Part shown: piece by piece, positions 1-64,000 of the stretch
Numbering within the stretch: the stretch's first letter is position 1
Layout: each line of letters opens with the position of its first letter
Origin: Paracoccaceae bacterium
Lineage (GTDB): Bacteria > Pseudomonadota > Alphaproteobacteria > Rhodobacterales > Rhodobacteraceae
Assembly: GCA_014654775.1 (NCBI GenBank)
Contig: JACVZW010000058.1
Location: 62,001 to 126,000, forward strand
Length of the DNA stretch: 64,000 bases
Reading direction: 5' to 3'
Made by a program: the position numbers and the translations under genes
The notes under the pieces: generated by a model
The model's database searches: none
The model's input: the letters and a program-made list of their open reading frames with translations, nothing else
Told to the model about the DNA's origin: nothing

Positions 1-990
1 CCCTCCGGCTGCGGCAAGACCACCACGCTGCGCATGATCGCGGGTCTCGAACTCCCCACCTCGGGCCAGATTCTGATCGACGGCGAAGATGTCAGCCAGC
101 GCCCCGCCTCGCAGCGCGACATCGCCATGGTCTTCCAGATGTTCGCCCTCTATCCGCATATGAACGTGCGGAAAAACATCGCCTATCCCCTCGTCAGCCA
201 AGGCGTTGCGCGGGACGAGGTGAAGCGGCGCGTCGAAGAAGTCGCCCGCATCCTGCGCATCGAACATCTGCTCGACAAAGGGGTCGGCGGCCTCTCGGGC
301 GGCGACCGTCAGCGCGTAGCACTGGGTCGCGCCATCGTCCGCCGCCCCAAGGCCTTCATGATGGACGAACCCTTGGGCGCGCTCGACGCCGAATTCCGCG
401 AGTTGATGGCCGAAGAGCTTCGCGCGCTCCACGACCGCATGGGGGCCACCACCGTCTATGTCACCCATGACCAGCTAGAGGCGATGCAGATGGGCGACAA
501 GATCGTGGTGATGAACCATGGCGTGGTGGAACAGTTCGGCACGCCGCAGGACATCTACGATCACCCCGCCACCCTCTTCGTGGCCGATTTCATCGGCAGC
601 CCCGCGATGAACTTCCTGCGCTTTGACGGGTCCTTCCGCGCGGGCGACACCTCCGTGTCGCTGGACGGCATCGCCATCGCCACCCCCGAACTCATGGCCG
701 AGGCCGCGCCGCGCCCTCTGGTGCTGGGCGTGCGCCCCGAACATGTGACGCTCTCGGACGCAAGTCCCTATCGCGCCCGGGTGGAGGCGACGGAATATCT
801 CGGCACCACCCAGATCGTGACGCTCTCCACCGCGCATGGTTCCGTTAAGGCCCGCATCCCCTCCGGCCATGTCGCCAGACCCGGCGAAACCGTGGGCCTG
901 TCCTTCACATCGCGCAGCCTGTCGCTCTTCGATGCCGCCACGGGCCGCGCCTTCCGCACGGCCACCAATGCGGGGGTGCATCATGGCTGA
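1..990 (+). CDS. ABC importer ATPase (GlpS/UgpC-type), 5' end missing
   Basis: This is the ATP-hydrolysing subunit of a sugar or sugar-alcohol ABC importer, acting on the inner face of the membrane. The reading frame is open from base 1 and begins inside the Walker A loop (PSGCGKTTT), so about 35-40 N-terminal residues lie outside the window. A Q-loop (VFQMF), a variant signature LSGGD, Walker B (FMMDEP), D-loop (GALD) and H-loop (VTHDQ) follow, then a C-terminal TOBE-type regulatory part. Its last 8 bases overlap a second ATPase gene. Two adjacent, different ATPases are known from the rhizobial glycerol importer GlpSTPQV, and the dihydroxyacetone-kinase-type gene downstream fits a polyol or ketose substrate. 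The substrate is inferred; the fold is certain. Confidence 0.93.
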   Translation, partial: PSGCGKTTTLRMIAGLELPTSGQILIDGEDVSQRPASQRDIAMVFQMFALYPHMNVRKNIAYPLVSQGVARDEVKRRVEEVARILRIEHLLDKGVGGLSGGDRQRVALGRAIVRRPKAFMMDEPLGALDAEFRELMAEELRALHDRMGATTVYVTHDQLEAMQMGDKIVVMNHGVVEQFGTPQDIYDHPATLFVADFIGSPAMNFLRFDGSFRAGDTSVSLDGIAIATPELMAEAAPRPLVLGVRPEHVTLSDASPYRARVEATEYLGTTQIVTLSTAHGSVKARIPSGHVARPGETVGLSFTSRSLSLFDAATGRAFRTATNAGVHHG

Positions 991-1975
991 CGTCGTCCTC
1001 TCCGGCCTGACCAAGTCCTTCGGCACCACCCGCGCGCTCTCGGACATGACGATGACCATCGCAGATGGGTCCTTCGTCGTCCTCCTTGGCCCCACCGGGG
1101 CGGGCAAGACCACCACGCTCCGCCTCATCGCGGGTCTGGACCGCCCCGATGCCGGCGACATCAGCATCGACGGCCGCTCCGTCCTGTCCGACACGCCCGC
1201 GCAGCGCGACGTGGCGATGGTCTTCCAGCAATACTCGCTCTACCCCCATCTCACGGTGCGCGAGAACCTTGCCTTCCCCCTCCGTTCGCCCGTCCTCAAC
1301 TGGTCGGAACCCGACATCGCCCGCAAGATCGGCGAAGTGGCCGAGGTGCTGCGCATCTCCCACAAGCTCGACAACAAGGCGACGCAGCTTTCGGGCGGCG
1401 AGATGCAGCGCGTCTCCATCGGCCGCGCCCTCGTCCGCAGCCCGCGCATCTACCTGATGGATGAGCCGCTCTCCTCGCTCGACGCCAAACTCCGCGCCGA
1501 CCTGCGGATCGAACTCAAGCGCATCCATGCCGAACTCGGCGCGACCTTCCTCTACGTCACCCATGACCAGATCGAGGCGATGACCATGGCCTCCCATGTC
1601 GGTGTGCTGGATCAGGGCAGGCTCGTGCAATTCGGCACCCCCCGCGACATCTACGAAAACCCCGTCAGCACCTATGTCGCCAGCCGCCTCGGCCAGCCCC
1701 GCATCAACCTCCTGCCCGCCGATGCCTTCGGCAAGGCCCCGGCGGGCGCAGTCCAGATCGGTCTGCGCCCCGAACATGTGATCCTCGGCGAAGGCCAGCC
1801 CGCCACCGTCCGGCGGGTGGAACATCTGGGCGACCAGACCCGCCTCCACCTGACCATGGGCGTGCATGAGATCGTCACGCTGGCCGATCCCCACACCACC
1901 CTCGCCCCCGGCGATGCCGTGGCCATCCGCCCCGAAACCCCGCTCTGGTTCGATGCCAGCGGCAACCGCATCTGA
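983..1975 (+). CDS. Second ABC importer ATPase (GlpT/UgpC-type)
   Basis: A 330-residue ATPase, probably the partner of the upstream ATPase in one heteromeric importer. Walker A is GPTGAGKT (residues 36-43), the signature is LSGGE (136-140) and Walker B is IYLMDE (156-161). The H-loop is YVTHDQ, and a TOBE-like domain follows from about residue 235. The start is the ATG inside ATGGCTGA, which overlaps the stop of the first ATPase; a longer frame reaching back to 836 lies wholly over that gene and is unlikely. The downstream kinase begins 16 bases after the stop, so the three genes form one transcription unit. Permeases and binding protein are expected upstream of the window. Confidence 0.93.
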   Translation: MADVVLSGLTKSFGTTRALSDMTMTIADGSFVVLLGPTGAGKTTTLRLIAGLDRPDAGDISIDGRSVLSDTPAQRDVAMVFQQYSLYPHLTVRENLAFPLRSPVLNWSEPDIARKIGEVAEVLRISHKLDNKATQLSGGEMQRVSIGRALVRSPRIYLMDEPLSSLDAKLRADLRIELKRIHAELGATFLYVTHDQIEAMTMASHVGVLDQGRLVQFGTPRDIYENPVSTYVASRLGQPRINLLPADAFGKAPAGAVQIGLRPEHVILGEGQPATVRRVEHLGDQTRLHLTMGVHEIVTLADPHTTLAPGDAVAIRPETPLWFDASGNRI

Positions 1976-1990
1976 TGGAAGGAGACCGCG

Positions 1991-3613
1991 ATGAAGCAGT
2001 TCATGAACAGCAAGGAAACGCTGGTCACCGAGGCGCTGGATGGCCTGATCCGCGCCTCCAACGGGCGGTTGGCGCGTCTCGACGGCTATCCCCATATCAA
2101 GGTCGCCGTCCGCGCCGACTGGGACCGCACCAAGGTCGCGCTCGTCTCCGGCGGCGGGTCGGGCCATGAACCCAGCCATGCGGGCTTCGTGGGGCAGGGG
2201 ATGTTGACCGCCGCCGTCTGCGGCGATGTCTTCGCCTCGCCTTCGGTGGATGCCGTCCTCGCGGGCATCCTTGCCGTCACCGGCAAGGCGGGCTGCCTCC
2301 TGATCGTGAAAAACTACACCGGTGACCGCCTCAACTTCGGCCTCGCCGCCGAACGCGCCCGCGCTTTCGGCCTCAAGGTCTCCATGGTGATCGTCGATGA
2401 CGACGTGGCGCTGCCCGATCTGCCGCAGGCGCGCGGCGTGGCCGGAACCCTTTTCGTGCACAAGATCGCCGGTGCCATGGCCGAGGCCGGGGCCGATCTC
2501 GACACCATCACCGCCGCCGCCCATCGCATCATCGACGGGGCCATCTCCATCGGCATGTCGCTCGACACCTGCACCGTGCCGGGATCGCCCAAGGAAAACC
2601 GTATCCGCGCGGGCAAGGCCGAACTCGGCCTCGGCATTCACGGCGAGGCGGGGGTGGAGCAGGTGGATTTCTCCGGTGCCCGCGCCGCCATGGCCATGGT
2701 GGTGGATCGCCTGCTGCCGCATGTCGGGCAGGGGGACCACGCCGCCCTCCTGAACAATCTTGGTGCCACCACGCCCCTAGAGATGTCGGTGCTGGCCGAA
2801 GAACTCGCCCGTTCCCCCTTGGGCGCAAAGGTCAAATGGCTGATCGGTCCCGCGCCGCTGATGACGTCGCTCGACATGCACGGCTTTTCCGTCTCGCTCC
2901 TCCCCGTCACGGAGGAAGAGGTCGCGCATCTCGCCGCCCCCGTCGCGCCCCCGGCATGGCCCGGCCTTTCGACGCTGGCCCCTGTGGCGCTGCGGCCCTT
3001 GCCAGATGGCCTCGCGCCCATTCAGCCCGTGCCTTCCGCCCATTCCGGCCACCGCGCGCTGCTCGACCGCTGCTGCGCCGCGCTGATCGCCTGCGAAAGG
3101 GACCTCAACGCACTGGATGCCAAGTCGGGCGATGGCGATACCGGCTCCACCCTCGCCGGGGCCGCCCGCGCCCTGCAATCGGCGCTGGACCGTCTGCCCT
3201 TGGCCGATGCGACGCAGCTTTACCGCGCCATCGGGGTGGAACTGTCGCAGACGATGGGCGGCTCCTCGGGCGTGCTGCTCGCCATCTTCTTTGCCGCAGC
3301 AGGTGATGCCTCGGCCAGTGGCCGCGACTGGATCGGTGCGCTCTCGGCGGGTCTCGACCGGGTGATGCAAGTGGGGGGGGCCGCCCCCGGCCACCGCACC
3401 ATGATCGACGCGCTGGCCCCGGCTTTGGCCGCCCTGCCATATGGCATCGCCGCCGCCGCTGCCGCTGCCCGTGCGGGCGCCGATGCCACGGCGGGCATGA
3501 CCCGCGCCAAGGCAGGCCGCGCCTCTTACCTCACTGCCGACAAGCTTGCCGGGTTCAACGACCCCGGCGCCGAAGGCGTGGCGCGGCTTTTCGAGACGTT
3601 GGCCAACGTTTGA
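1991..3613 (+). CDS. Dihydroxyacetone kinase, DhaK-DhaL fusion (possibly an erythrulose kinase)
   Basis: A single-chain ATP-dependent ketose kinase of 540 residues, near the length of the Citrobacter-type enzyme. The DhaK domain (about 1-330) has GGGSGHEPSHAG (residues 54-65), and H217 in GIHGE matches the histidine that covalently binds the ketose. The DhaL domain (about 350-540) has DAKSGDGD (376-383), whose three aspartates bind Mg-ATP, and TMGGSSG further on. It would phosphorylate dihydroxyacetone or a related ketose such as erythrulose in the cytoplasm. It lies 15 bases after the two-ATPase importer genes. Members of this family act as L-erythrulose kinases in tetritol and apiose breakdown, and probable apiose genes lie 2 kb away, so the substrate is open. 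Confidence 0.9.
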   Translation: MKQFMNSKETLVTEALDGLIRASNGRLARLDGYPHIKVAVRADWDRTKVALVSGGGSGHEPSHAGFVGQGMLTAAVCGDVFASPSVDAVLAGILAVTGKAGCLLIVKNYTGDRLNFGLAAERARAFGLKVSMVIVDDDVALPDLPQARGVAGTLFVHKIAGAMAEAGADLDTITAAAHRIIDGAISIGMSLDTCTVPGSPKENRIRAGKAELGLGIHGEAGVEQVDFSGARAAMAMVVDRLLPHVGQGDHAALLNNLGATTPLEMSVLAEELARSPLGAKVKWLIGPAPLMTSLDMHGFSVSLLPVTEEEVAHLAAPVAPPAWPGLSTLAPVALRPLPDGLAPIQPVPSAHSGHRALLDRCCAALIACERDLNALDAKSGDGDTGSTLAGAARALQSALDRLPLADATQLYRAIGVELSQTMGGSSGVLLAIFFAAAGDASASGRDWIGALSAGLDRVMQVGGAAPGHRTMIDALAPALAALPYGIAAAAAAARAGADATAGMTRAKAGRASYLTADKLAGFNDPGAEGVARLFETLANV

Positions 3614-3624
3614 TCCCGCACAGT

Positions 3625-3645
3625 CCCTTGCCCTGATCGGCAGGG
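3625..3645 (+). terminator. Weak hairpin after the ketose kinase gene
   Basis: CCCT-t-GCC (3625-3632) pairs with GGCAGGG (3639-3645) across a six-base loop, starting 12 bases after the kinase stop codon. No T-run follows, so intrinsic termination is only possible. The remaining bases up to 3789 are C-rich and show no gene or clear promoter. Confidence 0.25.
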
Positions 3646-3789
3646 GGCCGGGCGTAGGGCCATAGGGTGCGGGGTCCACCCCACCACGCTGCGCTGCCCG
3701 CGCGTGGCCGCCGCCGCAGGATGTGCGATACAGCACACCGCCCCCCGCGCGCCCCTTCCATCCCCGCCCATCCTGCCTATCTTCCCCTC

Positions 3790-4707
3790 ATGCCCGTCGA
3801 TCCCGCCACGATCTGCGTCCTTGCCAATCCCGGCGCGGGTCTCGCCAGCCGGGATGGCAGCGCGCTTGCCAACGCGATGGCTGTCTTTGGCCCCAACGTC
3901 CCCCTCCGCCGCCTGACGGATGGTGAATCCTTCGAACATGCCGTGGAACAGGCCCTCGCCGATGGCTACACCACACTTGTCGCCGCCGGGGGCGATGGCA
4001 CCGTCACCGCCATTGCCCATGCGCTGACAGACCGCGCGGCCTCCCTCGGCATTCTGCCCTTGGGCACCTTCAACTTCGTTTCCCGCGGCCTCGGCCTGCC
4101 CGAAGACCCCGCCGCTGCCGCCCGCGCCATCCTCGCAGGCCACCCGCACCGCATCTCGGTCGGCGCGGTCAATGGTCAGGTCTTTCTCAACAACGTCTCC
4201 ATCGGCCTCTATCCCCGCATCCTTCAGGAACGCGAGGCCGCCTATGCCCGCTACGGCCGCTTTCGCTTGCTGGCCTACTGGACCGTCCTCGTCACCCTGA
4301 TCCGCGCCCAACGCGCCCCCGCCCTCACGATCGAGACGGAACACGGCACCCGCACCCTGCGCACCCCCCTCGTCTTCATCGCCCGCTCGGCCTATCAACT
4401 CGGCCGCTTCGGCCTTTCGGCGCAAGAGATCATCTCGGACGACCGCTTCGCCGTCTTCGTGGCGCTCCGCGAAAGCCGCTGGCACTTGATCAAGCTCGCC
4501 CTTCACCTCGCCACCCGCCGCCTCGTCCCCGGCACGGATGTCGAACTCTTCTCCGCCCGCCGCCTGACGATCCGCACCCCCCGCCGCCGCCCCAAAGTGG
4601 CCTTCGACGGTGAGAAACGCCGCATGCTCGCCCCCCTTACCTTCGAGATCCGCGACGACGCCCTCTCCATCATCATCCCCGATGCAGCCGACAAGACCGG
4701 CGCATGA
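3790..4707 (+). CDS. Diacylglycerol-kinase-family lipid kinase
   Basis: A 305-residue soluble protein with the DAGK catalytic fold, which is shared with sphingosine and diacylglycerol kinases and with the YegS group. The nucleotide loop is GGDGTV (residues 67-72), preceded by the N-terminal LANPGAG motif (11-17) and followed by LPLGTFNF (89-96). The start ATG at 3790 is chosen because the family pattern begins within ten residues; no good ribosome site is visible, and an upstream in-frame ATG at 3667 would add an Arg/Pro-rich stretch unlike the family. The stop overlaps the next start as ATGA, coupling it to a metallophosphoesterase. The lipid substrate cannot be told from sequence. Confidence 0.85.
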   Translation: MPVDPATICVLANPGAGLASRDGSALANAMAVFGPNVPLRRLTDGESFEHAVEQALADGYTTLVAAGGDGTVTAIAHALTDRAASLGILPLGTFNFVSRGLGLPEDPAAAARAILAGHPHRISVGAVNGQVFLNNVSIGLYPRILQEREAAYARYGRFRLLAYWTVLVTLIRAQRAPALTIETEHGTRTLRTPLVFIARSAYQLGRFGLSAQEIISDDRFAVFVALRESRWHLIKLALHLATRRLVPGTDVELFSARRLTIRTPRRRPKVAFDGEKRRMLAPLTFEIRDDALSIIIPDAADKTGA

Positions 4708-5480
4708 CCCGTATCGCCCATCTCTCCGATCCCCATTTCGGGACCGAACAGCCGGGTCTGCCCGAGGCACTGGCCCACCACCTCGCCACTCTCTCCCCCG
4801 ACCTCATCCTGATCTCCGGCGACCTCACCCAACGCGCGCTGCCCGCGCAATACGCCACCGCCGCCCGCTTCCTCGCCACCCTCCCGGCGCCCACGCTCCT
4901 CATCCCCGGCAACCATGACGCGCCGCTCTGGAACCTGCCGCTCCGCCTGATGAACCCGTGGCGCGACTGGCATCGCGGCCTGGCCCACCCGCTTGAGGGG
5001 GAATGGCAGACCGACACCACCCTCCTCATTGCCCTGAACTCCGCCAATCCCCGCGTCTGGAAGGACGGCCGCCTTACCCGCGCGCAGCTTGACCACATCA
5101 CCGCCCGCTGTGCCGCCGCAGGCCCCCGCCGCCGCCTCGTCGCCCTCCACCACCCGCCCGCGCCGCCACCGGGCGAGCCCCCCTCGCTCGACCACGCCGC
5201 CGACACCATCGCCACGCTGCAACGGGCGGGGGTGGAGATGGTGCTGTCCGGCCATCTCCACTTCACCCATGTCGCGCCGCTGACCGATGCCCCCGGCATC
5301 CTCGCCCTGCAGGCGGGCACCTGCCTCTCCACCCGCATCCGGGGCGACGGCAACGCCTTCACCCTGATCGACCTGACCGACACAGGCGCCGCCATCGCCC
5401 ATCACCGGGCGGGCACTGATGGCCGCTTCCACCCCGACGCCACCGTCACTTGGCAGAAAACCCCCCAAGGCTGGCGCTAA
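4704..5480 (+). CDS. Calcineurin-like metallophosphoesterase
   Basis: A 258-residue phosphohydrolase with all five metal-binding blocks of the family: DPH (D9, H11), GDLTQR (D40), GNHD (N70, H71), a later LHHPP and SGHLHF. This is the layout of CpdA-type 3',5'-cyclic-nucleotide phosphodiesterases and related small phosphoesterases. It is translationally coupled (ATGA) to the DAGK-like gene, so the pair may add and remove phosphate on related lipid or nucleotide substrates; that is inference. Its last 4 bases overlap the end of the convergent oxidoreductase gene. Codons end strongly in C, like the other genes in the first 5 kb. Confidence 0.88.
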   Translation: MTRIAHLSDPHFGTEQPGLPEALAHHLATLSPDLILISGDLTQRALPAQYATAARFLATLPAPTLLIPGNHDAPLWNLPLRLMNPWRDWHRGLAHPLEGEWQTDTTLLIALNSANPRVWKDGRLTRAQLDHITARCAAAGPRRRLVALHHPPAPPPGEPPSLDHAADTIATLQRAGVEMVLSGHLHFTHVAPLTDAPGILALQAGTCLSTRIRGDGNAFTLIDLTDTGAAIAHHRAGTDGRFHPDATVTWQKTPQGWR

Positions 5481-6493
5481 AGCGTCACCACCATTCCCTC
5501 ATCCGCCGCCCGGATCGCCGCCAGCACCATGGCCAGCGTGCCAAGGTTGTGCGCCCCCGAAGGCTCCATCCCCCCACGCCCCTCCAGCGCCGCCACGGCC
5601 TGCCGCTGAAACTCCAGCACCGACTCCTGGATCAGGTGCCAGGGCCGCGCGCCCCAGACGGGGCAATCTGGCTCCACCCCCCGCTCCTCCACCGCGCCGC
5701 CGCGATGCAGCCGCAGGCGGAACCCTTCCACCACCTCCACGGTCCCCGTATCCCCTTCCACCACCAACAGGCTCTGCGGAAAGGGGTCCGGCGACAGCTG
5801 CGAATAAAAGGAGCATTCGACCGAACTCACCACCCCCGACCTGTGCCGCAGCAGCGCCTGAAAGGCATCAAACCCCGCCACGCGCGGATTGCGCCGCTGC
5901 ACCTCGCAGGACAGACGCTCCACATCCCCCATCAGATGCCGCACCATGTCAAAGAGATGCAGCCCGATATCCGTCAGCGCCAGATCGCGCACCTCGGCCA
6001 GATAGGGCTGGTTGGCATAGATGTCAGTGCCGTGCCGAAACGACAGCCGCAGCCAGCGCGGCACCCCGATCGCCCCCGCATCCAGCAGGGCCTTCACCTC
6101 GCGGATGGGCCGCTGCCAGCGGAAGTTCTCATGCACCGCCAGCATCGCGCCCGTGGCCGCACAGGCCGCCACCATCGCCCGCGCATCCTCCATCGTCTCG
6201 GCAAAGGGCTTCTGGCAGATCACCAGCCGCGCATGCCGCGCCGCCATCTCCACCAGTGCGCGATGCGACTCCACCGTCGTGGCGATATCCACGAAATCCG
6301 GGCGCAGCGCGGCCAGCACGGCCTCCGCATCTACACCCCAGCGCGGGATGCCGAAATCGCGCGCGTAAGCCTCGGCCTTTGCCGCATCCCGGTCGCAGAC
6401 CGCCACGATCTCCACCCCCGGGATCTCATCCCAAGCCGCCATGTGGTTCCTCGCAAAGAACCCGCAGCCGATCAGCACCCCGCGAAACGCCAT
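5477..6493 (-). CDS. apsD: Gfo/Idh/MocA oxidoreductase, probable D-apiose dehydrogenase
   Basis: A 338-residue NAD(P)-dependent sugar dehydrogenase. The Rossmann segment starts with LIGCGFFARNH (residues 7-17), and the family catalytic lysine sits in CQKPF near residue 94. The substrate-domain signature HLFDMVRHL follows near 190. The pattern GCGFFA...NHFR-like HENFRWQ...SHR resembles D-apiose dehydrogenases described with the apionate pathway, and the next gene upstream resembles D-apionate lactonase, which acts on the product of that oxidation. Both are on the minus strand, separated by a 98-base gap with a strong hairpin. The specific activity is inferred from context and recalled family resemblance. 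Confidence 0.68.
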   Translation of the reverse strand: MAFRGVLIGCGFFARNHMAAWDEIPGVEIVAVCDRDAAKAEAYARDFGIPRWGVDAEAVLAALRPDFVDIATTVESHRALVEMAARHARLVICQKPFAETMEDARAMVAACAATGAMLAVHENFRWQRPIREVKALLDAGAIGVPRWLRLSFRHGTDIYANQPYLAEVRDLALTDIGLHLFDMVRHLMGDVERLSCEVQRRNPRVAGFDAFQALLRHRSGVVSSVECSFYSQLSPDPFPQSLLVVEGDTGTVEVVEGFRLRLHRGGAVEERGVEPDCPVWGARPWHLIQESVLEFQRQAVAALEGRGGMEPSGAHNLGTLAMVLAAIRAADEGMVVTL

Positions 6494-6523
6494 GCCCCGT
6501 CCCCCTGTTCCCTCTCCGCGCCG

Positions 6524-6559
6524 GGGCGGTCAGGTCGGCCAAAGGCCGGCTGACCGCCC
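6524..6559 (-). other. Strong hairpin between lactonase and dehydrogenase genes
   Basis: A ten-base arm GGGCGGTCAG (6524-6533) pairs perfectly with CTGACCGCCC (6550-6559). An inner five-pair stem CGGCC/GGCCG closes on an AAA loop. It lies between two minus-strand genes. No T-run follows on either strand, so it is more likely an mRNA-stabilising or processing structure, or an attenuator, than a classical terminator. Confidence 0.55.
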
Positions 6560-6591
6560 GTTCCGGTCACGGTCTGCACCTGTCCGACCGT

Positions 6592-8241
6592 TCACATATC
6601 ATCGACGATCACCACGCTGGCCGGGGCCAGCATCCCCCCGCCAAAGGGTGTCTCCCGCGCCTCCAGCGTCGCATTGGCGATCAGCCGGCCCTTGGCCGAC
6701 CTGATCGCCACCACGGGGCCGATCTCCACCTCGACGGTTTCGCCCGCTCGCGCCGCCGCCCAAGCCATCACCCGCGCCAGATCTCCCCGCGCGCCCAAAG
6801 GCCCGTCCGCCATCGCCAAGGCCAGCGAGGCCACCCCCTCCACCGCCGCCCCCGCCAGAACGCCCACCGCGAAGGCGGCATCGAAGCCCGTCCCCTGTCG
6901 CGGATCGTCCTGCACCATGGCCAGCCGCTCTCGCCCCGGATTGGGCAGGCAGGCCGCCGCATAGGGGTTGGACCGCATCCCGATGCTGAACAGGCCCAGA
7001 TGCAGCGGCTTCTCCCCCGCCAAGGCGCGGCCCGAGGCGAAAATCTCCGGCAGCGCCTCCAACGTTTCCAACACGCTCAGGTCATCGGCGGCATGCACGA
7101 TGGCCGTGCCGCCCCAGGTGACGTAATCCACGCGGCCCGGGTCCGGGCGGCAGCGGTTGAACTCGGTGAAATTGGTCAGCGTGCCGCCCCCCACCGCCGC
7201 CCCCGGAAAGGCCGCCCGCAAGGGCGCGATCAGGTCCATCGGGCGCGGGCCATCGGGCCAAGGCCCCTCTGGCTGGTGGCTTTTCAGATAGGGCGCGGGC
7301 AGGGCCATCACTCGCGCGGGCCGGATCCCCACCGCTGCCAGCCGCGCGGCAAGCCCGCGCAGCGCCGCCTCCGGATCGGACCCGTCGGCCAGCACGATCT
7401 CCAGCGCATCGCCCATGCTTGCGCCGAAGCCCGCCAGCACGGCATCCGACGCATCCGCCTCCACCCGGATCAGGCGCGGCAGATCGGGCAGCGCGGGATG
7501 CCGGGGCAGGGCGGTCAGGCCCGGCTCCACCGCCATCTCCACCCTTGGCAGGCGGGCGCGGCGCGCAGCGACCCGCGCCGCCACCCTCTTGGCCCGCCCC
7601 GACAGCGTGATCTCAACCACTTGGCCCACTGGGGCATCCGGCCCCAGCGCAAAGGGCAAGGGCAGGCGCAGCGGGCGGCAATAGGTCTTGAAGCTCGCAT
7701 CCGACCAGTTGCGCTGATCCTCCATCTCGAAGACCTCGCCCTGCATCGCGATCTCGACCGCGATCCCCTCCACCTCATGCGCCAGACCCGCGATGTCGAA
7801 GACCGGCTGGCTGGGCGAGATCAGCGCAGGCCAGACCGTCGCCTCCTCCGACCCGTCGGCATGGCGCACCTGCAAAGGCGCGCCCGACACGCCGCGCAGA
7901 GGATGCAGCAGGGTGAACCCCGCCCGGTTCACCGCCAAATCGGCAGGCGCCTCAAGCGCTAGCTCGGCCCGCAGCCGCGCCGCGCCGCTTTCCACCGTGA
8001 CCTCCGCCCGGAACGCGCCGGTGAAGGCGACACCCCGCCCCGCGAAACGATGCAGATAGACGATGCGCCCCGGCATCTCTTCCAGCCGTTCCTCCAGCGT
8101 GTTGGTCGGATGGGTGCCCCAGTTCGCATCGCGTACGGGGTAGGATAGGCGGCGCAGCACCTCCACCCCGTCGAAGGTGACCCCCCTCAGATCGCCGTCC
8201 AGCAGCGAAAGCCGGACCGGCCCCAACGTGACGCTGCGCAT
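6592..8241 (-). CDS. apnL: Probable D-apionate lactonase family protein
   Basis: A 549-residue cytoplasmic protein. I recognise a pattern shared with D-apionate lactonases: an N-terminal GDLRGVTFDGVEVLRR, then RDANWGT, ALISPSQPVFDI, and the block MEDQRNWSDASFKTY near residue 240. The enzyme would open the lactone made when D-apiose is oxidised. The start at 8241 is preferred over an ATG at 8262 because GGAGG lies about 7 bases before it. The probable D-apiose dehydrogenase follows downstream on the same strand. Upstream are two copies of a dispersed repeat. The rest of an apionate pathway (isomerase, decarboxylase) is not in the window, so the assignment rests on motif recall. Confidence 0.6.
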   Translation of the reverse strand: MRSVTLGPVRLSLLDGDLRGVTFDGVEVLRRLSYPVRDANWGTHPTNTLEERLEEMPGRIVYLHRFAGRGVAFTGAFRAEVTVESGAARLRAELALEAPADLAVNRAGFTLLHPLRGVSGAPLQVRHADGSEEATVWPALISPSQPVFDIAGLAHEVEGIAVEIAMQGEVFEMEDQRNWSDASFKTYCRPLRLPLPFALGPDAPVGQVVEITLSGRAKRVAARVAARRARLPRVEMAVEPGLTALPRHPALPDLPRLIRVEADASDAVLAGFGASMGDALEIVLADGSDPEAALRGLAARLAAVGIRPARVMALPAPYLKSHQPEGPWPDGPRPMDLIAPLRAAFPGAAVGGGTLTNFTEFNRCRPDPGRVDYVTWGGTAIVHAADDLSVLETLEALPEIFASGRALAGEKPLHLGLFSIGMRSNPYAAACLPNPGRERLAMVQDDPRQGTGFDAAFAVGVLAGAAVEGVASLALAMADGPLGARGDLARVMAWAAARAGETVEVEIGPVVAIRSAKGRLIANATLEARETPFGGGMLAPASVVIVDDM

Positions 8242-8310
8242 CGGTCCCCCTCCATCGTGCACCCCAACTCATTATACCAGTTGCGCTTGCCCTCTCAAGC
8301 TATTGCCGAA

Positions 8311-8383
8311 CCCTTGCGGCAGCGTGCGCTGCGTGCCCACAGTTTGCTGCACAGAATGCGGCACAACATCCGGCACAGCCGTT
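8311..8383 (-). repeat. Dispersed TGTG-phased repeat, copy 1
   Basis: A 73-base sequence matching copy 2 (8428-8500) at 67 of 73 positions, with further copies at 23839-23894 and 52588-52643. Read on the minus strand it contains 12-base units beginning TGTG, such as TGTGCCGCATTC, and ends in TGTGGGCAC. GTGCC and GGCAC can pair to close a hairpin. It lies between the phosphatase and lactonase genes and holds no convincing gene. Confidence 0.85.
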
Positions 8384-8427
8384 GTGCCACCGTCGCCCCG
8401 TCCCGTCCGGGTGCAGTCCTTGCACAA

Positions 8428-8500
8428 CCCTTGCGGCAGCGTGCGCTCCGTGCCCACAGTTTGCTGCACAGAATGCGGCACAAAACAGGGCACAGTCGTT
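8428..8500 (-). repeat. Dispersed TGTG-phased repeat, copy 2
   Basis: The second 73-base copy, 44 bases from copy 1 and directly repeated with it. Its right end runs into the stop codon (TAA, 8499-8501) of the histidine phosphatase gene, so it would lie at the 3' end of that operon's mRNA. A 49-base core is identical to copy 4, which sits just after hutC in the same orientation relative to its gene. Confidence 0.85.
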
Positions 8501-9029
8501 ACAGCAGGTTCTCCGCCCAAACGGGGGTAAAGCTGATCACCGACCCGGTCGCCGGACGGTAGTCCCGCCCGTCTCCGATCAGCCCAAACAGCATCCGATT
8601 GGCCCAGTAATGGCCCACGATCACGACCTCTCCCTCGGCCTCACGCGGCAACTCGCGCAGAAAGCCCGCCACCCGCGCCGTGACCTGTGCAAGACTTTCT
8701 CCCCCATCTATGGGGGTTGTGGCATGAGCCTTCCGCAAGCTGAGGGATTGGGTCCCCTTCGGCTTGCCTTCCAGAACGCCGAAGTCGATCTCCATAAGCC
8801 GCGCATCGGTCTTTATGGGCAGGCCCGTCATCCGCGCCAAGGGCGTCGCCGTCTCCACCGCCCGCTGCAGGGGACTTGCCCAGATCCGCCCGATCCGCCG
8901 CCTCGCCAAAACCCGCGCCACCCCCTGCGCCTGCCCCTCCCCCAAGACCGTCAGGGCCAAGTCCCGCCGCCCCACATAGCACTGTCCATTTCCTGCCGTC
9001 TCGCCGTGACGAACCAAATGAATCAACAC
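8499..9029 (-). CDS. Histidine phosphatase family protein
   Basis: A 176-residue phosphoglycerate-mutase-like phosphatase. The catalytic histidine is H8 in VRHGET (residues 6-11). Further family residues are the SPLQRAVETA block near 53-62, EIDFG near 84 and the second histidine in VGHYWANR near 148. It starts with GTG and overlaps the end of the upstream GT4 gene by 7 bases. It is the last gene of a nine-gene coupled operon. Phosphatases of this family remove phosphate from sugar-phosphate intermediates (mycobacterial GpgP) or from cobalamin and nucleotide precursors; here a phosphorylated glycosyl intermediate is the natural guess. The substrate is unknown. Confidence 0.85.
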   Translation of the reverse strand: MLIHLVRHGETAGNGQCYVGRRDLALTVLGEGQAQGVARVLARRRIGRIWASPLQRAVETATPLARMTGLPIKTDARLMEIDFGVLEGKPKGTQSLSLRKAHATTPIDGGESLAQVTARVAGFLRELPREAEGEVVIVGHYWANRMLFGLIGDGRDYRPATGSVISFTPVWAENLL

Positions 9030-10150
9030 CTTAGCACCCGATCATACAGCGCCTCGACCTGCGCCGCCGCGCGTGGCCAACCGAAATCGGCGGCCCGCAG
9101 ACGCCCCGCGGCCACCATTCGCCGCCGCTCGTCCGGCCCTGTCCGGGCGATGGCGGCAGCCAATTCGCTCACCTCCTCCACCCCCACCAGAACCGCCGCG
9201 CCCCCCGCCACCTCCGGGATCGCCCCCGCGCGTGTCGCGACGACCGGGCAGCCCGCCGCCATCGCCTCGACCAGCATCAGCCCGAACCCCTCCCATCGGG
9301 ACGGCGCGACCAGCAGGTCCAGCGCCGCATAGACATTCGCCATGTCCTTGATATGGCCAAGGAAAATGATCCGGCCTTCGGCGCCCGCAGCGGCGATGCG
9401 GGCCTTCAGGCGGGCGGTCAGTTCGGCATCCTCCTCTGCCCCGATCAGCACGAACCGCCCGGAATGCCCCTGCGCCAGCAACTCCAACGCTGCCGCGACG
9501 AACAGGTCCTGCCCCTTCTGCCGACAGATACGCCCCACGCAGCCAATGACCTCGCCCTCCGGCCGCAGACCAAGCGCCAAGCGCGCCGCCGCCTGCGTCC
9601 TCGGTTGGGTCTTCTCAACAGCAATCCCGTTCGGGATCACCGCGATCCCGTCCCGCGGCAGACACAGCCGCGCCGCCACATGTTTCTGCACTGCGCCCGA
9701 CACGGCGACCATCGCATCCGTCCCCGCCGCCATCCGCCGCTCCAGAGCCAATGCCGTAGACCCGGGAAGCCACTTGTCGTCATACTGGTTGTGGTAATGC
9801 GAAACGATCCGCAAGCCATTGGGACGACAAAGAAAACCAGCCAAGCGCCCCTGCAGGTTCGGGCGGAAGGAATGGCTGTGCATGAGGTCGATCCGCTCGG
9901 CCATCAGCCAATCGGCAAGATGCGCCACGCCATCGATCTTGTCGGCGCCCAAGGCGACGTGAACCTCTGCGCCCGCCGCTTCGAACCGCCGACGCAGGTC
10001 GCGGGCGGCGTCCGGTTCCATCGCTGGCTTCAGGCAGTAGACGCGCGGCGCATAGGCCGCCGCGTGACCATGCTGCACAAGGCCGAGCACGGCTTCAGGC
10101 ACTCCGCCCGTGCCGAGCGAATTCAGGATATGCGCCACACGCTTCGTCAT
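9023..10150 (-). CDS. GT4-type glycosyltransferase
   Basis: A 375-residue GT-B fold glycosyltransferase of the retaining GT4 type. The N-terminal glycine-rich turn is NSLGTGGVPE (residues 10-19) and the C-terminal donor-binding segment is EGFGLMLVEAMAAG, with the EX7E pair. It would move a sugar from a nucleotide-sugar donor to an acceptor in the cytoplasm or at the membrane face. The ATG at 10150 is chosen because it overlaps the upstream stop as ATGA; the open frame extends to 10330 but that stretch lies over the neighbouring kinase gene. It is the eighth gene of the operon. Donor and acceptor are unknown. Confidence 0.88.
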   Translation of the reverse strand: MTKRVAHILNSLGTGGVPEAVLGLVQHGHAAAYAPRVYCLKPAMEPDAARDLRRRFEAAGAEVHVALGADKIDGVAHLADWLMAERIDLMHSHSFRPNLQGRLAGFLCRPNGLRIVSHYHNQYDDKWLPGSTALALERRMAAGTDAMVAVSGAVQKHVAARLCLPRDGIAVIPNGIAVEKTQPRTQAAARLALGLRPEGEVIGCVGRICRQKGQDLFVAAALELLAQGHSGRFVLIGAEEDAELTARLKARIAAAGAEGRIIFLGHIKDMANVYAALDLLVAPSRWEGFGLMLVEAMAAGCPVVATRAGAIPEVAGGAAVLVGVEEVSELAAAIARTGPDERRRMVAAGRLRAADFGWPRAAAQVEALYDRVLRC

Positions 10151-11259
10151 GAGGACAGCGCCGCCTCGGCCCCGGTCAGGCCCGCCATGATCCGGCGGGA
10201 CGGGGCCATGCCCTTGCGGATCAAGTGGCGCATCTGCTCCAACTCCGCCTTTGCCCGGGCGTAGGGCAGGTTGGCGGGAAGGGCGGTTAGCGATGAATAT
10301 CCTGCGATAACAGTGGCTTCGGCAGCACATCTGTCCGGCAGACCGGCATCCTGTAGGGCGCAGAGCAGCGTCGCCAGATCACGCGCCGGATCGCCCGCCC
10401 CGGCACGGTCGAAGTCCAAGAGGGTCATCCGCTCTCTGCCGTCGTCTTGATGCAACAAGACCTGCGCCAACGACAGATCGCCATGGCAAAGCGCCACTGC
10501 AGGCGCGCTCTCCCGTGCTAAAGCATCCGCCAGCCCTTGCCAGCGGGATGCCAGACCCGGCATCGCCGCTGCCAGCCAAGGCAAAGGGTCGTCGGGCAGA
10601 TCGGCCGCAGGCGCATCCAAAACCGCGCATCCATGCAGTTGGGCGACCATCTGCCCCAGCGCGGCAAGGCTGCCAGCCGTGGCCGTGCCTGCATCAAGCG
10701 TCGCGCCGGGACATAAGCCGAGGCAAAGGTCATCTCCGTCTGCAATCATCTGGGGCACATCGAAAGGGCGGTCCGCCACGGCTTTCTCGATGCAGAGATG
10801 ACGTAAAGAGGCGCTGGCAAGACGTTCTTTCTTTTTGATTTTTCGGATCAGCCGATCCTCTCCGCTACCAAGCAGCAGCGTCGCGCGGCGGCCCGGAACA
10901 TAGCGCAGGATACGGGTATCCGGCATGTGAAGCAGGTCTGCGAAAACAAGCGTCGGATCGTCGCCAAGGCCAAACCACTGCGCGCCGTCTGGCCTAAAGG
11001 AAACACTGCGCGCCATAAGTCCCGGAGAGGACCGCATCGGCACCTGAACGGTCCAGAGGATGGACTTGATCCGCAACTTGCCATTGCGCAGGCGCGTCTG
11101 AAGATCCGTGGTCACCACAGCCCCGGGAAGAGAGAGAAGCCGCCGCACCTCGGCATCCGCCGCGATCTGGGCATCCGCCTCTGCCAAAAGCGCCGCGCCC
11201 TCGCAATCGCCCAGAAGGGCATAGCGCTGCACCAGGGGAAAGGACTGCGGAAGGCTCAT
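10147..11259 (-). CDS. APH-fold phosphotransferase (first of three in tandem)
   Basis: A 370-residue protein with the aminoglycoside-phosphotransferase/choline-kinase fold. The catalytic loop is CHGDLSLAQ and the metal-binding loop is LLDFDRAG. At the eighth position of the loop, where most APH enzymes have Asn, there is Gln. The N-terminal lobe has a basic patch RKIKKKE. It overlaps its upstream neighbour by 4 bases (ATGA). In a glycosyltransferase operon the likely role is phosphorylating a sugar, aminocyclitol or sugar-lipid. There is no reason to call it an antibiotic-resistance gene. The start at 11259 is set by the coupling. Confidence 0.82.
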   Translation of the reverse strand: MSLPQSFPLVQRYALLGDCEGAALLAEADAQIAADAEVRRLLSLPGAVVTTDLQTRLRNGKLRIKSILWTVQVPMRSSPGLMARSVSFRPDGAQWFGLGDDPTLVFADLLHMPDTRILRYVPGRRATLLLGSGEDRLIRKIKKKERLASASLRHLCIEKAVADRPFDVPQMIADGDDLCLGLCPGATLDAGTATAGSLAALGQMVAQLHGCAVLDAPAADLPDDPLPWLAAAMPGLASRWQGLADALARESAPAVALCHGDLSLAQVLLHQDDGRERMTLLDFDRAGAGDPARDLATLLCALQDAGLPDRCAAEATVIAGYSSLTALPANLPYARAKAELEQMRHLIRKGMAPSRRIMAGLTGAEAALSS

Positions 11260-12416
11260 GACGACAGGACCTTCCGGATGCTTTCGGCAGTGGCGGAACC
11301 GGCATTCTGAGCAAGGAACTTCGCCGCGTGTATCTTCGCAAGCCCTTGGAACCAAAGGGCGTTCGGGCCGGTCGCGGCGCGCAGAACCCGCCGCGCGGAC
11401 AGGACCGATGCCTCAGGAAAGGTTCCCATCACGGGGCCAAGATCAAGCCGTGCATCCAGAAGAGCAAGGTCGAAACCCGGATCGCCCCGCTTCAGGCTTT
11501 CGGTGTCGATCAGGGTAACGCGGCTTGGTTCCACGAAAAGATGGTCTGGCTTCAGATCGGCATGAATCGGTACCTTCCGCAACATGGGCGGAGCGGCCTC
11601 GCAGCCCGCGATGATCCCTTGGGCAAGCGTACCAGCGTTTTGATCCGCTTCGGCGATGAAGGCCGCAGCCCGGCGGGCGGCCCGAAGATAGTCGGCGACC
11701 TCCATCCCGGGAAGGTCGGGCGTATCGCAGGACCAAAGCACCCGCAACGCTTCGTGGCAGCGCGAGACGGCATCCGCAATCACCTCTCTGTCCCCACGCG
11801 CCAGCAGCTCTTCAAGGGTTTCGCCCTTCGCTGCGGCATAGGCGATGATGCCCCGATCGGCGAGACAGCCGGTGACTTCGGGAAGGGCAAGCATACTGCC
11901 CTCGCTCTGCTGCCGCAGGTGGTTCTGCAGGTCGGCATGGGCCTGACTGTCCATCTTGCGCGCCACCTTGACGAAATGGGGCAGCCCAGCATCCGATACC
12001 CAGCGGAATGTGGCCGAAAGGCCGGGCCGGTAACGCACAAGTTGCGGGGCGGCGCGGGCCGACGCGCCGATCAACCTCGGCGCAAGCGCTTCGCTGTCCG
12101 TCAGAAAAGCCGCCAACTCGGGCAGCCGGTGATCCATGGGAAAGACCTCGAAGACCGCCGATCTCTCTGGGTCGACCCGCAGATGCGGGCGGGTTGCCTG
12201 CAAGTGCGACAGTTTCATCGGGCTGAGGAACCAGATCACCCCCTGCTGGCGCCGTCTGCCCGTGCCGAAGGCGACATGCAGCGCCGCGCGCAGCCCGGGA
12301 TGGTGACGCAGGCGCAGCACTTCGACCGGCGCCGCACCGGTGATGCGCGCAAGATCGCCTTCCGAGAGTGTTTGAAGGCCGATCAAGGCGGGATCGTCGG
12401 GGAAGGAGGTTCTCAT
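11256..12416 (-). CDS. APH-fold phosphotransferase (second of three)
   Basis: A 386-residue kinase-like protein. The catalytic loop reads IHADLKPDH and the metal loop LIDTESLKRGDP. The usual Asn of the catalytic loop is His, and DFD is replaced by DTE, so activity is plausible but not certain. The N-terminal lobe includes a HFVKVARK lysine segment resembling an ATP-contact strand. It is coupled by ATGA on both sides. Similarity to its two neighbours is confined to the catalytic motifs, so the three look like old duplicates or separately recruited kinases. The start at 12416 is chosen from the overlap; the open frame extends to 12509 without support. Confidence 0.8.
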   Translation of the reverse strand: MRTSFPDDPALIGLQTLSEGDLARITGAAPVEVLRLRHHPGLRAALHVAFGTGRRRQQGVIWFLSPMKLSHLQATRPHLRVDPERSAVFEVFPMDHRLPELAAFLTDSEALAPRLIGASARAAPQLVRYRPGLSATFRWVSDAGLPHFVKVARKMDSQAHADLQNHLRQQSEGSMLALPEVTGCLADRGIIAYAAAKGETLEELLARGDREVIADAVSRCHEALRVLWSCDTPDLPGMEVADYLRAARRAAAFIAEADQNAGTLAQGIIAGCEAAPPMLRKVPIHADLKPDHLFVEPSRVTLIDTESLKRGDPGFDLALLDARLDLGPVMGTFPEASVLSARRVLRAATGPNALWFQGLAKIHAAKFLAQNAGSATAESIRKVLSS

Positions 12417-13594
12417 GCCTCGACCTCCAGCAGGGCTGAAAGATGGGCGCGCGGCTCCGCGCTGAAGGCCCAGATCATCACAAGCCGCAGCCGGGCGGCC
12501 CGCCGCCAAACCGCGATGCGGGCCAGCGGGATATGCGGGAAATTCCGTTCTGCAGCAGTGATATAGGCGGCGAAGTTGCGGCCTTCGCGCAATCCGGCAA
12601 GATCAAGATGGGCTTGCAGATTGCCCAGATCCAGTGCCGGATCGCCCCGCGACAGCGTGTCGAAATCCAAAAGCCCTGCCTGCCCGCGAAACAGAAGGAT
12701 TTGACCTTCGTGCAAGTCACGATGGCAGGTCACGGGGGCCATGGGCGCAAGGGCGCGCAGGTCGTGGCAAAGCGACACAAGCTTGGGCCGCAGGACGGTG
12801 CCCAGATCGGGGAAGTAGGTCTGGACACGTTTCTGCCATTGCGCAAGCAGGGCGATCTCGTCCTCGACTGTCCAGATCGGCGCATCGGTCGCGGTGCTCT
12901 GCACTGCAGATAGCGCCTTCGCTGCCGCCTCGATGTCTGCAAAACCGCGTAGACCCTGCAACCGCAACGCCCTGCCGGGCAGGGCGGAGTAAAGCGCAAG
13001 GCCCAGCGACCGGTCGGTTCCCATGGGTTTGGGCAGACGCAGGTCGGTCCTGCCTTCCACAGCCTGCCAGAGCGCCAAGTGGCGGGTCATGGCCGCCTGT
13101 CCTGCGCTTGCCGTGGGCGATCGGAGACGGGCAAAGACCGTCCCGCCGCCATGGCGGATGCGCAGCACTGCCCGGCGACCAAGGCGATGGGCCGCAAGGT
13201 CGATGCGGAACGGTCCCTTGAGGCCGAGTGCCGAGAGGGTCTCTTCGGCCAGCGCAAGATCCGTCAAGAGCCGCAGGCCCGGCAGCTTTGCATCCCGTCC
13301 GGGTTGACGAAAAAGCAGGCCAGAGGCCGCATCCCAATGCAGCGCGGTCGCTTGACCGATCCGCGCCAGACGTTCGGCTTCGGCCATCACCCGTTCTGCC
13401 GGGGTCGAACCTATCCACTCGGCGATCCAAGGCTTGCCGTCGATATCGATCTGGGCATGCGGTGCCCGCCCGGAGGGGAAATGCATCCGGCCAAGTCGGA
13501 CAGGGCCAAGCGCGGGCAAATGACCGTCCACCAAAGCCGTGATCAGGGCAGTCGGCGGTAATGTCGGGGTCAGGTCGGGCATATGGCGGGTCAT
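12413..13594 (-). CDS. APH-fold phosphotransferase (third of three)
   Basis: A 393-residue APH-like kinase. The catalytic loop is CHRDLHEGQ and the metal loop LLDFDTLSRGDP, with Gln in place of Asn as in the first kinase. The N-terminal lobe (about 1-200) is long and carries RIRHGGG. It overlaps the ABC exporter gene upstream and the second kinase downstream by 4 bases each. Placement directly after the exporter suggests that phosphorylated intermediates are made before or during export of the product; this is inference. Confidence 0.82.
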   Translation of the reverse strand: MTRHMPDLTPTLPPTALITALVDGHLPALGPVRLGRMHFPSGRAPHAQIDIDGKPWIAEWIGSTPAERVMAEAERLARIGQATALHWDAASGLLFRQPGRDAKLPGLRLLTDLALAEETLSALGLKGPFRIDLAAHRLGRRAVLRIRHGGGTVFARLRSPTASAGQAAMTRHLALWQAVEGRTDLRLPKPMGTDRSLGLALYSALPGRALRLQGLRGFADIEAAAKALSAVQSTATDAPIWTVEDEIALLAQWQKRVQTYFPDLGTVLRPKLVSLCHDLRALAPMAPVTCHRDLHEGQILLFRGQAGLLDFDTLSRGDPALDLGNLQAHLDLAGLREGRNFAAYITAAERNFPHIPLARIAVWRRAARLRLVMIWAFSAEPRAHLSALLEVEA

Positions 13595-15360
13595 GCCTTG
13601 CGCTCCAGCACCAGGGGGGGATAGCCGTCCTCTTCGAAGCGGCGATCGGTCAGGCGGACGATGCGGTCGGCCATGCTCAGGGTGAGGTCGTCATGCGCGA
13701 TCAGAAGCGTCGTGCGATCGCGGCTGATCATTTTCAGCGTCTGGACCAGTTCCTCGGCCGTGGTGCGGTCAAGTCCGGTCAGCGGTTCGTCCAGGATGAG
13801 GATTGGTGCATCCCGCAGCAAGGCGCGCGCGATGGCGATGCGCTGGCGCTGCCCGCCCGACAGCGTTTCGCCACGTTCGCCCAGAACCGTGTCATAGCCC
13901 AGTGGCATGCGGCGGATGAACCGGTCAGCACCCGCCGCACGGGCAGCGGCAGCGATCTCGTCATCGCTGGCATCAAGACGGCCATAGGCGATGTTGTCGC
14001 GGATCGTGGCGGCGAAGAGCGGCGAGTCCTGCAGGACCACCGCGATCTGCTCGCGCAGCGAGTCGAGCGTGACGCTGCGGATATCGGTCCCATCGATCAG
14101 GATGCGCCCCGATTGCGGTTCATAGAACCGCATAAGGAGCTTTGCGACCGAGGATTTTCCCATCCCGCTCTGCCCGACCAGTGCCACCGTCTCCCCCGCC
14201 CGCAGGGTGAGCGTGGCGTTCTGCAGGACCGGGTTGCCACCGGGATAGGCGAAGGTCACGTCGATGAAGCTGATCCAGCGACGCAGGTAGGAGGCTTTGC
14301 GTGCATTCGGACGGTCGGCGATTTCGGGGTGCAGGTCCAACACTTCAAGCAACCGCTCGCCGCTGGCCGTGGCCTTGGCGACGCGGGCGGACATGCTGCT
14401 CATCCGGCGGATCGGCTTGTGCAGGGTGGTGATATAGGCTGTGAAGACCAAAAGGTCGCCCGGGCTGATAGCCCCGGCCTGCACCCGGGTCACGCCATAC
14501 CACATCACGAGGCAGGTCCCGGCGGCGAGGGCGACCTGTACCAGCCTGTCCATTTCCGCGGAAATCCGTGTGGCCACGACCCCTGCTTCTGCAGAGGACA
14601 GGTTCTGCTCGGAAAAGCGGGCCTCTTCATGGGCTTCGTTGGCAAACCCCTTGACGAGCGAAATGCCCGAGATGCCTTCTGTCATGACAACGGCGATGCG
14701 CCCTTCGCCCCGCCGCTGGTGCCGTGCGGCATCCTTGATGCGGCCGCCATAGCGATGCGTCAGGAAGACCAGCGCCGGCAGGATGGCAAGGGCGGCGATG
14801 GTCATCCGCCAATCCATCAGCGCCATGATGAGGATCGTGGCCAGCAACACAAGGCTGCGCGCAGCAAACAGGATGCCCGCCTCGATCAGCAGGTCGCGCA
14901 TCATCCGCACGTCTCCGGTCAGGCGCGAGACGATATCGGCGGTCGACACGCTGTCATGGAAGGAATGCGACAGCCGCTGGACATGGCGGTACAGTTCCAG
15001 CCGGATGTCCGCGACGACCCGCTGGCCGACGCCCGCTATCATCGTGGACTGAACATAGCCTGCCAGTCCGCCAAGGATCGCAATCGCTAGGATCGCGGCG
15101 CAGCAGACCCACAGCAGGGCCTCGCCTGTTCCGACCCATGCCAGAACCGAAGTCATCACAGGGTCCGGGACAGCCTGCGGGATGAGAAGGCCGTCGAAGA
15201 TGACCTTGATGGGCCATGGGCGGATGACCTCTGCAAGGGCGGCCAAGGTCATGGCTGCGAAACCGATCAAGAGTTTCCCGCGATAGGGGTAGGCATGCGG
15301 CGCGAGGCGGCGCAGCAGTCGCCAGATGGTTGTGGGCTGAAGGCGGCGGGGCTGTGTCAT
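13591..15360 (-). CDS. ABC exporter, fused membrane and ATPase domains (MsbA/lipid-A-export-like)
   Basis: A 589-residue half-transporter that would dimerise in the inner membrane. The type-IV transmembrane domain covers about residues 1-330. The ATPase domain has Walker A GQSGMGKS (396-403), signature LSGGQ (500-504) and Walker B ILILDE (520-525). Exporters of this shape move lipids, lipid-linked sugars, peptides or drugs. Lying among glycosyltransferases and kinases with 4-base overlaps on both sides, it most likely flips or exports the glycosylated product. No peptidase or RTX-type partner is present, so peptide export is less likely. Confidence 0.9.
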   Translation of the reverse strand: MTQPRRLQPTTIWRLLRRLAPHAYPYRGKLLIGFAAMTLAALAEVIRPWPIKVIFDGLLIPQAVPDPVMTSVLAWVGTGEALLWVCCAAILAIAILGGLAGYVQSTMIAGVGQRVVADIRLELYRHVQRLSHSFHDSVSTADIVSRLTGDVRMMRDLLIEAGILFAARSLVLLATILIMALMDWRMTIAALAILPALVFLTHRYGGRIKDAARHQRRGEGRIAVVMTEGISGISLVKGFANEAHEEARFSEQNLSSAEAGVVATRISAEMDRLVQVALAAGTCLVMWYGVTRVQAGAISPGDLLVFTAYITTLHKPIRRMSSMSARVAKATASGERLLEVLDLHPEIADRPNARKASYLRRWISFIDVTFAYPGGNPVLQNATLTLRAGETVALVGQSGMGKSSVAKLLMRFYEPQSGRILIDGTDIRSVTLDSLREQIAVVLQDSPLFAATIRDNIAYGRLDASDDEIAAAARAAGADRFIRRMPLGYDTVLGERGETLSGGQRQRIAIARALLRDAPILILDEPLTGLDRTTAEELVQTLKMISRDRTTLLIAHDDLTLSMADRIVRLTDRRFEEDGYPPLVLERKA

Positions 15361-16526
15361 GCGGCTCTCGCCCTCGGGAAAAGATCAACGATGCGGCGGG
15401 CATTCTGCCGCCAGTCATGAAGCCCTGCCTGCAGGGCCGCCCGCTTTCGAAGGCTGGCAGCCAAGGCAGGATCGGTGGCGATCCGTCGCAAGGCGTCGGC
15501 CAGCGCGTCTGCATCCCCCGGCGGGATCAGAAGGCCGCTGCCTGTGGGCCCGAGCAGTTCTGCCGTCTGCCCGATCCGGCTGGCCACGATGGCGCGGCCC
15601 ATGGCGAGATATTCGAAAAGCTTGAGGGGCGAGAAATAGTGATTGGCCGTGGCGGGATAGGGGGCCACGGCAGCATCCATCCGCGCGATCAACGCGGGCA
15701 GATGGTGGTGCGGCACCCATCCCGTGATCGTCACCGATCCGGCCAGACCAAGGCGCGCGGCCTGTTCGAAAAGCGCGCCCCGTTCCGGACCATCGCCTAC
15801 GATCAGAAGATGCGCGGGCAGGTTTGGCCGTAGCCGGGCAAGAGCCTCAACCAGAAGGTCCGTGCCATGCCAGGCCTTCAGTGACCCGGTGAAGCCGATG
15901 GTAAAGGCCGCGTCGGGCAGGCCCGGAACAGAAGCTGCAGGAATGCCGGGATGGAAGGTTGAACCATCGACCGCGTTGCCGATGACGTGGATACGCTCGC
16001 TCGGCGCGCCCCGGGATTGGACATAGCCCGCAACTTCACGGGACACGACCGCCAGCGCATCGGCGCCGCAAAACACCTCGGCCTCGATCTGCCGCGCCTC
16101 TTGTTGAAGCACGAATTTTCGGAATGCGGCCTGTTCCTCGACAAGGGGCGCATTCACCTCGATGACAGTTGGCACACCAAGGCTGCGGCCCGCCCTCACC
16201 CCGGCCGCCGACCAGAGTCCATATCGTTCGTAGATCATGTCGAAGGGGCGAAGCTGATGCAGCGCCTCCAGCCGGGACTGGAGCGCTTCGGCGAGGGCGA
16301 GAAGGCGGCGCTCCTTCGCCTCGCGCCCTTCGACGGGGGGGAAGTCCGGCCCGATCGCGGTGATCGGGAAATCGGCTGGACCATCGCCTGCTTCGGCGCA
16401 GAGCACCTCCACCTCATGACCTTCGGCGCGGAAGGCCTTGATCATGGCGCGGACATGCACCGATCCGCCCTTTTGGCCAAAGACGGGAACGCCACCATCG
16501 GCGCAGAGATAGGCGATGCGCATCAT
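15357..16526 (-). CDS. GT4-type glycosyltransferase
   Basis: A 389-residue GT-B glycosyltransferase. Residues 15-24 (FGQKGGSVHV) form the N-terminal glycine loop typical of GT4 enzymes that bind a lipid or polymer acceptor. IGFTGSLKAWHG near 210 begins the donor domain, and SPLKLFEYLAMGRAIVAS near 295 holds the donor-site glutamate. It is coupled (ATGA) to a second GT4 gene upstream and to the exporter downstream. It is distinct from its neighbour and probably adds a different residue to the same glycan. Confidence 0.88.
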   Translation of the reverse strand: MMRIAYLCADGGVPVFGQKGGSVHVRAMIKAFRAEGHEVEVLCAEAGDGPADFPITAIGPDFPPVEGREAKERRLLALAEALQSRLEALHQLRPFDMIYERYGLWSAAGVRAGRSLGVPTVIEVNAPLVEEQAAFRKFVLQQEARQIEAEVFCGADALAVVSREVAGYVQSRGAPSERIHVIGNAVDGSTFHPGIPAASVPGLPDAAFTIGFTGSLKAWHGTDLLVEALARLRPNLPAHLLIVGDGPERGALFEQAARLGLAGSVTITGWVPHHHLPALIARMDAAVAPYPATANHYFSPLKLFEYLAMGRAIVASRIGQTAELLGPTGSGLLIPPGDADALADALRRIATDPALAASLRKRAALQAGLHDWRQNARRIVDLFPRARAA

Positions 16527-17737
16527 GCGGCCCCCCGGGCAAGTCGATCACTGGCATCCAAGAAGAGGGCCGCAAGCGTTGCGCTGCTGGTTTTCAGGTC
16601 GAACAGGGCCTCGGCCCTTTGTCGCCCGCTTCGGCCCATCCGAAGCGCGCGTTCCGGATCATCGATCAAGCGTTGCAGGGCTGCGGCCAGCCCGGACGGA
16701 TCACCGGGCGGGACGAGCAGACCCGTTTCTTCTGCGGCGACGATCTCAGGCCCGCCGGTGACCGTGGTCGTCACGACGGGCAGCCCCTTGGCCATCGCCT
16801 CAAGCAGCACGGTCGGCAATCCGTCTCGGTCACCGTCAGGCGTCACGATGCAGGGCAGGGTTACGAGGGACGCCTCATCCAGCGCGGCGGCCAGCCTCTC
16901 CTGCGGCATGGGCCCCATGAGCTGGACCTGTCCGTCCAGACCCAGCGCTATGATCTGCCCGGCGAGCTGCGCCCGCAGCGGGCCGTCGCCAATAATCCGG
17001 CAATCGACCGTCCTGCCACCTGCCGCAAGCTTGGCGCAGGCCTCAATCAGGTCGGCGAAGCCTTTCTTCTCGACAAGACGGCCGATGGCAAGGATGCGTC
17101 CCGGCACGCGGCGCGTCGGATCGGTGGGCTGAAAGGCCGCAAGATCGATCCCGTTGTAGACCCGGTGGATGCGCTCGGCGGCCTCGGGGCACAGCGTCTG
17201 GAGATGCCTCAGGTTGAAGTCCGACACGGTGACAGTGAAGTCTGCGGCCCGCAGCTTGGCCTGCCGTTTCGCGGCATCCGTCTCCGGGTCGATGTAATGA
17301 TGATAGATGTCGCGGGCATGGGCGGTCATCGAAAAGGTCAGACCGGCGCGGCGGGCCGCCAGAAGGGCGACGGTCGCCGCATCCGAAGCGAAATGCGCAT
17401 GCAGGTGGCGAAGCCCGCGCGCACGTGCCGCCTGCGCAACATGATCGGCCTTGGCGATCAGGCGCGCCGCAGCTGTGGCCCCGGTGCCCGCGAACAGGGC
17501 CGCATCGCCCGTCTCGGGCAGCGCGGCCGAGACCTGCGTATCGGCCAGCCGGGTCACCCGCGCCCTGAGATCGGCAAGGCGCGCGTGGCGGGGTTCATCC
17601 GGCGGATCCAGCAGGGAGAAGACCTCGACCGTGATGCCAAGGGCTTCCAGCGCGAGTAGTTCGTTCAGAATGAAGGTTTCCGAAAAACGCGGAAAGCGCT
17701 TCACGACATAGCCGATGCGGAGCGATTGATCAGCCAT
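16523..17737 (-). CDS. GT4-type glycosyltransferase
   Basis: A 404-residue GT4 enzyme. The N-terminus has FPRFSETFILNELLALE (residues 14-30), characteristic of exopolysaccharide GT4 transferases. The donor site is EAMAKGLPVV with an E-x7-E pair. The ATG at 17737 overlaps the end of the receiver-glycosyltransferase gene by 8 bases and is preferred to the longer frame starting at 17797. It is the second gene of the operon. Donor and acceptor are unknown. Confidence 0.87.
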   Translation of the reverse strand: MADQSLRIGYVVKRFPRFSETFILNELLALEALGITVEVFSLLDPPDEPRHARLADLRARVTRLADTQVSAALPETGDAALFAGTGATAAARLIAKADHVAQAARARGLRHLHAHFASDAATVALLAARRAGLTFSMTAHARDIYHHYIDPETDAAKRQAKLRAADFTVTVSDFNLRHLQTLCPEAAERIHRVYNGIDLAAFQPTDPTRRVPGRILAIGRLVEKKGFADLIEACAKLAAGGRTVDCRIIGDGPLRAQLAGQIIALGLDGQVQLMGPMPQERLAAALDEASLVTLPCIVTPDGDRDGLPTVLLEAMAKGLPVVTTTVTGGPEIVAAEETGLLVPPGDPSGLAAALQRLIDDPERALRMGRSGRQRAEALFDLKTSSATLAALFLDASDRLARGAA

Positions 17738-19316
17738 GGGACACCTGCTGCAAGAGGGGCTGACCGTCCGAGCTTTTGGTCCCAAGGCAGGCGGCAATAT
17801 GTGCCGCCGCCCGCGCAGCGCCGTCGAAATCGAGCGGCACGCGGGCGGAAACGACCGGTCCTGTCGCCGCCGCTCCGGAGAGATGCAGCGAGAGCGCCTC
17901 TGGCGTCAGGTCCGGTCTTTCGATCACCTGCGCAAGCCCGAGGCTGCGAAGACGTTCTGCCCGGAGTCGTTGTTCGCTGGACGGCCCGACGCGGGGAACG
18001 ACCAATGCGGGAACGCCGATGGCGAGCGCTTCCGTCACCGAATTGTACCCGCCCATGGTGACGAAGAGATCGCTTGCCGCAAGCCGGGCCGCCATGTCGC
18101 TGACCTGATCATGGAAGGTGACATCGAGCTGTGCCGCGCGCAAATGAAGCCTTTCGCGCAGTTCGGTATCCATCAGCGGCCCTCCGACGAGTTGCAGGTC
18201 CGGGCGATGGCGGCGGGGCAGCAGGGCCTGCGCCTCTAGCGCCGTGGCCAAAAGCAGGAAAGCATCCCGCCCGCCGCCACCCGAAACCAGCACGCGGCGC
18301 GGTCCCTTTTCCCGACGTATCGCGCGCCGCGCCCGTATGGTGGTGACGGCGCCGCAATATGTCACCGCGCCCGGGCGCAGACGATCCAGCCCGTAGGCCC
18401 GACTGGACGGATAGAAGTCGGCGTTTCCATAGACGAGAATGTCATCATAGAGGGTGGAGATCACGGTGTCAGTCCCGGCTTCGGCCCAGCGGGTACAGGT
18501 CCGCTCTGGGTCGTCGAGAATATCCCTCAGGCCGAGGATGGTGCGGGTGCCATGGGCTTCGCGCAGGCGCCGCAGCGGGGCGACGAGTTCGTTCCAGACG
18601 CCGGTCGGCTCATGATCGACAAGCAGGATGTCGGGCTTGAAGGTTTCGGCCACGCGTTCAAGGATACCTGCGCGCAAGGCACGCGCAGTGTCGGCATCGA
18701 TCCGCAGGCTGCCGGATTGCCACCGATCGCGTCCGAGTTTGGCCAGCGATGGCAGCTTGATGTAATCGATCCCCGGCTTGGGCGCAAAGATCATGCCCGC
18801 CGGGCAGCCGACCAGCATCAGCACGGAAAGGCCGGGCACACGGGCCACCAGTTCTTCGGCAATCGCGCTGTTGCGGCGCATGTGACCAAGGCCGATCGTG
18901 TCATGCGAATACATCATCACCGAAGGACCCGGTCTGCGCTGCTGCGGTGGCAGGCTTTCTGCCAGCAGCGCGGCGACCAGTTCGCACAGCCGTGCCATCG
19001 CAAAGGGCTTTGCGAGGAAGGCCGCGACAGCGATCTCTTCGGCGCGCAGGCGGTTGGCGGTGGTGTCTTGACCGCTCATCACGATGACCGGGCAATCCTG
19101 CAGCCTTTCGGCATGCGCACAAAGCACATCGATGCCGTCCCCGTCGCCAAGCGAGATGTCGGCGATGACAAGATCCGGTTTCAGGCCCGAGGCCAGTATC
19201 CGACTGGCCTCGGCGGCGGATGGGGCATGGGTGACGGTATGTCCGGCACGGCCCAACGCGATTCCGATGTTGCGGGCGATGATGGGCTCGTCTTCGATCA
19301 GAAGGATGTCCGGCAT
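17730..19316 (-). CDS. Response-regulator receiver domain fused to a COG4671/MurG-like glycosyltransferase
   Basis: A 528-residue fusion. Residues 1-120 are a complete receiver domain: acidic pocket D9/E10, phospho-acceptor D53 in IADISLGDGDG, switch Ser81 (VIVMSGQD) and Lys103 (LAKPF). After a short linker, residues 130-528 form a GT-B transferase related to MurG and COG4671: SHDTIGLGHMRR (137-148), SGGGG (345-349) and GGYNSVTEAL (422-431). It is the first gene of the nine-gene operon and is divergent from a histidine kinase gene 208 bases away. I infer that phosphorylation of D53 switches the transferase. Neither half looks truncated. A receiver joined to a sugar transferase is unusual; most receivers regulate DNA-binding or signalling outputs. 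Confidence 0.85.
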   Translation of the reverse strand: MPDILLIEDEPIIARNIGIALGRAGHTVTHAPSAAEASRILASGLKPDLVIADISLGDGDGIDVLCAHAERLQDCPVIVMSGQDTTANRLRAEEIAVAAFLAKPFAMARLCELVAALLAESLPPQQRRPGPSVMMYSHDTIGLGHMRRNSAIAEELVARVPGLSVLMLVGCPAGMIFAPKPGIDYIKLPSLAKLGRDRWQSGSLRIDADTARALRAGILERVAETFKPDILLVDHEPTGVWNELVAPLRRLREAHGTRTILGLRDILDDPERTCTRWAEAGTDTVISTLYDDILVYGNADFYPSSRAYGLDRLRPGAVTYCGAVTTIRARRAIRREKGPRRVLVSGGGGRDAFLLLATALEAQALLPRRHRPDLQLVGGPLMDTELRERLHLRAAQLDVTFHDQVSDMAARLAASDLFVTMGGYNSVTEALAIGVPALVVPRVGPSSEQRLRAERLRSLGLAQVIERPDLTPEALSLHLSGAAATGPVVSARVPLDFDGAARAAAHIAACLGTKSSDGQPLLQQVSHG

Positions 19317-19524
19317 TCCTGCCCCCTCGGTGCAATGGTCCTGTCGGGTATCCTAGGCCAGCCATTGAGGGCCCGCGCCCGGCGTCCGGGGCGGTTTTGG
19401 GGCAAATCGCGGGGGCAATTTGGGGGAAATGGCCCAGAACGACCCGCCCTGGGCCCCCAGCATGATTTGCGCCGCGCACGAGTTGTGGTTTTGTGGTGAC
19501 AACCCGGAACCAGCGGAGGATGGC
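19317..19524. promoter_or_regulatory. Divergent control region with G-run cluster
   Basis: A 208-base non-coding gap between the receiver-glycosyltransferase operon (minus) and the histidine kinase gene (plus), so it must hold both promoters. No clear -35/-10 pair was recognised. Four G-runs on the plus strand (19388-19391, 19399-19402, 19411-19415, 19422-19426) are close to a G-quadruplex pattern, with the middle loop one base long for the strict rule. A ribosome site AGCGGAGGA lies just before the kinase ATG. Confidence 0.45.
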
Positions 19525-20904
19525 ATGAGCCTTCTCATCGGCGCGACCAGCCTGCGCGATTCACCGCATCACCTGCGGATGCTGACGATCTTCTTCGTCA
19601 TCAGTTTCATCGCGATTTTCTCGACGGCTGCGATCCTGTCGACGGCGCTGTCGCGCTACATCATCCATCAAATGATGATGCGCGATGCAATGGTCTCGAC
19701 CGAGTTCCTGAACTCGATCGTCCATGTCGAACAGGCGGCACCCTATTTCCTTGGCATCACTGACGCGCCCACGCCGCCCGATGTGCAGGAGTTCGTCAGC
19801 CATGTCTCGCGATTGCCGGACGTGTTCCGTGCCAATGTCTATGCCTTTGACGGACATATTCTGTGGTCAAGCGATCCGCAGATGGTGGGCAAGAAGTTCG
19901 ACGACAACGACGAACTGGCCCAGGCAATGGAAGGGCGGCTGGAACCGGAACTGAGCGTGGTGAGCCGGGGCGAAAAGGAAGAACATGTCGGTTTCCCCGA
20001 TGGGGTGGACCGGTTCATCGAATACTATATCCCCATCCGGCGCGAGATCACGGGCGAAGTCGTGGGCGCGGTAGAGGTCTACAAGGCGCCCGAGAACCTG
20101 CTCACCTCGATGACGGAAATCCGCAAGCTGGCCTGGCTGGGTGCCCTTGCTGCCGGTTGCGCCCTGTTCGGCGGGCTGGCGGTGGTCGTGGCCTATGCCA
20201 GCCGTGTGCTGCAGCGGCAGGAGGCGCGGATCGTCGAGACGGAGCGTCTTGCCGTGGTGGGCGAGATGGCCTCGGCGGTTGCGCATGGATTGCGCAATCC
20301 GCTGGCGGCGATCCGGTCCTGCGCGGAGTTGACGATGGAGGATGACATCCCCGATCACAGCCGCGACGCGATCCGCGACATCACCAATCAGGTGGACCGT
20401 CTGGAAAGCTGGATCCGTGCCTTCCTCATCCGCAGCCGGAACGACCCCGGCAGCCTGTCGGATCAGGCGCAGATCGATCAGGTCATCCAGCGCTGTCTGG
20501 AGAATTTCGAGGCCCAGATGCGCAAGCGCGGAATCGTTTCGGTCATGTCTGGGGGACGGGGCCATCCCATCGCATTGGCACAGCCGTCGGAACTGGAGCA
20601 GGTGCTAAACTCCATCATCTCGAACAGTATCGAGGCGATGCATAAGGGTGGCAAGCTGGGGATCGGCTGGTCCACCCGGCCGGATGGCAAGATTGCCATC
20701 ACCATCACCGATACCGGACCGGGCATCCCGCCCGACATGGTGGGGCGGCTGTTCAAGCCGTTCGAAACGGGCAAGGCGGCGGGGCTGGGTGTCGGTCTTG
20801 CCCTCGGCCGCCGGATCGTGGAGCGGATGGGCGGATCGTTGGACCTCAAGAATCGGCCGATCGAAGGCGTCGAAGTCACCTTGATCCTCCCGGGGCATGC
20901 CTGA
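19525..20904 (+). CDS. Membrane sensor histidine kinase (NtrB/HisKA-type)
   Basis: A 459-residue inner-membrane kinase. Two hydrophobic spans (about 19-41 and 203-227) enclose a periplasmic sensor region of about 160 residues. The dimerisation helix carries H254 in AVAHGLRNPLAA. The catalytic domain has an N-box (ISNSIEAM, N367), a G1 box DTGPG (396-400) and a G2 box GLGVGLALG. The ATG at 19525 follows GGAGGA by 4 bases. It overlaps the regulator gene downstream, so these are cognate partners. It may also phosphorylate the receiver-glycosyltransferase encoded divergently. The signal sensed is unknown; the periplasmic part resembles no sensor I can name. Confidence 0.9.
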   Translation: MSLLIGATSLRDSPHHLRMLTIFFVISFIAIFSTAAILSTALSRYIIHQMMMRDAMVSTEFLNSIVHVEQAAPYFLGITDAPTPPDVQEFVSHVSRLPDVFRANVYAFDGHILWSSDPQMVGKKFDDNDELAQAMEGRLEPELSVVSRGEKEEHVGFPDGVDRFIEYYIPIRREITGEVVGAVEVYKAPENLLTSMTEIRKLAWLGALAAGCALFGGLAVVVAYASRVLQRQEARIVETERLAVVGEMASAVAHGLRNPLAAIRSCAELTMEDDIPDHSRDAIRDITNQVDRLESWIRAFLIRSRNDPGSLSDQAQIDQVIQRCLENFEAQMRKRGIVSVMSGGRGHPIALAQPSELEQVLNSIISNSIEAMHKGGKLGIGWSTRPDGKIAITITDTGPGIPPDMVGRLFKPFETGKAAGLGVGLALGRRIVERMGGSLDLKNRPIEGVEVTLILPGHA

Positions 20905-22129
20905 GATGACCGATATCCTGATCATCGAGGACGAGGATGTTCTTGCGCGCTCCATCGTGGGGTTTCTGGAACGGCGCGGGTTTTCGGCAGGTTTCGCGGT
21001 CGACGGGCAAAGCGCACTTGCTCTGTTCCGCCGGGAGCGGCCAAGGCTTGTGATCCTTGACGTCCGTTTGGGGCGCGAGAATGGACTTGATCTTTTGCCC
21101 ACACTGCGCGGCATCAATCCCGAGGCGCAGATCGTGGTCATGACGGGCCATGGCGACGTTGGCATCGCCGTCGAGGCGATGAAGCGCGGCGCGCGGGATT
21201 TTCTGATGAAGCCCGCACCCCTTGCGATGATCGCCAGCATGGCCGCGGACCTTATCCTTCAGGATAGTGCGCGACCGCATGATGTTTCGGGGGTGGATCG
21301 GATCATCGGGCGGTCTTCGTCAGCCATCGACCTGCGTGCGACGCTGAGGCGGCTGGCTTCGGCGGCAGAAGGGCAGCAACCACCCGGTGTTCTGCTGACG
21401 GGGCCGCGCGGCAGCGGCAAGACCCTTGCGGCGCGCGCCCTATACGAAACCGTGCAGGACGCACGCGGGAAGATGGAATGCATCGATTGTTCGATCGGTG
21501 AAGGGCAGATCGAGACCGCCCTCGCCTCCGGTGCACGTGCACTGATCCTGCGCTATGTCGATGCCTTGGGGGAAGAAGATCAGGGGCGTCTGGTCCGCGC
21601 CCTTGATGCCGACCCCGGGCTTTGGATCATCGCGACGACGGCGCGCAATCTCGGGGCTCTGGAACGCAAGGGGGAGTTTCGGCCCGATCTGCTTTACCGA
21701 ATTCAGGTCGGCTGGGTCGATGTGCCGCCGCTGGTGGATCACAGTTCGGACATCCTGCCGCTGGCCGAGGAATTCGCGCGGCGCACCGCTTTCCGCTTTT
21801 CACGCAGCCGCCCGCGCCTGACCGGAGAGGCGCGGGTAAAGCTGTTGCAGCACGACTGGCCGGGCAATGTGGCCGAGTTGGAAAACTGCGTCGAACGCGC
21901 CGTGATCCAGTCGAGCGATGGGATGATCAGCGCCGGTGACATCAAGATCATCGATCAGACAGAACGGGACGAGGCGGCGGTCCCGAACCTGACCAAGATG
22001 GAGGAAACCGCACTGGTCAAGGCCTTGCGCGTGACCGGAGGAAACGTGTCACGCGCGGCCGAGATGCTGGGCATCTCACGTGACACGTTGCGCTACCGCA
22101 TGGAAAAATTCGGAATTTCGCGGCGTTAG
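20897..22129 (+). CDS. NtrC-family response regulator with degenerate AAA+ domain
   Basis: A 410-residue regulator. The receiver domain (1-120) has D12/E13, phospho-acceptor D55 and K105. The central AAA+ domain keeps Walker A GPRGSGKT (169-176) and WPGNVAELEN (321-330). However, the segment that should contain GAFTGA (about 200-215) does not, and the Walker B strand reads ALILRYVDAL with no DE pair. A Fis-type helix-turn-helix closes the protein (365-410). Without GAFTGA it cannot contact sigma-54 in the usual way, so it probably works with another sigma factor, as Rhodobacter NtrC does. The start at 20897 overlaps the kinase stop; an ATG at 20906 is equally possible. Confidence 0.88.
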   Translation: MPEMTDILIIEDEDVLARSIVGFLERRGFSAGFAVDGQSALALFRRERPRLVILDVRLGRENGLDLLPTLRGINPEAQIVVMTGHGDVGIAVEAMKRGARDFLMKPAPLAMIASMAADLILQDSARPHDVSGVDRIIGRSSSAIDLRATLRRLASAAEGQQPPGVLLTGPRGSGKTLAARALYETVQDARGKMECIDCSIGEGQIETALASGARALILRYVDALGEEDQGRLVRALDADPGLWIIATTARNLGALERKGEFRPDLLYRIQVGWVDVPPLVDHSSDILPLAEEFARRTAFRFSRSRPRLTGEARVKLLQHDWPGNVAELENCVERAVIQSSDGMISAGDIKIIDQTERDEAAVPNLTKMEETALVKALRVTGGNVSRAAEMLGISRDTLRYRMEKFGISRR

Positions 22130-22836
22130 GCAATGTCTGCGATTTCATCCAGCAAAGATGGATCGCGACGTTCGGCCCGTTTCAAGGCGCGTCTGATGAT
22201 GGCGAGCGTCATGTAGGGGGCAAGGATGGCGTGGTCAGTCCGGCCTCCGAGGCCGGTCCATGCCGCAACGAGGCTGGCGCGGGCGTCGTTCAGCCGATCT
22301 GCGAGGGGACGGGGGTCGCGAAGGGACTGGGAGGCCAACCAGGCGATTAGGTTGCCGAGATCGGCCTCGACCGGGCCGAGGGCGAGGTCGTCGAGATCGA
22401 GAAGCCATGATCGACCCTCTGAGTCGCGGATCACCTGGCCCGGATGGAAATCCCCGTGGCAGATGGTGTCCATCGTGGCGGGGAGACGCGTGACCTGCTG
22501 CTGCGCGAGACGGGCGACCGTGGCCGGGGCGAGGGCGAGGCGCGGGCGGATGCGTAGAAGAGGATCATGCTGTGGTAGGCCGAGAGAGGGCAGGCGCAAC
22601 CGGTTGAGGCCAAGAAGGGGCGAAAGCAGATCAGGAAGCCCTGCGATCAGGTCTGGTCCTGTGGTTCCGGTTATCCGGGGAAAGCGGAGTGTCCGGTCAT
22701 CTTCGCGGGTCGGGATCGGGGTGGCGATTCCGGCGGCCTGCAAGGCCTCTGCCCTGTTTAGGGCGGCCGTGGCTATTGTGGCGGCGGAAAAGCGTTTCAC
22801 AACAACGCTTTCCGAGAAGGTCACCTGCGCTGTCAT
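22126..22836 (-). CDS. Short APH-fold phosphotransferase
   Basis: A 236-residue kinase-like protein, shorter than the three in the main operon because the N-terminal lobe is reduced. The catalytic loop is CHGDFHPGQ and the metal loop LLDLDDLALGP. As in two of the others, Gln stands in the position usually held by Asn. Its stop overlaps the end of the convergent regulator gene by 4 bases, and its ATG overlaps the stop of the upstream glycosyltransferase gene. It probably belongs to the same pathway as the operon on the far side of the kinase/regulator pair. Confidence 0.8.
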   Translation of the reverse strand: MTAQVTFSESVVVKRFSAATIATAALNRAEALQAAGIATPIPTREDDRTLRFPRITGTTGPDLIAGLPDLLSPLLGLNRLRLPSLGLPQHDPLLRIRPRLALAPATVARLAQQQVTRLPATMDTICHGDFHPGQVIRDSEGRSWLLDLDDLALGPVEADLGNLIAWLASQSLRDPRPLADRLNDARASLVAAWTGLGGRTDHAILAPYMTLAIIRRALKRAERRDPSLLDEIADIA

Positions 22837-23819
22837 CCGACGGACAGGATGGCTTCGGCGGCGCGGTCTTCGCCGCTGGGGCCAAGGGCGACAGGGGGGC
22901 GCCGAAGGCGCAGGTGCAGGACCCGTGCAAGCCAGTCGCCATTTTTATTTTCCTCGTCAATGGCTTGGGGAAGGGACAGGCGCCGGGACCAGAGGCGGAT
23001 GCGGGCATCTTGATCGTCGATAGAGCGGGGGATGGCGATCAGGTGGGTAGGGGTGGAGGTGGTGGCGAGTTCGAGGACCGAGTTGTAACCCGCCGTGGAG
23101 ATCACCGCATCCGCCGTGTGAAAGAGCCGGTTCAAGCCGCCGCCGGGGTCGATTATGTGATCGATTCCAGGGACTTGCCCGAAATTCTTCGCACGCGGGC
23201 CGATGGCCTGCACGGCATCGAAGGGAATGGGGCATAGCGCGCGCAGGCGCGACAAAATATTCCCGATCTGGTCGTAAAGGTCGGCGGAAGTCTGGGCCGT
23301 TCCACCCCCACCCGTGGCGATGAGGAGTTGCGGGCGACTGCGCGCAGCAGCTGCCGCCATATCCGCATTCCGATAAATCCATCCAACAGAAACAATACCT
23401 TGGTTGCTTCCCTCTGGCATTTCGGGCCGCCAGTGATCGGCCGGATTCGCGATCAGGACACGTGTCCAAGGGTGCTGGGCGGGTTGGAAATGGGGCAGGT
23501 GGGCATCGGGCGTTTCACGCAATATGAGAATACGCGGCGTCGCGGCGGCCTCCAGTTCCGGCAGGTTCATCGTATCGAGAACGGCGGTGAAAGGCCCTGC
23601 GCCCGCCGCTAAGGGCATCGCGGCACGGTCTGCCACAGTGATGGTGTCGAAGGCAGAAAGGTCTTCGGGATCAAGGCCTTGCGGGGCGGCATTCGTCACC
23701 AGACGCAGGCTGCGCCCGGGCGCGGCGCGGCGCAGGGCGCGGGCGATGGTGGCGCTGCGGCGCAGGTGGCCGAGGCCGGATTTCGACGTGGCGAAAAAGA
23801 TGATGGCGTTGGTGGACAC
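22833..23819 (-). CDS. COG4671/MurG-like glycosyltransferase, stand-alone
   Basis: A 328-residue GT-B protein related to the transferase half of the receiver fusion: both carry GLGHxRRxxxIAxxL near the N-terminus, here SGLGHLRRSATIARAL at residues 12-27, and a C-terminal GYNSVLEL (compare GGYNSVTEAL). The GTG at 23819 is chosen because the family pattern begins six residues later. The frame stays open to an ATG at 23930, which would add 37 residues encoded mostly by the dispersed repeat and rich in Cys; I regard that as non-coding. It is coupled to the short APH kinase. Confidence 0.78.
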   Translation of the reverse strand: MSTNAIIFFATSKSGLGHLRRSATIARALRRAAPGRSLRLVTNAAPQGLDPEDLSAFDTITVADRAAMPLAAGAGPFTAVLDTMNLPELEAAATPRILILRETPDAHLPHFQPAQHPWTRVLIANPADHWRPEMPEGSNQGIVSVGWIYRNADMAAAAARSRPQLLIATGGGGTAQTSADLYDQIGNILSRLRALCPIPFDAVQAIGPRAKNFGQVPGIDHIIDPGGGLNRLFHTADAVISTAGYNSVLELATTSTPTHLIAIPRSIDDQDARIRLWSRRLSLPQAIDEENKNGDWLARVLHLRLRRPPVALGPSGEDRAAEAILSVG

Positions 23820-23838
23820 GACACAGTACCCCGTTTTC

Positions 23839-23894
23839 GCTGTGCAGGATGCTGTGCCGCAAACTGTGCAGCAAGTTGTGGGCACGCAGCGCAC
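23839..23894 (+). repeat. Dispersed TGTG-phased repeat, copy 3
   Basis: A 56-base match to copy 1 with 50 identical positions, in the opposite orientation to copies 1 and 2. It lies just upstream of the GTG start of the stand-alone glycosyltransferase, antisense to that gene's direction, and keeps that gene's frame open. Copies 1-2 and copy 3 lie at the two edges of the two-component/glycosyltransferase block. Confidence 0.8.
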
Positions 23895-23948
23895 TGGGTC
23901 TTTTCGCCCATGCAACGGCCATGTCTTCATTTTTCGGAAGGTTTTCCG

Positions 23949-23979
23949 GCTGGGCGGCCTCTGATCGTGGCCGCCCAGC
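23949..23979 (-). terminator. Terminator-like hairpin after the PotC-type gene
   Basis: GCTGGGCGGCC (23949-23959) pairs perfectly over 11 bases with GGCCGCCCAGC (23969-23979), with a nine-base loop. It begins 9 bases past the stop of the last gene of the importer operon. The minus-strand sequence after it lacks a strong T-run, so it may depend on Rho or simply protect the 3' end. Confidence 0.6.
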
Positions 23980-23987
23980 TTGTCCCG

Positions 23988-24827
23988 TTATTCTTCGGCA
24001 GGGGCGTTGGCGCGCATCATTCGTTCAATCCGCCGCCGCCGCAGTTCGTAGAGGACCGCGGCAAGGATCGTCACGGTGATCATGATCACGGCCAGCGCGT
24101 TGATCGCGGGCGTGATCCCGGAGCGGACCATCGAGAAGACATAGACGGTCAGCGTATCCGCCCCGCCGCGCGTGAACTGGGTCACGTTGTAATTCTCGAT
24201 CGATTGGAAGAAGCCCACGGCCGCGCCTGCCCCGATGGCCGGGTAGAGATGGGGCAGAAGGATGCGTCGCATCACCTGCGCGTGGGAGGCACCAAGATCG
24301 AGCGCCGCCTCCTCTAGCCCGGCATCGAAGCTTTGCAGACGGGCAAGGACCAGAAGCATCACCATGGCGGCGATGTAGCTGACCTGACCGAGGACCGAGA
24401 GATGCAGACCCGCGCCGAAGAGGAAGAAGTCCGTATCCAGAGCGTTGCCCACCTTCGTCCAGAGCAGCATGGTGGAGATGCCGATGACAACGCCGGGGAT
24501 CAGGATGGTGGAGATCATCAGCCCGTAGATCATCGTCCGCACGCGGCCCGAGATCGAGTTGATGAGGATGGCCGAGGCGGTGCCCACGATCACCGCAAGG
24601 ATCGCCACCGCCGCCGCCACCCAGAGGGTATTGACGAAGGCCAGCATCATGCGGTCGTCGCTGGCCATCTCGCCGAACCATTTCAGGGTCCAGCCCTTCC
24701 ACGGCACGATGGAAGGCAGGCGCGAGTCGTTGAAGGCCGCGCCCGCCATCACCAGAAGGGGCGCGATCAGGTAAACAAGGAACAGCGTCGCGTAGAGATG
24801 CGAGAGGCTGAGGCGAAGTCGATGCAT
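23988..24827 (-). CDS. PotC-type ABC permease
   Basis: A 279-residue inner-membrane permease with about six transmembrane helices, the first in LYATLFLVYLIAPLLVMAG. The EAA loop that docks to the ATPase is EAALDLGASHAQVMRRILLP near residue 180. This is the pattern of PotC/YdcV permeases of polyamine-type importers. The ATG at 24827 is chosen because helix 1 starts within ten residues; the open frame to 25091 runs over the partner permease. It is the last gene of the importer operon and is followed by a strong hairpin. Confidence 0.9.
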   Translation of the reverse strand: MHRLRLSLSHLYATLFLVYLIAPLLVMAGAAFNDSRLPSIVPWKGWTLKWFGEMASDDRMMLAFVNTLWVAAAVAILAVIVGTASAILINSISGRVRTMIYGLMISTILIPGVVIGISTMLLWTKVGNALDTDFFLFGAGLHLSVLGQVSYIAAMVMLLVLARLQSFDAGLEEAALDLGASHAQVMRRILLPHLYPAIGAGAAVGFFQSIENYNVTQFTRGGADTLTVYVFSMVRSGITPAINALAVIMITVTILAAVLYELRRRRIERMMRANAPAEE

Positions 24828-24840
24828 CCTCTGGCCCCCC

Positions 24841-25764
24841 TTACTTCGCGATATCCGACAGCTTGACCTTGAAGGCCCACATCGCGATGGCGACGAAGAC
24901 CGTGCAGAGGAAAAGCAGCAGGAAGGCATAGGCGCTGGCCGTATTCCAGTCGAGCGCGTCGTTGAACCATTGGTTGATGGTCTGAGTGAACCATTGCGAG
25001 GTGGTGGAGCCGAGGATCGAGGGCACCAGAAGCGACCCGGCCGAGAGCATGAAGACCATGACGGAGCCGGAGGCGACACCGGGTTTGGCATGGGGCAGGA
25101 CGATGCGCCAGTGGATCTTCCACCATGGCGCGCCGAGGTCTTCTGCCGCCTCGATCTGGTTGGTGTCGAGCGAGGAGACGGCGTTGTAGACCGGGAAGAG
25201 CATGAAGAGCACGTAGGTGTAGATCAGGCCGATCACCACCGCGTCGTAATCGGTGATCCAGCGGACAGGATCTTCGATGATTCCCAGCGCGAGGAGGAGC
25301 GAGTTGAGCGGCCCCTTGAAGGCAAGGATGATCCACCACGCGAAGGCGCGCAGCACCTCAGACACCCAGAGGGGCACGAAGATCAGAAGCAGCAGGGTGG
25401 GAACCGAGCGGGGATTGGCGATCTTGGCCATGTAATAGGCCATGGGATAGGCGATCAGGAAGCAGAGCGCCGTCACCACCACCGAATACCAGATCGTCAG
25501 GAAGAAGGTCATGACGTGGACAGGGATCATGAAGGTGATCCCAAGGGGCGACACCTCGACCTCGCCACCGAAGACCTTGAGGTAGTTGTCGAAGGAATAG
25601 ACATCCTTCGGCCCGCCGATTTCCGTGACCGGAAGATAGGGGCGGAACGAGCTTTCGAAGAGCGTGATATTGGGCACGATGACGAGGATCACCAGCCAGA
25701 AGAAGACCAAAAGGCAGATGATCGTCGTCAGGCCCAGACCATAGCGGCGGAGCAGGTCCTGCAT
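24841..25764 (-). CDS. PotB-type ABC permease
   Basis: A 307-residue permease. The first helix is at about residues 13-33 (TIICLLVFFWLVILVIV), and a large periplasmic loop precedes the remaining five helices, as in PotB. The EAA loop is EAAEDLGAPWWKIHWRI near 212. It pairs with the PotC-type permease 13 bases downstream, and its ATG lies 3 bases past the ATPase stop. The substrate is judged only from the family: polyamines or related cations. Confidence 0.9.
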   Translation of the reverse strand: MQDLLRRYGLGLTTIICLLVFFWLVILVIVPNITLFESSFRPYLPVTEIGGPKDVYSFDNYLKVFGGEVEVSPLGITFMIPVHVMTFFLTIWYSVVVTALCFLIAYPMAYYMAKIANPRSVPTLLLLIFVPLWVSEVLRAFAWWIILAFKGPLNSLLLALGIIEDPVRWITDYDAVVIGLIYTYVLFMLFPVYNAVSSLDTNQIEAAEDLGAPWWKIHWRIVLPHAKPGVASGSVMVFMLSAGSLLVPSILGSTTSQWFTQTINQWFNDALDWNTASAYAFLLLFLCTVFVAIAMWAFKVKLSDIAK

Positions 25765-25767
25765 GGC

Positions 25768-26850
25768 TTACCCCTTCGTATCCGCATCAGGCAGGATAGA
25801 GGCGTGGCGGGCGTCAAAGCCCATCCAGACCTGCGCGCCCACCTCGGGGATGGCGGAAGAGCCGTCGTTGCGAAGTTCCGCCGTCATCTTCATCCCGCTG
25901 TCGGTGACAGCGTGGATGGCGATGAAGTTGCCTTCGAAGGAGACTTCTTCCACCCGGCCGTGAATGGCGTTTTCGGATGGGGCTGTAGCGCTGATGAGGG
26001 TGTGTTCAGGGCGGACATAGAGCTTGACGCCCGTGCCCTTGGCCTGTTCGCCCAGACGGCCGCGGAACTGGCCATGCGGGGTGGCGAAGGCGGCGATGCC
26101 GTCGGCCACCGCGCCCACGTCCCCGGAGAAGATGTTGTTTTCGCCCACGAAGGAGGCGACGAAGCCATTGACCGGGTTGTTGTAGATCTCGCGCGGGTCG
26201 GCGATCTGCTGGATGCGCCCATGGGACATGACACCCACGCGATCGGACATGGCGAGCGCCTCGCCCTGATCATGGGTGATGTAGATGAAGGTAACGCCCG
26301 TGCGCTTTTGGATCGCACGCAGTTCGGCGCGCATGTGCTGGCGTAGTTTGAGATCGAGGGCGGAGAGGGGTTCGTCAAGCAGCATCACCTGCGGTTCGAC
26401 CGCAAGGGCGCGGGCGATGGCGACGCGCTGCTTCTGGCCGCCGGAAAGCTGCGACACCATCTTGTCGGCGGCACCGGGCAGATCGACGAGGGCGAGCAAT
26501 TCCTCGGCCTTGGCCCGGCGGGTGGCCTTGTCGACGCCGCGGACTTCGAGGCCGAAGGAGATGTTTTCCCAGATCGGCATCAGGGGAAAGAGCGCGAGGT
26601 TCTGGAAGATGAGGGCGGTGGGGCGCTGGTTCGGGCGCTGTCCCTTCATGTCCTTGCCGCCGATGCGGATCGCGCCCTTGGTCGGGTCGATGAAACCCGA
26701 GATCATCCGCAGGATCGTCGTTTTGCCGCAGCCCGAGGGGCCGAGGAAGGAGAAGAACTCTCCGGGTTTGATGGCGACATTGGCGTTGTCGACCGCACGG
26801 AAACTGCCGAAATCGCAGCAGACGTTTTCAAGTTCGATACCGGCGCTCAT
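25768..26850 (-). CDS. PotA-type ABC ATPase
   Basis: A 360-residue ATPase with Walker A GPSGCGKT (residues 37-44), signature LSGGQKQR, Walker B VMLLDEP, D-loop SALD and H-loop ITHDQ. A C-terminal TOBE_2-like part covers about 280-360. It is the energising subunit of the polyamine-type importer. It sits between the binding-protein gene (177 bases upstream, with a terminator in the gap) and the two permeases, so the binding protein can be made in excess over the membrane complex, as is common. Confidence 0.93.
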   Translation of the reverse strand: MSAGIELENVCCDFGSFRAVDNANVAIKPGEFFSFLGPSGCGKTTILRMISGFIDPTKGAIRIGGKDMKGQRPNQRPTALIFQNLALFPLMPIWENISFGLEVRGVDKATRRAKAEELLALVDLPGAADKMVSQLSGGQKQRVAIARALAVEPQVMLLDEPLSALDLKLRQHMRAELRAIQKRTGVTFIYITHDQGEALAMSDRVGVMSHGRIQQIADPREIYNNPVNGFVASFVGENNIFSGDVGAVADGIAAFATPHGQFRGRLGEQAKGTGVKLYVRPEHTLISATAPSENAIHGRVEEVSFEGNFIAIHAVTDSGMKMTAELRNDGSSAIPEVGAQVWMGFDARHASILPDADTKG

Positions 26851-26981
26851 GGCGCTCTGTTCCCCTGTCGTGGTTCTTTTTCGTTGCCGTCAGGCTAGCA
26901 GGCTGGACACCGGGCGCAACGTGTATCGCCGGATGGTTGCCTCGCATGGGGCCGGACGGGGTGGCGTGCTGAACAAATGAA

Positions 26982-27007
26982 CACGCCGGGCCATGGGGCC
27001 CGGCGTG
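26982..27007 (-). terminator. Intrinsic terminator after the binding-protein gene
   Basis: CACGCCGGGCC (26982-26992) pairs perfectly over 11 bases with GGCCCGGCGTG (26997-27007), with a four-base loop, 20 bases past the stop codon. On the minus strand it is followed by a T-rich stretch (TGTTCATTTGTTC). It probably lets only part of the transcription continue into the ATPase and permease genes. Confidence 0.75.
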
Positions 27008-27027
27008 CGTGAGGCGTGATCCTGCGA

Positions 27028-28155
27028 TCAGGCCGCCTTGTACTTGTCGGCATATTCCGCGCGCTTGGCGAGGAATTCGGCCGACTGGTCGGGCCACCAC
27101 CACAGCTTGGACAGCGCTTCGTCGTTGAAGGTGCCGCTGTAGTAGGCGGCCACTTCCGGGTCGAGCAGGTCCGATGCGCCCTTGCCAACGGGGTTCGACG
27201 AGAAGGCCGAAGCCCAGCCAGCAGCGCCTTCTGCAGTGGAGACCCACTTCACGAATTCATGGGCCTGTTCCACGTTGGTGGCGTTCTTCATCAGGACGAA
27301 GCCCTGATGCCAAGCGAAGGCGCCTTCGACCGGGGCGACATAGGCGAAGCCGTCATTGCGCAGGTTGAAGCCGGTCGAGTCCCAGCACAGGCCGATGGTG
27401 GCGCCGTTGGCGGTGAAGCCGGCATTGGCTTCGTTCTCGCCCGACCACCACTGAACGACGTTGCCCTTAGCCTTCACGGCTTCGGCCAGCGCGATGTCCC
27501 AGAGTTCCGCCATGGCAGCCATGTCGGTGTAGCCGTCCATCCACGGACGCGGCAGCTTGCCCTGCGCGTCGAGCCAGCGGCCCATCGCGGCCAGAGCGGA
27601 GTGCGGACGCACCACGGCCTGGTTTTCCGGGTTGAAGAGGTCGCCCAGCGATGCCGGGGTCGACAGCTTTGCATCGGCGCTGTTCACGACGAGCGACTCG
27701 GTGCCCCAGACGGAGGGAACGTATTTCAGCGCGCCGCCCGGACGCGACCGTTCACCAGCCGCACCATCGGCGAGGCCGGGAAGGTAGTTGTCCATGGCAA
27801 GCTTCGATTCGTCGAAGGCGCCCAGAAGGCCGTTCGAATCCCATGCGCCGACGCGGTCGATGGTCGGTTCGATCACGTCGATGCCGCCCGCTTCCAGCGC
27901 GACCTTGCCTTCAGCGAACATGGTGTCCTGATCGGGCAGTTCCTTGAAGTTCACCTTGATGCCGGTTGCGGCTTCGAAGGCCGGGAAGACCTTTTCGGCC
28001 AGCGCCGGATAGCCGGCCCAGCCCGTGAAGTTCAGCTCGCCCGAGGAGGCGAGGGCCTTGCGCGAGATGAGCGCGGGGGCGGCGAGCGCGCCGATGCCGA
28101 GGGCGGTGCCCTTGAGCAGCGTGCGGCGGTCGAGGGTGGAGTAGGATTTGGTCAT
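27028..28155 (-). CDS. PotD-type periplasmic binding protein with Tat signal
   Basis: A 375-residue extracellular solute-binding protein. The N-terminus has a twin-arginine signal: DRRTLLKG (residues 9-16), a hydrophobic stretch, then a cleavage site near ALASSGE. The mature protein begins LNFTGWAGY, the layout of PotD-like proteins binding polyamines or similar cations. The start at 28155 has GGGGAG about 5 bases before it and places the twin arginines correctly; a frame open to 28278 would add a non-signal extension. It is the first gene of the importer operon. The actual ligand is unknown. Confidence 0.9.
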   Translation of the reverse strand: MTKSYSTLDRRTLLKGTALGIGALAAPALISRKALASSGELNFTGWAGYPALAEKVFPAFEAATGIKVNFKELPDQDTMFAEGKVALEAGGIDVIEPTIDRVGAWDSNGLLGAFDESKLAMDNYLPGLADGAAGERSRPGGALKYVPSVWGTESLVVNSADAKLSTPASLGDLFNPENQAVVRPHSALAAMGRWLDAQGKLPRPWMDGYTDMAAMAELWDIALAEAVKAKGNVVQWWSGENEANAGFTANGATIGLCWDSTGFNLRNDGFAYVAPVEGAFAWHQGFVLMKNATNVEQAHEFVKWVSTAEGAAGWASAFSSNPVGKGASDLLDPEVAAYYSGTFNDEALSKLWWWPDQSAEFLAKRAEYADKYKAA

Positions 28156-28468
28156 GTAGCTCCCCATTTCTGGCCGCCCGGTTGCACTGTGCAGCGGGCG
28201 GAATGCTGATCGGACTACCCTGCCGATCTTGTCGGTATTGGTGGCACGATTCGCGCCGATAGCAAACTCTGTTTTCATGATAGTTCCGTGATGGTTGGCG
28301 CGGCTGCAGGGCGGATTTGCGCGCGGCCCGGCGGATCGTCCTGCAAAAGTGCGGATTTATAACCAAAAGGTTGTTCGTTGGGTTTTAAAATCATCTCAAG
28401 ATAAAGTTCGGCTGCGGTCTGCATCGCGGCAGGTTGGCGCTGCGCGCTGATAGCGCTAGGGTCGCGGC
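28156..28468. promoter_or_regulatory. Divergent intergenic region: leader hairpin and AT-rich island
   Basis: This 313-base gap holds no gene. Near the binding-protein start is a two-tier hairpin: CCGCCCG (28174-28180) pairs with CGGGCGG (28195-28201), enclosing TGCAC/GTGCA. It would lie in the 5' leader of the binding-protein mRNA. Between about 28354 and 28408 the sequence becomes AT-rich (TTTATAACC, TTTTAAAATCATC), unlike the rest of the window, and probably carries the promoters for the importer (minus) and the GT90 gene (plus). No exact -35/-10 pair is convincing. Confidence 0.45.
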
Positions 28469-29554
28469 ATGGTGGAGCGTGCGTTCGTCGACAATTCGGT
28501 GGCTTTGCAGATCGGTGCCTTCAAAGGACCGGTGGCGCAAGGCGAAGCGGCGCTGGCGCGCGCGCTGCAACGCTGCAGCGGCATGGCCATCGCCTTTCGT
28601 CCCGACCTTGGGGCTGCCTTCGCGCCGGATGAAAGCGGCTTGGGTCTGCGCCAGGTGGACCTTGCCTCGCTGCCCATAAAGACGGCTGGGGCGCTGGCCG
28701 CGCTGCAGGCGGCGGGCGTGGATTTCGACTTCATCTTGGATATGCAGGACCGCCGCGCCAAGCGCATGGCGCCGAATGACGAGGTGACCCCCCCGGTCTT
28801 TGCCTTCAACCGTCTGCAGGGAGACGGGCGGCGCATTCTGATGCCCCTACCGATCTATCATGATTTCGGAACGGGCCATTTCGTCGATGCAGTGCGTCCC
28901 GATGCCGTGGCATGGGCGGATAAGGTGCCGCGCGTCGTGTGGCGCGGGATCACCGGCGGGCGGGCGGCGCTGGATGCCGAAGGGCTGGTCGAAGGGATGC
29001 GGATCAAGATGGCGCTGCGCCGTCTGCGCGAGGGCCGAATGACAGAGGCACAGGTCCGCGAGGTGCTGGCCGCCTGTCCGCGCTGGGGCCTGTTGGAGCG
29101 GCTGCGGGACGATCCGCGCTTTGATCTGGGCTTTGTCGATGGGGATGGCTACGTCATCGCGCAGACGCCCCTGCATGCCCATCTGGAGCGGCCGCGGATG
29201 CCGCAGGCGGAGATGCAGCGGTTTCGCTATGTCGCGGTGCTGCGGGGGCTGGACGTGGGTTCATCCTTCTATTGGGTGATGCATTCCGGCAGTCTTGGCC
29301 TTGTGATGGAGACACCGTTCGAGACCTTTGCCTCTGGCCACTTCCGTCCCGGCGAGGCCTATCTGCCCTTCCGGCTGGACGGGTCGGACCTTGCCACGCG
29401 GCTGGACTGGGCCGAGGCGCATCCGGCGGAGGTGCAGGCAATGGTAGCGCAGGCGGCGCAGATATCGGCGCTGCTTCTGCGGGCCGATCTGCGGGCCGAA
29501 ATTCTGCGCCGGGTGGTGGCGCAGGTGGCGGCCCAGCCGCGCGTTCAGGAATAG
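28469..29554 (+). CDS. Glycosyltransferase family 90 (LpsA/CAP10-like)
   Basis: A 361-residue protein resembling GT90 (CAP10/LpsA-type) enzymes: VPRVVWRGITGGR near residue 155, then RYVAVLRGLDVGSSFYWVM near 255 and SLGLVMETPFETF near 275, which carry the conserved acidic and glycine residues. Bacterial relatives add xylose or other sugars to lipopolysaccharide cores. It is alone on the plus strand, facing a minus-strand glycan operon whose end lies 7 bases away. No good ribosome site precedes the ATG. The predicted role is adding a residue to the glycan made by the facing cluster. Confidence 0.75.
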   Translation: MVERAFVDNSVALQIGAFKGPVAQGEAALARALQRCSGMAIAFRPDLGAAFAPDESGLGLRQVDLASLPIKTAGALAALQAAGVDFDFILDMQDRRAKRMAPNDEVTPPVFAFNRLQGDGRRILMPLPIYHDFGTGHFVDAVRPDAVAWADKVPRVVWRGITGGRAALDAEGLVEGMRIKMALRRLREGRMTEAQVREVLAACPRWGLLERLRDDPRFDLGFVDGDGYVIAQTPLHAHLERPRMPQAEMQRFRYVAVLRGLDVGSSFYWVMHSGSLGLVMETPFETFASGHFRPGEAYLPFRLDGSDLATRLDWAEAHPAEVQAMVAQAAQISALLLRADLRAEILRRVVAQVAAQPRVQE

Positions 29555-29561
29555 ATTGCGC

Positions 29562-30419
29562 CTAGACCAGCGTGAAGAAACGGTCCGGCACGCAGACGGG
29601 CAGGCCCTTGTCGGTGGCGCGAGGATCGGTGCTGGCGCGGGGGCGGCCTGCGGGGCTGCCATCGTCTTCGACCGGGAATTGGGCATGGGCGAGGGTGAGC
29701 GCCTCGGTCCAGTCGATGGGCTCGGCGGCGCTGCCGACGGCCTCAAGCCGCATGGTCTGATGTTGAACGAAAGAGGTGTGCTGCGTGAGCCCGCCGCGTG
29801 CGGCGAGGCGTTCTTGCGCGATGTCGCGGTCGGCCAGCGCCATGTGGAACAAGAAGAAATGGCGGCTGAGGCGGACGTCGCGGTTCAGTAGGCGATGCGC
29901 GCCGCCCGCCCAGTTGTTCCAGCGCGAGATGACGAAGGGTTTGGAATAGCGGTCGGCGACGAAGCCCTGCCGCCTTTGACCAAGGATGGGGGCAGAGCGG
30001 TCGAGCGGGGCGGTTTCGTCTGCCGATTGGACCATGTCCACGCCCAAGGCGAAGACATAGCCCTGATCGCCGAGTTCGGTGAAGGCATTGGACCAATTGA
30101 GCCCGCTGTCGGGGTCGATCACCACATACTCATCGACATCGCCGCGGATCACATGGGCATAGCGCTTGCGCAGGGTGTTGGCGCGGGCCGAAAGCTCTTT
30201 CGCGATCCAGCGGTCATTGCGGATGCGCTGGCGGGGGGCGCCGGTGACGACCTCGACCGAGATGCCGGTCAGATCCACATCCGGTTCCCAATCATCGCCA
30301 TCGATCACGACGAATAGGTTCTGCCGCCCGACGATGGCCCCGTAATGGGCGATCCATTTCGCGAGGAAAAAGCTTTCGTGGCGGACATGGGTCAGGGCGC
30401 AGGCGAAATCCTTGGCCAT
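29562..30419 (-). CDS. GT2/GT92-like glycosyltransferase
   Basis: A 285-residue protein of the glyco_tranf_2_4 type. It starts with CALTHVRHESFFLAKWIAHY, and the catalytic acidic motif is GDVDEYV near residue 114. Similar openings (NE.. or KDE..F..EW..HH) occur in the large GT2 protein at 38626. It directly abuts its upstream neighbour, the stop codon being followed at once by ATG. It is the last gene of the minus-strand operon. Acceptor and donor are unknown. Confidence 0.75.
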   Translation of the reverse strand: MAKDFACALTHVRHESFFLAKWIAHYGAIVGRQNLFVVIDGDDWEPDVDLTGISVEVVTGAPRQRIRNDRWIAKELSARANTLRKRYAHVIRGDVDEYVVIDPDSGLNWSNAFTELGDQGYVFALGVDMVQSADETAPLDRSAPILGQRRQGFVADRYSKPFVISRWNNWAGGAHRLLNRDVRLSRHFFLFHMALADRDIAQERLAARGGLTQHTSFVQHQTMRLEAVGSAAEPIDWTEALTLAHAQFPVEDDGSPAGRPRASTDPRATDKGLPVCVPDRFFTLV

Positions 30420-31316
30420 TCATTCCTCTTCGATCAGGTCGCCCAGAAAGCCTGCGGCGGTGAGCAGCGCTTCGGCTTCGGTTCGGTCGGACGGGGGCAG
30501 GCGGTCGAGGGCGTGGGCGATCACTTCGGCCGATCCGGCCCAGTCGCGCAGAAAGCGGGCGCGGTGGTAATGCAGGATCTTGGGCGCAAAGGGATCGGGC
30601 AGGCTGCGCCCGTTGGAGATGGAGAAATTCGCCGCCTCGTCGATGAGCCGATAGGTCATGCCGAAACGGCGGAGCGTGACGGGGAGGGCGATCTGGTCGA
30701 GCCATGGCCGTTTGTTGGCGACGCCAACTTCGTGGTCGATCTTGCGCGCGGTGTCGAGCCAGAGTTGGCCGAAGGTCTGGCCATCGACGCGGTCGGTTTC
30801 GCGTTGGGCCACGAAGCCCGCGTTGAAATAGGGGGGCGAGCTGCGGCGTGCCCCGCGCAGGAGGCGGATGCGTTCCTCGGGCATCGAGAGGCCAAAATGG
30901 GCATAGACCCGTTCCCAGCGATCCTCTTCCTTGCCCCAGGATTGGATACCTTCGGGGACGACGGAAACCTCGCCGTGACCGGGCAAGTCGGCGGCATCAA
31001 GCGGGGCGGTCATCACCATGTCGGTGTCGAGGAAGATGGAGATGGCGGCATCGCGGGGCTGGGCCAGCGCGATGATCTTGTTGCCATGCGGATAGGCGCC
31101 GCGCCACAGGCCCTGCGCGGGCGGCAGGGGCAGGAGAAGGCCGCCCACGGCGCGGAACATGGACTGGACGGCGGCGGGGGCCGGTTCGGCCCCGATGGGG
31201 CGATAGCCGAGGATCATGGACCGGGGGTGATGACGGCGGATGGAAGAGGCGAGGAGGAGCGATTGCGCCTCGAGCCGCGGGCCTTCGACGACAAAGAGAA
31301 AAGCGAGATCAGGCAT
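30420..31316 (-). CDS. GT8-like nucleotide-sugar transferase
   Basis: A 298-residue GT-A fold protein. The metal-binding motif FLDTDMVM lies near residue 95, and YFNAGFVAQ near 160 is the second conserved block of GT8-like enzymes. The C-terminal ILHYHRARFLRD supplies a histidine typical of the family. The start overlaps the GT61 gene end by 8 bases. It may transfer glucose, galactose or another hexose, but I cannot assign the sugar. Confidence 0.7.
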   Translation of the reverse strand: MPDLAFLFVVEGPRLEAQSLLLASSIRRHHPRSMILGYRPIGAEPAPAAVQSMFRAVGGLLLPLPPAQGLWRGAYPHGNKIIALAQPRDAAISIFLDTDMVMTAPLDAADLPGHGEVSVVPEGIQSWGKEEDRWERVYAHFGLSMPEERIRLLRGARRSSPPYFNAGFVAQRETDRVDGQTFGQLWLDTARKIDHEVGVANKRPWLDQIALPVTLRRFGMTYRLIDEAANFSISNGRSLPDPFAPKILHYHRARFLRDWAGSAEVIAHALDRLPPSDRTEAEALLTAAGFLGDLIEEE

Positions 31317-32445
31317 CGGCTTTGTCCATCGGATAGCGAGCCATGGGCTGGCCCGTGCGCTGTTCCAGATCGGCGATGGCGGCGGCGATCTCGGCCTCGG
31401 TCAGGGCGCGCCAGCGGGTGGCGCCGGGCAGGAAACCCGCCTTCGCCAACTTGCCCGCAACGGCGGGCAGGTCGAGCAGGGCATGGGTTTCGCGTTTGAC
31501 CACGCGGCGGCCTGCGGGGAACCAGTAATCGCGGACGGCGTCGATGCGGGTTGGTGCGATGCCTGCGAAATGGCGGAACTGGCGTAGGTAGTCGTCGATG
31601 TTCTGCGAGGGGCCACGGTTCAGGATGGCGACCTGCGCATCCGGGCGCAGCACCATCGCGGCAAGGTGGAGGGCAGAGCCGTCGAGAGACACGATCCGGC
31701 GCGCGGCGCGGTAGCGGGCAAGCTGGACCGTGAGGGGATGTTCCTGCGGGTGAAAGACGGTGTATCCCGCCTTTTCCATCAGCGCCTCGATCTGGGGTTC
31801 CAGAAGGACCGAACCGCGCTTTGATGGCAGGCGGGCGCGCGAGATGTAAAGCTTCGCCGGCCCATCGGGCGGGGTGGCGCGGGACAGGCGGTCGCGCATG
31901 AAGGCGCGGTGTTCCGGGCGGCCTGCCGCCATGTCGCCGATGCCGAAGCCCTGTTCGGGGATGACCATCTCTTCCACCGTGACGGGCGACTGGGGGGCGC
32001 GGATCTTCAGATCCGACAGGCCCATTGCATGAAAGAGCGCGAGATGGTCGCGGATCATGCGGTTTTCATGGGTGAAACGGAGCTTGGGGTGGAAGAGGAC
32101 GCCCCGGATGCCGGCCGCGTGGTCGAGTGCCCAGAGGCGGGCGGTGGATTCGCACAGAAGATGGCCGAAATGGCCGTAAAAGAGCCCGCCAAAGAGCCAG
32201 CGGCCGGGCAGCAGTTCGGGCTGCGCTGCAGGATCGCGGTCGGGCAGGGTGGTGATCGGATCGCCCCACCAGCGCCAGCATTCGGCGGCGGGAATGGGGT
32301 CGCCTGCGGCATCGAACAGCGCGGCGGCACGGCGGGCACCGGGCGGGTCGGTCAGGCCCCATGGCACCAGCGTGACCTGCGGGACGATCTGCAGGGTCAT
32401 GGGGCGGTCGGGATCGAATGGGGGCAGGGCGGGTGTGTCAGCCAT
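31309..32445 (-). CDS. GT61 (DUF563) glycosyltransferase
   Basis: A 378-residue protein. The middle has FGGLFYGHFGHLLCES, and the C-terminal half has LYISRARLPSKRG, then a Gly-x-x-V-F-HPQEHPL block and IVSLDGSALHLAAMV, which are the three conserved blocks of GT61. The ATG at 32445 is chosen over one at 32451 because AGAGG lies at a proper distance. The start overlaps the sulfatase stop. GT61 enzymes in bacteria mostly decorate capsules, exopolysaccharides or LPS. Confidence 0.72.
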   Translation of the reverse strand: MADTPALPPFDPDRPMTLQIVPQVTLVPWGLTDPPGARRAAALFDAAGDPIPAAECWRWWGDPITTLPDRDPAAQPELLPGRWLFGGLFYGHFGHLLCESTARLWALDHAAGIRGVLFHPKLRFTHENRMIRDHLALFHAMGLSDLKIRAPQSPVTVEEMVIPEQGFGIGDMAAGRPEHRAFMRDRLSRATPPDGPAKLYISRARLPSKRGSVLLEPQIEALMEKAGYTVFHPQEHPLTVQLARYRAARRIVSLDGSALHLAAMVLRPDAQVAILNRGPSQNIDDYLRQFRHFAGIAPTRIDAVRDYWFPAGRRVVKRETHALLDLPAVAGKLAKAGFLPGATRWRALTEAEIAAAIADLEQRTGQPMARYPMDKADA

Positions 32446-34804
32446 CGCCATCCTCTTCCTCGGGCGGGGTGAAGCTGTCGGGGCGCGGGGCGGTGGCATG
32501 GTCGAAGCTGTCCGTCCGCGTCAGCCGCGCGGCGACTTTGGTGGGATCGGACAGGCCGTGCAGAATCACGGCAGAAAGGCCAGCGCAAACGGTGACAGAG
32601 CCGCCCTCGGTGGCCAGCACCGGGTCTTCGGGCCAGCCTGCGAGGACGAGGCTGTCTTCGGTCGAGAATCCCGAGATTTCGGTCACCCCGCCCCAAGCGA
32701 CGGTGTAGGTGACGCCGCCGCCTGCGCCGGTGATGCGGTTCTCGCCGGGGCCTGCGAAGATGCGGTCATGGCCGGGGCCGGAAGTGACCTCGTTTCGGCC
32801 CGGCCCGGTGTGGATTTCCACCGTGCGCTCGCCTGCGCGGAAGGTGTCGTTGCCGGGGCCGCCATAGAGCTTGGCGAAGCCGTCGCCCGCCTCGATCACG
32901 TCGTCGCCGGGGCCGCCGTCGAGCGTGTCGCGCCCGTTACCGCCAATCAGCGTGTCATTGCCCGCGCCGCCATAGAAGGCATGGCGGTCGTTGCGGCGCA
33001 TGGATTGGGCGACGAGGCGGTCATTGCCCGCCCCGCCTTCGAAGATCGCGCCCGCATAGACGGGGCCGAGCATCACGTCGCCCTGATCGGAGCCGCGCAC
33101 ATGGACGGAGACACGTTCCGATGCCTCGAAGGTGATGGCGCTTTCGGGATGGGCGACGATGCGCAGGACCTTGCCGATCTTGCCATCCGCCTCGTTCCGG
33201 GCGGTGACCGTGCCGATGCGGACGCAGTCGATATTGGCGGGCACGCGCAGCACATGGCCGTCGGGACCGGCGAGATACCAGAGCGTGTCATGCCCGCCAT
33301 CGGGCCGTTCGACAATGCGGTCGGCGGCGCTGCCATAGGCCCAGTAGTTGTTGTCGGCGGCACCACCCTCCAGCACCACGGTGCCATCCACCGCCATCAT
33401 CGCGTGCAGGCCTGATCCGGGGTGATCCATCCCGCGCAGGTCGAGGCCAAGGTCGGCGGCGGCCTTGACCAGTTCCTTTCGCAGGGCGGGGGTGTGGGGG
33501 CCGCCCGCAAGGTTCGTGGTTTCACCCGGGTCGGCGACCACGTCGTAGACATGTTCCTCGCCGTTCGGGTAGCGGAAGTAGCGCAGGTGATCGAGTCCCT
33601 CGACCGACGGGCGCAGCGAGAGCGTGCCGAAGACGGCGGTCAGAGGGGATTTGTTGCGGTCGTAGGTGCCAAAGGACGGGTCGATCAGGGGCAGGAGGCT
33701 TTGGCCGGAGACCCAATCCTCGCGCGCAGGGAGACCCGCGATATCGAGCAGCGTCTTGGGCAGGTTGTGCAGCGAGACGGGCAGCCCGACCTCTGCCCCG
33801 CCGGGCATGGCGGCGTGCCAGATGCCCAAGGGAACATGGGCGGCGCTGTCCCACTGGCTCATCTTGTGGAAGCTGTCATGGGTGCCGAGGTTGAAGCCGT
33901 TGTCCGAAAGCAGAACCACGGTCGTATTGGCCCCAAGCGGGGAAGCGCGCAGCGCATCCATGAAACGCCCGATCTCGTGATCGACATGGGAACAGGCGGC
34001 GAAATAGGCGCGCACGACCTGACGCCAGGCGTGATCCCCCGCCTTTTCCGGCGTCCATTGGCCGTTGACGATATAGGCCAGTTCATAGACCGCCATGCCC
34101 GGTTGTGGCCCGGTGAAGTCATCCGGATGGGCGCTTTCGGGCCATTGGATCTGCTCGGGATCGTAGAGTTGGTAGAAGCGGTCGGGGCAGGTGAGGTTGT
34201 AATGCGGATGCTTGAAGCCAAGCTGGATCAGGTGGCGGCGGGCAGGATCGGCGCGACCGATATAGTCGATGGCGTTCTGGGCGACGGCGTGATCGTAGAA
34301 GGTCTGGTCCATCGACCCGTCATCATGGGGGTGGTTCACGCCCGCGATCCCCGGCCCCTTGTCGAGATAGGGGTGGATACCGCGGCGGCGGCCACGGTCG
34401 GCGGCCTCGGCATCCTCGTGGAACAGGATGCGCCGGTAATCCTCTGGCATCGGTTTGTAATTGGCGTCGGTCTTACCGGTGGTGAAGGTGCGGAAACCCG
34501 CGCGGCGCAGGTCATAGACCCATGAGGCCGTGGGGGGCAGCACGTCGCGCCAGAAGCGGTTGAGATCGACGAGCCCGGTGCGGAAGGGTGATAGGCCCGT
34601 CGAGATTTCGGCCCGGCAGGGGGCGCAGAGGGGGATGGTGGCATAGGCGTTGGCAAAGCGGGTGCCTTCGGCCATCAGCCGGTCGATATTGGGCGTCTGG
34701 ATTGTCACACCGAAGGCCGTGCGCCAGGTGAAGATGTCGATCATGTCGTCGATCCAGATCAGGCAGAGATTGCCGTTCCGGATCGTTTGGCGGTCAAACC
34801 CCAT
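32438..34804 (-). CDS. Sulfatase fused to RTX calcium-binding repeats
   Basis: A 788-residue protein. Residues 1-430 form an alkaline-phosphatase-superfamily sulfatase: metal ligands in WIDDM (D19, D20), the formylglycine-type site CAPCR (C60-R64), and LLSDNGFNLGTHD further on. Residues 590-665 hold RTX nonapeptide repeats (GGAGNDRL, GGAGNDTL, GGPGDDVI, GGPGNDTF), which bind calcium and mark type I secretion. There is no N-terminal signal peptide, which fits that route. The C-terminus is acidic (EEEDGDG). It would remove or sense sulfate on an extracellular polysaccharide. It is embedded in a glycan operon with 8-11 base overlaps. A cysteine-type sulfatase needs a maturation enzyme, not present here, and export after oxygen-dependent maturation would need explaining. 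Confidence 0.85.
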   Translation of the reverse strand: MGFDRQTIRNGNLCLIWIDDMIDIFTWRTAFGVTIQTPNIDRLMAEGTRFANAYATIPLCAPCRAEISTGLSPFRTGLVDLNRFWRDVLPPTASWVYDLRRAGFRTFTTGKTDANYKPMPEDYRRILFHEDAEAADRGRRRGIHPYLDKGPGIAGVNHPHDDGSMDQTFYDHAVAQNAIDYIGRADPARRHLIQLGFKHPHYNLTCPDRFYQLYDPEQIQWPESAHPDDFTGPQPGMAVYELAYIVNGQWTPEKAGDHAWRQVVRAYFAACSHVDHEIGRFMDALRASPLGANTTVVLLSDNGFNLGTHDSFHKMSQWDSAAHVPLGIWHAAMPGGAEVGLPVSLHNLPKTLLDIAGLPAREDWVSGQSLLPLIDPSFGTYDRNKSPLTAVFGTLSLRPSVEGLDHLRYFRYPNGEEHVYDVVADPGETTNLAGGPHTPALRKELVKAAADLGLDLRGMDHPGSGLHAMMAVDGTVVLEGGAADNNYWAYGSAADRIVERPDGGHDTLWYLAGPDGHVLRVPANIDCVRIGTVTARNEADGKIGKVLRIVAHPESAITFEASERVSVHVRGSDQGDVMLGPVYAGAIFEGGAGNDRLVAQSMRRNDRHAFYGGAGNDTLIGGNGRDTLDGGPGDDVIEAGDGFAKLYGGPGNDTFRAGERTVEIHTGPGRNEVTSGPGHDRIFAGPGENRITGAGGGVTYTVAWGGVTEISGFSTEDSLVLAGWPEDPVLATEGGSVTVCAGLSAVILHGLSDPTKVAARLTRTDSFDHATAPRPDSFTPPEEEDGDG

Positions 34805-35537
34805 GCCGCCCCCTTTCGCCGCGCAACTGGAGGGCGGCGGCAAGGTCGGGCCGACCCGTGGCGGGCCAGACGAGCACGTCGAAGAGGTGAAAGCTGCCGA
34901 GCTTGTTCTTCAGGCCCGGGCGGGCGTTCCGGCAGCCGATGAAAAGGTCGGCGGGGCCGGAGAGAGTAAGGGTGGCGCTGGCGGCGCTGCGGCCATTGAC
35001 CGTCAGGCTGACCCGGCCCTGTTCCAAGGAAATGGCAGCAAGGATCACCCCGTCGGGGGCGGGGGCGGTGAGGGACAGGTCGCTGTCCTTGCGCCCGATG
35101 CGGAGTTGGCCGTCCTCATGTGCGAGGAAGAGGTAGCCGCTGCCATCTTTCGGCTGCAGCGACAGGACGGTGCCTGCGGATGCGCCGGGGGTAGGGCGGA
35201 ACAAGGCGGCGGCGCTGGCGGTGGTGCTGTCGGGCAGGGCGTCGGCAAGCATCAGGCCCGAGTTTTCGCCCGCGCGGAAGACCAGTGCGCCGGTGGCGTT
35301 GCGCGCAGTGCCGGTTTCATTGGCAGGGACAGAAGCGGCAGCCGCACCTGTGTTGGCGGGCCAGAGGTGGAGGGCGGTGGTTTCCGGCGCGTGGTCGCAG
35401 GAGAGCCAGAGGGGCGCGGGCGGGCCCGACGGGGCGGAGGCAGGTTCTGCAGCCAGGGCTGCGGCAGGCGTGCGCGTCTTGCGTTGGACGAGCGCGCCAT
35501 CGGGGAGGCGGCCGGGAAAGAGGATCGGCTCTGTCAT
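34794..35537 (-). CDS. Unrecognised protein, possibly LamG/concanavalin-like
   Basis: A 247-residue protein I do not recognise firmly. Residues 90-240 look like a beta-sandwich of the LamG/concanavalin-A type: ALFRPTPGASAGTVLSLQ, ISLEQGRVSLTVNGR and LGSFHLFDVLVWP match the strand pattern of such carbohydrate-binding domains. The N-terminal 60 residues are Ala/Pro-rich. There is no signal peptide. It lies between an unknown protein and the RTX sulfatase and overlaps both, so a joint role on an extracellular glycan is likely. A GTG at 35540 is an alternative start. Confidence 0.6.
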   Translation of the reverse strand: MTEPILFPGRLPDGALVQRKTRTPAAALAAEPASAPSGPPAPLWLSCDHAPETTALHLWPANTGAAAASVPANETGTARNATGALVFRAGENSGLMLADALPDSTTASAAALFRPTPGASAGTVLSLQPKDGSGYLFLAHEDGQLRIGRKDSDLSLTAPAPDGVILAAISLEQGRVSLTVNGRSAASATLTLSGPADLFIGCRNARPGLKNKLGSFHLFDVLVWPATGRPDLAAALQLRGERGRHGV

Positions 35538-36973
35538 CACGCCCCCCAGATTGGGAGGAGGGCGGGCAGCGCCCAGCGGTGCAGCGGTGGCCCGCCATCG
35601 GGCGCTGTGGCCTGCCAGTCGTCGCGCAGGCCGCCCCGGTTTGGCGGCATGCCCGTGCGACCCGGCGCGGGGTCTGCGCCATGGGCATAGTGGAGCGTGC
35701 CGCCTGTGGCAGGGGCATCAGTCGTGATCAACAGCGCCTTGGGATCGTCCGGGGCGATGGTGATGGCGGTGATGCGCGCCGTGGTGCCGGTCAGGCGGAA
35801 GCCCATCACAGGGCCGGGGTCGAGCGCGTCGGACAGAACGAGCGGCCCCATGGATTGCGCGGTGACCCGGATGTGGCGGTCTGCGGCTTCGGCCAGAAGG
35901 AGGGTGGGGCAGTGCCAGTCGCCCCTCGCAAGTGCTTCGGTCAGGGCGAAGGCATCCATGCGGGCCATGCGGGCGCGGGCTGCATCGGTGGGGCGGCCCC
36001 ATGCCGTCTGTTCGAACATGTAGCCCGGGGCGGGGATCGTCAGGCGATGTGGGCCCGGCTGCCAAGCGAGGGTCGCATGGGCAGCGATTGCGGGGTGGGT
36101 GGTGTCGCGGGCGGTGCCAGCCTCGGCCGTCAGAAGAAAGACGGGTCGGGCGATGTCGCGGCGGATCAGTTCCACCTCGATCCGTGCCATGAGGCGGCGC
36201 AGCCCGCTGGCAAGGGCGGGGGCGTCGCTGACCCGATCCTCCAGCCCGAAGTCAAGCGCGATGGCCGGGACAGAGAGGCGCGTGCCGAGGCTGCGCGCGG
36301 CGGCGACGCCATTGTCGATGGCGGTGATGAGATTGGCGAAGGCGGGGCCGGATGGCAGATCGTCGATGCCGGTGCTGCCGTCGGTTTCGGCGCGGCAAAG
36401 GTGAAGGGGAAGGGCGCGGCCTTGGGCGAGGCGGTCGGACAGCAGGCATTCCGCCAGCAGCGCCTCGCGCGTGGACCAAGTGACTTGCTGGAGCCTTGCG
36501 GTGCGGTCGGCGGTGGCAGTGCCTTCGAGGCCCACAGCGCCGATATCGTCGCCGGGGGCAAGGATGTGGTGGGGAAAGGCGGGCGCACGAGAGGAGAAGC
36601 CCGCGCGGCGCTGGCCCCCCAGCGCGAAAAGGCCGAGGAGGGGGCCGGGTGCTGCGGCGATGATGTCGCCGCCAGCATGGGCGCGGCGATAGGCACGGGG
36701 GCCGAGGATCGGGTCAAGGCGGGCGTCGAAGTGAAGCCAGCCGTCCTGATCGCGCAGGTTCCACGCATCGATATCGCCCAAGGAGGGTGCCTCGCTGCGC
36801 GGGGTAGGGAGGGGCAGGCGCTGGCGCAGGTCGGAGAGGACCGTGTCGGACAGGCGCAGGGTAAGCCCGGTTTCATCCCATGTGACCACATCGCCATTCT
36901 CGGCCCGGATCAGCACGCCTTCAGAGGGCGCGGACGGGTCGGTCGGGGCGTCTGTGGCGGGGCGGCGGGCCAT
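35537..36973 (-). CDS. Unrecognised protein in the sulfatase operon
   Basis: A 478-residue protein of unknown function, without signal peptide or membrane span. The middle (about 150-330) alternates hydrophobic strands and helices like an SGNH-type hydrolase (VTWSTREALLAE, VPAIALDFGLEDR, HPAIAAHATLAWQ), but a full catalytic triad could not be placed. The C-terminal 120 residues look beta-rich (TGTTARITAITIAPDD). It is the gene before the LamG-like protein and overlaps it. A carbohydrate esterase or glycan-binding protein is possible; I would not call either. Confidence 0.55.
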   Translation of the reverse strand: MARRPATDAPTDPSAPSEGVLIRAENGDVVTWDETGLTLRLSDTVLSDLRQRLPLPTPRSEAPSLGDIDAWNLRDQDGWLHFDARLDPILGPRAYRRAHAGGDIIAAAPGPLLGLFALGGQRRAGFSSRAPAFPHHILAPGDDIGAVGLEGTATADRTARLQQVTWSTREALLAECLLSDRLAQGRALPLHLCRAETDGSTGIDDLPSGPAFANLITAIDNGVAAARSLGTRLSVPAIALDFGLEDRVSDAPALASGLRRLMARIEVELIRRDIARPVFLLTAEAGTARDTTHPAIAAHATLAWQPGPHRLTIPAPGYMFEQTAWGRPTDAARARMARMDAFALTEALARGDWHCPTLLLAEAADRHIRVTAQSMGPLVLSDALDPGPVMGFRLTGTTARITAITIAPDDPKALLITTDAPATGGTLHYAHGADPAPGRTGMPPNRGGLRDDWQATAPDGGPPLHRWALPALLPIWGA

Positions 36974-36980
36974 CGGCTGC

Positions 36981-37703
36981 TTAAATCCAGTCGAGGTTCA
37001 CGCGGGCAGGGTCATGGCGTTCGGCCAGAGCCTGCCGCAAGGCATGGAACCGGGGGCGCAGATGCAGGAATTTGCGTTCATGGGTTTCGGCCAGCAGGAC
37101 GCGGATGCGGTCGAAAAGCGACGCGCGGTCCATCGCCTCGAGGATGTCAAGTTCGGCCCCTTCGATATCGAGCTTGACCAAGGCGATTTCGTCCCTCTCG
37201 GCAAGGCGCGCGCGCAGGAAGGCCGGGAAGTCGATCAGCGCGACCTCGGGACCGGTGCTGTCGTCGATGGCATGGCCGCCGGAAAGGATCGTGCTCTTGA
37301 CTGAGGCGCCGGACGGATTGGAGTCGAAGTTGGTGGCACGGTGGAGGCGGACCCGACCTTCGGACACCCCGACTGCGGCATTGACGAGGGTGACGTTGGC
37401 CACCCCTGCGAAGCGGGTAGCGAGCCGCTCAAAGGTCCATGGATCGGGTTCGAAGGCGATCACATCGGCCCCGGTGCGGGCAAGAATGTCGGTCACCTTG
37501 CCGAGGTTCGCCCCGCAGTCCAGCGCCAGATCGCCCGGCCGAAGCATCGCGGCCGCCCCGGCGAGAAAGCCTTCGGCGCGGGCCTTGCGGAGCGCGCGCC
37601 AATGGCGACGCTGCAGCGCCTCGGCCTGAAGCTCTGCCTCGGATTTGGGCGCGGCCACGGGCGGCGGGGCGGCGTCCGTGGCGGCGGGGCGGGGGGCGGG
37701 CAT
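36981..37703 (-). CDS. FkbM-family methyltransferase
   Basis: A 240-residue SAM-dependent methyltransferase. Motif I is LALDCGANLGKVT near residue 57, an acidic residue in IAFEPDPWTFERL binds the SAM ribose, and VKLDIEGAELDILEAM near 180 is the FkbM signature. FkbM enzymes O-methylate sugars in many surface glycans. The ATG at 37703 is chosen because the longer frame (to 37889) overlaps the upstream gene. The N-terminal 35 residues are Ala/Pro-rich. It lies 5 bases after the neighbouring transferase gene. Confidence 0.85.
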   Translation of the reverse strand: MPAPRPAATDAAPPPVAAPKSEAELQAEALQRRHWRALRKARAEGFLAGAAAMLRPGDLALDCGANLGKVTDILARTGADVIAFEPDPWTFERLATRFAGVANVTLVNAAVGVSEGRVRLHRATNFDSNPSGASVKSTILSGGHAIDDSTGPEVALIDFPAFLRARLAERDEIALVKLDIEGAELDILEAMDRASLFDRIRVLLAETHERKFLHLRPRFHALRQALAERHDPARVNLDWI

Positions 37704-37707
37704 CACG

Positions 37708-38523
37708 CTATTCCTCGAGCGCCTGTGCCGGATCGACGCCTTCGATGGCGCACATGCGTGCCGCATAGGAATTGGGCAGGGGCGGGTTCCTGCGCCACCA
37801 AGGTTTCGTGCCGTTGGTATAGAGGTGGACGGACAGGGTGTTGTCGGTGAAATGCCCTTCGACCCGCCCATAGGGATCATAGAAGACATCGTTGAGTTGG
37901 AACGGCACAGGGTAAAGGTAATCGGGCGTCAGCGCCTTGTCATAATCCCCCGTCTGCTGGGCGAACCATGTGAAGGCCTGCGGGCCGAAGGCGGTGCGTT
38001 CGGCATTGTAGATGCGCACGGCCTGCGGCAGCGAGGTGGGCTGCTTTTCGATCTTTTTCCGCTGCTGCTTGTTGAACCAAGCGGGCGCTTCGGGAAGGTT
38101 TTCGTAATAGTCGAGCAGGCGGTCGATCAATTCGCCTTTGGGTGGGATGTAGACCACGCCGCAGTTCAGCGCGCCGCGGAAGCCGTGACCGGCGAAGATG
38201 TTCTGCATCTCGTCTGGGAAGGGCTTGTGGCAATAGGCGTCGCAGTCGATCCAAATCGCGTCGATCGCCTTGATCATCTTGTAGCGGAAGACGTTCGACA
38301 GGAAGGACTCGGAGGTCTGGGCCACGATGTCCATGTCGATCTTCATGATGTCGGTGGCCTTGCGCACCTCGACGCCCTCGGGGACGTTCGACACTTCATG
38401 CGTGCAGTAGAGGATGGTGGGGTGCCCGTTTCGCACATGCGACAGCAGGCACAGCTGGTTGAGGTAGTGCAAACGGTCGCCGATCCAGAGAGATGCCACG
38501 GGACGACGCTGGGGTACTGACAT
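37708..38523 (-). CDS. Glycosyltransferase with DXD-type sugar-binding region
   Basis: A 271-residue GT-A-like protein. The opening SLWIGDRLHYLNQLCLLSH is typical of the capsular-polysaccharide/mannosyltransferase OCH1-like group, and IWIDCDAYCHKP near residue 90 supplies the DxD-type metal site. LNCGVVYIPPKG near 118 is the next conserved block. It is the first gene of an eight-gene run (38523 to 29562) with gaps of at most 12 bases. The sugar is unknown. Confidence 0.7.
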   Translation of the reverse strand: MSVPQRRPVASLWIGDRLHYLNQLCLLSHVRNGHPTILYCTHEVSNVPEGVEVRKATDIMKIDMDIVAQTSESFLSNVFRYKMIKAIDAIWIDCDAYCHKPFPDEMQNIFAGHGFRGALNCGVVYIPPKGELIDRLLDYYENLPEAPAWFNKQQRKKIEKQPTSLPQAVRIYNAERTAFGPQAFTWFAQQTGDYDKALTPDYLYPVPFQLNDVFYDPYGRVEGHFTDNTLSVHLYTNGTKPWWRRNPPLPNSYAARMCAIEGVDPAQALEE

Positions 38524-38625
38524 GATGCCTCACTCTGCCCGATGCGGGCTTCTTCTGGTTTTGGGCAGATTGCCCGAAAGCGCGGGGCGCTGTCCATAAT
38601 TTCGCGGTGCGCGCTGCGCTTGGCG

Positions 38626-40503
38626 TCAGGGTGTGGATGCGGCGACACGCCCATAGCCACGGGTGAGCACGGGATCGAAGCCGTATTGGGGGCCGTGCCA
38701 GCCGTGTGCGACAAGGGCGGATTCGACTGCGGGAAGGTCTGGGTGGAAGGCTTCGATCCAGCGACCGGTGAGGAAAAGCTGGTCGGGCAGGGGGGAAAGA
38801 TCCGACAAAGCGGCGATCAGGGCTGCAGGCGGCAGCGATGCAGAGGCGATCAAAAGCGCGCTGGGGCGATGGGTGGCCATAAGCGTTGCCAGTCGGGTGC
38901 CAGGTTCCGCGCCAAGAGGGGCATCCAGAAGGCGCAGGCGGTCAGTCGCGGCAAGGTCGTTGCGGGCGCAGAGCCTGCCGATGACAGGGTAGAGGCCCCT
39001 GTCGCATTCCTGCAGCAGAAGCGTCAGATCGGGCCGCACCCGCGCAAGATGGACGGGCAGGAAGCCGCAGCCCGCGCCAAGCGTTAGAAGCGTGCCGTCC
39101 TTGGGCAGAAGATGCGGCATGCGGCGGGCCATGCCGCGTTCGAACTTGCCCGCCTCGATGATCAGAAGGGTGGGCGGGGTGAAGACGCGCGGGTCCATCG
39201 GGACCTCGACCGTGTGATTGGCCTTCCAGTCGAGCGGGATGTCGAGGGTCGCGTCGATGGGGCCCGCAACATAGCTGCCCATCGGCGTGACGGGGGGCTT
39301 GGGTTCGGCGGGTGCGGCTTTGCGATCCTCTTTCGCCTTGGCGTTGCGGCGCTTTTCCACGTCGGACATCAGCGCCGCGATCTTTTCCTTGTCGCGCGGC
39401 TGGGGCGGTTTGGCGGTGATCTGGGTGATCGGGATGGCCGAGGCCGCGCCCAGATCGGCGACGAGTTGGTGATAGGCCTCGGTCTGCTTCAATTCGGCAA
39501 GCCGCGCCTCGGCCCTATCTATGGCGGCGCTGTGAAGGCGGTTCAGGACCGGGTCTTCCAGAAGCTGCGCCATGAGTGCATTGCGCGCCTCGGTGTAGCG
39601 CAGCATCGTGTCGTCACGCACCTCGTTGCGGTCCTGCAGCGCCCAGTAGTCGGAATTGTACTTGTCCTTCTTGTTGTTGACGTTGCCGCGCATCTTGCGG
39701 ATCGCGTAGCTGTCGACCGATTTCACCGCGTAGTGGTTCAGTTGCACCCAGTCATAGCCCACGGTGCGGGTGATGGAGCGCCAGCCACGGAATTTGAAGT
39801 AATCCTCCATCTCGCGGCCTGATCCGTTCAGCCATTTCACGGTGTCGGGAAAGCCTGTTTCGATATGGCGGGTCTTCATCTTGGGGCGGTGAATGCCAAG
39901 CTTCCAGTATTCGGGATCGAAGGTGAAAAGCGTCTTGACCCCCCAGCCCTTGTTCCACATCGGCGGTGCGGCGTAGAGATACTGTTCGGTGACCGGGGCG
40001 CGGGACCAGTCTACGACCCCACCAGAGCCGAAGATGCGCCATGTGACGACGATGCCGTTGGCATCCTGTTCCTTTGCGGCGGTGAGGAGGCCGTCGAGCG
40101 TGCCGTCCCCGTGGCGGATGGACAGAAACTCGTCGGCATCGAAGACCATGACCCAGTCGGATTTGCAGACCACCGGTTCCTCTTGCGCGTAGTTCAGCGC
40201 GCTGGGCTGCGGGCGCAGGCCTTCGGGGATGACGTTGCGGCGGTGATGGGCAAGGCCCAACTCCTCGAGCCGGATCAGCATATCGTCGGTGCCATCGGAG
40301 CAGTCGTTGGTGTAGACCAACAGGTCGGTGAAGCCCAAGGCGAGGTGATGGGCCACCCATTCGATCACGAAGGGGCCCTCGTCCTTCATCATGGAGACGG
40401 CGGTGACCTGCCCATGCGGGCTTTTGTGCCGCTTGACCGCGAAAGGCACCGTTCCCCAGAGGTCGGAGGCCCCGCGGGGCCGCTTTGGCCGTTGCTGCGC
40501 CAT
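38626..40503 (-). CDS. GT2/GT92 glycosyltransferase fused to a methyltransferase-like domain
   Basis: A 625-residue two-domain protein. Residues 30-310 form a GT2/GT92-type transferase: SMMKDEGPFVIEWVAHH (37-53) and VFDADEFLS near 115 (DxD site). A charged, Lys-rich linker (about 370-410) follows. Residues 440-620 resemble a class I methyltransferase, with the glycine loop LTLGAGCGFLP and an acidic LLQECD after the next strand; other SAM motifs are weak. The ATG at 40503 has AGGGG nearby. It is separated by 102 bases from the operon downstream and is divergent from a second methyltransferase gene. It probably transfers and modifies the same sugar. Confidence 0.75.
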   Translation of the reverse strand: MAQQRPKRPRGASDLWGTVPFAVKRHKSPHGQVTAVSMMKDEGPFVIEWVAHHLALGFTDLLVYTNDCSDGTDDMLIRLEELGLAHHRRNVIPEGLRPQPSALNYAQEEPVVCKSDWVMVFDADEFLSIRHGDGTLDGLLTAAKEQDANGIVVTWRIFGSGGVVDWSRAPVTEQYLYAAPPMWNKGWGVKTLFTFDPEYWKLGIHRPKMKTRHIETGFPDTVKWLNGSGREMEDYFKFRGWRSITRTVGYDWVQLNHYAVKSVDSYAIRKMRGNVNNKKDKYNSDYWALQDRNEVRDDTMLRYTEARNALMAQLLEDPVLNRLHSAAIDRAEARLAELKQTEAYHQLVADLGAASAIPITQITAKPPQPRDKEKIAALMSDVEKRRNAKAKEDRKAAPAEPKPPVTPMGSYVAGPIDATLDIPLDWKANHTVEVPMDPRVFTPPTLLIIEAGKFERGMARRMPHLLPKDGTLLTLGAGCGFLPVHLARVRPDLTLLLQECDRGLYPVIGRLCARNDLAATDRLRLLDAPLGAEPGTRLATLMATHRPSALLIASASLPPAALIAALSDLSPLPDQLFLTGRWIEAFHPDLPAVESALVAHGWHGPQYGFDPVLTRGYGRVAASTP

Positions 40504-40661
40504 CTTCTTCACCCCTGCCTGACCCGTACCCTGCACCACCTGCCTTCTGATGCCTCTTTGCCGCAGCGGGCGTCAAGCCATCCGCCCCTGCCTTTGTCGG
40601 GGTGGACCGGGACCTGTGGCGCTTCTAGCATCGCGGACAGTGACGAGTGAGGGTGGAAGAG

Positions 40662-41465
40662 ATGGCATCCGGTACAGACAAGACCGTGCAAGAGCGGGTC
40701 ATCGCGCTGTTGTCCGCAGACGGGGCGGGGACGAAATCGCTTAATGCAGCGCTGCGGCTGTTGGCCAAGTGGCGGTCCGAGCTTTTGGGGCAGGCGCTGC
40801 TGGAACGGTCAGGCGACCGGGTGCTGTGGGGGCCGTTCAAGGGAATGGCCTATCCCGTTCGGGCCGCGGAGGGCGCGCGCACACCGCGCCTGATTGGTTG
40901 CTATGAGGCGAGCCTCGTTCCGGTGATCGAGGAGATCGCGTTGGACGGCTATGATCGGGTGATCGATATCGGATCGGCAGAGGGCTACTACGCCGTGGGT
41001 CTGGCCCTGCGCCTGCCCGGCGCGCGAGTGATCGCGCGCGACACTGATGCGACGGCGCAGGCGGCCTGCGCGGAGTTGGCGCGGATCAACTGCGTGGCGG
41101 AGCGGGTGGAGATCGGCGGGGCGGTCAACCCGGGCGATTTCGACGGAATGATCGCGGGGCGCACGCTGATCCTGTGCGACATCGAAGGGGATGAGGAGGC
41201 ACTGCTGGACCCGGACGCCGCGCCGCGGCTGCGCGAGGCGGACCTTCTGGTGGAGGTGCATGAGGGGATGCGGCCCGGTTGCCTTGATCTGCTGGAGCGT
41301 CGCTTTGCGCCAAGCCATCACATCCAACGATTCGGTCGGCGGTTGCAGGACGAGGGTATGCCGCCATGGGCCGAGAAGCTTTCGGATATGGATCGGCTGC
41401 TGCTGCTGTGGGAATGGCGGGCCTCGCCGACGCCGTGGCTCTGGATGCGGAGGCGGACGGCATGA
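40662..41465 (+). CDS. SAM-dependent methyltransferase
   Basis: A 267-residue class I methyltransferase. Motif I is RVIDIGSAEGYYAVG near residue 95, with IARDTD as the acidic ribose contact and LILCDIEGDEEALL as motif II near 170. No finer family is recognised. The ATG at 40662 follows GGTGGAAGAG and is preferred to a GTG at 40647. It begins a three-gene plus-strand operon (methyltransferase, GT4, SDR) joined by ATGA overlaps, so it likely acts on the product of the GT4 enzyme. Confidence 0.8.
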   Translation: MASGTDKTVQERVIALLSADGAGTKSLNAALRLLAKWRSELLGQALLERSGDRVLWGPFKGMAYPVRAAEGARTPRLIGCYEASLVPVIEEIALDGYDRVIDIGSAEGYYAVGLALRLPGARVIARDTDATAQAACAELARINCVAERVEIGGAVNPGDFDGMIAGRTLILCDIEGDEEALLDPDAAPRLREADLLVEVHEGMRPGCLDLLERRFAPSHHIQRFGRRLQDEGMPPWAEKLSDMDRLLLLWEWRASPTPWLWMRRRTA

Positions 41466-43135
41466 CCGGGCGCGCGGGAATGAGGGGGCCGGAACATAAC
41501 GCGGCGATCTGGTATGCGCCCGATGGGTATGACCCCGGCAAGGGGGTGAACGGGCGGCGGATGGCGGGGGACAGTTTCCTGCGCGGCTGGTTCCGGCATG
41601 CCGAGGTGGCGGAATGGCTGGCGGTGACCCATGGGCCGGGGGATGCGCGGGCCTTCGAGACGCTGGCGGAAAAGATGCGACCCGGCGCCCCCGTGCGGGT
41701 GGAGCGGCTGGAGAATGCCCGCACCATCGCGCCGGTGGGGACGATGTTCTTTTCGGGTCCGAATTTCGCGGGCGAGACATGGCGGCGGGCGCTGTGGGGA
41801 GACACGGCCTATGCGATCTGCGGGATCACGCATACGATTTCCACCAAGGCGGTGATGGAGGGGGCATGGCATTTGCGGGCCAGCCCGCAGGCGGAATGGG
41901 ATGCGGTGATCTGCACCTCGCGCGCCGTGAAGGCCGCGCTAGAGACCCAGTTGGAGATGATCGACAGCTTTCTGGCGGGCCGTTTCGGCACCACCCTTCC
42001 GCCGCGCCCCAAGATGCCGGTCATCCCGCTGGGTGTGGATTGCGACGCCTTTATCCCTGATCCGGCGGCCGGGGCGGCCTTGCGCGAGGAGTTGGGCATC
42101 GGCACCGAGGACAGCGTCGCGCTGGTCGTGGCGCGGTTGAGCCCGCATGAGAAGTTCGATCCGCTGCCCGTCTATCTTGCCCTGCAGAAGGCACAGGCGG
42201 GGACCGGGCGGCGGCTGCATCTTATCCTTTACGGCGATTTTGCAGACAATTACGGGCGGCGCATCTTCCTTGAACCGGCGGCGGAACTGATGCCCGACGT
42301 GACCTTGCACCACCTGCCGCATCAAAGCGCAGAGCGGCGGCTGTCGGCGCTGTCGGCGGCAGAGATGTTCCTGTTTCCCATCGACAACGTTCAGGAAAGC
42401 TTTGGCATCGCGCCGGTGGAGGCGATGGCGGCGGGATTGCCGATCATCGCTTCGGACTGGGACGGCATCCGCGACACGGTCGATGGCGGCGCGGGCATCC
42501 GCATCCCGGTAACGGGGCCGCGGGTCGAGCATGTGACGGCGACCGGGCTTCGCTATCATGGTGGAACCGACAATTACATCCAGTATCTAAGCCAGCTTTC
42601 GGCGGTAACGGCAATCGATGTGGGACGCATGGCCGAGGCGGTGCGTGCGCTGATCACGCAGCCCGATCTGCGGGCGCAACTGGGGGCGGCTGGGCGGGCG
42701 CGGGCGCGCAGCCTGTTCGACTGGGGCGTCGTCGTCCCCGCGATGCAGGACCTGTTCGCCGAACTGGACGCGATCCGACGTGCGGCTGATCCGGCCCGTC
42801 ATCCGCCGATCCCGGCTGCGCACCTGCCGGTCGGGCCGTCGCCCGCGACCTTTTTCGCGGGCTTTCCCACGCGGGCCCTGCCTCGGCAGATGGTCTATCT
42901 CTGGCGCGGGGGTGACGTGTCGCTGGCGCGTCTGTGGGACTTGCGCGATTATGCGACAACGCGGCGGGTCTTTGAGATGCCGCAGGATGTGGCGGCCGTG
43001 GCCGAGGCGCTGGCAGCGCGGAACGGTGCGACGGCTGCCGAGATTGCCGAAGCGACGGGGCTGAGTGTGGCGCGGGTGGAGCGTTGCCTTCTGTGGCTGA
43101 TGAAATACGCGATGATCGAAGAGGGCGGCGGATGA
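41462..43135 (+). CDS. GT4 glycosyltransferase with C-terminal helix-turn-helix-like tail
   Basis: A 557-residue protein. Residues 1-430 form a GT4 enzyme: the donor domain begins ALVVARLSPHEKFD near 225, and the donor site is SFGIAPVEAMAAGLPIIASDWDG near 315. The C-terminal 80 residues are unlike GT4. They contain GATAAEIAEATGLSVARVERCLLWL (about 523-547), written here as one helix-turn-helix-like segment that resembles a winged-helix reading head. ATGA overlaps join it to the methyltransferase and SDR genes. Whether the tail binds DNA or protein is unknown. Confidence 0.8.
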   Translation: MTGRAGMRGPEHNAAIWYAPDGYDPGKGVNGRRMAGDSFLRGWFRHAEVAEWLAVTHGPGDARAFETLAEKMRPGAPVRVERLENARTIAPVGTMFFSGPNFAGETWRRALWGDTAYAICGITHTISTKAVMEGAWHLRASPQAEWDAVICTSRAVKAALETQLEMIDSFLAGRFGTTLPPRPKMPVIPLGVDCDAFIPDPAAGAALREELGIGTEDSVALVVARLSPHEKFDPLPVYLALQKAQAGTGRRLHLILYGDFADNYGRRIFLEPAAELMPDVTLHHLPHQSAERRLSALSAAEMFLFPIDNVQESFGIAPVEAMAAGLPIIASDWDGIRDTVDGGAGIRIPVTGPRVEHVTATGLRYHGGTDNYIQYLSQLSAVTAIDVGRMAEAVRALITQPDLRAQLGAAGRARARSLFDWGVVVPAMQDLFAELDAIRRAADPARHPPIPAAHLPVGPSPATFFAGFPTRALPRQMVYLWRGGDVSLARLWDLRDYATTRRVFEMPQDVAAVAEALAARNGATAAEIAEATGLSVARVERCLLWLMKYAMIEEGGG

Positions 43136-43866
43136 GTGGACATATCCTGATCACCGGGGCGGGCAGCGGTATCGGGCGGGCCACGGCGAAGGCCTTTCTG
43201 GCGGCGGGGTGGCGCGTCGCGCTGATGGGGCGGCGGCGCGCGGCCTTGGAAGAGACGGCCGGGGAGGCGCCTGCGCTGATCCTGCCTGCCGACGTGGGTG
43301 CGCCCGACGAGGTGGAGGCGGCCTTCGCCGCGCTGGAGCGGGACTGGGGGCGGCTGGATGTCCTGTTCAACAATGCGGGGATTTCGGTCAAGGCTGCCCC
43401 CATCGACGAGATCCCGGTCGAGGATTGGCTGCGATTGGAACGCGTGAACATCACCGGCATGTTCCTCTGCGCGCGCGCGGCTTTTGGCCTGATGCGGCGG
43501 CAGAGCCCGCAGGGGGGGCGGATCATCAACAACGGGTCCATCTCGGCCCATGCGCCCCGGCCGGGATCGGCGCCCTATACCACGTCGAAACATGCGGTGA
43601 CTGGGCTGACGAAGACGCTGGCGCTGGACGGGCGGCGGTTCGACATCGCCTGCGGTCAGATCGATATCGGCAATGCCCTGACGGACATGGCCGTGGCCTT
43701 CACCAAGGGCGTGCCGCAGGCGGATGGATCGGTGAAGGTGGAACCCGTCATGGATGTGGGCCATGTGGCCGAAGCCGTGCTGCACATGGCCAGTCTGCCG
43801 CTGTCGGCAAACATCCCCTTCCTTACGATCATGGCGCGCGACATGCCCTTTGTCGGGCGGGGGTGA
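43132..43866 (+). CDS. Short-chain dehydrogenase/reductase
   Basis: A 244-residue classical SDR. The cofactor loop is TGAGSGIG (residues 8-15), NNAG lies near 83, the serine is in NGSISAHAP, and the catalytic pair is YTTSK near 148. It oxidises or reduces a hydroxyl group with NAD(P). It is coupled to the GT4 gene, so a sugar or sugar-derived substrate is likely. It ends 4 bases from the convergent ArsR gene. Confidence 0.88.
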   Translation: MSGHILITGAGSGIGRATAKAFLAAGWRVALMGRRRAALEETAGEAPALILPADVGAPDEVEAAFAALERDWGRLDVLFNNAGISVKAAPIDEIPVEDWLRLERVNITGMFLCARAAFGLMRRQSPQGGRIINNGSISAHAPRPGSAPYTTSKHAVTGLTKTLALDGRRFDIACGQIDIGNALTDMAVAFTKGVPQADGSVKVEPVMDVGHVAEAVLHMASLPLSANIPFLTIMARDMPFVGRG

Positions 43867-43870
43867 CCCG

Positions 43871-44233
43871 TTACGCTTCGCGGCAGAACATGTCGTAGAC
43901 GAGCGCGATGGTGCGGCTGACCTTGGGGTCTTGGATCGAATAGAAGATCGCCTTGCCTTCGCGGCGGCACGCGACGAGGCCTTCGAGCCGCAGGCGGGCC
44001 AATTGCTGGCTGACGGCCGCCTGACGCTGATCCAGCAGGCGTTCAAGTTCGGTGACCGATTTCTCACCCGAGGAGAGATGGCACAGGATCATGAGACGAC
44101 CTTCATGCGACAGCGCCTTGAGGAAGGCCGCCGCCGCCGTGGCGCGTTCGGTCATCTCGTCCACGGCAAGATGGCCGCAGCCGTCTTGCGTTTCATCGGG
44201 TTGAAGTTCGCTCAGAGGCACCCGCAATTGCAT
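43871..44233 (-). CDS. ArsR-family regulator with SqrR/BigR-like cysteine pair
   Basis: A 120-residue winged-helix repressor. The recognition helix region is QRQAAVSQQLARLRLEGLV (69-87) and the wing is REGKAIFYSI. Cys51 in the MILCHL helix and Cys117 in DMFC near the C-terminus are 66 residues apart, the same spacing as the sulfide/persulfide-sensing pairs Cys41-Cys107 of SqrR and Cys42-Cys108 of BigR. Metal-binding ArsR motifs (ELCVCDL) are absent. Extra cysteines are C19 and C89. It probably senses reactive sulfur species; its targets are not evident from the neighbours, a flavin reductase and an SDR. Confidence 0.82.
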   Translation of the reverse strand: MQLRVPLSELQPDETQDGCGHLAVDEMTERATAAAAFLKALSHEGRLMILCHLSSGEKSVTELERLLDQRQAAVSQQLARLRLEGLVACRREGKAIFYSIQDPKVSRTIALVYDMFCREA

Positions 44234-44368
44234 GTCCTGCTCTACCCTTTCCCTAGACCTGTATCACAGCGCGGCGCGGCTGGCGATATGGTCCGCCATG
44301 CCACGATGCCGCGCTTTTGCTGCCGTCGTGCCGAAGACATGGGACCGAAATGCAGGATTTAAAGTGGA

Positions 44369-44872
44369 TCAGGGTGCAAAATCGCCGAAATGACCCTGAG
44401 AAAACAGAAGCGGCGCGCCGTTGCGGAAGGCCGCGCGCAGGACGGCGCCCACGAGGATGAGGTGATCGCCCCCGTCATGCACGGCGTGGCGTGCGCAATC
44501 AAAGCGCGCAAGGCTGCTGTTCAGGCGGGGCAGGCCGTCGGGACCGTCGGTCCAATCCAACCCGTCGAAGGTGGCGCCGTTGCGGGTGAAGCGGGCGGCG
44601 ATGTCGCGTTCCTCGCGCCCGAGGATGTGGATGGCGAAGGTCTGCGCCTCTGTGAAGGCCGCCGCGCGCGAGGAGGCGCGGTCCACCGACCAGAGCACCA
44701 GCGCCGGGTCGAGCGAGACGGAGGCGAAGCTGTTCACCGTGATCCCGAGCGGGCCGTCCGGCCCCTGACAGGTGACGACGGTCACGCCGGTGGCGAACCG
44801 CCCCAGCGCATCGCGCAGGGCGCGGCGGGTTTCGGGGCCGGGGGTGAATTCCAGCGGGGACTGGTCGGTCAT
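44369..44872 (-). CDS. Flavin reductase family protein
   Basis: A 167-residue flavin-binding protein of the HpaC/ActVB type. The opening RFATGVTVVTC (25-35) and GITVNSFASVSLDPALVLWSV (42-62, cited here as a conserved block) form the FMN-binding barrel, and GRFTR-like AARFTRNG and a final HFGDF match the family. It would supply reduced FMN to a monooxygenase. No such monooxygenase is adjacent. It lies 135 bases upstream of the ArsR gene on the same strand and may be co-transcribed. Confidence 0.87.
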   Translation of the reverse strand: MTDQSPLEFTPGPETRRALRDALGRFATGVTVVTCQGPDGPLGITVNSFASVSLDPALVLWSVDRASSRAAAFTEAQTFAIHILGREERDIAARFTRNGATFDGLDWTDGPDGLPRLNSSLARFDCARHAVHDGGDHLILVGAVLRAAFRNGAPLLFSQGHFGDFAP

Positions 44873-45014
44873 CGTGGGCGGGCCTCTTGCGCTGCGGGGT
44901 GATCAGATAAGGGTTTTCCGGCGCGGGACAATGGGGCGTCGGCGCGGCGGAGGGGGATGCGCCTGTCACAGAGCAGAGATAGGCTGGCCCGCGACTCAGG
45001 GATGGAGGACTTTC

Positions 45015-45968
45015 ATGCAGCGACCGCTTTCCGCCTTCACGGCACCGGGCCGCTTCTGGCGCGGCAACCTGCACACGCATTCGACCCGGTCAGACGGGGT
45101 GCTGTCGCCGGAAGAGGTCTGCCGTCGCTATCGTGCGGAAGGCTATGATTTCCTTGCGCTCACAGATCATTTCGTGGGGATGTGGGGCTATCCGATCGTG
45201 GACACGGTCCCCTTCCGGGCCGAGGGTTTCACCACGATCCTTGGTGCGGAACTGCATTCCGGCGCGATGGCCAATGGCGAGTTGTGGCACGTCCTTGCCG
45301 TGGGCCTGCCGCCGGATTTCGCCCCATCGAACAGCCCGGATTTCGTGCCGCGCGAGGATCAGGAAAGCGCCGCAGAGATCGCGGCGCGGGCGGTGGCGGC
45401 CGGGGCCTTTGTGGCCATCGCCCATCCGCAATGGTCCGGCCTGACGCTGGCCGATGCGCGCACCATCACGGCGGCCCATGCGGTGGAGATTTACAACCAC
45501 GGCTGCGCCACGGGCTGTGACCGGGCGGATGGATTTGCCATTGCGGACCTTCTGCTGACCGAAGGGCGCAAGCTGACCATGATCGCCACCGATGACGCCC
45601 ATTTCTCGGAGCCCGATCATTTTGGCGGCTGGGTCATGGTGAAATCGCAGGCGAACGAGCCGGACGCATTGCTGGCTGCGTTGAAACGGGGGGATTTCTA
45701 TTCCTCGCAGGGGCCGGAACTGCGCGATGTGCGGATTGAGGGAGAGATGGTGGTGGTCGAAAGCTCTGCCGTGTCCTCGGTCATCGTGCAGGGCTGGGGG
45801 ACGGGTGCGAAGGGGGTGCATGGCCATTCCATGACCCGGGCCGAAGTGCCGCTGGCGCGGCTGCTGAACAGCCCGTGGCTGCGCGTGACGGTGATCGATG
45901 CGGCGGGCAAGCGGGCGTGGTCCAACCCGTTCTGGCGTGATGTCGAAGGGGGAAACCCCCGCGTCTAG
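45015..45968 (+). CDS. PHP-domain phosphoesterase-like protein
   Basis: A 317-residue protein with an N-terminal PHP metal site: NLHTHSTRSDG (residues 18-28), LTDH near 47, AHPQW near 136 and TDDAH near 197, covering the usual metal ligands. The C-terminal 90 residues are beta-rich. PHP proteins hydrolyse phosphoesters such as nucleotides or histidinol phosphate. The ATG at 45015 has GGAGG 7 bases before it. It is a single-gene unit between a divergent flavin reductase and a terminator shared with hutU. The substrate is unknown. Confidence 0.82.
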   Translation: MQRPLSAFTAPGRFWRGNLHTHSTRSDGVLSPEEVCRRYRAEGYDFLALTDHFVGMWGYPIVDTVPFRAEGFTTILGAELHSGAMANGELWHVLAVGLPPDFAPSNSPDFVPREDQESAAEIAARAVAAGAFVAIAHPQWSGLTLADARTITAAHAVEIYNHGCATGCDRADGFAIADLLLTEGRKLTMIATDDAHFSEPDHFGGWVMVKSQANEPDALLAALKRGDFYSSQGPELRDVRIEGEMVVVESSAVSSVIVQGWGTGAKGVHGHSMTRAEVPLARLLNSPWLRVTVIDAAGKRAWSNPFWRDVEGGNPRV

Positions 45969-45981
45969 CCTGCGCAACCCT

Positions 45982-46029
45982 TTCATCTTCTGTCTGAAAA
46001 TATCCTGCGGGGGGTGAATTCGCCGCAGG
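45982..46029 (-). repeat. GGATATTT...ACAGA intergenic element, copy A
   Basis: On the minus strand this reads GGATATTTTCAGACAGAAG after a stem CCTGCGG/CCGCAGG (46004-46010 with 46023-46029). The same core follows a GC-rich hairpin at 56177, 58693 and, inverted, 62691. It starts 14 bases after the stop of the PHP gene. Confidence 0.6.
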
Positions 46030-46032
46030 CGA

Positions 46033-46057
46033 AGAGGGGGGCGCAAAGCCCCCCTTT
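46033..46057 (+). terminator. Terminator between the PHP gene and hutU
   Basis: GGGGGGC (46036-46042) pairs with GCCCCCC (46048-46054) across a GCAAA loop, extended by AGA/TTT pairs and followed on the plus strand by TTTCTGTTT. The genes converge here, and on the minus strand the arm is followed by TCTTC, so it may act for both. It lies 6 bases from the hutU stop. Confidence 0.75.
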
Positions 46058-46062
46058 CTGTT

Positions 46063-47757
46063 TCAGTTCCCCAAGATGCCCGGCAGGCGCAGGTCCATGG
46101 CGCGGGCATGATCGAGCGCGATGTCATAGCCCGCATCGGCATGGCGCATGACGCCAGTGGCCGGGTCGTTCCAGAGCACGTTGTGCAAGCGACGCGCAGC
46201 GTCCTCGGTCCCGTCGGCGACGATGACCATGCCGGAATGCTGGCTGAACCCCATGCCGACCCCGCCGCCATGGTGCAGCGAGACCCAGGTCGCGCCGCTG
46301 GCCGTGTTGAGCAGCGCGTTGAGAAGCGGCCAGTCGGAGACGGCGTCGGAGCCATCCTTCATCGCCTCTGTCTCGCGGTTGGGCGAGGCGACGGAGCCGC
46401 TATCCAGATGGTCGCGCCCAATCACGACGGGGGCCTTCAACTCGCCCGATTTCACCATCTCGTTGAACATCAGGCCCGCGCGGTGGCGGTCGCCCAATCC
46501 GATCCAGCAGATGCGGGCGGGCAGGCCTTGGAAGGCGATCCGGTCCTGCGCCATGTCGAGCCAGCGGTGCAGATGGGCGTTTTCCGGGAAAAGCCGCTTC
46601 ATCGCGCGGTCGGTGGCATAGATATCCTCGGGATCGCCCGACAGAGCGCACCAGCGGAAGGGGCCGATCCCCTTGCAAAACAGGGGACGGATATAGGCAG
46701 GGACAAAGCCGGGGAAGGCGAAGGCATTCTCCAGTCCTTCATCCTGCGCGACCTGCCGGATGTTGTTGCCGTAGTCGAGCGTGGGGACACCCGCGTTCCA
46801 GAAATCCACCATCGCAGCGACATGGGTCCGCATCGAGGCGCGGGCGGCTTTTTCCACCTCCTTCGGGGCGGTTTCCTGCTTTGCGCGCCATTCGGCAGTG
46901 GTCCAGCCAGCGGGGCAGTAGCCGTGCAGCGGATCATGGGCCGAGGTCTGGTCGGTGACGATGTCGGGGCGCCCGTTCGGAATCGGATCGCCCTGTTTCA
47001 TGCGGGCGACGAGTTCGGGGAAGATGTCGGCGGCATTGCCCAGAAGGCCCACGGATTTCGCCTCTCCCTTCGCGGTCCAGTCGGCGATGAGGGCGAGCGC
47101 TTCGTCCAGCGTATGCGCCTTGGCGTCGAGGTAGCGGGTGCGGATACGGAAATCGATGCGGGTTTCATCGACCTCCACCGCAAGGCAGCAGGCCCCGGCC
47201 ATGACGGCGGCGAGCGGCTGCGCGCCGCCCATCCCGCCGAGGCCGCCGGTCAGGATCCAGCGGCCCTTGAGACTGCCGCCGTAATGCTGGCGGCCCGCCT
47301 CGGCGAAGGTTTCATAGGTGCCCTGAACGATGCCCTGCGTGCCGATGTAGATCCACGACCCGGCGGTCATCTGGCCATACATGGCCAGCCCGCGCTTATC
47401 CAATTCGTTGAAATGATCCCATGTCGCCCAATGGGGGACGAGGTTGGAATTGGCGATCAAGACGCGGGGCGCGTCCTTGTGGGTGCGGAAGACCCCCACA
47501 GGTTTGCCCGATTGCACGAGCAGGGTTTCGTCGTCGTTAAGCGTCTTCAGCGTGGCGACGATGCGGTCGAAATCCTCCCATGTCCGGGCGGCGCGGCCGA
47601 TGCCGCCGTAGACCACAAGCTCATGCGGGTTCTCGGCCACGTCGGGGTGCAGGTTGTTCATCAGCATCCGCATCGGCGCCTCGGTCAGCCAGCTTTTGGC
47701 GGTGATCTCGGGGCCGGTGGGCGGATAGATGTCGCGGAGATTGTGACGCGTGTTCAT
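46063..47757 (-). CDS. hutU: Urocanate hydratase
   Basis: The second enzyme of histidine breakdown, converting urocanate to 4-imidazolone-5-propanoate in the cytoplasm with NAD as an electrophilic cofactor. The length of 564 residues is close to the usual 555-560. Diagnostic blocks are [13 protein letters not shown] near residue 32, [15 protein letters not shown] near 168 and [15 protein letters not shown] near 510. It is the last gene of hutI-hutH-hutU, 11 bases after hutH, and is followed by a terminator. No broken motif was seen. Confidence 0.97.
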
Positions 47758-47768
47758 GGGGTTGCCCT

Positions 47769-49287
<1,519 letters not shown>

Positions 49288-49298
<11 letters not shown>

Positions 49299-50475
49299 GG
49301 CGGCCTCCGATGATTGATTTATGCAAGGCATCCGCGCCGATCCGGTAGCTAAGTTCTGCCGGATGCGTGAGGTTCCAGAGGCAGAGATCGGCGCGCATGC
49401 CGGGGGCGAGGGTGCCACGATCGGTGAAGCCGAGGGCGCGCGCGGCGTGGGCGGTGGTGCCCAGAAGCGCCTCTTCCGGCGTCATGCGGAACAGGGTGCA
49501 GGCCATGTTCATGGCCAAGGGCAGCGAGGTCATGGGCGAGGAGCCGGGGTTGCAGTCGGTGGCCACGGCCATCGGCACGCCTGCGGCGCGCAAGGCGGCG
49601 ATGGGGGGGAGATGCGTGTCGCGCAGAGTGTAGAAGGCGCCGGGCAGGATGCCTGCCACGGTGCCTGCGCGGGCCATGTCGGCGATGCCTTCGGACGAGA
49701 GATGTTCGAGGTGGTCAGCTGACAGCGCGGCGTGGCGGGCGGCGAGTTGCGCGCCGCCTTGATCGGAGAGTTGTTCTGCGTGCAGCTTCACCCTCAGGCC
49801 CAAGGCGCGGGCGGCGGTGAAGAGGCGGTCCACTTGCGCGGGGGTGAAGGCGATGGCTTCGCAGAAGGCATCCACGGCGTCGATCAGGCCTTCGGCATGG
49901 GCGGCGCGGAGGGAGGGGATGGCGACCTCGTTTATGTAGGCATCGGGATTGCCCTTGTATTCCGGGGGGATGGCATGGGCGGCAAGGTGGGTGGTGGTGA
50001 TGGTGACGGGGCGCAGCGTGGCAAGGCGGCGGGCGGCGCGGAGCATCTTGAGTTCGTCCGCGACGGTCAGGCCATAGCCGGATTTGATTTCCACCGTGGT
50101 GGTGCCTTGCGCGATCATCGCGTCGAGGCGGGGGAGGGATTGCGCGATGAGGTCCTCTTCGGAGGCAGTGCGGGTGGCGGTGACGGTGGAGAGGATGCCG
50201 CCGCCGGCGCGGGCGATGTCTTCGTAGCTGGCGCCCTGCAGGCGGAGTTCGAATTCGGCGGCGCGGTTGCCGGCGAAGACGAGGTGGGTATGCGCGTCGA
50301 TCAGGCCGGGGGTGAGGATTTTTCCATTGAAGTCAATGGTTTCGGCTTTTGGTGCGCGGCTTTGCGGGCCGATCCATGCGATGCTGTCGCCTTCAATCAG
50401 CACGGCTGCATCGGGGATCAGGCCATAGCCGCCCTGCATCGTGGCCGCCGTGATCCCGGTAAGGAGAATCGCCAT
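49288..50475 (-). CDS. hutI: Imidazolonepropionase
   Basis: The third histidine-degrading enzyme, opening the imidazolone ring to N-formimino-glutamate. It is a 395-residue amidohydrolase with metal ligands in DAHTHLVF near residue 71, a further histidine in [19 protein letters not shown] near 243 and the Asp in ATDCNPG near 317. The ATG at 50475 lies about 25 bases downstream of the predicted start site of the promoter at 50507-50534. It is the first gene of hutI-H-U. Confidence 0.96.
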
Positions 50476-50506
50476 CGCGTCTTGCCTTTTGTCTGAGGTT
50501 GGCGTT

Positions 50507-50524
50507 ATTATGTATATACATAAT
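50507..50524. promoter_or_regulatory. Probable HutC operator, perfect 18-bp palindrome
   Basis: ATTATGTATATACATAAT is a perfect inverted repeat between divergent hutI and hutF. Its centre TGTATATACA matches the TGTA-TACA type of site bound by HutC repressors of the GntR family. It overlaps the -10 box of the minus-strand promoter, so binding would block hutI-H-U and probably hutF-C as well. hutC itself is the second gene on the plus side. Confidence 0.8.
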
Positions 50525-50534
50525 GACCTGTCAA
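50507..50534 (-). promoter_or_regulatory. hutI-hutH-hutU promoter
   Basis: Read on the minus strand: -35 TTGACA (50534-50529), a 16-base spacer, and -10 CATAAT (50512-50507). The -35 is a perfect consensus and the -10 matches five of six positions. The operator palindrome covers the -10 and much of the spacer, as expected for repression by HutC and induction by urocanate. Confidence 0.65.
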
Positions 50535-50547
50535 GCGAGGGACGGAC

Positions 50548-51894
50548 ATGCTGATCCATGCGGAGCGCGCGTTGCTGCCGGAGGGCTGGGCGTCGGATGT
50601 GGGGGTGCGGGTCGAAGGCGGGCGGATCGTGGCGGTCGGGCCTGAGGCGGGCGGCCAGCGGGTGGGATGCCTGCTGCCTGCCCCGGTGAACCTGCATTCG
50701 CACGCCTTTCAGCGCGCGATGGCGGGGATGACGGAGCGGCGCAGCGCCGGGCAGGACAGTTTCTGGACCTGGCGGTCGCTAATGTATCGGTTCCTTGATC
50801 GTTTGACGCCCGAGGATGTGGAGGCGATCGCCGCGCAGGTGATGGTGGAGATGGCCGAAGCCGGGTTCGCCGCCGTGGCGGAGTTCCATTATCTGCATCA
50901 TCAGCCCGGAGGCGCGCCCTATGCCACTCTGGCAGAAATGTCTGAACGGATCGTCAACGCGGCGGAAGACACTGGGTTCGGCCTGACGCTGCTGCCTGTG
51001 CTCTATCAGCGCGGGGGCTGTGACGGGCGGGCGCTGACATCGGGTCAGCTGCGCTTTGGCAACGATCCGGAGCGGTTCGCGCGGCTGTGGGAGGGGGCGG
51101 CGGCGGCGGTGAAGCGGCTGCCTGACGGGGTGACGGGGGTTGCGCCGCATTCGCTGCGGGCGGTGGATGCGGCGGGGCTGCGGATGGCGGAAGGGATTGC
51201 ACCGAGGGCGCCGATCCATATCCATCTGGCCGAGCAAGTAGCTGAAGTAGAGGAGGTTTCTACCGCATATGGCGCGCGGCCCGTTGAATGGCTTTTGGCC
51301 AATGCAGGGGTGGATGGGCGCTGGTGCCCCATCCATTGCACGCATATGACGGAAGCGGAGACGGAGGCGCTTGCCCGATCCGTCGCGGTTGCGGGGCTGT
51401 GCCCGATCACGGAAGCGAACCTGGGCGATGGGATCTTTGACGGTGTGCGCTTTGCGGGGGCGGGTGGGCACTGGGGTGTGGGGTCAGACAGCAATGTGAG
51501 AATCTCATTGGCCGAGGAATTGCGGCTGTTCGAGTATTCGCAGCGGCTGCGGGATCGGGGGCGGGCGATGCTGGCGGACGGCCTGCGGTCCACCGGGCGG
51601 GCGCTGTGGGACGGGGCCGCGCAAGGGGGCGCGATGGCGGCGGGGCGGGCGTCCGGCGCGATTGCCGAAGGGGCGGTGGCGGACCTTGTGGCGCTGGATC
51701 TTGGGTCGGTGCATCTGGCGGGACGGGAGGGGGATGAGATCCTTGATGCCTTTGTTTTCGCTGGGAATGATGCGCTGGTGTCGGAGGTGTGGTCAGCCGG
51801 GCGTCATGTGGTGATGGGCGGGCGGCATGTGGCGCGGGAGCGGGTCGAGCGGCGGTTTCGCGCGGTGATGGCGGGCTTGCGGGAGCGGGCGTGA
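50548..51894 (+). CDS. hutF: Formimidoylglutamate deiminase
   Basis: Hydrolyses N-formimino-L-glutamate to N-formyl-L-glutamate and ammonia, the route used by many proteobacteria in place of HutG-type formiminoglutamase. It is a 448-residue amidohydrolase: NLHSHAFQRAMAG (48-60) has the metal histidines, HIHLAEQVAEVEE near 228 and GVGSDSNVRIS near 311 the remaining ligands. The stop overlaps the hutC start. The N-formylglutamate hydrolase needed to finish the pathway is not in the window. Confidence 0.95.
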   Translation: MLIHAERALLPEGWASDVGVRVEGGRIVAVGPEAGGQRVGCLLPAPVNLHSHAFQRAMAGMTERRSAGQDSFWTWRSLMYRFLDRLTPEDVEAIAAQVMVEMAEAGFAAVAEFHYLHHQPGGAPYATLAEMSERIVNAAEDTGFGLTLLPVLYQRGGCDGRALTSGQLRFGNDPERFARLWEGAAAAVKRLPDGVTGVAPHSLRAVDAAGLRMAEGIAPRAPIHIHLAEQVAEVEEVSTAYGARPVEWLLANAGVDGRWCPIHCTHMTEAETEALARSVAVAGLCPITEANLGDGIFDGVRFAGAGGHWGVGSDSNVRISLAEELRLFEYSQRLRDRGRAMLADGLRSTGRALWDGAAQGGAMAAGRASGAIAEGAVADLVALDLGSVHLAGREGDEILDAFVFAGNDALVSEVWSAGRHVVMGGRHVARERVERRFRAVMAGLRERA

Positions 51895-52577
51895 TGGGCT
51901 GGGAGGGGGTGCGGGACGAGGTGCTGCGCCGCATCCGGGGGCGGGTGTGGCCACCGGGAGAGGTGATCCCGGGCGAGGAGGCGCTGGCGGTGGAGTTCGG
52001 GGTGGCGCGGGCGACGGTGAACCGGGCGCTGCGCGATCTGGCCGAGGCGGGGCTTCTGGAACGGCGCAGGAAGGCCGGGACGCGGGTCGCGCTGTTGCCC
52101 GTGAGGAAGGCCACGCTGGATATTTCCATCATCCGTCAAGAGGTTGAGGCGCGGGGCGAGGTCTATGGCCACCGCGTGCTGGAGCGCCGGATGGAGGCGG
52201 TGCCGCTGGCGGTGGCGCTGCGGCTGGGCGTGGCTAGGGGCGCACGGATGTGTTTCCTTGAGACGCTGCATCTGGCGGGGGGGCGGCCCTTTGCGCATGA
52301 GGTGCGGTGGTTGAACATCGCGGTCTTGCCGGGGGGCGTGGTGCCGGAGTTCGACCGCCTGAGCGCCAATGAATGGCTGGTGCAGAATGTGGCCTATGCC
52401 ACTGGGGATATTGAGTTTTCTGCAGAATTGGCGACGTCTGCGGAGGCGGCTGCCTTGGGGATACGGGCGGGCGAGCCGGTCTTTGTGACGGAGCGGGCGA
52501 CATGGACGGCGGAGGCCCCGATCACCTTTGTGCGGCTGCTGCACGGGCCGGGATACAGGCTGCGGACGATGGTCTGA
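51894..52577 (+). CDS. hutC: Histidine-utilisation repressor, GntR/HutC family
   Basis: A 227-residue repressor that releases DNA when it binds urocanate. Residues 1-70 are a GntR-type winged helix (PGEVIPGEEALAVEFGVARATVNRALRDL, residues 20-48, cited by position), and 85-227 a UTRA ligand domain with a C-terminal FVRLLHGPGYRL. The ATG at 51894 shares a base with the hutF stop; a GTG three bases earlier is an alternative. It is encoded in the operon it probably controls. The palindrome at 50507-50524 is its likely target. Confidence 0.92.
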   Translation: MGWEGVRDEVLRRIRGRVWPPGEVIPGEEALAVEFGVARATVNRALRDLAEAGLLERRRKAGTRVALLPVRKATLDISIIRQEVEARGEVYGHRVLERRMEAVPLAVALRLGVARGARMCFLETLHLAGGRPFAHEVRWLNIAVLPGGVVPEFDRLSANEWLVQNVAYATGDIEFSAELATSAEAAALGIRAGEPVFVTERATWTAEAPITFVRLLHGPGYRLRTMV

Positions 52578-52587
52578 GGCCCGTCAT

Positions 52588-52643
52588 CGACTGTGCCCTG
52601 TTTTGTGCCGCATTCTGTGCAGCAAACTGTGGGCACAGAGCGC
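52588..52643 (+). repeat. Dispersed TGTG-phased repeat, copy 4
   Basis: The first 49 bases (52588-52636) are identical to copy 2 read on the minus strand. It begins 10 bases after the hutC stop, in the same orientation relative to its upstream gene as copies 1 and 2 are to the histidine phosphatase. It contains 12-base units beginning TGTG and ends in TGTGGGCAC, which can pair with an upstream GTGCC. Confidence 0.85.
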
Positions 52644-52716
52644 GCGGTTTCGGGGCGTTTCGCGCAACGGGCATAGGTGGGTCTTATGGCCCGACGGTGT
52701 GGTCATTTTTCGAGGC

Positions 52717-52744
52717 GTAGGATGGGCAATACTGCCCATCCTAC
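52717..52744. repeat. REP-like perfect palindrome
   Basis: GTAGGATGGGCA (52717-52728) pairs over 12 bases with TGCCCATCCTAC (52733-52744), loop ATAC. It ends 2 bases before the LysR stop codon (gene on minus). No T-run follows on either strand. Similar GTAGG-TGGGCA palindromes are common repeated intergenic elements in bacteria, so I call it REP-like and not a simple terminator. Confidence 0.6.
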
Positions 52745-52745
52745 C

Positions 52746-53597
52746 TTAGCGCCCGGTCAGGCGGCGTTGGACGATGCGGTGGAGTTTGCGGTGCAAGGGC
52801 GTGATGCGGTGGCGCAGGTGGGTCGCGGCATAGACCGGCTGGCGCAGGACGGGGGCATCGGCCACTTCGCGGAAGCGGCCGGAGGCGAGCATCTGGGTGG
52901 CGGTGCGTTCCAGCACATAGCCTGCCCCGCCCATGGCCTGCAGCAGCGAAGCGACTGTCGCGCTTTGGCCCACCGAGACGGGGGCGGAGGCGAATTCGGG
53001 CGTCAGGTCGCGATGCATGGCTTCGAACATCGGAGAGAAATGGGCGAAGATGAAGGTCTGGGGGTTCACCTCGGCCCGGCGGTCGGTATCGGTGCTGACC
53101 ATGCGGTAGGTCACCTCGCCCAGTTCCGAGAAATGCAGATCGGGGTGGGGTTTGGGGGAATACATCACCGCGAAGTCGAGGATGCCGGTCAGGACATCGG
53201 CGCACATCTGGTTGGAATAGTCGGGTTCGATGTAGAAGGCGGTGTCAGGCAGGGCGCGGCGGAAATCGGCGATCCATTCGCCGATATGCTGGGCGGCGAG
53301 GTCGTTCTGGATGCCGAGGCGGATCAGATGCGCGGCGCGGTCGGGGACTTGAATGCGCCGCCGCGCCTCGTGCCATTCATGGCGGAGGGCGCGGGCATGG
53401 GGTTCGAAGCGCTTGCCTTCGGTGGTGAGGTCGGTGCCCGCGCGAGAGCGGGTGAAGAGTTTCGCGCCGAGCGCCTGTTCCAGCGCGGCGATGCGGGCCG
53501 AGACGGTGGATTGGGTCAGCCCGAGCCGTTCCGCGCTGCGGTTGAAGCTGCGCGTGTCGCAGAGGTCGAGGAAGGTTTCCAGAAGGTCGATCTGCAA
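52746..53597 (-). CDS. LysR-family transcriptional regulator
   Basis: A 283-residue LTTR. The winged helix (1-60) reads FLDLCDTRSFNRSAERLGLTQSTVS at residues 9-33, the standard LysR pattern. The effector domain (90-283) is of normal length. The start is TTG at 53597: a stop codon lies six codons upstream and no ATG or GTG is available in between. It is divergent from the dimethylglycine-dehydrogenase operon, which it most likely activates; a T-N11-A box lies in the gap. The effector is probably an intermediate of methylated-amine breakdown. Confidence 0.88.
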   Translation of the reverse strand: MQIDLLETFLDLCDTRSFNRSAERLGLTQSTVSARIAALEQALGAKLFTRSRAGTDLTTEGKRFEPHARALRHEWHEARRRIQVPDRAAHLIRLGIQNDLAAQHIGEWIADFRRALPDTAFYIEPDYSNQMCADVLTGILDFAVMYSPKPHPDLHFSELGEVTYRMVSTDTDRRAEVNPQTFIFAHFSPMFEAMHRDLTPEFASAPVSVGQSATVASLLQAMGGAGYVLERTATQMLASGRFREVADAPVLRQPVYAATHLRHRITPLHRKLHRIVQRRLTGR

Positions 53598-53618
53598 CTG
53601 GGTTCCGGGGGTGGCCTA

Positions 53619-53633
53619 ATCGGGTTTTCCGAT
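53619..53633. promoter_or_regulatory. LysR-type T-N11-A box
   Basis: ATCGG-GTTTT-CCGAT is a perfect five-base inverted repeat with a five-base centre, fitting the T-N11-A rule (T at 53620, A at 53632). It lies 22 bases upstream of the LysR start and about 87 bases upstream of the divergent operon, where autorepression and activation sites are usually found. Confidence 0.55.
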
Positions 53634-53719
53634 CAATAGGCCGGGTCGGGGCGAATTGAAAGGGGGGCGCTGCGCTGTCATCCTGCCGCGCGGAATGGGC
53701 CGAGATGGCGGAGGATGTG

Positions 53720-56164
53720 ATGGCGGATTTTCCCACGAGCGCGCGGGTGGTGATCATTGGCGGGGGCGCGGTCGGGGCGTCGTCGCTTTATCACCTTGCC
53801 AAGGCGGGGTGGACGGATTGCGTCCTTCTGGAGAAGAACGAGTTGACCGCCGGGTCCACGTGGCATGCGGCGGGGAACGTGCCGACCTTTTCGTCGAGCT
53901 GGTCGATTATGAACATGCAGCGCTATTCGGCGCAGCTGTATCGTGGTCTGGGCGAGGCCGTGGATTATCCGATGAACTACCATGTGACCGGGTCGGTGCG
54001 GCTGGGCCACAGCAAGGAGCGGTTGCAGGAGTTCAAGCGGGTGGTGGGGATGGGGCGGTATCAGGGGATGGACCTTGATATCCTGTCGCCTGACGAGATC
54101 CGGTCGCGCTATCCCTTTGTGGAGACGCATGATCTGACCGGGGCTTTGTATGACCCCAATGACGGCGATATCGACCCGGCGCAGTTGACGCAGGCGCTTG
54201 CCAAGGGCGCGCGCCAGATGGGGGCGCGGATCGAGCGGTTCTGCCCGGCGACGGGCGTGCGGCGCGAAGGCGACGAATGGGTGGTGGAAACGCCGAAGGG
54301 CGAGATCCGCTGCGAGATCGTGGTGAACGCTGCGGGCTACTATGCGCGGGAGGTGGCCAAGATGTTCGGCCGCGATCTGCCGATGATGGTGATGAGCCAT
54401 CAATACATGCTGTTCGACACGATCCCGGAACTGGAAAGTTGGTCGAAAGGCGTGGGGCACAAACTGCCGCTGCTGCGCGACGTGGATTCGTCCTATTACC
54501 TGCGGCAGGAGAAATACGGCTTTAACCTTGGGCCCTATGAGGGCAATTGCCGGGCGCATTGGGACAAGGCAGATGATCCGATGCCGGAGGATTTCTCCTT
54601 CCAGCTGTTCCCGGATGATCTGGAGCGGCTGGAATGGCACATCAACGATGCCATGGCGCGGGTGCCGCTGCTGGCGCAGGCGAACCTGACCAAGGTGATC
54701 AACGGGCCGATCCCCTATACCCCGGACGGCAACCCCTTGATTGGACCTATGCCCGGGGTGCCGAATGCCTTTGAGGCCTGCGTCTTTACCTTTGGCATCT
54801 GTCAGGCGGGCGGTGCGGGCAAGGTTCTGGCGGAATGGGTGACGGAGGGGGCGACGGAATGGGACATGTGGTCCTGCGATCCGCGCCGCTTTACCGGGTT
54901 CGAGGACCCGGACTACTGCGTGCAGAAAGGGATGGAGGTTTACGGGCATGAATATGCCATCCATTTCCCGCATCACGTCTGGCCCGTGGGCCGGGGGAAG
55001 AAGCTGTCGGCGGTGCATGACCGGACGGCGGCGATGGGCGCGCAGTTCGGGCCCTATAATGGCTGGGAGCGGGCGCTGTGGTATGCGCGTGAGGGCGATG
55101 ACACGTCTGAGGACGCGCAGCGGACATGGGACCGGGAAGGCCCGTGGTTCGGCGCGGTGCGGGAAGAATGCCTTGCGGTGCGGGATGCTTGCGGAATTCT
55201 GGACCTGCCGGGGTTCAGCCGCTTCCGCGTGAGCGGGCCGGGCGCGGTGGCGTGGCTGTCGGCGCAGATCACGGGCAAAGTGCCGTCGGTCGGGCGGCTG
55301 GGTCTGGCCTATTTCGCGGATGAGAAGGGGCGGATCGTCACCGAGATGTCGGTCGCGCGGCTGGGCGAGGAGGATCTGCTGCTGATCACCGCCGCCACGG
55401 CGCAGATGCATGACAAGGAATGGCTGCTGTCGACGCTGCCCGAGGGTCTGTCGCTGGTGGATGAAACCGAAGGCTGGTCGACCCAGATCCTGACGGGGCC
55501 AAAGGCGCGCGAGGTGCTTGCCACTGCGGGGGCGGAGGCCGATCTGGCCAAGGGCTGGCTCACTTGGCAGGAGGGGCGGATCGCGGGACGGTCGGTTTTC
55601 CTGATGCGGGTGAGTTTTGCAGGCGAATTGGGTTGGGAAATCCATAGTCGTGTGGCCGATACGCCTGCGATCTTTGATGCGGTGATGGTGGCGGGGCGGC
55701 CGTTGGGCCTGCGGCCTTTCGGGATGTTCGCGCTGAACAGCCTGCGGGTGGAGAAGGGGTATCGGGCGTGGAAGGGGGACCTTTCGACCGATTACACCGT
55801 GCTGCAGGGCGGGCTGGAGCGGTTCGTGGATTGGGGCAAGCCCGCCTTCCGGGGCAAGGCCGCGCTGGAGGCCGAGCGGCAGCGGGGCGTTTCCAAGCGG
55901 TTCGTGACGCTGACCGTGGCGGCGGGGGAGTGTGACCCGCCCTATATGAGCACGATCTGGCACGATGGTCAGGTCGTGGGCGAGACGACGTCCGGCTATT
56001 TCGGGCATCGGATCGGCAAGGTTGTGGCGCTGGGGATGCTGCGGGCAGAGCTGGCGGTGCCGGGGACGGCGGTCGAGGTGGAGATCTTCGGGGAACGCTG
56101 CGCGGCGGTGGTCTGCGAGGATGCGCCGCTGTGGGATGCGAAGAACGAGCGGTTGCGCGCGTGA
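53720..56164 (+). CDS. Dimethylglycine/sarcosine dehydrogenase-like FAD protein with GcvT domain (paralogue 1)
   Basis: An 814-residue cytoplasmic flavoenzyme. The N-terminal DAO fold has VVIIGGGAVGASSLYHLAKAG (residues 10-30, cited by position) for FAD and the GSTWHAAG block near 45 seen in dimethylglycine dehydrogenases, with a conserved His for flavin attachment. Residues about 430-814 form an aminomethyltransferase/GcvT-like folate-binding part. It would demethylate an N-methylated amine and pass the one-carbon unit to tetrahydrofolate. The ATG at 53720 follows GGAGG by 5 bases and is preferred to one at 53705. A close paralogue follows. Confidence 0.87.
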   Translation: MADFPTSARVVIIGGGAVGASSLYHLAKAGWTDCVLLEKNELTAGSTWHAAGNVPTFSSSWSIMNMQRYSAQLYRGLGEAVDYPMNYHVTGSVRLGHSKERLQEFKRVVGMGRYQGMDLDILSPDEIRSRYPFVETHDLTGALYDPNDGDIDPAQLTQALAKGARQMGARIERFCPATGVRREGDEWVVETPKGEIRCEIVVNAAGYYAREVAKMFGRDLPMMVMSHQYMLFDTIPELESWSKGVGHKLPLLRDVDSSYYLRQEKYGFNLGPYEGNCRAHWDKADDPMPEDFSFQLFPDDLERLEWHINDAMARVPLLAQANLTKVINGPIPYTPDGNPLIGPMPGVPNAFEACVFTFGICQAGGAGKVLAEWVTEGATEWDMWSCDPRRFTGFEDPDYCVQKGMEVYGHEYAIHFPHHVWPVGRGKKLSAVHDRTAAMGAQFGPYNGWERALWYAREGDDTSEDAQRTWDREGPWFGAVREECLAVRDACGILDLPGFSRFRVSGPGAVAWLSAQITGKVPSVGRLGLAYFADEKGRIVTEMSVARLGEEDLLLITAATAQMHDKEWLLSTLPEGLSLVDETEGWSTQILTGPKAREVLATAGAEADLAKGWLTWQEGRIAGRSVFLMRVSFAGELGWEIHSRVADTPAIFDAVMVAGRPLGLRPFGMFALNSLRVEKGYRAWKGDLSTDYTVLQGGLERFVDWGKPAFRGKAALEAERQRGVSKRFVTLTVAAGECDPPYMSTIWHDGQVVGETTSGYFGHRIGKVVALGMLRAELAVPGTAVEVEIFGERCAAVVCEDAPLWDAKNERLRA

Positions 56165-56176
56165 CGGGCGGCGGGA

Positions 56177-56223
56177 CCGGGGGCCAGCCCCCGGACCCCC
56201 GGGATATTTGAAGACAGAAAATG
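56177..56223 (+). repeat. Hairpin plus GGATATTT...ACAGA element, copy B
   Basis: CCGGGGGC (56177-56184) pairs with GCCCCCGG (56187-56194), then GGATATTTGAAGACAGAAA leads to the next gene. It aligns base for base with copy C at 58693. Because the ATG at 56221 falls inside the repeated sequence, the real start of the next gene is probably the GTG at 56233. Confidence 0.65.
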
Positions 56224-56232
56224 GAGAGGGTC

Positions 56233-58680
56233 GTGGGTCAGGTTCCGGAACGGGCGCGGGCGGTGGTCATCGGCGGGGGCGTGTCGGGCTGTTCGGTGGC
56301 CTATCATCTGGCCAAGGCCGGGTGGACGGATGTGGTGCTCTTGGAGCGCAAGCAGCTGACATCCGGGACGACATGGCATGCGGCGGGGCTGATCGGGCAG
56401 TTGCGCGGATCGGCGAATATGACGCGGCTGGCGAAGTATTCGGCGGACCTGTACGTGAAACTGGAGGCGGAGACGGGGGTCGCCACGGGGATGCGGCAGG
56501 TGGGCAGCATCTCGGTTGCCCTGACGGAGCATCGGCGGGAGGAGTTGCTGCGGCAGGCCACGGTGGCGCGCATCTTTGGGGTGGATGTGGCGGAAATCTC
56601 GCCCACGCAAGTGAAGGAGATGTACCCGCATCTGAACGTGAGCGATGTGGTGGGCGCAGTGCATCTGCCGCTGGATGGGCAATGCGATCCAGCCAACATC
56701 GCCATGGCGCTGGCCAAGGGGGCGCGGATGCGGGGCGCGCAGATCTTTGAACATACGAAGGTGACGGGGGTGCGGCAGGCGGGCGGCCGCGTGACCGGGG
56801 TGGACTATGTGAGCGCGGAGGGCGAGCCCGGTTTCATCGCTGCCGATGTGGTGGTGAATTGCGGCGGCATGTGGGGGCGGGACCTTGCGGCGCAGTCGGG
56901 GGTGACGCTGCCGCTGCATGCCTGCGAGCATTTCTACCTGATCACCGAACCGGTGGAGGGGTTGGGCCATCTGCCCGTGCTGCGCGTGCCGGATGAATGC
57001 GCCTATTACAAGTCGGACGCGGGCAAGATGATGATCGGGGCCTTTGAACCCAAGGCCAAGCCCTGGGGCATGGGGGGAATCCGCGAGGATTTCATGTTCG
57101 ACACGCTGCCCGAGGATTGGGAGCATTTCACGCCGATCCTTGAGCATGCGATGAACCGCATGCCGCTGTTCCAGACGGCGGGGATTCACACCTTCTTCAA
57201 CGGGCCGGAGAGCTTTACCCCGGATGACCGCTATTATCTGGGCGAGGCGCCGGAGCTGCGGGGCTATTGGATCGCGGCCGGGTACAACTCGGTGGGCATC
57301 GCGGGGTCTGGCGGTGCGGGGATGGCGCTGGCCTCTTGGATCACGGAAGGGGAGCCGCCCTTCGACCTGTGGGAGGTGGATATCCGCCGGGCGCAGCCGT
57401 TCCAGCGCAACCGCGCCTATCTGAAGGAGCGGGTCAGCGAGACGCTGGGCCTGCTATATGCCGATCACTTCCCTTATCGGCAGGTGGTGACGTCGCGGGG
57501 CGTGCGGCGGACGCCGCTGCATGAGCATCTGAAGGCGCGCGGCGCGGTGTTCGGCGAGGTGGCGGGTTGGGAGCGGGCGAATTGGTTCGCGCGTCCGGGG
57601 CAGGAGCGGGAATATCGCTATAGCTGGGGTCGGCAGAATTGGTTCGAGAACCAGAAGGCCGAGCATCTGGCGGTGCGGAACGGGGTCGGGTTCTTTGACA
57701 TGACCTCTTTCGGGAAGATCCGGGTGGAGGGGCGCGATGCGATGGCCTTCCTGAACCGGGTCTGTTCGGCGGAGGTGGATGTGGCCCCGGGGCGCATCGT
57801 CTATACGATGTTCCTGAATGCGCGGGGCGGGATCGAGGCGGATTTGACCGTCACGCGGCTGTCGGAGACGGCCTATCTGCTGGTCGTGCCGGGGGCGACC
57901 TTGCAGCGCAATCTGGCGCATCTGCGCCGCTGTCTGGGGGAGGAGTTCGTCACCATCACCGACATGACGGCGGCGGAATCCGTGCTGTGCGTGATGGGAC
58001 CGAAGGCGCGCGATCTGATGGCGCGGGTGTCGCCTGCCGATTTCTCCAACAGCGCGCATCCCTTCGGGACGGCGCGGGAGATCGAGGTCGGCATGGGCTT
58101 GGCGCGCGCGCATCGGGTCACTTACGTGGGCGAGCTGGGCTGGGAGCTTTATGTCAGTTCCGATCAGACGGCGCATGTCTTCGAGGCGCTGGAGGCGGCG
58201 GGCGAAGGGCTGGGCTTCACGCTCTGCGGGTTGCACACGCTGGACAGCTGCCGGATCGAGAAGGCCTACCGGCACTGGGGCCATGACATCACCGACGAGG
58301 ATCATGTCCTTGAGGCGGGGCTGGGCTTCACCGTGTCGAAGAAGAAGCCCGCCTTCATGGGGCGTGACGCGGTGCTGCGGAAGGCAGAGGCGGGGCTGGC
58401 GCGCCGGATGGTGCAGTTCCGGATGGAGGACCCCGAGGTGATGCTGTTCCACAATGAGGCGATCCTGCGGGATGGCCGGATTGTGGGGCCGGTGACCAGC
58501 GGGAATTACGGCCATTTCCTCGGCGGGGCGATCGGCATGGGCTATGTGCCCTGCGCGGGCGAGAGCGAGGACGAGGTGCTGGCCTCGACCTATGAGATCG
58601 AAGTGGCGGGGGTGCGGCATCGAGCCCATGCCGCGCTGGCGCCGATGCACGATCCGAAATCGGAACGGGTGCGCGCGTGA
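56233..58680 (+). CDS. Dimethylglycine/sarcosine dehydrogenase-like FAD protein with GcvT domain (paralogue 2)
   Basis: An 815-residue protein with the same layout as the gene before it: an FAD loop (VVIGGGVSGCSVAYHLAKAG, residues 11-30), a GTTWHAAG block near 48 with the flavin-linking type His, and a C-terminal GcvT-like half. The two differ through much of their length, so they probably use different substrates, for example dimethylglycine and sarcosine, or different betaine products. The GTG start at 56233 is chosen by aligning the upstream repeat with copy C, where the same spacing leads to ATG; ATG at 56221 would add four residues. Confidence 0.85.
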   Translation: MGQVPERARAVVIGGGVSGCSVAYHLAKAGWTDVVLLERKQLTSGTTWHAAGLIGQLRGSANMTRLAKYSADLYVKLEAETGVATGMRQVGSISVALTEHRREELLRQATVARIFGVDVAEISPTQVKEMYPHLNVSDVVGAVHLPLDGQCDPANIAMALAKGARMRGAQIFEHTKVTGVRQAGGRVTGVDYVSAEGEPGFIAADVVVNCGGMWGRDLAAQSGVTLPLHACEHFYLITEPVEGLGHLPVLRVPDECAYYKSDAGKMMIGAFEPKAKPWGMGGIREDFMFDTLPEDWEHFTPILEHAMNRMPLFQTAGIHTFFNGPESFTPDDRYYLGEAPELRGYWIAAGYNSVGIAGSGGAGMALASWITEGEPPFDLWEVDIRRAQPFQRNRAYLKERVSETLGLLYADHFPYRQVVTSRGVRRTPLHEHLKARGAVFGEVAGWERANWFARPGQEREYRYSWGRQNWFENQKAEHLAVRNGVGFFDMTSFGKIRVEGRDAMAFLNRVCSAEVDVAPGRIVYTMFLNARGGIEADLTVTRLSETAYLLVVPGATLQRNLAHLRRCLGEEFVTITDMTAAESVLCVMGPKARDLMARVSPADFSNSAHPFGTAREIEVGMGLARAHRVTYVGELGWELYVSSDQTAHVFEALEAAGEGLGFTLCGLHTLDSCRIEKAYRHWGHDITDEDHVLEAGLGFTVSKKKPAFMGRDAVLRKAEAGLARRMVQFRMEDPEVMLFHNEAILRDGRIVGPVTSGNYGHFLGGAIGMGYVPCAGESEDEVLASTYEIEVAGVRHRAHAALAPMHDPKSERVRA

Positions 58681-58692
58681 TTGGCGGCGGGA

Positions 58693-58743
58693 CCGGGGGT
58701 TTCACACCCCCGGACCCCCGTGGGATATTTTGGAACAGATGAA
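58693..58743 (+). repeat. Hairpin plus GGATATTT...ACAGA element, copy C
   Basis: CCGGGGGT (58693-58700) pairs with ACCCCCGG (58706-58713) over a five-base loop. GGGATATTTTGGAACAGATG follows, ending 14 bases before the MttB-family start. It sits in the same orientation as copy B, between consecutive genes of one operon. Confidence 0.65.
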
Positions 58744-58757
58744 GCAGGGAGCGGGTC

Positions 58758-60338
58758 ATGGCTGAGGCAATCGAAGGCGCGGATGCGGGCGCGGTGGGCG
58801 AGGTCTGCGAACCGGCGCGGGCGCGGCGGTCGGGCGGGCGGTCGGCGCGGGTGGCGTTGCGGTCGGCCCCCTTGGCCGAGGATGTGCGGCCCGTGCGGGC
58901 GGGGATGCCTGGGGGGCAGTACAAGCCCCTGACGGAAGCGGGGATGGCGAAGATCCATGCTTCGGCGCTGGAGGCGCTGGAGGTGATCGGGCTGTCTCAG
59001 GCCCCCAAGTCGGGGGTGGAGATCATGACGGCGGCGGGGGCGATCCAAGGCGATGACGGGCGGTTGCGCTTTCCCCGCGCGCTGGTCGAGGACATGCTGG
59101 CGGTGGCGGCGCGGGACATCACGCTGCATGCCCGCGATCCGAAACATGACCTGCATCTGACCGGGACCAATGTGCATTTCGGCACGGCGGGGGCGGCGGT
59201 GCATATCGTGGACCCGATCACGCTGGACTATCGCGAATCCACCGCGCAGGACCTGTATGACGGGGCGCGGCTGGTCGACAATCTGGACAACATCCATTTC
59301 TACCAGCGCACGATGGTCTGCCGCGATGTGGTGGACAACAAGGAGATGGACCTGAACACGCTTTATGCCTGCCTTGCGGGCACGCAGAAGCATGTGGGGA
59401 CATCCTTCAGCGATCCGTCGCACGTCGCGGATTGCTTCGACATGCTCTACATGGTGGCGGGCGGCGAGGAGAAATGGCTGGAGCGGCCTTTCGTGTCCAA
59501 CTCCAACTGCTTTGTCGTGCCGCCGATGAAGTTTGCCGAGGAATCCTGCATCACGATGGAGGATTGCATTCGGCGGGGGATGCCCATGCTGCTGCTGTCT
59601 GCGGGGCAGGCAGGGGCGACAGCGCCTGCGCCCATTGCGCTGACCATCGTGCAGGCGGTGGCAGAGTGCCTTGCGGGCGTCGTCTATGTGAATGCGATCA
59701 AGAAGGGGGCGCCGGCGATCTTTGGCACTTGGCCCTTCGTGAGCGACCTGCGGACGGGGGCGATGAGCGGTGGGTCGGCGGAGCAGGCGCTGCTCACGGC
59801 GGGCTGCGCGCAGATGCACCGTTTCTATGACCTGCCCGGCGGCGCGGCGAGCGGCATTTCCGACAGCAAACTGCCCGACATGCAGGCCGGATGGGAGCAG
59901 GGGATCACCAATTCGCTGGCCGGACTGGCAGGGCTGAACATGTGCTATGAGGCGGTGGGGATGCATGCCTCGCTGCTGGGCTTCTGCCTTGAATCGCTGG
60001 TGCTGGGGGATGACCTGCTTGGGCAGGCGATGCGTCTGGTGCGGGGGATCGACGTGACGGAGGATTCCACCAGCATCGAGGCGATGAAGGAAGTCTGTTT
60101 GGGTGGACCCGGGCATTACCTTGGATCAGAGCAGACGCTGAGCCTGATGCAGACGGAATACATCTATCCCAATGTCGGCAACCGGATGAGCCCGAAGGAA
60201 TGGAACGAGGCCGGGAAACCTTTGTTGCTGGACACCGCGATCCGGCGCAAGAATGATATCCTGTCCAGGGCGGGATGCCGGGTCGATCCCGAGATCGATG
60301 CGGCCATCCGGGCGCGATTCAACATCTATTTCCGGTGA
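58758..60338 (+). CDS. MttB/trimethylamine-methyltransferase family protein (non-pyrrolysine)
   Basis: A 526-residue member of the MttB superfamily. The archaeal trimethylamine enzyme needs pyrrolysine from an in-frame TAG; this frame has no internal stop, so it belongs with the bacterial non-pyrrolysine relatives that demethylate quaternary amines such as glycine betaine, proline betaine or carnitine. Visible blocks are KSGVEIMTAAGA near residue 84, LTGTNVHFGTAG near 135 and SDSKLPDMQAGWEQG near 370. A corrinoid protein normally partners these enzymes but none is encoded here. It lies between two DMGDH-like genes and an aldehyde dehydrogenase. Confidence 0.85.
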   Translation: MAEAIEGADAGAVGEVCEPARARRSGGRSARVALRSAPLAEDVRPVRAGMPGGQYKPLTEAGMAKIHASALEALEVIGLSQAPKSGVEIMTAAGAIQGDDGRLRFPRALVEDMLAVAARDITLHARDPKHDLHLTGTNVHFGTAGAAVHIVDPITLDYRESTAQDLYDGARLVDNLDNIHFYQRTMVCRDVVDNKEMDLNTLYACLAGTQKHVGTSFSDPSHVADCFDMLYMVAGGEEKWLERPFVSNSNCFVVPPMKFAEESCITMEDCIRRGMPMLLLSAGQAGATAPAPIALTIVQAVAECLAGVVYVNAIKKGAPAIFGTWPFVSDLRTGAMSGGSAEQALLTAGCAQMHRFYDLPGGAASGISDSKLPDMQAGWEQGITNSLAGLAGLNMCYEAVGMHASLLGFCLESLVLGDDLLGQAMRLVRGIDVTEDSTSIEAMKEVCLGGPGHYLGSEQTLSLMQTEYIYPNVGNRMSPKEWNEAGKPLLLDTAIRRKNDILSRAGCRVDPEIDAAIRARFNIYFR

Positions 60339-60345
60339 GGAACCC

Positions 60346-61776
60346 ATGAGCTACGCGAATCTTTCCAAGTTCTACATCAACGGGGAATGGGTGGCGCCGC
60401 TGGGGGGCACCACCATGGGGGTGGAGAACCCGGCCACGGAAGAGATCGTGGCGCAGGTGGCGCTGGGCACGGTGGCCGATGCGGATCGGGCCATCATGGC
60501 GGCGCGGGCGGCCTTTGACGGGTTCTCAAGCTGGAAGGCGGCGGATCGCATTGCGCTGCTGGAGGCCATCCTTGCGGAATACAACAAGCGCTATGAAGAA
60601 TTCGCCGTCGCCATGAGCACCGAGATGGGCGCCCCCATGGCCTGGGCGCGCGAGGCGCAGGCCTGGGCGGGGCAGGTGCATCTGGAAAGCACCATCAAGG
60701 CGGCCAAGGACTTCCACTGGGAGGAGATGCGGGGCGAGACGCTGCTGATCCGCGAGGGGATCGGGGTTTGCGCGCTGATCACGCCGTGGAACTGGCCGAT
60801 GAACCAGATCGCCTGCAAGGTGGGTCCTGCCATCGCGGCGGGCTGCACGATGGTTCTGAAACCGTCGGAGATCGCGCCTTTGTCGGGGATCCTGTTCGCC
60901 GAGGTCTGCCATGCGGCGGGGGTTCCGGCGGGGGTGTTCAATCTGGTGAACGGCACCGGGCCGGAGGTCGGCGCGCGCATGTCGGCGCATCCGGAGGTGG
61001 ACATGGTGTCCTTCACCGGATCGACGCGGGCCGGGACGGCCGTGGCGGCGGCGGCGGCACCCACGGTGAAGCGGGTGGCGCAGGAATTGGGCGGCAAGTC
61101 GGCCAATATCATCCTGCCCTCGGCCGATCTGGCGGCGGCGGTGAAGGGTGGCGTCGAGGGCTGCTTTGGCAATACGGGGCAATCCTGCGATGCGCCGACG
61201 CGGATGTTCGTACCTGCCGCGCAGATGGACGCGGCGCTGGCCGTGGCGAAGGAGGCGGCGGAGGCCGTGGTCGTGGGTGATCCCAATGATCCTTCGGTGA
61301 CGATGGGGCCGCTGGTCAGCAAGCTGCAATTCGACAAGGTGCAGGCCCTGATCCAGAAGGGGATCGACGAAGGGGCGACGCTGGTCACCGGAGGCGTGGG
61401 CCGTCCGGTCGGCGTGAACCGGGGCTGGTTCGTGCGGCCCACCATCTTTGGCCATGTCACCAATGACATGACTGTCGCGCGGGAAGAGATCTTTGGTCCC
61501 GTCCTGTCGGTGATCGGCTATGACACGGTGGATGAGGCGGTGGCGATGGCCAATGACACGGTCTATGGCCTTGCCGCCTATGTGCAGGGCGAGACCAAGG
61601 AGGCGGTCGCGGTGGGGCGGCGGCTTCGGGCGGGGCAGATCAGCCTGAACTATCCGGCATGGGACACGTTCGCGCCCTTCGGCGGCTACAAGCAATCGGG
61701 CAACGGGCGGGAATACGCCGATTGGGGCATCCATGACTTCTGCGAGGTCAAGGCGATCGTAGGACATGGAGCGTAA
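60346..61776 (+). CDS. NAD(P)-dependent aldehyde dehydrogenase
   Basis: A 476-residue ALDH. The cofactor region has ITPWNWPMNQ near residue 148 and KPSE near 175. The general base Glu is in QELGGKSANI near 248 and the catalytic Cys in GNTGQSCDAPTR near 282. The start ATG at 60346 follows GTGAGGA. It is 7 bases after the MttB-family gene. It would oxidise an aldehyde formed during amine breakdown, such as a trimethylaminoaldehyde or a malonate-semialdehyde-like product; the motif does not fix the substrate. Confidence 0.9.
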   Translation: MSYANLSKFYINGEWVAPLGGTTMGVENPATEEIVAQVALGTVADADRAIMAARAAFDGFSSWKAADRIALLEAILAEYNKRYEEFAVAMSTEMGAPMAWAREAQAWAGQVHLESTIKAAKDFHWEEMRGETLLIREGIGVCALITPWNWPMNQIACKVGPAIAAGCTMVLKPSEIAPLSGILFAEVCHAAGVPAGVFNLVNGTGPEVGARMSAHPEVDMVSFTGSTRAGTAVAAAAAPTVKRVAQELGGKSANIILPSADLAAAVKGGVEGCFGNTGQSCDAPTRMFVPAAQMDAALAVAKEAAEAVVVGDPNDPSVTMGPLVSKLQFDKVQALIQKGIDEGATLVTGGVGRPVGVNRGWFVRPTIFGHVTNDMTVAREEIFGPVLSVIGYDTVDEAVAMANDTVYGLAAYVQGETKEAVAVGRRLRAGQISLNYPAWDTFAPFGGYKQSGNGREYADWGIHDFCEVKAIVGHGA

Positions 61777-61785
61777 GGGGACGGC

Positions 61786-62685
61786 ATGAAATACGGATAT
61801 GTGGGACTGGGCAACCTTGGGGGCCATCTGGCGGCAAGCCTGATCCGCGCGGGGCATGAGGTCACGGTCTATGACCGCGATGAAAGCCTTTCGGAACGGC
61901 ACCGTGCGATGGGGGCGACTGTGGCCGACAGCCCGGCGGCGGTGGCGGCGCAGGCGGATCATGTTTTCACCTGCCTGCCGTCGCCTGCCGTGTCGGAGGC
62001 GGTGCTGGCCCAGCTTTTGACGACGATGAAGCCCGGCGCGACATGGATCGAGAATTCCACGCTGGGGCGCGAGGATATCCTGCGGCTGGCGGGGCTAGCC
62101 CGGACCGGGGGCGTGCGGCTGCTGGAGGCACCCGTGACCGGGGGCGTCCATCTGGCGGCGCGGGGCGAGATCACCGTGCTGGTGGGCGGCGATGCGGATC
62201 TGTTCGAACTGCACAAGCCCGCACTGCAGGTGATCGGCAAGCGTATTTTCCACATGGGGCCCTTGGGCAGCGCGGCGATCATCAAGGTGATCACCAATAT
62301 GCTGGCCTTCATCCATCTGGTCGCGGATGGCGAGGCGCTGATGCTGGCCAAGCGCGGGGGGCTGGATCTGAAGACGTCGTGGGAGGCGATCACCGCCTCG
62401 TCCGGCACAAGCTTCGTGCATGAGACGGAAGGCCAGCTGATCCTGAACGGGTCCTATGACATCGCCTTCACCATGGATCTGGCGCTGAAGGATCTGGGCT
62501 TTGCCATGGGCTTCGGGAAAGAGTTCGGGGTGCCGCTGGACCTTGCCTCGCTGACCAACCAGACCTTCATGAAGGGCAAGGCGGTCTATGGCGGATCGGC
62601 GCAATCGACGCAGATCGTGAAGCTCTTGGAAGAGGCGTTGGGGACGGACCTACGGGCGGAAGGCTTCCCCGCCCGGCTGGAGTAA
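61786..62685 (+). CDS. 3-hydroxyisobutyrate-dehydrogenase-like oxidoreductase
   Basis: A 299-residue beta-hydroxyacid dehydrogenase. The nucleotide loop is YVGLGNLGGHLAASL (residues 5-19), the substrate block EAPVTGGVHLAARGEIT near 112, and the catalytic Lys in IIKVITNM near 167. The family reduces or oxidises short 3-hydroxy acids with NAD(P). It follows the aldehyde dehydrogenase by 9 bases and ends the operon; a hairpin element lies after it. A role in a hydroxy acid/semialdehyde step of the same pathway is likely. Confidence 0.87.
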   Translation: MKYGYVGLGNLGGHLAASLIRAGHEVTVYDRDESLSERHRAMGATVADSPAAVAAQADHVFTCLPSPAVSEAVLAQLLTTMKPGATWIENSTLGREDILRLAGLARTGGVRLLEAPVTGGVHLAARGEITVLVGGDADLFELHKPALQVIGKRIFHMGPLGSAAIIKVITNMLAFIHLVADGEALMLAKRGGLDLKTSWEAITASSGTSFVHETEGQLILNGSYDIAFTMDLALKDLGFAMGFGKEFGVPLDLASLTNQTFMKGKAVYGGSAQSTQIVKLLEEALGTDLRAEGFPARLE

Positions 62686-62690
62686 CCCTC

Positions 62691-62746
62691 TTCATCTGTT
62701 CTCAAATATCCCCGGGTGGGTCCGGGAGGGCAGGCAGCCCTCCCGG
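62691..62746 (-). repeat. Hairpin plus GGATATTT...ACAGA element, copy D (inverted)
   Basis: CCGGGAGGGC (62722-62731) pairs over ten bases with GCCCTCCCGG (62737-62746). On the minus strand GGATATTTGAGAACAGATGA follows. It begins 6 bases after the oxidoreductase stop and is opposite in orientation to copies B and C. It probably stops or processes the operon transcript. Confidence 0.65.
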
Positions 62747-62824
62747 GGGCACGGCGGGGCGCGACGCGGGCTTGCATCCGCCCCGTTGCCGGGGGAAGGA
62801 TCGGCGCTGAAGGAGACCTGCGCC

Positions 62825-63940
62825 ATGACCGACCCCCTGGATGACGACCGCCGTTTTGCCGATCTGCTGCATCATCGCGCGGCCCGGTTGGAGCAGGGCG
62901 ATCCGGTGACGCCGCCTTTGGTGAGTGCGGCGACCTATCATCTGCCGCGCAGCGATGTGGGCGGGTTCCTCTATGGCCGGATGGCGATGCCCACATGGGA
63001 AGAGGTGGAGGCACAGCTTGCTGTGCTGGAAGGCGCGCCTTGTGTGAGCTTTCCGTCGGGGATGGCCGCGATCTCGGCGGCGCTTTTTGCCGCCGTCACA
63101 CCGGGCAAGCGGGTGGTGCTGCCGTCGGACGGCTACTACACCGTGCGGCTTTTTGCCGAAGGGTTTCTGCGCCCCTTCGGCGTGACGCTGGATTATGTGC
63201 CGACGGTGGAGATGGCGCAGGCCGACTTTGCGGGGGCGGGGATCGTCTATTTGGAGACGCCCTCCAATCCGGGGCTGGAGGTCTGCGACATCGCCGCCGT
63301 GGCGGCACGGGCAAAGGCGGCGGGGGCCACGGTCATCGTGGACAACACCACGCTGACAGCGGTGCTGCAGCGGCCGCTGGAGCTTGGGGCGGACCTTGTG
63401 GTGGCGGCGGATACCAAGGCACCGGGGGGACATGCGGATGTGCTCTTCGGCCATGTGGCGGGGCGGGATGCGGGCCTGATGAGCCGGGTGCGGGACTGGC
63501 GCAAGCTGTCGGGCGCGGTGCCGGGGGCCTTTGAGGCTTGGCTCGTGCATCGGGGGATTGAGACGCTGGAACTGCGCATGGCGCGGATGTGCGCCAGCGC
63601 GCAGGTGATCGCGGAGCGGCTGCAGGGGCACCCGAAGGTGGGTGGTTTGCGCTATCCGGGGCTGACCTCGGACCCGTCCCATGCGGTGATGGCGCGGCAG
63701 GCGCGGGGCTTCGGCTTTCTGATCGGAATGGTGCTGGAGAGCGCCGAGGCAGCGGAGCGGTTTCTGGAAGCCTGCCCCTATATGGCGCGGACGACGAGCT
63801 TTGGGTCCACGCACAGCGCAGGAGAACGCCGCGCGCGCTGGGGCGATGCGGTGCCAGAAGGGTTCCTGCGTTTGTCGATCGGGGTGGAACCGGTCGAGGC
63901 GCTGTGGGCCGGGATCGAAGAGGGGCTGGCGGCGGTGTGA
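62825..63940 (+). CDS. PLP-dependent Cys/Met metabolism enzyme (cystathionine gamma-lyase-like)
   Basis: A 371-residue fold-type I PLP enzyme. The cofactor lysine is in ADTKAPGGHADV near residue 200, where most of the family has TKYxxGHSD. SFPSGMAAISA near 78 and VYLETPSNPGLE near 140 bind phosphate and the substrate carboxylate. The start ATG at 62825 follows AAGGAGACC. It catalyses a lyase or synthase step on cystathionine, homocysteine or a related thiol amino acid. Replacement of the usual Tyr after the PLP lysine by Ala is a difference from standard MetB/MetC. Confidence 0.82.
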   Translation: MTDPLDDDRRFADLLHHRAARLEQGDPVTPPLVSAATYHLPRSDVGGFLYGRMAMPTWEEVEAQLAVLEGAPCVSFPSGMAAISAALFAAVTPGKRVVLPSDGYYTVRLFAEGFLRPFGVTLDYVPTVEMAQADFAGAGIVYLETPSNPGLEVCDIAAVAARAKAAGATVIVDNTTLTAVLQRPLELGADLVVAADTKAPGGHADVLFGHVAGRDAGLMSRVRDWRKLSGAVPGAFEAWLVHRGIETLELRMARMCASAQVIAERLQGHPKVGGLRYPGLTSDPSHAVMARQARGFGFLIGMVLESAEAAERFLEACPYMARTTSFGSTHSAGERRARWGDAVPEGFLRLSIGVEPVEALWAGIEEGLAAV

Positions 63941-63945
63941 GCGGC

Positions 63946-63970
63946 GAAAATTCTTCGACGAAGAATTTTC
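63946..63970 (+). terminator. AT-rich hairpin after the PLP enzyme gene
   Basis: GAAAATTCTTC (63946-63956) pairs over 11 bases with GAAGAATTTTC (63960-63970), loop GAC, beginning 5 bases past the stop. The stem itself ends in TTTTC. It is the first of two such hairpins at the right edge. Confidence 0.6.
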
Positions 63971-63979
63971 AGGAAGTGA

Positions 63980-64000
63980 AGATTTTTCGGAGAAAAATCT
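63980..64000 (+). terminator. Second AT-rich hairpin at the right edge
   Basis: AGATTTTTC (63980-63988) pairs over nine bases with GAAAAATCT (63992-64000), loop GGA. It runs to the last base of the window. Its AT-richness contrasts with the GC-rich genes and it may act in tandem with the preceding hairpin. Confidence 0.55.

What the first reader, a model, noticed from the sequence alone, without database searches (positions are those of the whole stretch)
8499..23819. Candidate undescribed system: nine coupled genes for glycan synthesis, phosphorylation and export beside their own two-component pair
Nine minus-strand genes (19316 to 8499) overlap by 4-8 bases: receiver-glycosyltransferase, GT4, GT4, ABC exporter, three APH-fold kinases, GT4, histidine phosphatase. 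A histidine kinase and NtrC-like regulator lie divergently, then a fourth APH-like kinase and a second COG4671-like transferase. No wzx/wzy, priming transferase or O-antigen sugar genes are present. I know no described pathway with this make-up.
Basis: partly seen in the sequence, partly recalled or inferred. Interest (0 to 1): 0.8.

Follow-up and report, generated by a model that had tools for sequence, protein, structure and literature searches.

The report
Sensor-linked sugar-chain building and export operon
A block of thirteen bacterial genes that is gained or lost as a unit and probably builds, phosphorylates and exports an unknown sugar chain, with an unusual enzyme that has a signalling switch fused to it.

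Summary
Nine intact minus-strand genes overlap by 8,4,4,4,4,4,4,7 bases and have the stated families. Beyond them lie a divergent histidine kinase/NtrC-like pair, a fourth kinase and a second COG4671-like transferase. The block behaves as one module: four congeneric sites lack it and one keeps only the sensor pair. Its core (COG4671b, APH4, RecGT, GT4a, GT4b) is in 9 of 9 receiver-fusion loci examined, from Rhodobacteraceae, Pelagibius, Denitrobaculum, a Kiloniellaceae MAG and a Rhizobiaceae-group MAG. Similar clusters with kinases, MsbA-like ABC, AlgE-type porin and heparinase-like lyase occur in Manganitrophus and two sampled genomes of other classes. A widespread alphaproteobacterial relative, without kinases, maps to the Sinorhizobium meliloti PPP surface-polysaccharide genes, so the pathway is not wholly undescribed. 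Most likely it makes an exported, phosphorylated glycan or glycolipid; product, kinase substrate and carrier are unknown. The strangest feature is a receiver domain fused to the first transferase, which may let the sensor control synthesis directly. Verdict: real, conserved, uncharacterised; a new variant of a known kind.

The parts
17730..19316 (-). RecGT: N-terminal receiver domain (about residues 1-120) fused to a COG4671-like GT-B glycosyltransferase; first gene of the nine-gene run
16523..17737 (-). GT4a, family 4 glycosyltransferase (EpsE/WcaL-like, below NCBIfam cut-offs); overlaps RecGT by 8 bases
15357..16526 (-). GT4b, family 4 glycosyltransferase
13591..15360 (-). ABC exporter, membrane + ATPase in one chain, MsbA/PglK-like but below those equivalog cut-offs; Walker A, signature and Walker B present
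12413..13594 (-). APH1, APH-fold kinase with an extra N-terminal part
11256..12416 (-). APH2, APH-fold kinase
10147..11259 (-). APH3, APH-fold kinase, also above Pfam's cut-off for the LPS (Kdo/WaaP) kinase family; accessory
9023..10150 (-). GT4c, family 4 glycosyltransferase; accessory
8499..9029 (-). Histidine phosphatase (branch 1, CobC-like, below equivalog cut-off); accessory in the receiver-fusion loci, frequent in PPP-type clusters
19317..19524 (.). Divergent promoter region with two TTGGGGSAAATNGC sites (19397, 19420), the only two exact matches in this genome to a pattern that was itself derived from these sites
19525..20904 (+). Sensor histidine kinase (HisKA + HATPase_c)
20906..22129 (+). 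NtrC-type response regulator; the AAA+ segment that reads GAFTDA in the Manganitrophus and G305 regulators is missing here, so it is probably sigma-54 independent
22126..22836 (-). APH4, short APH-like kinase (236 aa)
22833..23819 (-). COG4671b, second COG4671-like GT-B glycosyltransferase; overlaps APH4 by 4 bases

Best explanation
A patchily held module for making and exporting a phosphorylated surface (or periplasmic) glycan, probably lipid-linked. Up to five GT-B transferases (two COG4671-like, two or three GT4) build a chain in the cytoplasm, APH-fold kinases with an extra N-terminal part phosphorylate its sugars, and an MsbA/PglK-like ABC protein moves it across the inner membrane. In Pelagibius, Denitrobaculum, a Kiloniellaceae MAG, Manganitrophus and two other sampled genomes an AlgE-type barrel would carry it through the outer membrane; no such protein was found in this genus. 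The sensor kinase would act on transcription through the NtrC-like regulator at the divergent promoter and, directly, on the receiver domain of the first transferase. Shown: gene content, overlaps, conservation, presence or absence as a unit, intact motifs, homology to the S. meliloti PPP genes. Inferred: product, order of steps, kinase substrate, promoter control, receiver as a target of the sensor.
For: Families and motifs; overlaps; core in 9 of 9 receiver-fusion loci, and ABC, APH1 and APH2 in 7 of 7 whose contigs reach that far; clades of both COG4671 transferases with the same main groups; sites without the block. Relatives: AlgE-like porin in L035 and L037 (Pfam, 17, 18), in L036 = G733 and in Manganitrophus, G161 and G305; heparinase II/III-like lyase in the last three (36; Pfam for Manganitrophus, 82); DUF2334 in Manganitrophus and G161; UDP-glucose dehydrogenase in G161 and G305. 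Kinase profile A5 hits 2 of 398 Pseudomonadota genomes, G161 and G305, each with a copy in such a cluster, with the limits told in the full report. Related PPP genes are needed for an S. meliloti surface polysaccharide. Receiver active-site residues are intact in 6 of the 7 receiver-bearing rows of A1; the seventh (L039) has Arg for the Lys and no sensor pair was found in its locus.
Against: No nucleotide-sugar, priming or lipid-carrier gene was found in the block, and PF13372 was found in 0 of 19 genus genomes, so an outer-membrane route is not shown here. Receiver-less relatives lack these kinases: no APH hit in 12 of 12 PPP-type stretches nor in 9 of 9 further receiver-less loci, so phosphorylation is not a general feature of the pathway. 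The phosphatase is found in kinase-free clusters, so it need not act on kinase products. The L039 case is one MAG contig and its missing sensor pair may be an assembly matter. The APH1 model is weak (pLDDT 64; no PDB match at E<=0.001). A similar sensor pair stands without these genes in G016 and G010 (108).
Confidence: 0.55

Rival explanations
1. The kinases are precursor enzymes: they make sugar phosphates (for example from hexosamine) that feed nucleotide-sugar synthesis, and the exported glycan itself is not phosphorylated.
For: G161's cluster has a protein with an N-terminal nicotinate-nucleotide-adenylyltransferase-like part (E 1.2e-5, below cut-off) and a C-terminal APH kinase. APH1 has weak matches to glucosamine kinase (NCBIfam E 4.2e-7, below cut-off; PDB 6hwj E 0.0052). 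The Foldseek rows for the weak APH1 model, none at E<=0.001, begin with homoserine kinase, an aminoglycoside-type kinase, N-acetylhexosamine 1-kinase and LicA choline kinase.
Against: No nucleotidyltransferase was found in the window's block; three to four kinases seem many for one precursor; APH3 matches the LPS kinase family above Pfam's cut-off.
Confidence: 0.3
2. A small secreted oligosaccharide natural product, with kinases masking it inside the cell, an ABC exporter and a phosphatase that unmasks it (streptomycin-like logic, recalled).
For: APH folds, glycosyltransferases, exporter and phosphatase together; the COG4671b model is closest to natural-product transferases in the PDB.
Against: No aminocyclitol or deoxysugar gene was reported among the scanned genes; the phosphatase was not tested for a secretion signal; relatives carry AlgE-type porins, a heparinase-like lyase and UDP-glucose dehydrogenase, which fit a polymer.
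Confidence: 0.08
3. A chance neighbourhood of common families (GT4, ABC, APH) without joint function.
For: Each family is common by itself.
Against: Core content kept in 9 of 9 loci at 30-97% protein identity, overlapping genes, block present or absent as a unit.
Confidence: 0.03

Closest known systems
S. meliloti PPP (phazolicin-protecting polysaccharide) genes smb21252-smb21271
   Same: COG4671-like transferase, GT4a-like transferase, second COG4671-like transferase and an ABC exporter together; mutants in smb21252 and smb21265 are phazolicin-sensitive (PMC10128002, passages). That smb21265 is the COG4671a gene is my inference, counting back from the LacI gene SM_b21272 (PMC11387232, one passage; gene order).
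   Different: No receiver fusion, no APH hit, no NtrC-type pair in the annotated stretch; a longer, distant ABC protein; added nucleotide-sugar dehydrogenase, polysaccharide lyase, deacetylase and Dpp-like importer. RecGT is 35.1% identical to the S. meliloti protein over residues 133-465.
Unnamed AlgE/heparinase/APH clusters of a Candidatus Manganitrophus plasmid, G161 and G305
   Same: COG4671a and b, GT4a-like genes, homologous kinases, MsbA-like ABC; clear HK + NtrC-like pair in Manganitrophus and G305.
   Different: No receiver on the transferase; they add AlgE porin and a heparinase II/III-like lyase, and some DUF2334 and UDP-glucose dehydrogenase. G161 showed only a weak HK hit. My searches found no paper on them.
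REC-GT2 fusion MTH_548 of Methanobacteriaceae (PMC5847659, one passage)
   Same: Receiver domain fused to a glycosyltransferase.
   Different: Archaeal and cellulose-synthase-like (PF13641), not COG4671-like.
MsbA / PglK glycolipid flippases
   Same: Single-chain ABC exporter with membrane and ATPase domains.
   Different: Below both NCBIfam equivalog cut-offs (399.5 vs 602; 158.7 vs 1000).

Membership tests
PPP-type polysaccharide cluster | COG4671a, GT4a, COG4671b and ABC exporter together | tested here: met
PPP-type polysaccharide cluster | UDP-glucose dehydrogenase, deacetylase, long ABC and Dpp-like importer beside it | tested here: not met
   searches report neither of the first two in the scanned genes; the ABC is 589 aa; the adjacent SBP/PotA importer is a genus-wide neighbour, 16 of 19 genomes
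PPP-type polysaccharide cluster | COG4671a falls in the PPP clade | tested here: not met
   RecGT proteins form their own clade, support 1.0
Wzx/Wzy-dependent polysaccharide | flippase, polymerase, priming transferase | tested here: not met
   none reported among the proteins; the rest of the genome was not searched
XrtA/PEP-CTERM polysaccharide system | PrsK, PrsR and GT equivalogs above NCBIfam cut-offs | tested here: not met
   HK 89 vs 300, regulator 176.6 vs 502.6, GT4b 135.8 vs 442.05 bits
MsbA or PglK exporter | equivalog cut-off | tested here: not met
APH-fold kinases | Pfam APH above cut-off with HxD-type catalytic loop and following D-x-D/E motif | tested here: met
Aminoglycoside-resistance phosphotransferases | NCBIfam resistance model above cut-off | tested here: not met
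   APH1-3 scanned: best is 24.9 vs 325 bits for APH3; APH4 not scanned against NCBIfam
Response regulators with enzymatic output | receiver phosphorylated by a kinase and altering the enzyme | not testable with these tools
   residues intact; activity needs experiment

The most novel reading that the evidence does not exclude
The histidine kinase has two targets in one divergent operon pair: a transcription factor and the first glycosyltransferase itself, so that phosphotransfer to the fused receiver switches glycan synthesis on or off at once, and the glycan is multiply phosphorylated by a kinase subfamily tied to such clusters. It would be a bacterial GT-B enzyme under direct two-component control.
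Probability: 0.3. Interest if true: 0.7.

Novelty: new variant of a known kind. Interest (0 to 1): 0.5.

Why it matters
It ties an unstudied group of kinases and a receiver-fused glycosyltransferase to a patchy but wide family of glycan export clusters, part of which (S. meliloti PPP) already has a mutant phenotype but, in the paper seen, no known structure. It makes direct enzyme-level control of glycan synthesis by a sensor kinase testable in vitro.

Tried and rejected
Rejected: the importer at 23988-28278 as part of the system (its SBP is in 16 of 19 genus genomes, and it borders the sites without the block). Rejected: S. meliloti msbA2 (SMb21188-21191) as the described relative: a fragment in SMb21188 lies at 938 kb of pSymB, the ABC gene of the COG4671 cluster at 842-844 kb. 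Rejected: membership of Wzx/Wzy, XrtA/PEP-CTERM and resistance-kinase families (membership table).

Led nowhere or against me: paper searches found no paper; others found 1, 7, 3, 2 and 3, of which I read passages of some. PF13372 in the genus: 0 of 19. The promoter motif: with one mismatch the counts against the reversed control are 13 vs 5 (G000), 13 vs 4 (G009), 22 vs 8 (G002), 11 vs 4 (G018) and 12 vs 10 (G017); G009's only exact match, and one of G002's two, lie elsewhere in those genomes. I made no regulon analysis. Foldseek with the APH1 model gave no match at E<=0.001.

My errors: the APH3 and perm1 queries were out of frame; searches use correct frames and replace them. The gene caller was trained on window genes and misses genes in other loci.
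Full report
What is there. The window lies in a 4.52-Mb genome, contig C58 62001-126000. The best named match to its RecGT is Tabrizicola sp. TH137, 87%, so it is taken as a Tabrizicola-like member of the Rhodobacterales (for the genus). On the other strand are a sensor kinase and an NtrC-type regulator; beyond them a short APH-like protein and a second COG4671-like transferase overlap by 4 bases. The second transferase is confirmed by hhalign to the first (prob. 98, E 1.7e-13) and by its model (pLDDT 84.5), whose best PDB matches are GT-B natural-product transferases.

It is one module. Left out: L038, a 3.1-kb fragment, and L040, a receiver-only hit. COG4671b, APH4, RecGT, GT4a and GT4b are in 9 of 9; HK and regulator in 8 of 9 (not L039); ABC, APH1 and APH2 in 7 of 7 (L034 and L039 end before them; APH2 is 25-30% identical in L035-L037); APH3, GT4c and phosphatase in 3 of 7. 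In a tree of 66 transferase sequences each of the two COG4671 proteins of this group forms its own clade (support 1.0) with the same main groups; some supports inside are weak, and the two trees differ on whether G009 or G002 is nearest the window. In the genus, 4 of 19 genomes have the full-length fusion; not all 19 are complete.

Where it sits. Seven importer sites of congeners were fetched. In G005, G006, G007 and G018 (contig C10) the importer permease is followed by flanking genes of the window with no gene of the block between; the gap is 304-310 bases in three, and 1,225 bases in G006. G018 holds its own cluster on another contig. In the three with the short gap, and in G017, the gene at 6592-8241 is missing too; G006 has it without the block. 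G017 has only the kinase and regulator there, 79% and 70% identical, and looks like a remnant. G003 did not show the left flank, and the G014 stretch ended too early and was not analysed. The importer belongs to the site: its binding protein is in 16 of 19 genus genomes.

Relatives with more parts. L035, L036 (=G733) and L037 add an AlgE-like outer-membrane porin (PF13372 in L035 and L037; L036 by tblastn). A Candidatus Manganitrophus plasmid (L063) and genomes G161 and G305, of other classes of the phylum, carry COG4671a and b, GT4a-like genes, APH kinases, an MsbA-like ABC protein, a heparinase II/III-like lyase and an AlgE-like porin. G161 and G305 also have UDP-glucose dehydrogenase; DUF2334 was seen in Manganitrophus and G161. 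A clear kinase-regulator pair is adjacent in Manganitrophus and G305; in G161 only a weak HK hit was seen. The A5 kinases and the APH1 family align over nearly their whole length, N-terminal part included (prob. 98.6, E 7.9e-16).

Kinase profile counts and their limits. A5 hits 2 of 398 sampled Pseudomonadota genomes at E<=1e-15, G161 and G305, each with at least one copy in the cluster; G161 has another copy elsewhere, not examined. A5 contains the G161 protein, so that hit is partly by construction, and A5 did not find the window. APH1 profile A2 found only the window, 1 of 398. These searches scored only the best three or four first-look candidates per genome, so misses are possible.

The common alphaproteobacterial relative. 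Profile A1 hits 131 of 385 class genomes at E<=1e-30; among the listed matches only those of G000 and G733 span the receiver. Of 21 stretches annotated (ten genomes and two Sinorhizobium plasmids) have a PPP-type make-up: COG4671a, GT4 and COG4671b, mostly with a further GT4, phosphatase (9 of 12), deacetylase-like gene, long ABC protein and Dpp-like importer; none shows an APH hit. Three (Manganitrophus, G161, G305) and G733 have kinases; G392 and G064 are intermediate (COG4671a-GT4a-GT4b-ABC); G085, G509 and an Agrobacterium plasmid show little or no cluster in the stretch seen. Nine further receiver-less loci have no APH or AlgE hit either. The S. meliloti copy appears to be the PPP genes: Travin et al. 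(PMC10128002; [quoted passage not shown] The assignment of smb21265 to COG4671a is mine, from gene order and one anchor.

Control. The receiver of RecGT has E8-D9-E10, D53, S81 and K103; 6 of the 7 receiver-bearing rows of A1 keep this pattern (S or T at 81). The seventh, L039, has E-Q-D and Arg for the Lys, and no HK or regulator was found in its locus. That is one case, and the locus begins 5.5 kb into its contig. The regulator lacks the AAA+ segment that reads GAFTDA in Manganitrophus and G305, so sigma-54 is unlikely; this rests on the known role of that loop (recalled). Two copies of TTGGGGSAAATNGC lie between RecGT and HK, with exact or one-mismatch copies at the same place in G009, G002, G018 and G017. 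The pattern was made from these sites, and G009 and G002 also have exact matches elsewhere, so this is weak evidence. Receiver-glycosyltransferase fusions have a precedent in Methanobacteriaceae with a cellulose-synthase-like domain (PMC5847659, one passage).

How it most likely works. See Best explanation: cytoplasmic assembly, phosphorylation, ABC export, outer-membrane passage by AlgE in some hosts and by an unknown route here (PF13372 in 0 of 19 genus genomes). That the wider family may make uronate- and hexosamine-containing chains is suggested by UDP-glucose dehydrogenase, heparinase-like lyase and deacetylase-like genes in relatives, but none of these is in the window's block. The kinases could instead activate sugar precursors; the nucleotidyltransferase-kinase fusion in G161 speaks for this. 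The phosphatase also occurs in kinase-free clusters, which argues against a simple kinase-phosphatase cycle.

Verdict. A real, conserved, uncharacterised module; a new variant of glycan synthesis/export clusters rather than a new kind. Its most interesting element is the receiver-fused transferase.

Noticed in passing
28469-34804: A separate run conserved in G009 and G002: GT90-like, GT2-like, an unknown, GT61-like and a sulfatase with RTX repeats.
   Followed up: partly
6592-8241 (-): A 549-aa protein with no Pfam match that borders the module; present in G009, G002 and, without the cluster, in G006 (65%), but not seen at the sites of G005, G007, G018 (C10) and G017.
   Followed up: partly
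L124:7112-8722: Fusion of a nicotinate-nucleotide-adenylyltransferase-like domain to an APH kinase inside the G161 glycan cluster.
   Followed up: partly
L157:9155-11746 and L158:7712-10321: Kinase-regulator pairs 52-53% identical to the window's, with no gene of this cluster beside them; their other neighbours were not identified.
   Followed up: partly
L063 and records CP114557.1, CP114562.1, CP114554.1: Four Candidatus Manganitrophus plasmid records carry an APH kinase of this family, two places each.
   Followed up: no
L064:12052-13263: A receiver-less COG4671a gene on an Agrobacterium pusense plasmid with no other hit to the cluster's families within 12 kb.
   Followed up: no
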